Assembly (NCBI GenBank): GCA_012845835.1
Contig: JABAKD010000016.1
Coordinates: 18,851,367 to 18,915,366 of the forward strand
Reading direction: 5' to 3'
Origin: Undaria pinnatifida
Lineage: Eukaryota > Sar > Phaeophyceae > Laminariales > Alariaceae
Length of the DNA: 64,000 bases
In this document: positions 1-64,000 of the stretch, one piece after another
How positions within the stretch are numbered: the first letter of the stretch is position 1
Layout of the letters: the number at the start of each line of letters is the position of its first letter
Notes under the pieces: generated by a model
Told to the model about the DNA's origin: nothing
Database searches by the model: none
The model's input: the letters and a program-made list of their open reading frames with translations, nothing else
Made by a program: the position numbers and the translations under genes

Positions 1-568
1 GATATAGGTCGGCGACTCCCCTCACAACTACAGTGTAGCTATCAGGGTCAATCAACAGGGTGATTTTAGTCAGTCTGTGCGCGGAAACTATAAAACCCGT
101 TTCTGAGGGGGACAAAATCTGACAGCTGTGGAGGGAAATGTATCATTTTATCAAGTGAATCTTGTATGTCGAATTACCGGTGAGGGGAGGGGACGGAGTT
201 TTTGAAGGACGTGGGGGCCTGGTTTTGATCAAAAGCGAGCGGGTTTGGAGGGGGGGGGGGGGGGTGGAAATGGGGGGGCAATTTGTGTATGTGAGCTATA
301 AATCCTTTCAAGGGGATAAATCTGACGGTTTTGGCACCAGTTTATTATTGGGGGGGGGGGGGGGTTGGGCGGGGGGGGAGCGTGTGGGGCAGCTCAATAT
401 GTGCGTGGAAACTATACATACATTATTTTGAGGGGATAAATGTGACGGTTTTGGAAATAATGCATCAGTTTATCACCAGGTGTACATACATGATGACACA
501 CAGCTTGCAAAGATGAGTTTCGACGAAATCTTCGATCTCACAGCTGGAGTGTATTTTCATTTTTTATA
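1..568 (+). mobile_element. Long-TIR element, right part (left end cut by the window edge)
   Basis: The first ~230 bases match the inner part of the TIR of the complete element at 30.15-31.27 kb. The shared blocks include GGTCGGCGACTCCCC, TCTGTGCGCGGAAACTATAA and CCGGTGAGGGGAGGG. Bases 500-560 match its outer end (CACAGCTTGCAAAGATGAG ... GGAGTGTATTTT) in the orientation of a right terminus. The middle has three diverged copies of a short unit (GGGGATAAATCTGACGGTTTTGG-like) separated by long G runs. No transposase is encoded, so it is probably non-autonomous. The left terminus lies outside the window. Confidence 0.6.
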
Positions 569-953
569 ATATACATGATGAATGAGTAAAACAAGGGCGA
601 GCGTGTGGCGACACACACCCCCAAACAAAAGACGAGAGCACGGATGGATGTCATGTATGTGCATGGCGACAAACGCGAAGAAGAAAGACACAGCAGCAGC
701 ACCACCAGTAGTAGTAGTAGTAGCTGCCCATCACAGCACAGCCGAGAGGGGGCCCTCCCGGCCTGGCTATGATGGCACAGCCGCATCTACCACGTGTCCG
801 TGCCCTACAGGGCTGGTTGGTGATTGATGTAAAGCGTTTGGAGGGAGAAGTGATATCGTTGTGTGGGGCGGGTGGGGTGTGTGAGGCAATGAAAACTGGC
901 TTGCTGCTTGCAGGATAAAGGATCAAGTTTAACCAAAGAGCCCCCCGCGCAGC
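569..953. other. No gene recognised
   Basis: AT/GC-mixed sequence with a short CAG/TAG trinucleotide stretch near 694-725. Nothing coding or structural could be supported. Confidence 0.4.
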
Positions 954-1312
954 TTTTTTTTTATTTTTCTTCTTTTTCACACTTCTACTTTCCAGCTTCT
1001 GGACTAGCTGTGTGGTCACAGGTGTCGCCCCTTCTTCCCCCCGGTTCTTGCCTTCAATTTTTATCGCGCATAGACTATAGATCTGGGTTCTGGATTCAGC
1101 AATCGATTATCCCACTGCTCGTCGATTTTCATCGAGTGTTTGTTGTTGTTGCTAACTCACGCTCTCGCGCATTCTACAAGTCAATTTGTGCACGAAAGAA
1201 AAAGTCCCCACGAATTTACATGAGTATGCACTCGTGGGGATTCGAACTCACGAAACTGATCTATACCAGGCTCGAGGTTAACCTGATACGCCACCGAGGC
1301 GACCGGCTCTAT
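954..1312 (-). mobile_element. tRNA-derived SINE, family 1, copy 1
   Basis: Read on the minus strand, the head at about 1312 has a pol III A-box-like TGGCGTATCAGG and, about 50 bases on, a B-box GAGTTCGAATCCC. The B-box is flanked by a 5-bp stem (TCGTG/CACGA), as in a tRNA T-arm. A ~230-bp body follows, ending in an A-rich tail at 950-985. The copy at 5418-5722 shares head, body blocks (AAAAATTGAAGGCAAG; CCAGAAGCTGGAAAGTAGAAGTGTGA) and tail. This is a SINE, not a functional tRNA gene, because no aminoacyl stem closes and an unrelated body follows. Confidence 0.75.
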
Positions 1313-1318
1313 TCATAA

Positions 1319-2923
1319 CCCCCTACGTTGCGGTTTGGGGTCGTTCGGGTTCAATATTCACGATATAGAATAAAGCGTCAAATACCCCAAGTATCAGCGT
1401 ACGCGGAGTTTTATTTAGATATCTCAACTGCAGATAACGCAAAGGTCAGCGACTACGTACAACATTATTTTTTGAACGCAACACCCACTCCACCCCATCC
1501 ATGCCATGGTGGTGCACCACGCACCCAGGGCTTTCATGTTGGACATGTGGCATCAAATATTTTGAACTGACCAATGAGAGCCCTAGATGGTTCGATCGCA
1601 AGTTCACGCCAAGGCGACCGCAAACACTCACGGCGAAGAGGGACAATGTCTCGGAACCGGGGACACTACATGTTTTCTAACGCAAACAAAAGGAATAGAA
1701 CGATGAATGGTTGCAGTACATGATTACCTTCTGCCTGTCGTCAGTACATGACTACAGCAGAAGAAGCCAGAAGTAGTATCGCAGCCACGATGAACCCAAT
1801 ACAGGCCTAAATATAGGGACCGTTGATATATTCATATGAATGCCAAACGGTCCTAAATTCTTCGTTTCTGCGCGGTACCAGGAACCACTCTTGTCTTTAA
1901 ATATAGAGACCGGTTGAATATATGTAAATTTGTCTAATACGGTCCTAAATCCAAAATGTTACAACTTTGGGCATAAATTTACGGACCTATTATCGGGTAA
2001 ACGTTTGATAAAAGTGTCCTTATATTTTATATGATAATGACAGACTGGAGTGATTTTTTTATGGGAGAGGTGGTTTCTGCCATGGTGAATACATATTAGT
2101 GATTCTGCAGGTGACGGATCTAGCAGGTCGGAACAATGAACAACGACGTGAAGAAAAGCGAAACGCCGGATAATTACTGTAAAAAGCAGAAACAAGGTCG
2201 AAAACGAGGAAGGTTGAAAGAGGGAGACTTTCGCGAATTCGCATGGACCACATCGAGCGACGCTGTTGGTGCGCCGCCCTATCATAGCTGAGCTCACAAT
2301 GGCGACGAACCGATGTTTTTTTAGAAAAAGAAATATTGATCTGTTTTTTTCAGGTTTTTTCCTCGAAACAACGAAAAATAACAAACTAGAAACGACACGT
2401 ATCTGCGGGGTTATTTTTTTGTTGATTTTTTTGCCAGTTCGTTCGTATATGTTTCTGAAACCAACGTAGAAAACCAGAAACCGGGGACAAGTTCGTTCGT
2501 TCGTCGTTTGGTTTTTGCAGCATAGCGCAGCCACAGCAGTTGCAGCAATACACCCCCCCTATCCCGCCCCACCACCTATCCACCCACCCACCCACCCGCC
2601 ACAACAACAGGAGTACATCACCCTACCCCTTGCGGAGGACGAAACGAGAGCACCAGCCAAAGTTCTACAACATCGCATCGTACTTCTACTGCAACATACC
2701 ACTCCGAGACAGAGCTTCCTTGTTCGGAGACTCTCTGCTGCGCGAAGTGCTGCTTCCATCACGTGCGCTACCACCAGCCGGCCTGGCAACAAGCTAGCGA
2801 AGCACTGCTGCAGTACAGCGCTGACTTGACCTGCAGCTACTGCTAAGCCAGCAGAGTTACTACTACGCTGGGGAATACTATATTTCTTCTTGTAGCTGCT
2901 ACGGGCCTACCCCACCCCACAGA
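1319..2923. other. Region upstream of the HAD-like gene; no gene recognised
   Basis: 1780-1960 holds two imperfect copies of an AT-rich block (AAATATAGGGACCG / AAATATAGAGACCG, each followed by ATATTCAT-like sequence and CGGTCCTAAAT). 2515-2830 is open in two plus frames and rich in Gln, Pro, His and Tyr codons. From 2825 a frame without ATG runs into the HAD ORF and is also Gln/Tyr-rich, so an upstream exon spliced to an acceptor in 2825-2920 is possible. Promoter elements could not be assigned. Confidence 0.35.
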
Positions 2924-3247
2924 ATGACCTACTTCGGAGCAGGGTACAGCTGCCTACCTCTCCCAGGGCTCCATCAGCACCTCGCCTCGTGCGGTGTCGC
3001 GCAGGCCTATGAGAAGATTCCCGCTGGGGCCGCCTCTGGAGGTCCTTGGGGAGAGGTAGAGCAAGAGTGCGCGGTGGATCCGGCGCTAGCGGAACTTCGG
3101 CAACACCTACAGAGGCACAGCATTTCGTTTGTGGTGTTTGACATGGATTTGACAGTCACGGCGAAGCACACAAGAGGTCATCTGGCGAGAGATCCTGATG
3201 TTATGGCCGGGTACCTCGAGTCTGCACGTGCTACAGATGCTTTGAAG
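2924..3247 (+). CDS. HAD-like gene, exon 1
   Basis: 108 codons, ending in phase 0 at donor AAG|GTGAGA. It carries the nucleophile motif DMDLT at residues 73-77. Confidence 0.82.
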
Positions 3248-6200
3248 GTGAGAAACAGGGAGAGAGGGAGGAAGGAGGGTGCTGATCGCGTTTATTGCCT
3301 TGCTCGTTTGCGTTGTGCTCAAGACATGTACGAGTACGACAACGAGTATATACTCGTTCGATTCGTGCGTGCTTTCCTGCTTGCTGTGTGTTTGCTGTGC
3401 GCAGCAGTCGTACCACACAACAGGAACTAGGAACACAAAATCGTTCGAGCACTCCCCTACGAAATACGTACCAGGTAAATGAAAAAAAGAGGACCCCTCC
3501 CAATAAAAAGCTCACCCATACACCGGTAGTATATTACAAGTACCAACAACACAGCTTGCAAAGATGAGTATTTGACCCGAATTAGTCGAACTCACGGCTG
3601 ACGCCCTCGAAATTTGTTTTTGTAATATGGAGACAGCAGCAGAAAATGTAATCTGATGGCTCTGCTTGTGTTGATTGACTAGTATAGTGATTTGGTTTAC
3701 TACTGCTGTAGTGATTTTTTGTACTACTTGATTTTAGAGTGGAGTAACGTGATTGATCGGTGATTGATCGGTGATCGAAAACGTGAGCGAGGGAGTAGTG
3801 TGATGCATCCACTTCAAAGCAGTTTTGGTGCGTATTCCCTTTGTATGAAAAACAGTGTGGACACTCCTGTCCCACGAAACGTTCACCGCTACAAGGGACT
3901 TATAATTGCCGTTTTAATATTGAAGATCAAGCGGTCCTTAAACTTTCGTCCATAACAGCAGTACAGGTTTTATTGGGAGCGTTGCGTTGCGTTGCGTTGT
4001 GGTTGCTGTTGAATGCCTTCTTTATGGGGACGGTGGGGTGCATTGCATCAGTAAAACCTTCTATTTCCTTCACTAGTATGTCAGCTCCCACGTGCAAGAA
4101 AAGTGCAGAAAAAGCGCTACGAGTACTGCCCCCTGCCCGTCTGAATCTAAACGTTATGATACCACAGGGTATCAGATCTCCACTACGCATACATGAGCAA
4201 GAGAGCGGTACATTGGGAGTGTGGTGGGCTCTGTGCGCGTACCAACACACGACCACACTCTTGTAGTTACGTAGATTAGAACATTTCCAGCTTGTTTACA
4301 GCCTGTGTTTTTGTGCTGCTCCTTCTTGCTTCCTGCTGCTAAATGCTGCAGGTATGCTGTTCCTACAACGGCAGTCGTACTGCATACCAGGTACAGATTA
4401 CCAGGTAGCATTGAAACGTATACCTGGTGTCATAGCTGCAGTATAGCGGGCAGTACTCTGTAGTTCCTCCCCCCTTCTCTGGAAGCATGAATCGATCGCT
4501 CCCAACAGCCTACTGTTGGTACCACTGCTGCTGTTGTACATGACAATGTAAGTACGACTCCTCCCCCGCACGCGCCCCCCCCCCCCCCCGTCCGCCCCGC
4601 TTCAGTGAGATTTCTTCGCCGACCTGTTACTGTGCCTGGTACATACATGGTCGCACCTGGTATAACGAAGCGGATTTCGCTCCCCCAAAACAATGAAGGC
4701 CAAAAACGGATGTCGGCTGCTGCTGCAGTATACACCGACTGCCTGCTGCTGTACTGCAGCAGCAGTACACCGACCGCGTTCGTTATGACTGCCATCGTAT
4801 GTAGACAATGAACGCGCCCAGCAGCAAGCTACTGCTTGCTGAATGGTGCTGGTAGATTGCACAACGCATTGGTATAGATTGCTATTAATAGAGGCAGACG
4901 GGGGGGGCGGGGGGGGGGCGAATCGTATACGAAGGTGACTGGACCAGGTGGGCTCGACTACCTGTTACGTGACAGATACTCGTTTATAGTAGTATATAGT
5001 AGTGATGCGTTTTCATGTGGTTTTTGTTTACGTGTGATTGTCTTCATGTTTCACGTCAGGATAATTATATGACACTCGAAAGAACGTGAAGAACACACAC
5101 CGTATCTCTCTGGTCGTGCTATTATACCAAATCAGGTCATACCAGGTACAAGCTATGATCCCTGTCCTGTACCAGGGTATGATCCCTGGTGGTTAAGTGT
5201 GGTGCACAATACAGACAAAAATGCAGATGTGTTCCGTTCCGTGATGGTCGTGCTGGCAGGCTTCATTTCTTCAACCTTAACATTTTGTCGCACTATTACC
5301 ACTATTCCCACTTTTTCTATATTGTACCTAAAGTACCAGATTCGAGTACCAGATTTCTGGTACAAGACTTTCAGTACTAACGTGTTCAGTCTTACAGCAA
5401 GTAGTGGTCCCTCTACATAGTCGCCCCGGTGGCGTATCAGGTTATCGAGCCTGGCATAGGTCAGTTTTTTTAGTTCAAGCCCCGCCAAGTGCATACTTAC
5501 ATATATTCAGTGGGACTTTTTCTTGTGCACAAATTTACTTGCGGAAAGCGCGAAAGCGTGAGGTAGCAACACCCGATGAAAAATCGACGAGCAGTGGGAT
5601 TGCTAAACCCTATGCTAAACCCTATGCGCGATAAAAATTGAAGGCAAGAGTACGACACCTGTGACCTCGGCTTGTCCAGAAGCTGGAAAGTAGAAGTGTG
5701 ACGAAAAAAAATAAAATAATATATAGTGCCGGTTGTGCCAGTCGGAACGCAGGCACTATGAAGGCACCCGGTACTACTCCGCACGTAGTGCTATTACTTG
5801 GTACTCATTAAAAATCATAAAAGATTTCACCGACGCTATATGGGGCAACCGGCACTACTCAAACGGCACTGTATAAGAACCTCTACTGCTGTACTCTTTT
5901 ACCAGTGAGAACAAGAACAACCATACAGCACGCAGCACGTGTCTCATAATGTGAAGAACACACGCAGAGTACATGCATATGACGTGTCATATGTACTGGG
6001 ACAGGTTATCCACCTGTGCAATCGGGAAACGCGAAAGCGCACGACAAAAAAAGTCGTCTACATTCATGTTTGGTATGATGCGATTTCGCTGGGTCCGGCG
6101 GTGCTCAAAACGCAAAAGCAGATATTCCAATCGAATCATTTCAAGCTTCGCTCGTTCATTTGTTCGGGTTTGCTTTGCTTGTGTGGTTGTTTGCTGTTGC

Positions 6201-9200
6201 GGTCGCTCTGCTCCTATTAATAGTATCATACCTGGTAGTATACAAGCACCGACGGTATTTTTGGCGGCGGGTGGTACAATAATGTTGACAGTAAAAATAT
6301 CCCTGAAAATATATAGTTACAGTAATACTGTACCCGAATCAGATGGAATAATAAGTGCTGCGGGGATTAGTGGGCAAGGGCGAGAAGGGGGGGGGCATGC
6401 ATGTTATTTGTTATTTGGCGCTGGTTGATTTACTTTTTGCTTTCTCTAGTTCGTATGATAACGTGGTTTGATGATGGGCGCGAAGAAACGATCGGCAACC
6501 CCCTTCCCCACTCGCGGTATGTATGAATAGTGGTAGTTAATAGTACATTACTAATAGCTCCACCCCGGGGGCATGGCTTGCAGCGGATATTTGGTGCGCG
6601 TGAGTATTTATTGTTGATCGCATTGTTTGTCATTAATTAGTTTCTTCTACAGCTAGCGTTTTTTGTAGCAGCAGCAGTAGTAGCAACAGTAGTGCCCGAG
6701 TACACCCACCCACCCACCCCACTCATCACCCATTTTTCGTTGCGTACTAGTTGAATCCCGATCCCCCTCTGGTCCTTGAGAGATACCAGACGTACCACTA
6801 ATAAAACGCACAAGCTCGGTGGTCAAAAACTAACCAGCTGATACGGAGTACCGGGGATATCATTCGCGGTTGTCCTCGTACACCGTTACGAGAATTCGAC
6901 TACGAAACAGCAGTGCAAGGAGCGGGTGTTCCGTCCGCCAAGCAAAAGAGAGAACCAGAGATCGACAGATAAAAAACAAAACGAGAAGATATGTAGTAGG
7001 CGGGTGGATCTGCGCGTGCGCACGTTCCACCCCGCAGCGCGCGCTTTGGGTGATTTCTTGATTTGCCTGCTTCTCGCTTGAGTTCTGAATTATGAAATAT
7101 AGTCTAATGCAACATGGATGATGATGGTAGTGGTGGTGGTGATGCTGATGGCGATGGTCGTTGCATGTAATGCCAACGATGACGCTGGCCCCCCCTCGTT
7201 CTAATTTATTCTTGCTTTTGAATTTGAGAAAACGGGCGCGGCCCCGACAGGTAGTGGCGGGACATCCGGCTGTCGCTCGTTTTTTGCGTGTCTGCTTGCC
7301 TCCTTGCTGCACAGGGCGGGACAGTAAATCTCGTGGGTTTGTTTTGCTGCAGTTGAGTTGTCTGCTAACACGGGGGGGAGGGAGGAGGCAAGCGCGGTGC
7401 TACAGTTTGTGAGACGCTTAGGCAGGAACGCCCACCTATTTATTTCTCCATTTAAACCTAAAGACCCTAAATGGTTAATCATAAACACGTTATATATGCA
7501 AACGAACATAAACGACACGCAGAAACAGAGCCACGCGCTGCTGCCTGCCGCTGTTTTTGTTGCCCCGGTCGTGTCATGTATGACGTCTGACTAATCTGAC
7601 GCATGTTGAGTTGAAAGTTAGCCTTCAGGACGGCCGGCGTTTTTAACGTGCGTGTGTATTAATTCGCGAAATAATGCTAGTCGTACCGCTGCACCTTGAA
7701 TCAGATCATGAACTGGTACCTGCTACCTCTCTCTGGTATGTGATTATACCTGTATGATACCTGTCATACCTGTGGCAAACGGCAGTTTGGTTTGATTGGC
7801 GATGTCGGTGGCCGCGATCACGGCGGGGGTGATGACGGTCCGCACGTAGACAGCAGATTACTTCGTGTTTCGTACCACCTGCTGTGGTATAATCTAGTCT
7901 ATATATTTTCCTTTTTTTTTTCGTCGGATATACCTTGGGTCTCGTTGTCTCTTCGTCTGCTGGCTACGTGCTTACAGTAATGAATACTGGTGGTGTTGCC
8001 TGCTTACCTGCATACTATCATACCTGGTACATACATTTAATGCAGCTATTAATAGCTCAGCTGCTGGCCACGAACTGACTGAATATGCGTAATATCTGCG
8101 ATGACGTGTGTAATGTGTGCTTGAGCAGGTTGGTGTGTTTCGACTTTAGATATTACATTTCTCTCTCCCTGCTTGTGAATTTACTCGAATTTTCAGGGAA
8201 ACAGCGTACCGCGCCGTCTTCCTCCATATCCCCTTAGAGTCCCCCTAACTCTTTACGTCTGACTGGCCTCTCAAGCACCTGTTGGTTTATTTGACAATCC
8301 AATGGGTTTTCCGGGGAGGGGGGGGGGGTACTCGTACAGCAGTATTTTGTTACCGGTTTCACTTTTAACTCTGTTTCTTGCTCTAATTCCCCGTAATTCG
8401 ATCCCGAACTGGGAGGTTACAATCCTGCAGGGGTTAAATGGCAAGCCCACCCCCCAGCCAAGACGTATGCCTTCGTTGCTATTAATAGTGTGAAGCTAAG
8501 ATATGAGCTATCATACGAGTACGACGATGCTACTGCTATTATCGTTTCAATGTTATTATTTTGAAATATGCACCTCCCAAGCACTCACTGGGACCAACGT
8601 CTCGCCCCCTCCCCCCTCTATTATATAATGCGAGCAGCCTTTAATGAAGGTATCAGAGAGCCTCAACCCGCTGGCCTGCTGATGAAAGGTTTGACGAACC
8701 AATTCCCTACCCAAACTAAGGTCTTACAACATGGGGGGATGGTCTCGTTTGGGCTGAGGGACAAGGAGATCGCGCGCGATCCGTTGCCTATCTCAGCCCC
8801 CCACGGCCTGGGGGCTTCTCGGGTCGTTGTGCAAACAGGCAACCATAAACAAACGTGCTTACTAGTTGAGTTATATATTTCCGGCACCACCGCCGTACTG
8901 CTGTTTCTGCATCCCAGGTAGTCTTGCAGTGATGTTGTAGGCGTGTTTCTTTATGCCAGGTGTATTATTGTAGCGGTGCACAGGACAGGACAACTATTGA
9001 TAATGAGTCACATACTGACACAGGCTGAGATTCTTGCTTGGGAGAGACTGACACAGGCTAGGATTCTTTCTTACTTGGGAGAGGGTGCGTCTACAGTACG
9101 ACTACTGCTCTAGCTTCGGTGTAATGGCTGCCGGGTTTCATACTCGTGTAATTATCGACCTGCCGTTGTTATCACCCTGTTTCTCATTTTGAATACATTG

Positions 9201-12200
9201 GATAGGTGTCCTGCGCTGTAGTCTATCTGCTACATGGAATACCGGTGCCTTCCACGCACAAGGAAGAACGCACTCCGTTTCCGGGTTGATTGTTTTTCTG
9301 ATGATGTACCGTGCGCAGGTGTACACGAATGTTCGCTCGCTCGTCGTGTGTTTTATCTTGCAGGTAGTCGTTCATATTCGTGTAGTTAAACCGTGGATTA
9401 ATTGCTGCTGGGGCTTCGTCGTCACTGTTTTTTTCCTGCTCAACGGCATCTAGAACAGCTCGTATCTCGCGCCGCGGCGGTGAACATTAACCACAAAAGG
9501 CTGCGGGAGCTAAAACAAAAACGCCAAAAGTTTGGCAATTGTTTTTGCTTTTGTTTTTTGACGTGCTTTACCAGAAGATAGTATAACAGAGTAATAGTGG
9601 GCATGCTTACTATTAATTGTAGTTGTTTAGAGTTGCCCCCTTTGCGATTGCTCACTTCAGAGGGAAAAGCTGTCAAAAGAATGTGACCATCTAACGATTG
9701 CAGCGTCAGCTATTCAAGCTACCCAGCTGCTGAGGCAGGGCGTCATGGACGATGGAGCACACAAATTTTAACGCAATGAGGTTATGATACTCGACACTCG
9801 CGCTGCGTGGCGCTATTAGTACTTTTTGTACGGCTCACTCACGCTACGAGCATAGAAGGACCACGCTTGTCGTCATGTTTTGTCGCTCTGCCTGGGTTCC
9901 AACGGGCGGGGCTACTAGCAATCCTAGAACTACCGCGCTAGTTGAAGGCCACAAAATTACGGTTCGCGCCTGCGCGCTCACGCCCTCCGGATGTGATGAG
10001 GTCCTAACCCAACCAGAAGCCTTAGCCTTAATCAAGCCCCAAAATTATGGAGGTGGGATTAGGGTTAGCCAAAACAGAGTGGGGGTGTGGTACACCCTGG
10101 TGTTGGGGTTGGTCCGACAACGCCTTTCACGGCCAACCACTATTAAGGAAACCCTGAAAAAAGCGAGCGTCTTGTCATTTAGGCTGTAGGATTTCAAGGA
10201 GGTCTCGTCGGTGCCAAAGGGGTTTCTACGCTATACCAGGCGTTTTCTAATTGTTTCTACTATTGTTTACGTATGACGATCCCTTTTGGGGCCGTCCAGC
10301 GGATTATCACACGACGAGTGTGTGTACCTGGTGTGACCTTATCAAGGGCCTGTGGGCCAACCTAACCCGTGTATCAATCGTCTGGGAAGAGGATGCTGCA
10401 CTACTAAGAGTACGAGTATCACCGTGCAGCGCGAGTATAGTACAATGGAGCTCCATTGTAAATGGAGGTTCGGTCACGCACCCTAGTCTACGCTGCACGA
10501 GCGGCGTGGGCCGCTGCGTGCAGCCAACGCTGCAGTCTTGATGTTTGTTTGGGACTTTGCTTCCGTCTGAAGGTATTATTTCATACTTCGAAGTATTAGG
10601 TTTGATTAGCAAGACCTCTGTAGCCCTAGGTTCCTGCGTTTTCTGCCTTTGAACCCTGCGTTCCCGCGTTGTATCCCTGCGTTTTTTTGTATGACCAAAG
10701 GTTTGACCACGTGTTTCGTATCAGGGATCTCTCTAGGATGAAACATGAGGACGCACACGATGTCCAGTAGAAAGAACGGTCTGATGTAAAAACAACACAA
10801 AAGGCATATACCGGTGATAGCTATTAATAATGCACGCACGCCTGATGCTATACGCAACGGTGTCATATAATACCATGCATTAACTTATCGCAACACTACA
10901 GTACGAGTTGATGCGGTTGCTGTGTCCCACGTGCAATGACATTATATTGTACGATACGGCATGTACTATTGTACGATACGGCATGTACTGGCCTCCTCGT
11001 GTAGAAAAAAAAAACGGGATGCTGGCCGAGGGCTAAATTGCTATTGGTTAAGTGGGTTCTATTTACGGATCAACAGGACAAAAAAGGACAAAAGAGGATG
11101 AAATCACAGACAAAAATGGAAAGCGTGACCAACTCTCAGGCGAGCTCGTACGCCACGACTGCGTTCGATTGACTCTCTGTATGTCTGGTAGGAACACCGA
11201 AACAGAATGAACTTGAGTCTATGCGCAATTCAACAAAGGCGGGTGGTTTTTTGTTTGCTAATTCATCCTGCTAGTCAGAACAGTGCATCTCCGTAGTAGA
11301 CTAGCGTCAGTAATCTTGTCTTTAAACAACACGTTAACATTTCGATAGCGTATGCATCTCATGTACGAGTAGTGCACTATTAATAGGCCCTACTAGCCCC
11401 GGGCTCGCTGGGTTTTCTCGTGAGGTTCGTAATTGTGGAAGGGTGGATAGTGTAATGTATGGTGTAATCTACAGTGTAATGTTTGTATTGTGTGTGTTGT
11501 ATACGTTGTCAATAGTTGTCACGTACGCAGCAAACGAGTAGATAAAGTTATCCCTCGCGAACGCATCGCAGGAGCCGGCAATTGATGGTTCGATCCGGAG
11601 TGAAGGGGCGCGAGGCATCCGTCGTTTCTTGTTACATACCCGTGGGCACACAACCCATGGTATCATATCATATTGTGTGTACATAGTTGTACAGCACAAA
11701 TATTGTACCAGTACCAGGCATATATTTATTTATGGTACGATACGTGATGATGCCTCGGGCTGTTGCCATTCCATCTGCTGGGCTTGTGCTCGTAGTGCCA
11801 CTGCTGCTGCTACTGCTATATGCCACCATATGCTGCTGCTGCTTGTGCTCGTATACTGCTGCCTATTATTCAAGTTAGCCTGTACACTCGGACGATGCAA
11901 GCCGCTGCCACAGCCAGAACAAAATGCTGGTCGAATTTGTATGCCTGGCACGGGTGCCATCAATGTAGTCGGTGCTTAACCTTCCTTATTTACAGCGCGT
12001 GTTGCACTCGTACTTCCGCGTATACAGCACGCGAGAGCACTCAATTAAGAATTTGGCATGTAAGTCATTTCAGCCTCGAATTTTAGTCGGAAATAAGAAC
12101 ATGGCGAAATAAGGTAGGACACACCCTGCCTTACTCGAGGATTCCAGTCTGACCAGAAATAAGAGATTATTGGCCGTTGTCGCATATTGTATACCAGGGT

Positions 12201-15200
12201 ATATGTTGACCCGTTTCCGACTTGAGGCTAGAGATGGAAAAGGGTCACGGGGTTTGACGACCACCGCGTCGGCTCCTGTGGGAGCCTAAGTACAACCCTG
12301 AGCAGTACAGGTAGTGTGCTTCACTACTGGACCAGTAATTGGCAGAGTATCGGATCTTACCACATGGATCTTACACAAACCACCCAAAAAGGAAACAGCG
12401 AGCGAGGTGTGAGCGAAGACAAGACACTGCTGTTGCTGTACGAAAAATTCAATTACTAGAGTAACGTTTGACCATCTTGTCTCACCTCCCGCCACGTTCT
12501 TTCTAACTGGCGTAAGGTCAAAAGATAATCCTCGACGCGAAAAAAACGCAAAAAATATCAGTCTCCCATGACATACGTATATTACTTGTATTTGGGAGTG
12601 GGCGGTGAGCGCATATATATGATATATGCGGGCGCGCCACTTTTTTCGTGTTCCCAGCTTTTCTCTGAATTTTTTCCACTCTTGTGACGGACAGTCTGCG
12701 TTCATTCGTTTGTGATACAGCAGTGTACATCAGCCCTGCTGCTTCTGCAGCCCTAGGTGTTAACTACCGGCCAAGACTACCGCCCCCCCTATGATACATG
12801 AGAGAGCCCCACATTCAACTATTGTGTTTCCCGCCGGTGAATAAGAAAGCATGGCCGTTCTAAGCTTAGTATGGAGTACCAGCACACATCGGCCGCTGGC
12901 TATCAGTGTGGGCTTTTTTTTTTTTGCCAGGGCCACCGCCTCCTTCGACGTGAAGGCCACTCTGCGGTGGTGCACTCCTTGTAGTAATGTAGATACGGCA
13001 GTAGCAGTATAGATATGGAAGCGAAACGGAATAACAAGTGGATCCATTAATTGCGATGCAGCGCAGCGTGCAGCCTGAATATCGAATATCAGAAATGCTG
13101 TGGGTGTTGTGTGTTTGCCTGTGTGTTGTCGTGTGTGTTTTGCTCTTGTGGGTGTTGTTGTGTTAATCAAGACTCTTTTGACCAAGGATGTCAAGAGACG
13201 GCACTTTGACCCCTTGACCGACGGCAATTTTCCGATAATTTGCCTTGACTGACGCCATACTACTAGGTTTTAGTCTGAAAAGATTGGTTTGACGTCCTTG
13301 ACGGGTGCTGCGGTAGAGGTGCGCCATATTTGTCTCCTCAGTTGAAGAGCAGTATGTATGCCGCACCCCCAATAAAAACTGGCTTGACTTTTGGTGAGAG
13401 AAACACTCAAAGCGCAACTCGAGGAACAAATTCCCATGGCCTAGGTAGTCAGACTATTGATAGTATTATAAAAATAAAAATACACTCCATCTGTGAGATC
13501 GAATATTTTGTCGAAACTCATCTTTGCAAGCTGTGTGTGATACTCCGATCGCGCGATAGTATTAGACTAGGCAGCAGGACGTAACAATGTCAGTAGTAGA
13601 GCTTACCACTTATTCGAGAAAATGGTTGACGCAGATTGTGTACGAGACGAAGGGGGCTTCACCCTACATTGGTTGGTGGCGTTTCATTGGGTTGGGGTTA
13701 GGGTATACCAGTATGTAGTTTAAAAAGTATGTCAACCATGTTGTCGAAAAAGCGGTAAGGTACCCTCAACAATAATGTGGCCGCGCGGATCTTGGACGGT
13801 AATTTTTTTTTTAATGATCTCTCATTGGCCGAGGGCCATGAGGTGGTCCGCAGATCGGAATAATAAAAGAAAAAATCGAAAAGCGGACCGGCCACGTTTC
13901 TCGTCCGTTTTGGGTCCGGGTTGGGGTCCGGGTTAGGGGTCAAGGTTAGGTCTAGGGGTTGGGTTGGGTTGGGTTGGGTTGGGTTGGTCTGCGCCCGTAC
14001 CTCGATCCCACCAGAAAGTGCTTCCTACAGTAGCTCGCAAACGCGAACAGCCTACCGCCCCAAAGATCCGCGAGACCAGATTGTTAGGCAAGCTCAGACT
14101 AGGCCATAAGCTCGTCCGGGCTGATTGGTGTTACTTGCCGGGTTACTTGCGCGGCGGCTATTGTTTTTTTCCTCTAGTTTTCCGAGAACTTTTCCATGCG
14201 AACCCCCCGGGAAAATCAAGGGAGTCACATCCTCCCCATGGCGAAGCTTGCACGTATAATATAGAAATACGATTATTTTCAAGTCAGGTTGATCTGGGCG
14301 TTCTTTTCTTCTTGCGTCGTTCTCATCCTTATCACAACACTACTCCGAAGGTAAGTGTTGTATATACAGCAGTACGGCCGTCAGATTGTGTCCCCCTCAA
14401 AAACATTGATTAACGTCACCCTGTTGACCTTGGTAGAGCTAGTTCTAAGGGGAGTCGCCGACCTAAATCCTTAATGAGGACACACACACGGTAATACGCG
14501 CGATCGGAGTATCACGCACAGCTTGCAAAGATGAGTTTCGACGAAATCTTCGGTCTCACAGATGGAGTGTATTTTTGTTTTCATAACATAGTTTTAGGAA
14601 TTATATTGATAATCATATTGGGTAGTGAACTAGGTGGGTAAAGAGTCCCGCTGTTCACAAATATTTCGGCGAAAAAGGGCTATTCCTCCCGTAGCTCGCG
14701 AGCGTGTCTGCGCTGAGTGTTCCGCCTAGAAGAGAGATGCCGGATACCAGGTCTGTGGTCACAGTCAAGATCGACGAGAGATAGACAACACACCTCGTGC
14801 GAATGGGTGCCAACGGTACTGGGCGCATACTCTCATAGCATACGAAAAGCAGGAGCTAATGTACGACACATGACAGTTACGAAGCTAATTACGAAGCTAA
14901 CGACAGTTTAGTTCACCGAACCCGACCAGTTGCAGGCAAGCAACAGACGCAACAACAAAAAAAGGCAAAAAAAAAGGAAGGAATGGAGAAAAAATAAAAT
15001 AAACGACGTCGGGCGGCATCAATGTTGTGCTGCTGTAATTTAATGTGTTAACTTTAGAACTCCGCCCACGCGAAGGTTTGAGTGGTGATCTAACGGTGCG
15101 TGGCGTTAGACCCTTGTTACCTGCCACCTCTGCCGGTTGCGCGGAGATTCGAATATCGGCTGGTGTGTGGTGCTGTGCAAGTGGCGCCTTTTTTCGGGGA

Positions 15201-17662
15201 CAAGTGTGTGTACGGCAAGAAGAAAAAAAAACGAAGGTCACCCGTTGAGTACTGCAAAACCCATTCTACATAAGTTCCAAGTTGGTACGATATATGCCCG
15301 AAAAACGTGTGTGCAGTTCTAAAGAGGGTTAACATGGGAATGTGGGAACGCACTCGTTACGTACCAAACATGAGAATACTGCTCGTAGGGGTTTCCAATA
15401 CGATGTGGAGGCGTTTCCCACCGGGGGGCACTTCAAAATTGCGCTTAAGTGTTTTTAAGGATATCCGTTGAATGGATTTGCCAACACAAACGAACCTGTG
15501 ACGCGGAACACGTGACAAGCATTACTGAAAGCAGTGAGTGTGTGTTTTTTGTTCCGGCCGTCGCCGAGATTGTTCTCACGTTATAATTTTTGTGTTTCAA
15601 GTCTGTGGTCATAACACGAAATAGGACAAGCTCCGTTAATTGTGGAATAAAAGATGAAGGAAATATTGCACGAGTACCTGGAGTTCAGCGCGCTGGTAAG
15701 TTACTTGTATTCTATTAATTGTGGCATCATGTATACTGGTATATATGTATTACCTGACATCAGTACTGTCTGTATGCAGGAAGGAAGAAGGAAGCAGACC
15801 AACACGCGTCCGGAGTGTGGACAGAAAAAAAAGTTTTTTCGGTGTTTGTTACACATGAGTATTTGAAGTATGCACATATTACTACATGCTTTGTACGTGC
15901 ATTGCTTGCTGTACGTGTATGTATATACATGTTTATGTACGTAGTCGTTTTCATTCCAATTTTGAAGCGGCGCATACGCCGCCCTTCGTGAGGTTAAGCT
16001 ACAGAGCGCGACACGGGGCATACCCTTAGCCTTACCCCCACCGCCACCTTCCCCCTTATCCTCTCCCTCACCCTTGCCGCTTGTTCATGCATGCATCCGT
16101 TCATCCATCCATCAGTCCCATCCATGGACCCACACACCAATGCAGCATCCACCTATCCATCCATCCATCCATTCATCCATCAGTCCACCGACCCACACAC
16201 ACCAATCCATCCATGCAAACATCGGTCCACCGACCCATCTATCCAACAAAGCACCATTCCATCCATTCACCTACCCGTCCACCTACAGAAGCACTCATCC
16301 ATCCATCCATCCATGAACGCACACACCAATCCACCCATCCATTCGTCCATCCATTCATCAATCTATCAGTCAATCCGGCAGTCCATTCATCAGTCCACCC
16401 ACCCATCCATCCATCCACCGACACACTAAATCATCCATCCATCTATGTGCCCGTTCATTGTACCCTCCTCTCGCAAGTGTATCAATAATTGCATGCATGT
16501 GCACTTACAGACATGCATGCACAGCAATGCGCATACCTGGTGTCATATTACTCATGTTACCATGTGTTTACATGCGCACGCCCTGCACTCCGTCGCTTGC
16601 TATTGGCTCTTCCTTTTTCGCACAACACGCTCCGACACGCAACGGTGTTCTTAGTATTAATACGTACTGGTACGAAATTCTTATCATCTGCCGTGGTTTT
16701 TGGCTGATGGATCCATGCCGCGCGCCTTCACACCAATACTGCCCTTTGTGCCCCCGTCCGAGTTTGCGCCTCACCAAGCAATCTATAACGATCACGACGT
16801 CACGACCCTAACCCATCGATCCATCAGTCGTCCAGTAATCCACCCACCCGCCGACCTACCAGTACATTAATCCGTCCATCAATCCACCCATGAGCCCACG
16901 CATCCATCCACCCCTCCCCCACCGACTCGCCCATCCATCCATTCATGTACCCACCCACCCACTCACGCACCCACCCACACATCCATCCATCCATCCTTGT
17001 ATCCATTGGCGCGCTGAGTATTATGTGTTTGTACCTGACCGTCCCCCTCCCTCCCTCCCTCCCTCCCTCACCCCCTCCCTCCCTCACCCCCTCCCTCCAA
17101 CCACATCTCAAAATGAAATCAGACCATGAGGCTGTGCCGGGCGATGGGCCTAACAGTAGGGATCGCAACCTTCCAACGAGAAGTCGACGACACCGTGCAC
17201 ATAGGCGGTTCCCACCTGGTACGGCGCGTGCTAGGCGCTATCGGCGCGGGTGACTTAGTCAGCGATCGTGACGTAGTAGCCCTCACGTCCGCCCAATACG
17301 CGGAGATGATCCGACACCAGGACACCTACACGAAGAACGATTTGATCCGGGTTTTGTTCGAGAGGAGGGGCGAGGCGTATTCCCCGGGGTCCACTTTGTT
17401 GATCGACGACACCAGGAGGAATGTGGAGGCGTTTGTGAGGATTGGGGGGCATGGGTTGCTGGTGGAGGGGGGGGAGGGGTTGGTCCTGCAGAGGGCGAAG
17501 GTGGTGGAGCCGTCGTGCACATTTGTGCCGGGGATGACCTTCTCCAACTCACACAAGCAGCAGCAACAGATGCAGCAAATGCAGCAAATGCAGCAGATTC
17601 AGCAGCAACAACAGCAGCAGCATCACCCCAATATGCCCCCAGCAGGCTACGGTTATTACTGA
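2924..17662 (+). CDS. HAD-superfamily phosphatase-like protein (two exons)
   Basis: Join 2924-3247 and 17123-17662, giving 287 aa. Exon 1 carries HAD motif I, D73-M-D75-L-T77, inside FVVFDMDLTVTAKHTRG. Exon 2 carries motif II (GLTVGIATFQ, Thr124), a candidate motif III Lys (YTKNDLIR, Lys179) and motif IV (LLIDDTRRN, Asp203-Asp204). The set and order are those of Asp-nucleophile phosphohydrolases; the substrate cannot be told. The tail is Gln/Met-rich (about residues 250-275) and ends PPAGYGYY. Splice sites are AAG|GTGAGA at 3248 and ATCAG|ACC at 17122, both phase 0, and neither half is a complete HAD domain alone. The start at 2924 is the first ATG in frame, but a Gln/Tyr-rich open frame extends upstream to 2825, so the true N-terminus may lie in an earlier exon. 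The intron is 13,875 bp. Confidence 0.82.
3543..3603 (+). repeat. Short remnant of the long-TIR family terminus
   Basis: ACACAGCTTGCAAAGATGAG is followed by a diverged GAATTAGTCGAACTCACGGCTG, the same order as in the outer ~65 bp of the long-TIR elements. Confidence 0.5.
5418..5722 (+). mobile_element. tRNA-derived SINE, family 1, copy 2
   Basis: The head has the A-box GGTGGCGTATCAGG and a degraded B-box TAGTTCAAGCCCC. The body shares blocks with copy 1, including TTGTGCACAAATT, GCGAAAGCGTGAG, GATGAAAAATCGACGAGCAG and CTGGAAAGTAGAAGTG. It ends in AAAAAAAATAAAATAAT. It lies in the HAD-gene intron, in opposite orientation to copy 1. Confidence 0.75.
9925..10115 (+). repeat. ~195-bp dispersed repeat, copy 1
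   Basis: Matches the reverse complement of 41390-41600. Shared blocks are TACGGTTCGCGC, CTCACGCCCTCCGG, GATGAGGTCC and CCCCAAAATT, ending GGGGTTGGTCCG. One copy lies in the HAD intron, the other in an intron of the glycosidase-like gene. No ORF is conserved, so it is probably an old transposable-element fragment. Confidence 0.6.
13165..13330 (-). repeat. ~165-bp dispersed repeat, copy 1
   Basis: On the minus strand it shares CTAAAACCTAGTAGT, TGGCGTCAG, GCCGTCGGTCAAGG and GTGCCGTCTC with 20815-20985 on the plus strand, in the same order. Both copies are internally rich in GTCAAGG-like words. Confidence 0.6.
13474..14584. mobile_element. Long-TIR element inside the HAD-gene intron
   Basis: The left end (13474-13570) reads ACACTCCATCTGTGAGATCG ... 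TTTGCAAGCTGTGTGTGATACTCC. The right end (14385-14584) is its inverted counterpart, with the inner TIR blocks CACCCTGTTGACC, GGGGAGTCGCCGACCTA and CCTTAATGAGGACACAC. Inner left-TIR sequence is missing or replaced. The centre has a GGGTT tandem (about 13958-13985) and no transposase. The span of about 1.1 kb matches the complete copy at 30.15 kb. No target duplication was found. Confidence 0.55.
14103..14200 (+). repeat. Single copy of the unit repeated in tandem at 45262-45755
   Basis: AAGCTCGTCCGGGCTG, GGTGTTACTTG and GCGCGGCGGCTA, followed by a T-rich run, match the units in the glycosidase-like gene intron. Confidence 0.45.
16084..17000 (+). repeat. Degenerate ATCC/CCCA tetranucleotide microsatellite
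   Basis: Two blocks (16084-16460 and 16805-17000) of CATCCATCCATC with CCCA and other single-base variants. They produce His-Pro-Ser-Ile open frames in several phases, which are repeat artefacts. A CCCT block continues at 17041-17098, just before the HAD exon 2 acceptor. Confidence 0.85.
17123..17662 (+). CDS. HAD-like gene, exon 2 (terminal)
   Basis: 179 codons plus TGA. It carries HAD motifs II-IV and a CAG-encoded Gln/Met tract. An ATG at 17126 makes it look like a separate gene, but it lacks the DxDxT motif found in exon 1, and the phases agree. Confidence 0.82.
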   Translation, partial: TMRLCRAMGLTVGIATFQREVDDTVHIGGSHLVRRVLGAIGAGDLVSDRDVVALTSAQYAEMIRHQDTYTKNDLIRVLFERRGEAYSPGSTLLIDDTRRNVEAFVRIGGHGLLVEGGEGLVLQRAKVVEPSCTFVPGMTFSNSHKQQQQMQQMQQMQQIQQQQQQQHHPNMPPAGYGYY

Positions 17663-20600
17663 TCGGTTAACCGTGGGAGGGAAGGGGGGGCGGGGGCGGT
17701 CTATATACCTGCAGCCGCTGCTACCGCCGCCGTCGTTGTTGTGGTGTATAGCAGTGAGCGATGGCTTACTGCACTCCCTGGTGGAAGAAACGGGTCTGCA
17801 CTGTGGGCGAGGGAGTAGGGGGGGAGGGGATCAATCGTTTTATCCCCACCCCACCCCCTCGACGACCTCGTGGGGGGATGACACAATTTAGGCATTTTTG
17901 GTCTGCCGTACTTTTCGCGGCAAGATTAGAACTTGTCGGTGCCATTCACGTGAGCAGCGGGAGCAAGAAAAAGCAAGCAGCGGCAGTAGAGGCAACGGCA
18001 ACTGCAGCCACAGCAGCATGCGCGCGTGCACTCCCACCGCTCCGCCGCGTGCGCAACAGCTGCAGCAGGAGTAGAATGCACGCACGCCCATCATTCGGTG
18101 GAACCAAGGGCGGAGATGTTGACCCTGGGAGGGGGAAGAAGAAGGAAGGGGGAGGGGGGGGGGGGGGGGTACGAGGAGGAGACTCCGTGATCAGACTGCC
18201 TAGAAAAACGACCACGGCGGTCAGATCAGCGGTTATTTTGTATTCTACGACTACAACGGTATACTAGTATTATTTCTACCACTAGCTGTCCTACTCCTTC
18301 TCACACAATATAACAATACATGCATACAATACATATTTTACAGACATACAGTATATATGTTTCCTTCTTATCTGTTTCGTTAAGTCCTTGTTTTTTTTCC
18401 TGCTTTCTTTTTTTTCCCTATTTTTTCATCTTTATTTTGTTTTTATTTTTTCGGCGTGAATCCAAGCAAAAAAAAAATAAATGGTGAAAGCAAGGAGTTT
18501 TTTATTTTTGGTTGGATGAATGGATTCATTTTTTGCGTTTTTTGCGTTCCTAATGCGAGTTCCCCGTCGTTGCAAAGTCAAATCAGTGTTGTTGTCACTC
18601 GTCAGGCGTTTTTAGTTGGGGGTGCGGGCGGGGTTATAGGGTTGAGACGAACTTGCAAACTGGCGGGGAGACAGGCAAACTGTTGTAGTTAGCCGAACAA
18701 AGTAAGAAAATATAACTATATAAATACAACAATGTGCGTGGGACAATTTTGGCATGCCAAAAAGCCGAAGATTATAATGGATGTTGTGTTGTTGCGGCAG
18801 CAGTAGTGGCAGCCCGCGACAGCGGCTTCGCGCAGCTGCAGCGTCGCACAGTAGTGTCTTGTCTCTCAAGGACAACGAGCGATGAGGGGGAGGAAGGAGG
18901 TATTGCTTCGCCGCACCACGCTCTCGCTTGCTTGCTTTCCGCCTGCCTGCCCGCTGCACCACGCAGTATAAGGGGTTTCGACCCGTGTATGTTGGCGTTA
19001 TATTTGTCTAGTATCCCCCCCCCCCTCCTGTTTAGGTACATTTCGTGCTAACGGGATATAAGGAGGGGAAAAGGCGGGTTGGGGGAGGGCGGTGGAGAGG
19101 GCGAGGGCGTGGTCGACGCTTGGTTTTGTGTAGTTGGGATTGTGCAGGGGCGAAAGGCGGGGGGAGGGGGGGGGAGGGCGGAAGATTTTTTTTAGGCCAT
19201 TTGGCTGGGCCATTTTTTACCTGCTGAGTATGAGTGCTTCGAAGCAGAGCCAGTGTGTATGGGAGTTTTCTGAGCTGCGTCTGGCTGGTTTCTGTTGTTT
19301 TGCCGAGCTCGCGTTGATTGAACACCGACTGACTGGTCGGGGACTCATTGATCGTTGTAGCTATAGTAGCTGTTAGGTTTATGTTGTCTCTCTTTTTCTT
19401 TCTTTGTTTCTTCTCATCACACGACGGAAAAGGAGAAACGGAAGAGGAAAAAAGCGGTAGGTACTCTGGTAACGTTTAAAGGGACGAAAGAACGGGAAGA
19501 GGATATCCCAACGCTGTAGATGGCGCAAGCAAGTATAATACGTTTTCGTACGTACGGTAAAAAAAAAAAACGCGATCCTGCTGGTTTTTGAAAGAAGTGA
19601 ACTGCTTTGCTTGCTCGGCGGCCGCAATGGTTTTGATGAGGAACCCATCCTCCCCCCCGTCCCTCTCCTCTTTTTATTTTCATTTTTATTTTACGTTTTT
19701 GTTGTTGCTGTTTTGTTGTCCTCGCTGTTATTTCGTTAACTTCGTTAATTCTTTCGTGGTGTCTTTTTTTTGTGGTCGTGATTTCGGGGTAGGGGTGCGC
19801 GGGGCACGTTTGTTTCATGTTAAGAATCCCTTTTGACCGCTTCAAGGGGTATCCTAGTCTAATGCCGAGTAGTTTGGTCTCAAACCGTGGGTGGGCGCGT
19901 TTTTATTTTAGAGGTTTCCTGGGGAAGAGAAGAGAAAAGTTGCGCGGGAGATATGATCGGAAGATATGGTGATGGCGATGGTGATCACGATTTTCGTTAT
20001 TGTGATGACCGTGATGATGATGACGTAAGCGATACAGTGGTGATGATCATGATGCCGCGGACCATGACGATGAAGAACTTCATGATCATGATAGTATTGA
20101 TCATGGTGATTATAGTGATGACTGTTATTTTGGCGAGACGGCACTCCCTGCCCTTCCCCCACGCGCGTTGCGGCGGCGAGATTGTTTGCTGTCTCGTTTT
20201 TGGCAAACACAACGAAAACAGTACCTGGTGTACAATAAATCAACCAATAAACGAATCAGTCAGTTATCGCTTTATTGTGGAGGGGGGGGGGGGTAGGGGC
20301 TATAGGGGTTACGGTTATTTGTTAGTAGAATTATTTTGTGGTGGGCGGGTGGGCGGATAGGGGGTGGGTTGAGGCGCTGGTACACATAAGAGCTGGTTTA
20401 CGTAGTAGTCGAAGAGAAGCAAAAAGAGAACGGGATAACCTGACTGTGTTGTTGATACCCGCGGGAGAGAGAGAAGAGTTCCGGGCCGCCATTATTGACG
20501 TACGTACGTAAGCTGCGCAAAGACGACCAACCGAAGCAAAGCAATACTGTTGAACTAAACTGGGGGGGAAGTTGACGGTGTGGTTCGGGCTGGGATGCTT

Positions 20601-20814
20601 TTTAGAAGGCCCTCAAGTTGTTGTACCTTGTTGTCATTTCATCGTCGACGTCGTCCTAATTTTGGACTATCGAAGCGTAAAGGGTATAGGTTGCACGGGG
20701 GGGGGGGCTGTGGAGGGGGGCGAAAAGAGAGCGGAGGCACGCCCCACGGTGCCCTCTCCCTTCCTATATATTTTACGAAAACAAGACGTAAAAGAAGTGC
20801 TGTCGATAGCATAT
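17663..20814. other. Intergenic sequence, no gene recognised
   Basis: Long G runs (18145-18169), T-rich sequence (18380-18460) and an imperfect GAT-type trinucleotide stretch (19970-20130). The ORFs here are short or low complexity. TA-rich sequence at 18240-18360 may be the 3' flank of the HAD gene, but no polyadenylation site could be fixed. Confidence 0.4.
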
Positions 20815-20985
20815 ATGTCACGAGACGGTCAGTTAAGGGAAAACGTCCAGCGGTCAAGGGTGTCAAATCGATCGTTCCACACTAAAACCTAGTAGTTTGG
20901 CGTCAGCAAAAGTAAATTGTTGGAAAGTGGCCGTCGGTCAAGGGTTCACAGTGCCGTCTCATGACGTCTTTGGTTGATAGTGATA
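20815..20985 (+). repeat. ~165-bp dispersed repeat, copy 2
   Basis: Inverted relative to the copy at 13165-13330. It carries the shared words CTAAAACCTAGTAGT, GGCGTCAG and GCCGTCGGTCAAGG. Confidence 0.6.
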
Positions 20986-21239
20986 TCTGGCATTCATGTG
21001 ACATGCCAGTGCCATTGGGTCACTAGTTATGAAGGAATATGAAGAGAATATGTTGCGCCTCTCACGATTCCGGCGCCAAGGATGGATCAAGAGGCCGACG
21101 AAAAGACCGACCAACGGATCGCCAATGGATCGACCGACCGACCGACCGACAAACCGTGGACATTTTGAGCGTGCTTCCTGCAGTTTTATTCCTCGTGCCT
21201 TCGGGAGGGAAAAGTTATTTGGGCTGCTCTGTTTTCTGC

Positions 21240-22510
21240 TGTGCTCGTGCAGTATGGTTCGTGTAACTCTACATGATTCCTTTTGAGGGGCATATCGCCA
21301 GAAAATGTCATCCCAGACCAATATCCCAAACGTGTATGCATTCGTTCGTTCGTTCGTCCGTTCGTGTTCACTCGTAGGGAAACCGCCTCGAATGCTCGAC
21401 TATCGGTCCTGGTTGGCCACTCTGCGACGCGAACAACCACACTCCACTGGCCATCTTTCATAACTTAACTGATCCCACGAAGCTTCAGCTTCTTTGGCGA
21501 CGTCTGTACCTATGTGAAACTCTACAAGACGATCCCCTGAGAGGGGCGCTTCCCCGAAAACGTTGTTATCCAGACCAATACTCCAAACGTATAATACCGT
21601 TCATTCGTTTGTTTGTTCATGTTCTCTCGTAGGCGAACCGCCTCGAATGATCGATTGTCGGTCCTGGCTGGACACCCAGCGACGCAAGTAGCCACTCCAT
21701 TTGCCATACTTAATCACCCGCGTGATCATCACGAAGTTTCGGCTTTTTGGAGCACCCTGTGTATCTAGTTATACCTCTACATCATACCACGATTATTTGA
21801 GAGGGGTACATCCCCGGCAAAGGTATCATCCGGACCAACATGTTCAGTCTACGTGCCCACAAGCGGGCGATGTGTCCACTAGACCACCCCAACAAGTCAT
21901 AACGATTATTTTGGGGAGGTCCCCAGAGATCAGTGCTCAGGAGCCGCCGAGATTCAACGAACTCTTACACGTATTCTGTCGGTTATATAGCGCTGTCCAC
22001 TACCACTAGACCACATAGTCACTGCCATCGGCTCCGGCAGAGCTGTCGTCGTCATTGCTGTCTGGGTCGTCGTCGTAGTCGGCGTCATCGTCGTGGCCGT
22101 CGCCCTCGGCATCGTCGCCGTCTAGGAGCGCAGCGCCATCGCCTTCCATTCCCTCCTCCCTTTTTTCTGCTTGTCTTCTCACGGCCCGCCGTCCCTCTCC
22201 AAACTGATGACGCCCATGTCGCTCCAGAAAGATATCCAACACAACCTTCAAGTACATGTGTTCGGAGATTCGTGTGGTCGTTGGTGCGATCTTAGCAAAC
22301 TCGCGGGGGCACCCCCCGCAATTTTTCGGGTATCGGGTTGTGATTGCTGGTCCTGGCCACCCTTCGACCAAACAGCCACCCCATTGTCCATATTTCATAT
22401 TGTGATGGGTCCTCAGGACGTTTCAGCTTCTTTGGCGTCGTGTATATACAATTCTAACTCTGTAGTCTATGATTCCTTGAGAGGGGCACTTCCCCGAAAC
22501 AAGGTACAGC
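21240..22510 (+). repeat. ~240-bp repeat cluster, plus-oriented units
   Basis: Three to four diverged units. The landmarks in order are TTCAGCTTCTTTGGCG, GTGAAACTCTACA, CCTTGAGAGGGGC, TTCCCCGAAAACG, CCAGACCAAT, CGTTCGTTCGTTC-like words, GTCGGTCCTGGCTGG, and CCACTCCATTTGCCAT. Units lie at about 21240-21465, 21470-21715, 21720-22000 and 22320-22510. A GTCGTC-rich stretch (22040-22110) interrupts them. Confidence 0.7.
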
Positions 22511-23704
22511 AGCAGCAGTTTTAGTGAAAACGAACTGGCACAAACAAGTTGCACGTTGCAGCGAAGGCGCGAATGGCTCAGCTGGCAAGGAAACCCGAGA
22601 GGAGCGCGGGCATATGGGAGGAGACTCAACATAGTGGGCAGAAATTGACCGCGGAGTCACAGCGTTTGTCTCTAGATCACAGACGGGACTAAAAGCTGAC
22701 ACGGTGCTTCGAATACTGCCAACCTCTCACCCAATCAATTTTCCTTCCCAGTGTGCACTCCCTTGAATATGCACTACCTCTCCTATTTACACAGTTGTTA
22801 TACCTACATGTAGTCTATACGTATACCATGTTGACCTTTAGGTGGCGATGTGTAGCGTGTGTCAGCCCGTAGCTGGTATACGCTTGCGTTGGCTCGCTTG
22901 CGGATGACCCGATCAAGACACAGCCTATACAAGTTTTAGAAGCTAACGCAGACTCAAGGTGAAGGCCCTGTAGAAGAGCTTCAAAGAAGAGAAGAGAAGG
23001 GAGTTGTTCGGCGACCCCAAGCCGATATGGTGATTGATTGATTAATTTGCTCAGCTGATGAGAGCTGATGGTGAGCAAAGTGGAGCGATCGAGGTGGGTC
23101 TGACCATCACCTGATCGAGACGGCACAATGCCTATGCTACGGACAGATGTACTCTACGAGTAGCTATCTGATCTATCTACAGCAACGTTTCCTGAGGCTT
23201 GCTCGTGGTCTACCGTACCTATGGCAACGTTCCCTGAGGTTTGCTTCTGGGACCTTAGCTACGTCAACGTCCCGACAGTCAACCTAAAATCGTATTCCAT
23301 GAAGGTTGTTACACGTACGTTATTCCACCGCATTATTTGAGTACACCGCATTGCTCGTACGTACTACATGTACCAGCTTTAGGATATAATTAACCAGTAA
23401 ACTGCTGTGCATCATGTATCGCAGTTACTACTGCTGAGACTTCTGCATGCTTAATACCGCATCGGTAAACGACATCGAGCATACCTATTATAACTGTCTG
23501 TTGTACGAACAACTCGCAATGTATACCAGATGACTTTGAAGTGTTACCAAGTAACGACATGATGGTTGCTGTCAATCAGCATCTCTAATGTACCACCATA
23601 ATCAGTCGCCGCACGCCCTACAACTTGTAGCTCCTCTTCTTGCGGATCTTGGTCCTATCTCGGAAAAAGAGCTCCTGAGGATGCTCAAGCGCTGCTGACT
23701 CAAC

Positions 23705-24420
23705 CTTAAACTTTGTGAGGGGCACTAAGGTGATGAAAGACGGCCAATGGACTGGATGCTGCGTCACAGGATGGCCAGCCAGGACTTATAGAGCAACAAA
23801 ACACGGTAATCGGAAATCCAAGGGGGTGGCCGCGCGATCGAACGAACACTTGGAATTTTGGTCTGGATGATAACCTTCTGGGGCGGGGATGTGCCCCTCT
23901 CAAGGAATCATGTAGAGGAACAACTAGATGCAGACGGCGCCAAAGAAGATAAAACTTCGTGCGAGCCACTGAGGTGATAAGATATGCCCATGGCCTGAAC
24001 TGTTGGCGTCGTAGGATGAACAGGGCCGGCAATCGAAACCCGACCACGAAAAAGACCGAGGGCCCACCCCTGCAAGTGAACAGAACGGACACAAACGAAC
24101 GAGCGAACGGACGAACGAACATGCTGGTCTGGATGATAGCTTGTCGGGGATGTGGCCGTCTCAAGGAATCATCATGTAGAGTTACAACTAACCGCAGACG
24201 AAGCCAAAAATATATATAGCTTCGTGCGGCCCAAGCAGGTGATGAAACGTGGCCATTAGAGTGGATGTTAGCGTCGCAGGGGGGGAAAGCCAGGACCGAT
24301 AATCTAAAGTCGAGGCGATTTTCCTAGGAGTGAACACGACAGAACGAACAAACCAACGAACGTATTATACGCGTGGGATATTGGTCTGGATAACACCTGC
24401 TGCTTCTCGTTTGGTGATAG
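23705..24420 (-). repeat. ~240-bp repeat cluster, minus-oriented units
   Basis: Three diverged units of the same family as 21240-22510, on the opposite strand, at about 23705-23945, 23945-24230 and 24230-24420. With the plus cluster they form a large inverted repeat around a 1.2 kb centre (22510-23705) without a recognisable gene. Confidence 0.7.
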
Positions 24421-24565
24421 TATACGTGTCCTTGCGAAAATATACCGTGTAATTCCATCCCTGTAACATGATATGCTCCTTGCTGACCGTGACAAACGAA
24501 GCGAGAGGGAGGGGGAGGAGAGGCGGCGGGGGGGAGAGAGGCAGGGCAGGGGAGCGGGGACACAC

Positions 24566-25691
24566 GGCTCGACCCCCATGGTCTTACCTGACCCGATAGT
24601 TAAATTATTTGCGCGCGAAGCGCCAATTTTTTTTTGTGGCCGAATTTTTTGGTCAACGGCACGTGTAAAAGATCACAACTACAGGCAGTAAATGTTGCAT
24701 AACTTTTGATCAAATGGGAGTACGTCGGCAAACAGGGTATCGGATTGAAGCGCTTGATGTCGTCTACCCCATGGGATGACACGTAGAACGATCGACGTGG
24801 AATACAGTGGCCAAGAGGAGGGCCAAGACCGAACAAAAATAAAATCTGTGTCAATGTATCTGTTCTTTCAAGAATACAAAAGTAGAGCCCCGAGAACAAC
24901 CAAGATTACGCCACTACATGCTACCTCAAGCTACATCCATAAACGCATGCCTGCACAACGCGCCTACCCTGTGGGCACGATAATGAGCTGCCCGAGACAA
25001 CCATTCCCTCGAGGTACGTGCTCTCGCTAACAAACGCGAACCCTCTCATTGGCGTAGATTTATGATCCACCTACTTCGAGCTGCACCCCCCCGGGTAAGC
25101 ATCATCCCCGACGCAGTGACACTCGCTACCGACCATCCGGATGGGCCTCGTGACAATCGGGTTGACTTTGGCGCGGCGTCGACTCCCTGGCACGGTGCAA
25201 ATGGGACCTGCTGATGACAAGAACTGGTTGTGGTGACGTTTGAAGGCTCCGACTCGCATCTTGTGCCCGCACGTACGGCAGTGCTGGTTCCGCCGCTTAG
25301 CACCCGCCGCCGAAGAAGCGCCTGACACAGCGCTAACATCAGCACCAGCAGCTCCGGCAGCTTGCGATGAACTGCTGGCTCCTCCCACCTCCGCCATCTG
25401 CGCAGGAAACGAAAAGCCATCTGGCGGTGACGGCAGCCAGGGCTCTGCCGGCGCGACTGCAGCGCCTTGCACATCCATGGGCGCACGAACACAGCAGTAC
25501 TAGTCTACAGCAGCACTACTACTTGTACTTCCAGAGTTGCGCCGCGCACAACCCCCGTGTCGCTCGCTGATTGGCCTGCACTATGGTGTACTATGGGGAG
25601 GGACTGTGTAAAAAATAAATAAAAGGCCTAAATGGAGCATTCTGATTGGCCTGTACTATGGGTAGGCAGGTAAGACCATGGGGGTCGAGCC
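24566..25691. mobile_element. DNA transposon with 25-bp TIRs and 8-bp target duplication
   Basis: 24566-24590 (GGCTCGACCCCCATGG...) and 25667-25691 are perfect 25-bp inverted repeats. Immediately outside both ends is the same octamer GGACACAC (24558-24565 and 25692-25699), a clear target-site duplication. Total length is 1126 bp. The minus strand carries one 135-aa ORF. Near the right end TGATTGGCCTG(C/T)ACTATGG occurs twice. Eight-base duplications are known for hAT, P, Merlin and the Kyakuja-Dileera-Zisupton group; the sequence does not decide between them. The element is too short for a full transposase. Confidence 0.88.
25071..25478 (-). CDS. Cys/His-rich 135-aa protein encoded inside the TIR element
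   Basis: Intact single-exon ORF between the transposon's TIRs. Residues 1-62 are Ala/Ser/Gly/Pro-rich and look disordered. Residues 63-135 are basic and contain C67-x2-C70-x-H72, H82-H83, C94, C120-x-C122 and C132, a spacing that could bind one or two zinc ions. The ORF starts at ATG 25478 and stops at TAG 25071-25073. The family was not recognised. The Cys/His domain could be the detached C-terminal zinc domain of a transposase or a DNA-binding accessory protein. Intactness in a clearly bounded element suggests recent insertion or selection. Function unknown. Confidence 0.6.
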   Translation of the reverse strand: MDVQGAAVAPAEPWLPSPPDGFSFPAQMAEVGGASSSSQAAGAAGADVSAVSGASSAAGAKRRNQHCRTCGHKMRVGAFKRHHNQFLSSAGPICTVPGSRRRAKVNPIVTRPIRMVGSECHCVGDDAYPGGCSSK

Positions 25692-25699
25692 GGACACAC

Positions 25700-26094
25700 G
25701 GTGGGGAAGGGGGAGGAAAAGGGGGGAGGGAGGGTGGGGGATGCCGTGTGCAGCCTGTGCTCATGCGTTCTCGCTAACTACTACGGCTAATCTCGTCGAA
25801 GGAGGGGGGAGGAAGGGGGGGGGGGGGGGGGGGTGAGGGAGGGGGAGGGCGGGGGGGAGAAGGGGAGGAGGGAAAGAAGGGGAAGGAGCGGGTAGGGGGG
25901 GGGGGGGATGGGAGGGGGGGAGGGGGGAAGGGGGGGATAGGAGGATGGGGGAGGATGGGGGAGGGGGGGTATTGAAGATGTAATAGGGGGTTTGTGTGGA
26001 TTATGAACCATTTTACCGACGCTGGACCAAGTCATTGGGGGGTAGGGGGGTTAGCGGGCTATGTAGGGGGGGGCAATGAATAAGTAGCGGGGAG
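25700..26094. other. G-rich low-complexity stretch
   Basis: GGGGGA-type purine-rich sequence with G runs up to about 19 (25816-25834), all biased to the plus strand. The Pro-rich minus-strand ORF over it is an artefact. Confidence 0.6.
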
Positions 26095-26107
26095 CTAGCA
26101 TGGACTA

Positions 26108-26353
26108 TCAGCCATTTTTTTGAAGCTGGGCGAGTGCATAAACATCATAGATGGTATCGACAATAGTTTGAAGTGCAGACACGGGGAGTGAGGGCGTACG
26201 ACGACCCTGGCGTGTCCAGACACGGCGAGCGGAGCTGGATACTCTCTTAATCGCCGTAACTGTTGGCTCATCGGCTCCAATGCTCCTACGGGTTTCCGGT
26301 GTCGGAAGTATTATTCCACTCTGAAGAGTGATTGGAGCCGGTCTTGTCGCCAT
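26108..26353 (-). CDS. Hypothetical 81-aa ORF
   Basis: An open frame of balanced composition starting MATRPAPITLQSG, with a C-terminal stretch ALQTIVDTIYDVYALAQLQ that could form an amphipathic helix. No family was recognised. The sequence at its stop codon (GGACTATCAGCC followed by T-rich sequence and GAAGCTGG) recurs in diverged form near 25998-26030 and 59785-59830, so this may be part of a transposable element rather than a host gene. Confidence 0.25.
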   Translation of the reverse strand: MATRPAPITLQSGIILPTPETRRSIGADEPTVTAIKRVSSSARRVWTRQGRRTPSLPVSALQTIVDTIYDVYALAQLQKNG

Positions 26354-27390
26354 GATGGCGAGGAGCTAGTTGTGATATCAAAAATTATGACGCTACCACA
26401 AAAACATGTTTTAACCCACATACCAGCGCCGTTCAATCGTTAGCTACGAACACGCACAAAAGAAATCACGCAGCTTGCAAAGGTGAGCATCGATCCTAAA
26501 ATTTATCGAAATCACAGCTGACGTGTTTGGAAGAATTTTGCTATAAATCATATTACGTATCCGGAGTATTTGTATACATACTTACATGCATCTCATGTCC
26601 GTCCGGACGATCGTTTCGTTCCCGGCACGCAAAACAAGGTCGTCTTGCCAGGGAAGCGTTTTTTTTCAGTAGTAAGTAGTGTCAATATGCTTGCCGTCCG
26701 AGATAGTGCAGAATGATGACCTCAAACAACCTATCACTCGTCATAGACATCCTCAGAGAGAAGAAAAAATACAAGGAAGGGGAGATCGAAAGCAAACCTA
26801 CTATGCACGAGCCAGGCTCCGTTCCGGCCTACGTAGCGCGTGCGTATTTTGCTGCTATCACTGCAAGAAATTAAATCACACCCTAATTTCAAGTATTTCC
26901 CCCCGAAAACGTCTGCGCGTAATGCTCAGGTAACGGGTGTGTAACATCAACAAAGACAGATGAAACTGTGTGAGTGCGTGTGTTGCGATGATAGCGTTCC
27001 GTTTGCCGTTTGCCATTTGTGTGCCGTCGTATTGCCGTTTACCGCCGACTACTGTGTATTATGTAGACTGTATGGTTGGAACGGAAAACCCTGACGTTTT
27101 GCTCCGCTGCCATGATACCCCCTCAGCGAGCGGTTGTCGCCGTTCGTTGTCGGCGTGACCGAAATCGGATATAAATCGGCGTAATTTTCTTCCCCGAAGT
27201 TTGTTTGGTTTGGGCAACAAAACGACCAAAAAAAAAAAAAAAAAAGTGTTTTTCGTTTTTCCTTAATATATATATATATCAAGAATTTTTGCTCGCCGTT
27301 CCCGTTACTACCTGGTGTGGTCGCTTCGAGACCTGCATGTACGTAACGCTGAGGTGAAGCGCCTCCCTGCCTGTGGTAGCGTTTACGACT
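26354..27390. other. No gene recognised
   Basis: Includes a long-TIR family remnant at 26466-26528, a poly(A) run at 27229-27245 and a TATATA run at 27265-27280. The ORFs are short. Confidence 0.4.
26466..26528 (+). repeat. Short remnant of the long-TIR family terminus
   Basis: ACGCAGCTTGCAAAGGTGAG, then TTTATCGAAATCACAGCTGACG, follows the order of the outer end of the long-TIR elements. Confidence 0.5.
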
Positions 27391-27394
27391 TCAG

Positions 27395-28380
27395 CGAACT
27401 TCCACAAAATGGTTGAAAGTGTGCACATACTTCTCTCTACACAGCTTCATTCCGGAAACGTTCTTCTTGCTGCACAAAAAAATGTTCGTTTTTCTGTTTG
27501 TTCTCATTTGTATATATTTTGTTCCTGGCTGTTTTGGGCCGTGCGTTGCATTGTCGGTCGCCGGCGAGGAAATCAGAAAGGAGGCAATCAGTCGCATTAT
27601 ACGAGCAATAATAGAAGAGTCGTTCTACGATAGCCCCCCCCAACTTTCTTTAACGAAATCGCCGGTTCTGAAACTAGCTCCCTGCCGTACCTCCTGAAAC
27701 ACGGTGTCGCCCTTGCCACCCCGACGTCATCATCCAATAGTTCCTTAGCAAACAATAAAACACATGGGTCCCGACTGTTTTTTAATAGCGCCCTTCCTCG
27801 TGTCGAGCATCCACTGTCCATGAAGCGTTCGTGAAAAAAAATCGCTGGGGGTTTGGAGGGAGGCTATCGTAGAATCAGTCAATAATATAATTTTACGACC
27901 TGAGAGAACTTCGACAAAATGGGTGAAAGTGCGCAAAAAGTTTTCGAGTCACACAGGTTTATTCGAAGAAATTTCTGCCCAGCAGGCGGTTGGCGTCCTC
28001 CTCCGCGCCTTTAGAAGTAACTTGTTTATAGTAATATTAACTGTCTGGCCATCAGACCATAATGTTGTGTGTGTTGGGCATGAACTTCAACTCTGGTCAC
28101 TCGTATTTTTCTTTTTCATCGTGCTGTCTTGTAAATAAAAGCTAAAAATGTCTGCTTCTTACTATCGGCGGGGGGGGGTGGGGGCGTACTCATTTGTTGC
28201 TTGCCTTACTTGGTCATTTGACCATTGGCCACGCACCCATTTCGAGACGGATGGGGTGGAATTCTGGCAGTTGCCCCACTGATACCGTCGAGATCATCAT
28301 CATCATCATCAGTAGAAAGTTGCCAAAACTTCTACAGAAAGGTTGTAAGTGCAAACAAACTTCTCGTTATATATTATACT
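27395..28380 (+). repeat. Dispersed GACAAAATGG-type repeat, three copies
   Basis: Diverged copies of GAACTTCGACAAAATGGTTGAAAGTGC begin near 27398, 27908 and 28330 (CTTCTACAGAAAGGTTGTAAGTGC), and a fourth lies at about 31795-31835. The block resembles the long-TIR family terminus (TCGACGAAAT...), so it may be a divergent subfamily. The spacers are unrelated. Confidence 0.45.
28155..28265 (+). repeat. Fragment of the dispersed coding-like repeat family
   Basis: CATTTGTTGCTTGCC, GTCATTTGACCATTG, CACGCA and TCGAGACGGA match 39250-39320 and the complement of 61380-61445. It represents the distal part of that repeat. Confidence 0.5.
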
Positions 28381-28749
28381 TTTGAACACCAAAGGGTAAG
28401 TACAGCTCGATTGGTTACCCCGAGAACGTTCCTAGGGCGGAGGGCGTCTTATTCATGCAACGACAGATATTAATAGGTGATGGATTTGTTCGTACAAATC
28501 CGAAGTGGGTAAAATGTAGTATTTGCCAGAGATTGTTCGGCGTTTTTTTCGCTTTTTCCTGATCTGTTTCCTGTATGTTTTTATTTCTGGAAATATTGCT
28601 CTGCTTGCTGGGTCGCTGTCGACCGTCGACTGCTGCTTTGCTGCTGCCGCTGCAGCGCTCGCTGTCGTTGTGTCGTGCGTGCTCAGAGATGGAGGCAGAA
28701 GAAGTATTTTTATTTAACTTTCAAAATTGGCAAATGTCAGATATGAGTA

Positions 28750-28985
28750 CGACCGATTGAATGGTTGAAACTCAACTCTGCAAGCTGCGTCGTACATCTA
28801 TATTTCATTATAATATGGTGGTGTTCGTGAATTAAACCTACGATATGAAGACTATACATTTATTTCTAAAATGAAAAAAATACGCTTCATTCAGCCAGCC
28901 GTGAGATCGACCGAAAAAGAAGTTGATAAAAACTCAGCTTTGCAAGCTGCGTGTGAAGTATTATATTTTCATAATATAACATTTA
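28750..28985. repeat. Two short long-TIR-family remnants in tandem
   Basis: CTCAACTCTGCAAGCTGCG (28770-28790) and CTCAGCTTTGCAAGCTGCGTGTGA (28932-28957) are each followed by AT-rich sequence with CATAATAT-like words, as at the ends of the longer elements. Confidence 0.45.
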
Positions 28986-30149
28986 TTTACTACTAACTGC
29001 CTGCTACTACTGTGTACTGGTAATAGTGTGGGCTATTAATAGTAGCCCAACGTTGGTGGTAAACCGGTATGACAATGATAGGAGGAGGAGGAGGAAAAGA
29101 CGAGCTCGGAATGCCGCGCGAAGCGCGCAGCCCGGATGCGTGACGCACAAAACAGCCGAAAGGGGAACGGAGGGAGTAGAAACACCGCTGTTGTTTCTTG
29201 AAGAAAGAAAGCCAGAAGGAGACCGTCACGGCAGACAGGTTGGTGGCAGCAAGGCACCAGGCCGACTAGTAGGTAGAACCTGGTCTAACCTCACATCTAC
29301 ACAATATGTTGATAGTAGTAGCATGTGTTATGTTCTACCTGGTAGTTTTTGTTATCCAGGAGGACCTGCTCCATATATATATATATATATCTCCTCGGCG
29401 GTGATACACATCATCATTTAACACCCCTCGGGGCGACGTAAAGTGTCAGCCGATATGTGTTTTTTTCGCGTATTTTTCCTTCATCCCATTTATTATTTTC
29501 CTCGCACGCTACTCTCGCCATCCCTTCCTCCCATTAGTACTGAGTAACTCAGATCTCCGGGGTTGTTACTAAGCAGGCTCTTTTCTCCCCCCTCCCCACT
29601 ACGGTACGTGCCTTCATTTTTGTCGCGAGAAGAATTAAAGCATTTCTTCTTCCCTCTCGTCCACTCGCGTCGAATACTACTTACTGCTGTGTGTTGTGTG
29701 TTTTGTCTTAACGTTAATTATTACTACCCAACGACAAAATCATCATCAATCAGTAGAAGAAGAGTCCGTGCTGATTCTTCATCCTACTAGCTAGAGAGAT
29801 ACAAATTATGTGGTCACAGCCGAACACTGCGATACTATAATGCCACCGACCTTATTTATGCGGGTTCTCGCTGAAACCGGTTTTCCGCTTTTTCCCCTTG
29901 TATCCCTCCCCCAGCCCCCCCTACCTTTCTTCGTCCCTGTCTTCGTTAGCTTCATTTTTATTTATCGTGCATCGACTCCTTCCTGTTTCCTTCTCTACTT
30001 CTCATTTATTGATTTTTCTTAGACTACTTTCGTAGTAGTTACTGCTGTAATGTTTTTTGTTTCTGGTTCATATTTTCTCTTTCTTTCTTTTTCTACACTG
30101 CATATATTTAGTCTGGTGTGCTGGTTTTTGCATACATACTAAAAAAAAC

Positions 30150-31268
30150 ATGCACTCCACCTTCCAGCTGTGAGATCGAAGATTTCGTCGAAAATCATCT
30201 TTGCAGCAAGCTGTGTGTGATACTCCGGTCGCGCGTATTACTGGGTGTGTGTCCTCATCATGAAGGATATAGATCGGCGACCCCCCGTGGAATTACAGTG
30301 TTGTAGCTTGTACCAGGGTCAACAAGGTGACGTTAATCAGTCTGTGCGCGGAAATTGTAGAAGAAAAAAACGTTTTTGAGGGGGACAAAATCTTACAGCT
30401 GTGCAAGGAAAAGCACCAACCATCAGTTTATCAAGTAAGTAAGTGTATCCTCTAAGTCGTATAACCGGTGAGGGGAGGGCGGAGATTTTAAGGGCGTGGG
30501 GGGCGGGGTTTGAACAAGAGGGACATATATTATATATATTTCTAGCCATCCATGACGTAGCTTTAATTCACCCTACCCCCCCTCCACGCCCCCTCCTTCC
30601 CCACCACCCGCACGATCGCCTAGACCTATTAATAGTACCCCGTGTATGGCAAGCCCCTACATATATGCGTAGCACCACGCGTATAGCAAACCTCTACATA
30701 TATGCGACCTAAAATAAAGCTGTTAAAAGCCCTTTTGCCCCAACCCCCCAACCCCCCCCACCCCCTCGAACACTCCGCCCTCTACTCACTGGTTGTACGA
30801 CTTACAGGATATACATGATAAACTGGTGTATTCCCTCCAAAACCGTCAGAAGTATCCCCTGAAAGGATTTATAGTTTCCACGCACAGATTGAGTTGCCCC
30901 GCCCGTTCCCCCTCCCCCTTGTTCAAACCCAGGCCCCCACGCCCTTAAAAACTCCGCCCTCCCCTCACCGGTTATACGACTCAGAGGATACACTTACTTG
31001 ATAAACTGATGCATTTCCTTCCACAGCTGTCAAAATTTGTCCCCCTCAGAAACGGGTTTTATAGTTTCCGCGCACAGACTGCCTAACCTCACCCTGTTGA
31101 CCCTGATAGCTACACTGTAGTTGTAAGGGGAGTCGCCGACCTATATCCTTAATGAGGACACACAACCCGTAATACGCGCGATCGGGGTATCACACACAGC
31201 TTGCAAAGATAGATGAGTTTCGACAAAATCTTCGATCTCACAGCTGGAGTGTATTTTAATTTTTATAA
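30150..31268. mobile_element. Complete long-TIR (foldback/MITE-like) element
   Basis: The left arm (about 30150-30530) and right arm (about 30905-31268) are inverted copies of each other over roughly 370 bp. From the outer end inward they share CACTCCA, CAGCTGTGAGATCGAAGAT, TTTGCA(GC)AAGCTGTGTGTGAT, ATCGCGCGTATTAC, GTGTGTCCTCAT, GGATATAG(A/G)TCGGCGAC, GTCTGTGCGCGGAAA, GAGGGGGACAAA, ATCAGTTTATCAAGTAAG and ACCGGTGAGGGGAGGGCGGAG. The right arm side also has a second diverged inner unit (30775-30880). No ORF of transposase size. Ends are AT-rich and no target duplication was resolved. Confidence 0.75.
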
Positions 31269-32337
31269 TATATATATAGTCTAGTCTAAATGTGTTGTAT
31301 CTGTCTCGTAGTTTGTGACCACAGAGAGAGCCCGTCTCTGTCTAGGTATCAGCGCGGGCACTGGTTGTGCTGCACGTAGAAGCCTTCGAGGGTGGAAGTT
31401 CAGTTCTATGAGAAGACACACGCCAAGACGCACACGGTGGCTATGATATGTTACAGGGCTTAGTTTGGGTGAGCTATCGGTCAACCTTTTGCAAGTGGTC
31501 AAACGGACGAATGCCCCACCCACTAATTCCTTAACAGATATATATATACGTGCGCACAAGTTTAAACTTTTGCCATTTTGTTGAATAAATAGTAGATAGA
31601 AGGAGAAGATGTGGGGAAAGGAAATGGGCGAATGGTTGGCGGAAGATACCACTGCATTAGGGTGCGATCATTCGAAGTTATATTAGGTGCTACTGCTGCT
31701 TTAAGGAAGGATATTCGATTTATATCGGAAAGGCATCTACGCTACATTGTCGGAGGGCAAAAATAAAAATAATAATATTAGTAAATTGTTGCGACTTGGA
31801 CCAACCTCGAGAAAATGGTCGAAAGTGCACAGCAGAAGCAAGCAGCAGAGTACACGAATTTCTCATTGTTATACACGAAATATGAGAAAAATAACGAGAA
31901 TGATGTGATTGATGACGCATGAAACAACCCGTCTGTCAGACAATAAACTTTCCTCCACTGACTTTCGATCAATTTCTGGGAAATTTATTCCCCAGTGTAT
32001 CGGCGGTCGGCGTCTTTTGCGCCGAAAACGTCGGAGATGTAAATCATCATCATCATCATCAGTGTGTGCAGAACAAAACTGCCACCAGGCAATTCCTTCT
32101 GCTTTTATTTTACGAAAAACGTGTATCATTTTCTTGTTGTTGCTGGTCGTTGCCTTGTCTATTGGTCGCTGTCGAGACTACGCAGAGAGCAGAGAGGGCC
32201 CTGCCTGATTCCTGCCAGCCGATTTGTCCGTATTGCTGGTTGTTATACTTTCGCCTTGGAAAGTTTGCTGCAATTACGAAACTACAAAAAAAAAATGGCG
32301 CTGTTGTTGTTGCTATCTACACAGTACAGCGCGATCG

Positions 32338-32420
32338 AACTATCACTGGCAGCACGCAAAGATGGGTTTATTAGGTCAAAATTATTTTCGTTCGATCGCA
32401 CAGCTGAACGAAGTGCATTT
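32338..32420 (+). repeat. Short remnant of the long-TIR family terminus
   Basis: GCAGCACGCAAAGATGGG, then TTCGATCGCACAGCTGAA and GTGCATTTTTT, keep the order of the family's outer end. Confidence 0.4.
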
Positions 32421-32884
32421 TTTCGTTTTTCGAAATACATGCGAACATGCTGTTATTAATAGCGCGTCGAATATTGCATCCAAACAGCAGTGTCGATATC
32501 ATACATACATGAAAAAAAAAATGGAGGTTTCGGCCATGTTTAATATTTAGATCATATCGATAAACATCTCGAACTCGCTTCTTGCACCTTCCAACCCCTG
32601 GTATCTATCCCCGTTCACTCTTTTTAGACATCGGCAACTTCTCATTGCTATGTGTTTCGCTTGCGTCGTCTAATGGCAGCAGCATGGCGATCGCGACCGG
32701 GCAATCTGCTCCTTTCCAAAGAACGATGCACATAAAATACCACGTACCTACCAGACTGTAGTGCTCTTATGGATGAACCTGATACCAGGTAGTAAGTATT
32801 AACGCCTGCCAGGTACGATGATAAAACAGTTGCTACAAAGCATAAAGCGGCAACAGGGGAAAGGGGATACCACATCACTATAAA

Positions 32885-33300
32885 AGCACAAGCAAATCCG
32901 TCAGCAGCAAGCAGTGAGTTCACCGAAATAGGTAGATACTCAGCTTCTCGGCAAGTCGCGTGATACACCCGTCACTTTTTCGAGCCCCGTCCCAAGATTG
33001 ATACGAAGACGTTTACAACCTCCAGGAGGGTAAATAACTACGTACTCACGTGCAAGTTGCTTACGTTTTTTTTAGACGGGTACGACGAAAGAGAACAAAA
33101 CAAAGGCGGATACAAAAACAAGCTATTAGACTATATTTTTTTTTAATGTATTAAATACCTGGTACGTCAAATCCGTCAGCTGCGAGTTCGACAGATATGG
33201 TCGATACTCGGCGTCTTTGCCAGTTGCTTGGAAACATATCGTCACAAAATCCGAGCCCCGTCCCAAGCTTGCTAGAAGACGCTTACGGCCGCTAGACAAA
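32885..33300 (+). repeat. ~130-bp repeat, two copies
   Basis: 32885-33020 and 33172-33300 share AAATCCGTCAGC, GAGTTC(A/G)(A/C)CGA, GATACTC(A/G)GC, CGAGCCCCGTCCCAAG and GAAGACG(T/C)TTAC. The 5' half resembles the long-TIR terminus family. Confidence 0.55.
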
Positions 33301-33759
33301 CGCAGGGTACCTTGCTTTGGTCAAAAAACGTTACAACATTTACAATAGCGTGGTCCCGATGCCATTACAGCACGATACAACACAAGCACACAGCGAACAT
33401 CAGCAACGAACGCCAGCAACACCGCGTCGGAAACGAGAAAAAAAGAGCGATAAACCCAAACGGGTACAGCCCGTTCCGTTTGGAGTCCAAAACGGGTACC
33501 GCGCGCGGCGCACACATACACACACAAATATAAACGTATTTCTATCGGGGAGCGCTTTGGCGCTCCGAGAGATCGACGATCTCGTCCAGGAACAATAAAC
33601 AAAAAAACAAACAAACAAACAAACAAACAGGGAGGTCACTGCCTCTCCCTCTGGGTGACACGACACGAAATATCTAAACAAAAAAAGCGTCATCACGCTC
33701 TGTCTCCCTGCTGGGTTGCATCACCAACGCTTTAGCGGGGAGCAGAACGGTCGCAACGC
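33301..33759. other. No gene recognised
   Basis: Contains an AAAC microsatellite (33600-33629) and a short GGTC-rich stretch. No supported ORF. Confidence 0.4.
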
Positions 33760-49580
<15,821 letters not shown>

Positions 49581-51475
49581 GGTCTAGTCGAATCCAAGCG
49601 TCTCGGTCTGCCCACGAGTATCCTCTACTTTGGATTGCTGCTGCCGCTGCTATGCTGCTGCTATGCTTCTGCTGCGTCTACTTTGCTGCTGCTGTATCGC
49701 TCTGTGCTGTGTGTGCTGTGTGCTGTGGAGGTTCAACTGCCTCTCGGAAGAAAATGGGCTGAGGACTGCATCATCAAAGGCAGCAGTTCTGCAAGCACGC
49801 GCCCTTAGCGCGAACTGCTGTGCGGTCACCACGAGAGATGCTCTGGGATATGTCACTTTGGGCGTGTTTATGAGTGTTGGGGCGGGCTGTACCCGACGGT
49901 GCAGCAGTGCACTTTCTGTGTCTCGGGTTGGTTTGTAGCTTGGTGCAACGGGGATGATAAAATCATAACCCCGGCATAATACCGCCTTCATATAACTGTA
50001 ACATCTAGATACATCCAGACTATTATAGACGCGGCAAACACTCTGGTTGCTGGAAGCTCAAGAGGCAGGTAAGATGGATTGAAAGAGAGTGCCTCTCCGC
50101 CGTGTTGCTACTACTAAAGTCGAGGTAGGCACGTCGTGCCTTTTAAACCGCGTTTCCCTGTTTTTGCCTGCTAATCAGAGCCTGCAACGGGCAGCATATT
50201 TGGCTAAATTTCACAGCAGCAGGGCACAGAGTGAAAGACGGTGTATGTACCGCAGCAGCTATGATACTTTAAAACCAAGAGGCGTACAGCAAAGTAGCGC
50301 TGCTGCTACTGCTTATTTACGGTTGCAATCGCATCCACGACGAAATACCAGGTAACAGCTTCGTAGGCCTGCCGCTGGCTCACTCGTGCGTAGCGTTGGG
50401 TCGAGTGCTAATAATGACATCCGTACTCGTATCGACTTCAGAGGGAGAAAGTGTAGAAAAATGACGATTTTACTTTTTGCAGCAGCGCAGGAGCACTCGT
50501 CACGAGAAGCAGCCCAGGGGTTGCTGGGGCTCGGGGTGTGCAACGTAGGGAGATGTGCGATGCTGGCGCGCCATCGTGATGCGTGTTCTGCTGCGCGCTC
50601 TTCCTATTATAGGCGGCCGATAAGACTACACTTGTCGTTTTACGGATCGCTGTACCTGAGCCCCAACGGTGTACGCTTACCCCCTTGTTCTCCTGCTCCT
50701 GTCAGTAAGTCCAGTTGAGATTTCCAGCTGGAGATTTCAACGGGGAAAAGTCTCGAGCACGAAGAGTAGCCCGGAGGTTGCTGAATAGAGGGGCTGTGCT
50801 CGAAGGGCAACGTAGGGACACGTACGGCGCACGCGCAACATGACGACGCTCGTATTGCTGGACGCCCTTCCTGGGCTGTCGATAAAACCGCACTTGTCGT
50901 TTTGTAGCTCGCTATATCTAGAAGCACGGCAGTGTACGTTTACCTCCTTGTCCACCTCGTATCTCCCTTGGGGACTGCAGCAGTGGGGGAAAGTTGTCGA
51001 GAACAATGATGATTGCAGCATTGGCCTCACGAAGTAGCCCGGGCTGCTTGTGGATGGTTTGTGTCTGGAACGCAACGGAAGGAGAGATGTACGATACGCA
51101 TGCAGCATGGCGATACTCCTATACACCACTGCACACTCTTGCCGCTTGGACGATGACATCGCGCTTGTTTTTCTTGCTGTACTGCTGTATCGCTGTATAG
51201 CGTAGGCCCACGAACAAGAACCAGATGTGCGAGTTCTCCGATACTCGTACGAGTAACCTGAACAACACTTGAGCCCTTATTGTGACGCCAATCTTCAGGG
51301 GCCTTGAGCATAGACTAGATTGTAGGATTTGTTGTAGCGCTCGTCGCTGAGCATGATCTCTTAGTCCACATTTCTTGGCATACCGTAAAAGTGAGGCTCA
51401 CATTCTTCTTGGGTCATTTATTATTCGCTGCCCTATCCTGCACTAGTGCAGGCGAATACCAGGAATATAAGCAGG
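49581..51475. promoter_or_regulatory. Divergent intergenic region between the glycosidase-like gene and PRP31
   Basis: 1.9 kb between two start codons that point away from each other, so it should hold both promoters. No TATA box or other element could be assigned. Most of the right half is the repeat at 50395-51210. Several short ORFs here have no supporting evidence. Confidence 0.45.
50395..51210 (+). repeat. ~260-bp tandem repeat, three diverged copies
   Basis: Units begin near 50511, 50767 and 51035 at (A/G)GCCC(A/G)GG. Shared words include CAACGTAGGGA, CACTTGTCGTTTT, CGCTGTACCTGAG/CGCTATATCTAGA and GTGTACG(C/T)TTAC. Confidence 0.65.
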
Positions 51476-51628
51476 ATGGCAACCTTAGCGGATAGCTTTC
51501 TCGACGACCTCGACGAGCTTGGAGAGAGCTCGGACGAGGAGCAGCAAGATGACGACGGACAGGGCGGCGGAGGGGGAGGGGCGGCGGGGATGGGACTAGA
51601 CGGCGAGGGGGATGAAGACATGATGCAG
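51476..51628 (+). CDS. PRP31: PRP31 exon 1
   Basis: 51 codons from ATG 51476 (MATLADSFLDDLDELGE...). Donor ATGCAG|GTGCGA, phase 0. Confidence 0.85.
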
Positions 51629-54600
51629 GTGCGAGTAAGAGAAGGAAGAAGATGAGGGTTGTGTGGGTGGGTGGGTTGGGACTCAGATTTGGGGAACAAC
51701 AACGCAATACAAGAATAAGTGCGGTCTTTGCTCGGTGTTTCTGTTTTTCGAGGATCCTCAGTCGACGACACCCTGACTCACCGTAACCTCAATTTTTTTG
51801 GGCGGGGGAAACGCTCGCGCGCAGGCAGACGAAGTCCCCACCGGAAGACGACGAGATTTATATGCTTCCGACGCAGCAGGGGCAGGGGGGGAGGGGGGGG
51901 AAGAGGGTGACGGTGCGGCAGCAGATGGCGATGACGCAGGAAATGGGAAGGGGAAAGGGAAAGGGCAGTCGGAAGGGCAAGGGGTGGAGTCGACGCTAGA
52001 AAAGATCGGCGAACGAACGGTGGACGTGGTGGCCAAGCTTAGAAGGAGCGACCGTTTCAAGAACCAGATGGTGAGCTTAACCCTACAGCCGGTACCCCGA
52101 TTTAAGAGCGCCCCGTGACAAGCCGAAACGAGCGCTTTTAACTACACATTGCTCTTATCTGTAGTGGGAAATATGTACCTGGTACCAGGTAGATTTTAGT
52201 ATAGGCGGGGTACGCCTATTTGACCACTCTCAAGTCCCGGACGCTCTTTTCCTGGGCGCTCTTGAATCGGGGTGCCCACTGTATTTAGAACTCCACGCAC
52301 GTTTACGGGGGGGGAAATGATTGGGAATTTGTGTGAGATATTATTTATTTGCAATAGAAAAGGGGTTAAAATGCGGTCTGGGTCCCAGGTGTACCGACCT
52401 AGAAAACTAGAAGTGCGATAATATCATCATACCAGTCTAGGAAAGAGTGTGCAGCAGCACGAGTATCAGTATGCGGTGCGCGTGTCGTAGATCTCCTTCC
52501 ATCGCACCTCGGACACACCTTCGCCAAGGCCAAGGCCACGGTACGTTGGGGGTGTCACCCTCGTTTTGTTTTCTCTCTTGCCGAACTTAAGCTGCTCCCT
52601 CGAGAGACCCGGTGCCTCGCTCAAGAACGGACTTGAGCATAATGTCGTTATCGAAAGGCGCGAAAAAAATCTATGGCAGTCCATGCCTTGAAACCGAAAC
52701 TAAGTCAGGTAGCCGCTCGCGGGAGTTGCTCTCAGCCGCTGAAAACATGACATTCCTAAAGGTGACCCCCACATTTCATTCGAAACATTGGAGGCTGTCA
52801 TCAATATGCAAGAAAGTACGCACAAAATGCGGACGTCCGCCTCACAAGGTGGTTCCTCGTAGGATGCCGCTCACCCGTCATGCGACTCGCCAAGCACCTC
52901 ACAACTCTCCGCGCTAGGTGCGCGCGATCTCTGCCTGGTCGGTGAAAATCCGGTGTGCTCCGTCCCGGCATTGTAAAGGATGCGAAGATATGATTTATGG
53001 TCATACGACTACGGCTGTGCATGAAATGAGCAAAACACTGTCCGTAGCCTAGGTCCGTGGCCGGTGCTGTAGCCGTCGTTTCGTCTTTCTCGTCTTGCGC
53101 CTTCCAAAGGGGGTGTGTGATCACGTTTGCAGATGGCGCTGTGTATGGAGGCGCGGCGCTGTGAGGTTGGCTTCGGTAGAACCAACCAACGAACCAGCGT
53201 ACAGATAAACCAATCAACCGACCGACCTAGCAATCGACGCATTAACCACTAACCAACCAGCCCACCGAAAACAAATCGCTCAACCAACCAACTAAGAAAG
53301 AAACCGCCCGATCAACCACCCAACCAACCAATAAACGGTGAATATCCCTTCTAACTCCCCCCCCGTCCCCATCCCCCGTCCCCTCCCATCATTGCCCCCT
53401 CCCCTCTCCCGTTTGTTCTTTCGTCGTGTTTTTTTGTTTTTTTCTGGCGCTGAATACGATACAAAATCGATACCAAAACAAAACAAAACAAAACAATCGA
53501 ATCAAATCAATCAAACCAAATCAAACAAACAACACCGGAAACACACGCCATCACGAAAAACACACGAAAATTAAAATAAAACTCACCCCAAAATTTCGGG
53601 TCTGTGCATGCATATGTGCGCGTGGAACGAAAAACCAAACGCAAAACAAAACAAAACGAAAACACTAAAAAAATGCACACCAAAACACATGTATAAAAAA
53701 ACACTAAAATAAACACAAAAACGCACAATAACGAAAAAAACAGTGTGAGATCAACGAGTGCCTAAAGCGAGAGCCGGCGGCGAGGGTGGGAGCTTTGGAA
53801 GACGACCCAGAGTATAAGTTGGTCGTCGCTAGCAACGAGCTCATACAGGTGGGTGCCGGGTGGGCTGGGGGGAGGGCGGGGAGGGGGGGGGGCGGAGGGA
53901 GGGAGGGAGGGAGGGAGGGAGGGAGGGAGGGAGGGAGGGAGGAAAGGAGGGAGCACGGGGGCGGGAAACACGCAAACAAAGCAAAAAAACCTGGGCATAA
54001 GGCACTACCGTAGTTGTCAGGGTAACCGCTATAACGCTGCTGTTGATATTGTTAATGTTGTCGCTGTTGTTCAATGTTTTCAAAACAAGCACAAACGCCA
54101 CAAAAAAGGTAACAAAATAACGCCTCGTTTTCGACCGCTCGGCTGCAGGACGTCGATCCAGAAATGGTAGAGACCCAGCGTGTCGTGGTCGCCCTGTCTG
54201 CTCACGATTTTCCCGAGCTGGACATTGTGTTTTTTACTGATACATTAAAAAATTACTGGAAACAACAAAACAAAAAACACCTTTACTTTCAACTAACAAA
54301 CGCCTGGGCATTAGGCAATAAGGTAATACCGTAGCTTTCAGGCTACCAGCCAGCACTACTCTGCTGCTGCTGTCGTTTTGTACCTATTGTTTTTGTACAC
54401 ACCACGAGAAAAAACGCCGCAGAAAGTAATGGAAGTCCTCATTTTCAACCACCTGGCAGGACATCGATCCGGAAATGGTGGAGGTCCACCGGTTTGTGGT
54501 CGACCTGTACGCTCACAAGTTTCCTGAGCTGGACAGCCTGATCCCGCAGCCGGCGGACTTTGTCCGAACGGTGCAGGTCATGCAAAATGAGATGGTGAGT

Positions 54601-57600
54601 GAGTGGTGTTATATCGTCACCTGGTACAGTACACGAGTGAGGGATCGAGGGAAGGGGTCATTTTTTTTTTTTTTTTCCGGTCTACGGTAGTGGGAGATCA
54701 TGCAGAACGACGTGGGGAGCAGTATTTTAAGCTGCGAATGAGGGATCGCGCGTGTGTGACAATGCACTGTTCCCTTCGATTTATGATGGCAGGAGTAGTA
54801 GCGGGGGTGGTCGAGGGGGCGGGGGTGGGGGGATTTGGGGTGGGTGGTAGGAGTGGTGGTGAAAATGGTGTTGGTGCAGATGGTGGAATGTGTATGTTCG
54901 TGGTTGTCGTGACTGTGGTGGTGGTGGTGGTGGTGGTTCGGCGGGGGGGGGGGGGGTACTTCGAGTGGGGCTGGTGGTGGTTGGGTGGGGGTAGTGATGA
55001 TGGTGTTTGTTGTGGTGCTGATGGTGCTGATGGTGGCGCTACTATTCCTTCCTTTCCTTCCTTCACGCCTCCCTTGTTTCCTTCCTGCGCTGGCGTCGCC
55101 CAGGACATGACGCAAGTGGACCTCGAGTCGGTGCTTCCTCAGACAACGGTCATGGTCGTCAGCGTCACCGGCTCCACTACCAGCGGCCGACCGCTGCCCG
55201 GGGCGGACCTGCAGGAGTGTCTTAAGGTGCGGCGCCGAAAAAGTCGAAGGAAACACGGAACGAACGAATGACCATATCTTACCAGATGTGTAGTAGTAAC
55301 TAAAGTTGGAGCACTCGTGTCTGTTTCTCTTTCGGTTTATTCAACCCGAACCGTAACCCTTTCTGCCGCATTTTTGGAACTATTGCGTGCGCGTGTCATG
55401 GAACTCTTTGGCGGTGGATGGACGCGGCAGGGATGCAGAGAGTACGAGGCGCTTGCCGCCGCTAAGGCCTCCATCCTCGACTTTGTGGAAACCCGCATGA
55501 CGAGCATGGCGCCCAACGTGTGCGCGCTGGTGGGGAGCCGCATCACGGCTAAGCTTCTGGCGCTGACAGGAGGGCTGACGGCCATGTCTAAGACCCCTTC
55601 CTGCAACCTGCAGGTACGATGTGTGCTTTTAACAAAATTGGCAACAACGCCTCGGCTGCGAGAGCGAGAAGTTAGCAGAAGCTCAGTTTTGCAAAGCTGC
55701 GTGTGATACTTCGATCGCGCGTGCTGCGAGGTGTGTATGTGTGGGTATGGTGGGTGAGTGGTTGTGGGTGTATGCTTATGCGCGTGTATGCGCGTATTTG
55801 CGCATGAATGTGCGTGCATACGCATGTGGGCTGACGGCCATGTGTCAGAACCCGTCCTTCAACCTGCAGGGGTGTGTTTGGGTGGGTGGGGCGTGTGTTT
55901 GGGTAGGGCGTAGGCGGATGGGTGTGGTGTGTGGCTGTGTTTATGCATGTATACACCCGTGTGTATTGTGCGTTTTTGAGCTAATGTATGTGTGTGCGTG
56001 TTTCGCGTGTATGCCTACGGCCGTGGGTAAGACCCCGTCCTTTTTATCTGCAGGTGTGTGTTTGGGTGGGTGGGGTGTGTGGGTGTGTGTGGTTTGTCTA
56101 GGTGGATTAGGGTGGTGTGGGGCAGAGCGTATGCACGTATATATGCACGTGTATGTTCGTGTATGCGCGTATTCACGTGTGTGCATGCATGTATGTGCGT
56201 ACAGAAGTGGTTCCTCTGCAATGCCGGTATGTGCCCAGCCTATTTACCGGCATTATATCGGGCACCAGCATTATAGCCGGCACCGGGATTATAGCCGGCA
56301 CCGGCATTATAGCGGGCACCGGCGTTATAGCGGGCACCGGCTTAGTCGTGATTAGTGCCGATCTCGCATTATTCGCGATTGGAGGTTCTGCAATAATGTC
56401 GATACCGACACTATTGAAGAAACATTGATTTTTTTGAGTGCACCACCTTAGGCAATAAGCGACCGAGAGTACACTTTGATGGGGGGGGGGGCGAAAGTAA
56501 CTCGAGGAGGGACCTCTGCGTCGTATGCATAGCAGATGAGGAGCAAAGGCGGGTGTGGAACGCGGCACAGAATACGTGCAGCAATAGTATGGTAGAGCGG
56601 TAACATGGCAGAGCAGTGTCCCAGCAGGTTCTGCCTGTACGGAGAGCTGTAGACACGCCTAAGCTAGGCAAGGTCTACTGACCAGAAAGTATTCCCCCTT
56701 GGCCTGAGGGGGGCTGGTCGGCACCATTCGCCGCGCCTTTCTCCTCGGGACGCGCGACGCGACAGCCCGCAGTCGGCACCGCTGAATCACCGCATTTCGG
56801 TGTGTTCACCTCGCCAGCATGCCCCCCGAAAGCCTTGAGCCCGCGTGATCGGCGGGTGTGTCTTTGCTGCCCGAGTTGAACCTTCAGCGGATCAAATCGT
56901 GCCTATACTGCGATATTTCACAGAACCAAGTCAATCAACCCGATTCGAACCTCGCCATCATCAGATGTGGAGCCTGCTGCTGCAGCCCCTCCACGCTGGG
57001 TGCGATGCTGGGACATCACCTCTAGCGGCCCCTCGTACGACCACAGCAGACCTCGTTCGGAGTCCTGAGGCAGCATATGGACACCGCCCTCATCGGGTCA
57101 GAAGGCTTCCTGCCGAAAAGCGGCCCAATCCACACCTGCTTGCCGCTGTCGCAATCGTACCAGAAAAAAATCCCTGACTAACGTCGGTGTGTTCAACCTG
57201 AATTATCGATAATTGTAGACACGCCTAAGCTAGGCAAGGTCTACTGACCAGAAAGTATCCCCCCTTGGCCTGAGGGGGGCTGGTCGGCACCATTCAAGTG
57301 CTAGGAAAGGAGAGAGAAGTTGTTGTATTAGCTCCGAACACAAGAAAACAAGCGATCTTAACTTCATCCCCGAATCCCCATATCAGAATCCAGAAGAGGA
57401 TAAGTAGAAACCCCTACCGTCTTCAGGTTTAAATAACGTTCACACACCACATCAGATCCTCGACAGTCAATCACCAAGAAGATCAACTGTCGTGTATTAC
57501 CACCAACACTACACACTCTCTGGTGCTCCACTGTCCACAGAGCACAACTGCTGTACACTGCTGGCTGTACTGTGCTGTTACGTATGATATGATACCGGTA

Positions 57601-60600
57601 CTTGTTGCCAAACACGCAACAAGTTATTCTGCACCACAGCACAGTTGACAATCTTGTGCCTGTACCATGTTCGTACGAATAGTAGATTACTTTACATAAT
57701 TGTTTTAGAGCCCGAACTGTTGTTCATGTGTGGACGTTATATCTATGCGGCACATCTGCCCAGTCTGCCTCCGTGTCATACATGGCGTGGGTTTCAAAGT
57801 GCGTAACTCACCGGCTGCCTAGGGCATGGTGTTCCTCTACTGGTGGTACCGATAGGTGTACCGCTATTGCGTGTTTGTGTGTGTAGAGTACAGCAGCAGT
57901 GGGTAGAATATGCGGCCAAGCCAACGAACAGGCCATGTTAACGGGCACCCACGTTGCGGAACCGGCGTTATGCAGGGCCCGCCCGTCCTATATACCGCCG
58001 ATTCGGCATTCGAAACGGCATTATAGCGGGTTCCGGTCGTACCAAGCCATTTCACCGGCATAATTGAAGGACCTTTACTGCTGTAACCGCCCCGGTGGTC
58101 TAGTTGTGAACCTCGAATACTACTAAGGTTCGAGTCAGGGGTTCAAATCTCGGTATGGAGATTTTTTTTTCCCGGAGACACCAACTGCCGAGAGCGCTTT
58201 AAAGCGTGGATAAGCACAATTCGACGCGAGTCGACGAGGGAAAAAAGAGCTGAATTATTCTCGGGATAAGAACGAAGGCGCGTACCGTAGTGGGGAGAGG
58301 GAAGAAGAGCCTGCTTAGTGGCTCCGGATCTGGATTGCGTCTAGGAGGGAGAACGAGAACGAGTAGCGCGAAGGTAGTAGATGGGATGAACGACTATAAA
58401 AAATGCGCATGATGTATGCTGACGGCCGTGTGTGCGGCTCCGTCCTGCAGTCTGCAGGTGGGTGTGTTTGTGTGGGTGGGGTTTGTGTGGTGGTTGGACG
58501 GAGGTGGTGCGTGTACGCGCATGCATACGCGTGTTTGTGTGGGTCTGCCCGTAACTACGCGTGCGTGTGCATGTATACGCGTGTATGTGTGTGATTGTGG
58601 GTGTATGCGCGTGTATCGCGTGTATACACGTGTATGCGCAAACACACATACTGAAGTTGACGCATATCGTGTCTTTCGATATCGTCATGAGAAGCGGAGG
58701 TGATGAACGGTTTGAGCAAATGAGTGATGGGACAGCAAGTGGTATACAATCTGGAACAGCAAAAGTAGGCCAAACAGCTGCCCACCCCCAACCAACGCTG
58801 AGGGTCAAGGTGCGTCTGAGCTGGCTGTCCCGCTGGCGTGGCGTGAGCCTGTTGCTTCTTCCGTTTCTTGTCTATGTTTTCAACCGTCCTGCACTAGCTT
58901 GGGGTCATGCGTGTATGCGGGTATACACGCATGAGGGCATACCAGTACACGTATGACCCCAAGCCAGCGCAGGACTGCGTAAAAGATAGGCAAGACACGG
59001 CAGAAGCAGCAGGCGTAGGGTAAGCCAGCGGCACACCCACCGCAGACGTAGCCTGACGCTCGGCGGGGGTCGGTATCCACGACCCACTCGGAATCGGCTT
59101 CATATATGTGTCGGGTACGTATGCACGCGATGTGAAGGTGGGTAGTGATGCGTGTTTCTGTGTTTGTGTGTGCACGTGCGTGTATACGTGCTTGTGAAGG
59201 TGGGCGTGGCATCGACATGTTTGGGTCTGCATGGTACTTGTGTGTAGCAGCCGGCAGGGGCGGGTCAAGGGGCTGGAGTAGAACAGCTGTCTGCGTGTGT
59301 GTGGTTGATACCACAGCTGCAGTTAACGGAGAAGCCGATGCTCGTCAAAGCACACAATGTCTTGATGTGGTCACCTCACTTCACTTCACATTGGCGATGC
59401 CAGCGATGACACGAGAGAGTCTGTTGTAACGTAAGTACCCGACACACGGCTGTTTGTATATGTGTGTAAACCTTGACCCAGCCTCGGTTAAATGGTTGGA
59501 ATACGCTTAAATTTAAACTTTATGTCGGAAATAATCGGGATCTGTGTCGTACCTGTGCGTATCTGCCAGCAGGGATGCTTCCAAGGGCTGCAGTAGAACA
59601 GGTGTCTGCGTATGTGTGGACGTTTCACTAAGAAACGCGGCGCAGCCTGAGATAATGCGGTGGAACCTGAGCCAATAAAACTTGAACACTTGTAGAGAAT
59701 CTGTACAAGCGTGATATTCCGACATCCTACCCCCGACCGCCCGGAAAATTCTCGGAATGCAGGTGTTTTGAGGAGTTAAGTGTGGACTATCAACCTTTCT
59801 TTCGAAGCTGGCCCGAGTCGTATGCAGCACTGGTGTATGCGTGGGTGTATGTGCGAGTGTACTGTGTGACTTTACCCCTTTGAGACTTGAGAGGGAAAGT
59901 TGACGAACGAAAATCGACGACTTCGGCGTCGGCCACTGCTGGTTAGCGAGCATAAAATGGTGGCCGAACGACAACAATGTAAAGACTCGTACGGGACGGG
60001 CACACAGCATGGTTCTGCTTGCACTCTGCACGCTCACGCTACTAGAAGACGCTTGAAAATATCGCAATCGTCGTTTCTTTGGTCGCTATGCACTCTATAT
60101 ACACGGCTCTCCACGAGGTTAACACACGTGTGTGTGTGCGTGCATGTTTGGGTATACGTGCGCGTATGTGAAGGCGGATTTGTGCGCATGACTTCATGTG
60201 TTATGTTTGTTTGCGAGTTTTGACGTGTGCGTTTATGTGTGTATAGTACGTGTCTGTAAGTGCCCCTACCATGTGCGTAACTTTGTAAACCAACCACACC
60301 AAACCATTGTCAAATTCGTTGGTCCCACCCCCGCAATTCGCCACCCCCTCCCCCCACTCCACCCCACCCCACCCCACCCCAGCCCCTACCCCCTCCCACA
60401 GCTGAAGTGCGACTCGCAAGCGGTTCTTAGTAGGATGCAGCTCAACCTTCGTGCGACCTGCCTAACACCTCACGGCGCTTCGCGCTTGGTGCACGCGATG
60501 TCTGCCTGATCGGTGTAAACTCGACATGCTCCATCCCGACATAATAGGAATGCAAGGGTCTATACCATATGGTCGTACGACTACGGCTGCACATGACAAT

Positions 60601-61830
60601 GATTACCCCCCCCCGCAGGCCGCCGCTGCGAATATTCAACAAGTGATGCCCCAGGAAAAGCGCACCCTGAAAATATGTAAACCAAATCAAACCTATATCA
60701 AACTCGTTGGTGCCACCCCCGCTATCCCCCCACCCCTACCCTCGCTCCCGCCCTTACCCTCACCATCACCCCCCACCCCCACCCCCACCCCCACCCCCAA
60801 CTTCACTCCCCCCACCCCTCCCCAGCTCATTAGTGGGAGAATATACACTGTCGAGGAGGAACCGAATGTGTTAGAGGAAGAGATGAGGAAAATCGACGGA
60901 TAGTGGCATGGAGAAGTTTGGTACATTAGATAGTAGCGAGGAAACGGTCGCTATCCTAGGAGACAGATGGCGGCCACGGACGGCCGAAGGGGAAGGAGAT
61001 GAGATCAGCGAAAAAGAGTCATACCCGGGTAGAAGTTGCGCTTTTTGGGCCAATCGTTTCTCACCGATCTGACCGGTTGACTTCCTCATGTCTGGATTTG
61101 TTTATCGGTTGGCATCATAATTGTACGAGTCTTCGAGTCGATTTGTTTCAGGGCTATGTAGCGCATGGAACTGTTGGCCGGGTTGGGCGAACGAATGTCT
61201 TCCGAGTCGTGCTTTGGGTGATGTTGATGTTGATGTTGATGTTGACCTATTAATAGCTCCTCCTGTTAGGAGCTTAGAAGCTTGTGCTGTGCATCTCTAC
61301 GGTCAGATGAGTTGGAAGTTTTTGTGGAACGTACAGAAGAAAGGTACTGAGCTCCCAACTATTGGAGGTGCCTTTATTGGGAGTAGAAACGGTGTTCCGT
61401 CTCGAAAGGGATGCGTGTTCAATGGTCGAATGACTAGGGCAAGCGATAAATCGGTACGCCCCCCACCCAACCCAACCCCTTCAACCCCCCCCCCCCTCAC
61501 CTCCCCGCTCACCCCCACCCCCACCCTCCCCCGCTGGCCGTCGCTACGAATACTAAACAGGTGATGGGCCAGGAAAAGAAGACTCTGAGCGGCTTCTCAT
61601 CGAAGGCAACAGTGTCTCACGCTGGGCTGCTGTACGAGTCCGACGTCGTACAGCTGGCCCCGCCCTACCTTCGCGCCAAGGCCCTCAGGGTGACGGCCGC
61701 AAAGGTGCGGTGTTGGAATTGGAAGGGCAGCACATAGTACTATAGGTGTATCCAATATGGTCTAATTCAGGAAGCTGGGGCATTAATGCGGGATTCTTTC
61801 TACCTAGCCCATTCCAAATAGTTCGTCGTC

Positions 61831-61863
<33 letters not shown>

Positions 61864-62930
61864 ATAGTAGTAGTAGTAGTACCAGTACCAGTACCAGTAA
61901 TAGTAGCAGTAGCAGTAGCAGTAGTAGTACTAGTACTAGTACTACTACGAGTAGCACTAGTAGTAGTAGTAGTAGTAGTACCAGTACCAGTACCAGTACC
62001 AGTAACAGTAACAGTAGCAGTAGCAGTAGTAGTACTAGTACTAGTACTACTACGAGTAGCACTAGTAGTAGTAGTCGTCGTAGTGGTGGTGGTGTACTAT
62101 TAATAGCAGTATTAGCGTATCATATAGTAAAAAAGAAGACGTAAAACGTAATTGTTGCCGTGCTGCTGCAGCTGACTTCTGGAACGCCGGCATGATTTGG
62201 TTCGTACTTCGTATTTACATGTCTTTTGCTGTTGCTGCTGTTGCTGCTGCTGTTGCGGTTGTTTGTGCTGTTGTTTTGCTGATGTTGATGTTGCCGTTAT
62301 TGTTGCTGATGTTGCTGTTGATTGCCGTCACTGTTGTTGTTGGCTGTTGTTTTGCTGTTGTTGGCTGTTGTTTTGCTGTTGTTGGCTGTTGTTTCGCTGT
62401 TGTTGTTGCTGCCGTTGCTACTCTTTGTTCGCTGTTTGTGTCTGCTCTTGCTGATGTTGCCAGGTGCTGTGGCTGCTGTGGTATTGCTTTTGCTCCTGTC
62501 TCTGTTGATGTCACTGTCACTCGCTTGTCGTTATCCCGTCCCGCATACAAACAGCAGTGGTGATGGTAATGGTGGTGATGGTGATGGTGATGAGGATGAT
62601 GATGATAATGACGATGATTACGATGATAGTGATGATGACGATGATAAATAGGATGACGCTGATGACGATGATGATGGTGATTTATACTGATGGCCATGAT
62701 GATGATGATCTCACATTCGTTAGTTTTCCCCCATGGTCACACCACGACCAGGTAAGCCTGGCCTCAAGGTTCGACAGCTACGGTAACGACCCCTCGGGCC
62801 ACGTTGGGCGGCAGTGGAGGGCGGACGTGGAAGAGAAAATCGAAAAATGGCAGGAGCTACAAACGGCCAAGACGAAGAAGGCGCTGCCCAAGCCGGACGA
62901 CATGCCGGCCAGAAAACGCGGCGGGAAGAG
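51476..62930 (+). CDS. PRP31: Pre-mRNA splicing factor Prp31 (U4/U6 snRNP), 3' part beyond the window
   Basis: Exons 51476-51628, 51825-52070, 53744-53848, 54460-54594, 55104-55226, 55431-55613, 61561-61704 and 62752-62930; 422 aa so far. Prp31 binds the 15.5K/U4 snRNA complex and links U4/U6 to U5 in the tri-snRNP. The acidic N-terminus (SLADxLL-like start) leads into NOSIC (DDPEYKLVVASNELI; HKFPELDSLIPQPADFVRTV) and the Nop domain (TTVMVVSVTGSTTSG; FVETRMTSMAPN; GGLTAMSKTPSCN; EKKTLSGFSS; YESDVVQ; EEKIEKWQE). The last exon ends ARKRGGK with donor AAGAG|GTGAAC in phase 2. If unspliced, TGA at 62932-62934 would stop it. Family members continue with RxYRKMKERL, so splicing to an exon beyond 64000 is likely. 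The first seven introns are all phase 0. Confidence 0.95.
51825..52070 (+). CDS. PRP31: PRP31 exon 2
   Basis: Acceptor CGCGCAG|GCA; donor CAGATG|GTGAGC. Gly/Asp-rich, then VDVVAKLRRSDRFKNQM, matching the family's IAKLxxSxxF segment. Confidence 0.88.
52091..52277. mobile_element. Short MITE, copy 2
   Basis: The 187-bp element has terminal inverted repeats GGTACCCCGATTTAAGAGCG... and ...CGCTCTTGAATCGGGGTGCC, about 22 bp each with few mismatches. It starts 20 bp inside PRP31 intron 2. Related copy at 45893-46051. No target duplication was identified. Confidence 0.7.
52845..53040 (+). repeat. Fragment of the dispersed coding-like repeat family
   Basis: GGATGC(C/A)GCTCA, CACCTCAC, CGCTAGGTGC, TCTGCCTGGTCGGTGAAAA, TGCTCCGTCCCG and CATACGACTACGGCTGTGCATGA match 60420-60600 and the complement of 39600-39760. 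In PRP31 intron 2. Confidence 0.65.
53744..53848 (+). CDS. PRP31: PRP31 exon 3
   Basis: 35 codons, acceptor AAAACAG|TGT, donor ATACAG|GTGGGT. EDDPEYKLVVASNELIQ is the start of NOSIC. Confidence 0.93.
53880..53945 (+). repeat. GGGA microsatellite
   Basis: About 15 GGGA units just after the PRP31 exon 3 donor. Confidence 0.9.
54149..54322 (+). pseudogene. Duplicated PRP31 exon 4 copy, still open and possibly spliceable
   Basis: 54149-54223 encodes DVDPEMVETQRVVVALSAHD and then FPELD, a 25-codon match to exon 4 (54460 on). It is preceded by an intact acceptor CGGCTGCAG. The frame stays open over unrelated sequence to a donor-like AATAAG|GTAATA at 54322, giving 58 codons in phase 0 on both sides. 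Flanking intron sequence is duplicated too (about 53985-54050 versus 54297-54360). It is either a decayed exon duplicate or a rare cassette exon. Confidence 0.75.
54460..54594 (+). CDS. PRP31: PRP31 exon 4
   Basis: 45 codons, acceptor CCTGGCAG|GAC, donor GAGATG|GTGAGT. Contains HKFPELDSLIPQPADFVRTV, the Prp31 NOSIC signature. Confidence 0.95.
55104..55226 (+). CDS. PRP31: PRP31 exon 5
   Basis: 41 codons, acceptor CGCCCAG|GAC, donor CTTAAG|GTGCGG. Contains QTTVMVVSVTGSTTSGRPL. Confidence 0.94.
55431..55613 (+). CDS. PRP31: PRP31 exon 6
   Basis: 61 codons, acceptor GCGGCAG|GGA, donor CTGCAG|GTACGA. Core of the Nop domain (FVETRMTSMAPNVCALVGS; GGLTAMSKTPSCNLQ). Confidence 0.96.
55664..55720 (+). 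repeat. Short remnant of the long-TIR family left end
   Basis: CTCAGTTTTGCAAAGCTGCGTGTGATACTTCGATCGCGCGT follows the family order, 50 bp into PRP31 intron 6. Confidence 0.55.
55825..55869 (+). repeat. Decayed copy of the PRP31 exon 6 end (copy a)
   Basis: GGGCTGACGGCCATGTGTCAG..., TTCAACCTGCAG: encodes GLTAMCQNPSFNLQ versus GLTAMSKTPSCNLQ in exon 6. The donor is changed to GGGTGT. Confidence 0.8.
56010..56053 (+). repeat. Decayed copy of the PRP31 exon 6 end (copy b)
   Basis: CTACGGCCGTGGGTAAGACC, CCGTCC, ATCTGCAG|GTGTGT: the exon-end motif is kept with a GT donor, the frame is broken, and the same GTTTGGGTGGGTGGGG tail follows as after copy a. Confidence 0.75.
56225..56345 (+). repeat. ~17-bp minisatellite GGCACCGGCATTATAGC
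   Basis: Six imperfect units. Similar words (CGGCATTATAGCGGG) recur at 57965-58065. Confidence 0.75.
56644..57302 (+). repeat. Pair of ~86-bp direct repeats flanking 0.49 kb (TRIM-like)
   Basis: 56647-56731 and 57217-57301 are nearly identical (TGTAGACACGCCTAAGCTAG ... GGCTGGTCGGCACCATTC, one difference seen). A second direct repeat, TCGGTGTGTTCA(A)CCT, lies inside both ends (56794, 57184). The arrangement resembles a terminal-repeat retrotransposon in miniature, but no clear primer-binding site, polypurine tract or target duplication was seen. Confidence 0.5.
58088..58404 (+). mobile_element. tRNA-derived SINE, family 2, copy 2
   Basis: The head CCCCGGTGGTCTAGTTG is the A-box region and GGGGTTCAAATCTCG the B-box. 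The body is shared with 40653-40998 (GAGAGCGCTTTAAAGCGTGGATA, ACAATTCGACGCGAGTCGA, GCGCGTACCGTAG). It ends in ATAAAAAATG. Confidence 0.75.
58415..58457 (+). repeat. Decayed copy of the PRP31 exon 6 end (copy c)
   Basis: GCTGACGGCCGTGTGTGCGG, GTCCTGCAGTCTGCAG|GTGGGT, again followed by GTGTTTGTGTGGGTGGGG. It directly abuts the SINE tail. Confidence 0.7.
60405..61450 (+). repeat. Dispersed coding-like repeat, long broken copy
   Basis: 60420-60600 and 60850-60990 match the minus strand of 39830-39400 (HGASRLVHAMSA; NVLEEEMRKIDG; MAATDGRRGR). 61340-61450 matches 39400-39250. Stops interrupt the frame. Confidence 0.6.
60607..60671 (+). repeat. Decayed copy of the PRP31 exon 7 start
   Basis: CCGCTGCGAATATTCAACAAGTGATG, CCCAGGAAAAGCGCACCCTG parallels the real acceptor and exon start (CGCTACGAATACTAAACAG|GTGATG, GGCCAGGAAAAGAAGACTCTG). 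The AG acceptor has moved or been lost. Offset 918 bp. Confidence 0.75.
61561..61704 (+). CDS. PRP31: PRP31 exon 7
   Basis: 48 codons, acceptor ACTAAACAG|GTG, donor GCAAAG|GTGCGG. Contains GQEKKTLSGFSS and LYESDVVQLAPPYLRAKALR. Confidence 0.95.
61830..62090 (+). repeat. AGT/ACC/AGC trinucleotide microsatellite
   Basis: Imperfect AGTAGTAGCAGTACCAGT units in PRP31 intron 7, including a larger duplicated block (61900-61975 and 61985-62070). Ser/Thr and Leu/Val strings in translation are artefacts. Confidence 0.9.
62215..62710 (+). repeat. GCT/GTT-rich then GAT-rich triplet stretches
   Basis: 62215-62510 is GCTGTT-type with a 19-20-bp unit (GTTGGCTGTTGTTTTGCTGT) in tandem at 62340-62400. 62555-62710 is GATGGT/GATGAT. 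The latter runs to within 40 bp of the exon 8 acceptor. Confidence 0.85.
62752..62930 (+). CDS. PRP31: PRP31 exon 8 (last exon seen)
   Basis: Acceptor CGACCAG|GTA, ends phase 2 at AAGAG|GTGAAC. Contains VSLASRFDSYGND, then VEEKIEKWQELQ and ARKRGGK, matching the end of the Nop domain. Confidence 0.93.
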
Positions 62931-63489
62931 GTGAACCGTCTTTGTTTAATGCACGAAGCACAGCGACAGCCGCCAACCAAAGAAGTCAACTGATTGAACT
63001 GAAGGTTTTTTCCGCCGATCGCCCGCGATAAAAGCACCGCGAGATCTCCGGCAGGGATGCAAAGATCACCACACCAAAAAAAGGGGGTGTACGGGGTACA
63101 CGGAACACATACTTGCAATTTTTAGGAATTCAGAAAAATGTTATAGTACAGGTGGGACGGATCACGATCTAGATCCTATAGATCATGTAGATATTATATA
63201 TTATATATATCATATATCTGTCGTTATGATGCGGTGTGCAGTATCTGTGTAGCACAGATCCAGCCCAGCGGAACATGTGCTAGATAGTTCGGACCATACG
63301 GCTATAACACTCACAACATGATATGTTGGCCATGCAGCAATATGATCTGTTGGCCATGCAGATCATGTACACCAGGGGTCTGTCTCTGTTTGCCCTGGAA
63401 GGCAGATCATGAAAGGGAGACCTGATCTGTCGGATGTCTGAACACTTTGCTGCACCCTCGCCGGAGCTTGGCTGATGTTTGTTATGAGG
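62931..63489 (+). other. Presumed start of PRP31 intron 8; nothing recognised
   Basis: AT-rich with a TATATA stretch (63190-63220) and repeated GATCATGTA/GATCTG words. No RxYRKMKERL-like exon was found. Confidence 0.4.
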
Positions 63490-63760
63490 ACTTTTTGCGG
63501 GTCGCGATCCGGCCCGCGGATCGGATCAGGAGCGTTTCAAAAACTCGCGGGTCGAGTCGGCTCCTGTCAGGAGGTGTTCGAAATCTCACGGGTCGGGTAG
63601 GGTCGTGTGAGGAGGTTATCAAACGTCAGGGGTCGGGTCGGGTCGGGTCGGGTCGGGTCGGGTCGGGTCGGGTCGGGTCGGGTCGGGTCGGGTCGGGTGA
63701 CCTTGACCCAACCCGACCCGACCCTCGAGTAGTCATCCGACCCGTGAAAAATCCCTGTTT
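63490..63760 (+). repeat. GGGTC pentanucleotide array with conserved flanks, copy 2
   Basis: About 13 GGGTC units (63631-63697). The flanking words GGCCCGCGGATCGGATCAGGAG, CTCGCGGGTCGAGT and CCCGTGAAAAATCCCTG match 41985-42180. An inverted CCCGA stretch follows the array. Confidence 0.65.
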
Positions 63761-63779
63761 TTGTAAATAATGTAAGAAG

Positions 63780-64000
63780 ACACCTCAGCTGCGAGATCGA
63801 GGATTTCGCCAAAACGCAAATTTTGCGAGTTGTTTGTGATTCTTCGATCGCGTGTAGTAGAGGGAGGGTGTCCTCGTGAAGGATACATAGGCATGTGGCT
63901 CCTCTGAGTGCTAGCCTCATTTTTCCGAACGACCAGCTGAAAAATCTCTCAAATGTTCTTGACTGTACGTCGTCGGCTACATATCGCTTTATGATTATTT
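63780..64000 (+). mobile_element. Left end of a long-TIR element, continuing past the window
   Basis: CAGCTGCGAGATCGAGGAT, TTTGCGAGTTGTTTGTGATTCTTCGATCGCGTGTA, GGTGTCCTCGTGAAGGATA is the family's left-end order with more mismatches than other copies. The remainder is outside the window. Confidence 0.5.

Follow-up and report, generated by a model that had tools for sequence, protein, structure and literature searches.

Decayed copies of exon edges and short local duplications in introns of Undaria pinnatifida

The window analysed here is a stretch of 64,000 nucleotides from the brown alga Undaria pinnatifida (C22:18851367-18915366, in a genome of 511,146,479 bases in 68 contigs), and it holds two multi-exon genes on opposite strands. 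For PRP31, eight plus-strand exons, joined in order, match human PRP31 over query residues 44 to 373 with a phmmer E value of 1.1e-75; the start of exon 2, near 51825, is approximate. The minus-strand gene matches the Pfam MGH1-like glycoside hydrolase domain (PF22422, E 1.1e-16) and will be hereafter referred to as the hydrolase gene. Six of its exons were used, and the ends of the exon at 47022-47260 are approximate. An open frame that we take to resemble the next PRP31 exon (FAMTDVRKEANRMGF) lies past the window end, in L003 at the window-equivalent positions 64533-64758, and PRP31 therefore probably continues beyond the window. Two groups of open reading frames at 1-33 kb of the window, tried as a source of further junctions, were without Pfam match. 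The window contains no RNA family at gathering score and no tRNA, and no relatives were confirmed among viral contigs. The PRP31 exons that enter the analysis by their coordinates are:

53744-53848, 54460-54594, 55104-55226, 55431-55613, 61561-61704 and 62752-62930, plus strand: PRP31 exons 3 to 8, in this order

A first-pass annotation of this DNA had noted ten positions at which edges of exons of the two genes recur as decayed copies. All ten align on the same strand with the parent edge in PRP31 or in the hydrolase gene; the alignments were targeted and are without a significance test of their own. The copies and their parents are:

53997-54224, plus strand: copy of the end of intron 3 and the first 76 bp of PRP31 exon 4 (exon part from 54149); 61 of 76 exon and 100 of 139 intron positions identical, AG kept
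54318-54535, plus strand: its parent, end of intron 3 and start of PRP31 exon 4
55567-55624, plus strand: parent, end of PRP31 exon 6 and its donor
55823-55877, plus strand: first copy of the PRP31 exon 6 end, in an array of roughly 180 bp; aligned to 55567-55624
56017-56055, plus strand: second copy of the PRP31 exon 6 end, in the same array of about 180 bp; weak match to the parent 55567-55624
58418-58467, plus strand: third copy of the PRP31 exon 6 end, set apart by repeat-bearing sequence; aligned to 55567-55624
60605-60670, plus strand: copy of the end of intron 6 and the start of PRP31 exon 7; acceptor AG lost
61523-61588, plus strand: its parent, end of intron 6 and start of PRP31 exon 7
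46547-46736, minus strand: copy of an intron end and the start of hydrolase exon 4; aligned to 46270-46468
46270-46468, minus strand: its parent, intron end and start of hydrolase exon 4
41264-41284, minus strand: short copy (21 bp) of the start of hydrolase exon 6; 19 of 21 positions identical to 41175-41195
37497-37596, minus strand: copy of the end of hydrolase exon 7 and its donor; aligned with 37729-37824, GT kept
36561-36725, minus strand: copy of an intron end and the start of hydrolase exon 8; aligned with 36332-36506, AG lost
35776-35824, minus strand: copy of the end of hydrolase exon 8; aligned with 35999-36055, GT lost

When the ten pairs are pooled, identity is 80.8% in the exon parts (424 of 525 positions) and 75.4% in the intron parts (310 of 411), with 19 and 51 gap columns, respectively. 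Long intron parts are found in the pairs of PRP31 exons 4 and 7 and of hydrolase exons 4, 7 and 8 (start), and five of the ten pairs hold only 2 to 10 intron bases. Both intron and exon sequence are present in the copies, so the source was genomic DNA and not mRNA. Four of the ten are weak when taken singly. These are 41264 (21 bp, 30.1 bits), 35776 (37 bp, 32.8 bits), 58418 (40 bp and 32.8 bits against its parent) and 56017, which reaches 30 bits against the first copy of the exon 6 array and stays below 30 against the parent.

Direct repeats of at least 30 bits that lie less than 1 kb apart number 55 in the window, as compared with 4 inverted ones, and three bands of larger separation, each 3 kb wide, gave 3, 1 and 3 direct pairs. 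Chance similarity is ruled out for the copies as a class by these orientation and distance controls. By a count from the pair list, 18 of the 55 local direct pairs fall in a low-complexity coding region at 33.7-35.1 kb. The segment 4000-20000 of the window has no direct repeats less than 1 kb apart, and neither has L008, one of the other stretches described below; neighbouring stretches have several per 10 kb. These two repeat-free stretches are perhaps younger inserted DNA.

The copies of the PRP31 exon 6 end belong to an array whose period is close to 180 bp, as seen when 55742-56000 is aligned with 55919-56187. This array is broken by two segments, 55647-55742 and 58203-58413, both of which match elsewhere in the window, the second at 40800-41005. 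The surroundings of the exon 7 start copy are also rich in repeats:

60401-60613, plus strand: repeat adjoining the exon 7 start copy; matches 39574-39779 (inverted), and its part 60401-60602 matches 52829-53029
60847-61468, plus strand: repeat-bearing stretch between the exon 7 start copy and its parent; 60847-61015 matches 39391-39566 and 61339-61468 matches 39242-39371, both inverted

The intron piece 60292-60400, located before the exon 7 start copy, recurs at 60680-60793. The segments 39242-39815 and 60401-61468 are related composite repeats in two unrelated genes, and in both cases a 3' splice site with its C-rich tract follows a short way after the repeat. At least eight places of the window are occupied by a family of short dispersed repeats: 493-576, 13464-13555, 14497-14590, 30163-30250, 31160-31275, 42362-42458, 55647-55742 and 63761-63885. 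PRP31 intron 6 also contains an 82-bp direct pair, 56648-56729 and 57214-57295, which is 98.8% identical, its divergence being far below that of the remaining local pairs in both genes. An ACAG array of 764 bp with 98% matches lies at 47364-48127.

The first-pass annotation had further held that the duplications concentrate at exon-intron junctions. Within the two genes, local repeats that score at least 30 bits and lie less than 3 kb apart were grouped by hand into 17 families; the family-level test also took in a hydrolase edge set at 35601. Duplication restricted to junctions is not what self-alignment of both genes reveals: eight of the 17 families touch a splice junction and nine touch none, three of these nine being weak (30-35 bits). 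Similar numbers of families with and without a splice site are the outcome that the first-pass annotation had named as refuting its reading. Four duplications that involve no junction or lie inside an exon are:

45406-45751, minus strand: head-to-tail duplication of 171 bp within an intron, no junction
40303-40449, minus strand: head-to-tail duplication of 75 bp within an intron, no junction
59223-59619, plus strand: local duplication within PRP31 intron 6, no junction
38658-38884, minus strand: local duplication within the coding hydrolase exon 7

Nevertheless, eight families exceed the 2.92 expected to touch a junction under random placement (P = 0.0025, at least 30 bits). The excess fades as the cut-off rises: 6 of 12 families touch a junction at both at least 38 and at least 45 bits (P = 0.027 and 0.026), 5 of 10 at 50 bits or more (P = 0.053) and 3 of 6 at 60 bits or more (P = 0.195). 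Counted by junction, 8 of the 27 junctions of the two genes are covered against 3.29 expected by circular shift (P = 0.014). All of these P values are post hoc, the junction pattern having been noticed before it was tested, and they are weakened accordingly. Coverage in the window genes is highest at 0-50 bp from a junction (16.2%) and is 12.5% beyond 800 bp; 14.6% of exon bases and 12.1% of intron bases are covered. A bias of detection was simulated by letting duplications fall anywhere, discarding those wholly within an exon and making exons evolve slowly. The share of duplications at junctions, 0.150-0.174 before detection, rose to at most 0.183 among those detected, so the slower decay of the exon half accounts for little of the excess. 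Exon constraint as the whole cause of the window excess was rejected, since the simulation yields an enrichment of only about 1.2-fold.

An independent test was made on the chaperonin family (PF00118), for which a search gave 57 exon matches that were grouped by hand into ten places. Six of the ten were examined, and they hold 30 of the 57 matches whole. The 30 exons were placed by eye, guided by the matches and by the splice consensus; exons missed by the search count as intron. All 30 acceptors have AG, while 27 of the 30 donors have GT, two have GC, and one had been misplaced by 3 bases and was corrected. Local direct repeats cover 8 of the 60 junctions (13.3%), against 7.78 expected by circular shifts (P = 0.52), and the covered fraction of intron positions is equal, at 13.3%. 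At the stricter cut-offs of 38 and 45 bits, 6 of the 60 junctions are covered, as compared with 11.4% and 9.5% of intron positions, respectively. Within 0-50 bp of a junction 8.6% of positions are covered, at a distance of 201-800 bp about 19%, and farther away than 800 bp 7.4%; for exons the figure is 7.8%. In oriented coordinates, the covered donors are L010:1136, L012:8201, L013:5640 (seven matching pairs) and L014:8332, and the covered acceptors are L013:6868, L014:530 and L014:8082 (two pairs); at L013:321 the repeat begins at the junction and includes almost no exon. Junction-edge copies recur in other genes, at the background rate.

Three GC donors of GC-AG introns were seen, at window position 43902 (a hydrolase exon end), L010 oriented 609 and L011 oriented 919. 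Two introns, L011 oriented 9183-9554 (372 nt) and L014 oriented 8333-8851 (519 nt), have lengths divisible by three; they lie between chaperonin exons that seemingly share one open frame, and they appear to be stop-free.

An excess at splice sites over shuffled placements, for which the first-pass annotation had suggested a test, is thus nominally present in the window (8 of 27 junctions) and did not recur in the six other loci (8 of 60). As a general rule, the concentration at junctions is not confirmed, in view of the nine junction-free families of the window and of the 60 other junctions, where there is no excess. If the window rate applied to the chaperonin loci, eight or fewer covered junctions among 60 would have P = 0.003; compared directly, 8 of 27 and 8 of 60 differ with P = 0.08. 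Pooling all 87 junctions gives 16 covered against 11.04 expected (P = 0.086), which leaves room for a weak general excess at junctions. A copying process that prefers splice junctions, acting for example through transcription, R-loops or the low-complexity tracts (C-rich and GT-rich) in which introns end, could be argued from the window excess by junctions and by families, from the peak of coverage within 50 bp of the window junctions and from the small effect of detection bias. Such a process is nonetheless unlikely, since the other loci show 8 covered junctions where 7.78 are expected, their coverage is low beside junctions (8.6%, as compared with about 19% at distances of 201-800 bp), and the window result was picked out once it had already been noticed. 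The two causes that the first-pass annotation had offered for the concentration fare differently. Local copying is real and widespread in the genome sample, but it is not specific to splice junctions. Selection against duplications that hit exon interiors is compatible with the chaperonin loci, where 7.8% of exon and 13.3% of intron bases are covered, but not with the window genes (14.6% and 12.1%).

Short local duplication is a general feature of the genome sample. Eight further stretches of 10 kb, two flanking the window and six at 3.0 Mb of other contigs, contain 95 direct and 9 inverted local pairs, L008 having none. A set of 20 ten-kb stretches was then composed of 14 stretches that include the six chaperonin loci, and of six pieces into which the window's first 60 kb were divided. 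Local direct pairs scoring 32 bits or more are present in 18 of these 20; they are absent from L008 and from window 10-20 kb, so the background is uneven. At separations below 1 kb this set has 235 direct pairs and 15 inverted ones, and the offset is 60-300 bp in 155 of the 235 direct pairs, with a steep drop beyond 500 bp. Grouping at 38 bits gave 83 families, of which 28 are head-to-tail or overlapping; the other 55 have a spacer of more than 10 bp, whatever their identity. Most events are too diverged for microhomology or filler to be read at their breakpoints; four direct pairs in the 20 stretches, two of them in one array, reach 93% identity or more and exceed 40 bp. Comparison of the spacers with a decayed continuation of the tandem unit gave a mixed result, some resembling the flanking sequence and others not. 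Given the 55 families with a spacer, simple tandem duplication is not shown for most of the 83.

The exon-edge copies are same-strand, local and diverged, like the repeats found inside introns and in stretches chosen regardless of genes. We consider it very probable that they are remnants of ordinary short-range genomic duplications, with offsets mostly of 60-300 bp, that are widespread in this genome. A short-range duplication, head-to-tail in some of the cases and spaced in most others, would by chance span a splice junction. One copy would stay joined to the rest of the exon and work, and the other would fall in the intron, be spliced out and decay. Only a copy still attached to the remaining exon could function, so that the position of the other on the intron side would be a matter of geometry and not of targeting. 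A conserved exon as its parent would make the intronic copy readily recognisable. Repeats inserted later into the arrays, suggested by the within-window matches, may have shifted some copies 0.9-2.8 kb away. The duplications themselves may arise when breaks are repaired or DNA is replicated, either as staggered ends are filled in or as neighbouring DNA is copied, as the literature on such events suggests.

Local repeats are carried by 16 of the 87 junctions overall and by 8 of the 60 in the chaperonin loci. It could be proposed that duplication is so frequent in this lineage as to leave about one junction in five to eight with a decayed local repeat, and thereby to supply a standing reserve of spare splice sites. 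In some genes, such as these two, a process biased towards junctions, perhaps where intron ends are rich in C or GT, would act in addition; we regard this combination as improbable.

Retention of the copies for a function, whether as splice-site decoys, points of recursive splicing or alternative exons, was weighed on 20 copy-parent pairs, the ten of the window and ten taken from the 17 listed for the chaperonin loci. The splice dinucleotide, AG or GT, is kept in 14 of the 20, and the exon part of the PRP31 exon 4 copy is gap-free across its 76 bp, as might be expected of functional copies. Neutral decay, however, predicts much the same retention, about 0.61-0.68 as calculated from identities of 0.78 for intron and 0.825 for exon, and several copies have lost the dinucleotide or have indels. 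Mismatches of the window genes by codon position are 29/177, 28/173 and 45/175 (16, 16 and 26%). Positions 1 and 2 mismatch equally, which argues against coding constraint on the copies, and the pattern looks neutral, as when a neutral copy is compared with a parent whose own changes fall mostly at third positions. Neither the dinucleotide nor the codon-position counts give any sign of copies kept for use, and a functional role is very unlikely.

Tandem duplication of AGGT-containing exon DNA can create an intron that is itself the duplicated piece, and the copies described here do sit in introns and carry exon-edge sequence. Most of them, however, hold the adjoining intron too (310 of 411 positions identical), so the junction predates the duplication; such an origin is contradicted by four or five copies in which the intron half is long, and in that model the intron would start with a copy of the downstream exon. 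Intron gain of this kind is extremely unlikely here. An assembly or sequencing artefact, in whose favour nothing was found although low-complexity tracts are common, deserves almost no credence, with copies roughly 20-25% diverged and local repeats on several contigs.

Remnants of short-range duplication, the reading that we favour, have counterparts elsewhere. Short paired duplications were reportedly described in mammals, a different lineage, by Thomas and colleagues in 2004. Pace et al. (2009, PMC2671141) describe repair-mediated proximal duplications in human, located within 5 kb of the donor, with a mean length of 162 bp and a median of 147 bp, and exons and intron splice sites are among the duplicated sequences. 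The Undaria copies are like them in being local, near the donor and inclusive of splice sites. The human set was found as insertions in mobile elements and copies within 50 bp of each other were dropped as tandem, whereas 28 of the 83 families here are head-to-tail or overlapping; a further difference lies in the divergence of most pairs here (median identity 79.8%). Small tandem duplications at induced double-strand breaks arise through fill-in and end joining, according to Schimmel et al. (2021, PMC8355091), and have in common with some of the present ones the head-to-tail local duplication of genomic DNA. Those duplications are experimentally induced and are described as the most frequent of the short (<100 bp) insertions, whereas ours are deduced from sequence and have offsets mostly of 60-300 bp. 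In a potato RdRp gene, as reported by Ma et al. (2016, PMC4974935), a tandem duplication across an intron-exon boundary created a new intron. The event shares with ours a duplication that spans such a boundary and carries splice signals, but potato RdRp gained a new intron, while the extra copies here appear to decay within existing introns. The present copies are of the same known kind as these small human, break-induced and potato duplications. Among the matches listed in a literature search on brown-algal introns with tandem duplication or duplicated splice sites, none was on the subject by its title.

The interest of the copies lies mainly in the abundance of such duplications in this genome. 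Where short local duplications abound, and only the copies that bear exon sequence are recognisable by eye, a striking pattern at exon edges arises easily. With about 13% of intron positions and of junctions covered by local repeats in the chaperonin loci, annotation should expect false exon edges within introns. The genome looks well suited to dating small duplications and to asking whether spare splice sites are ever taken up.
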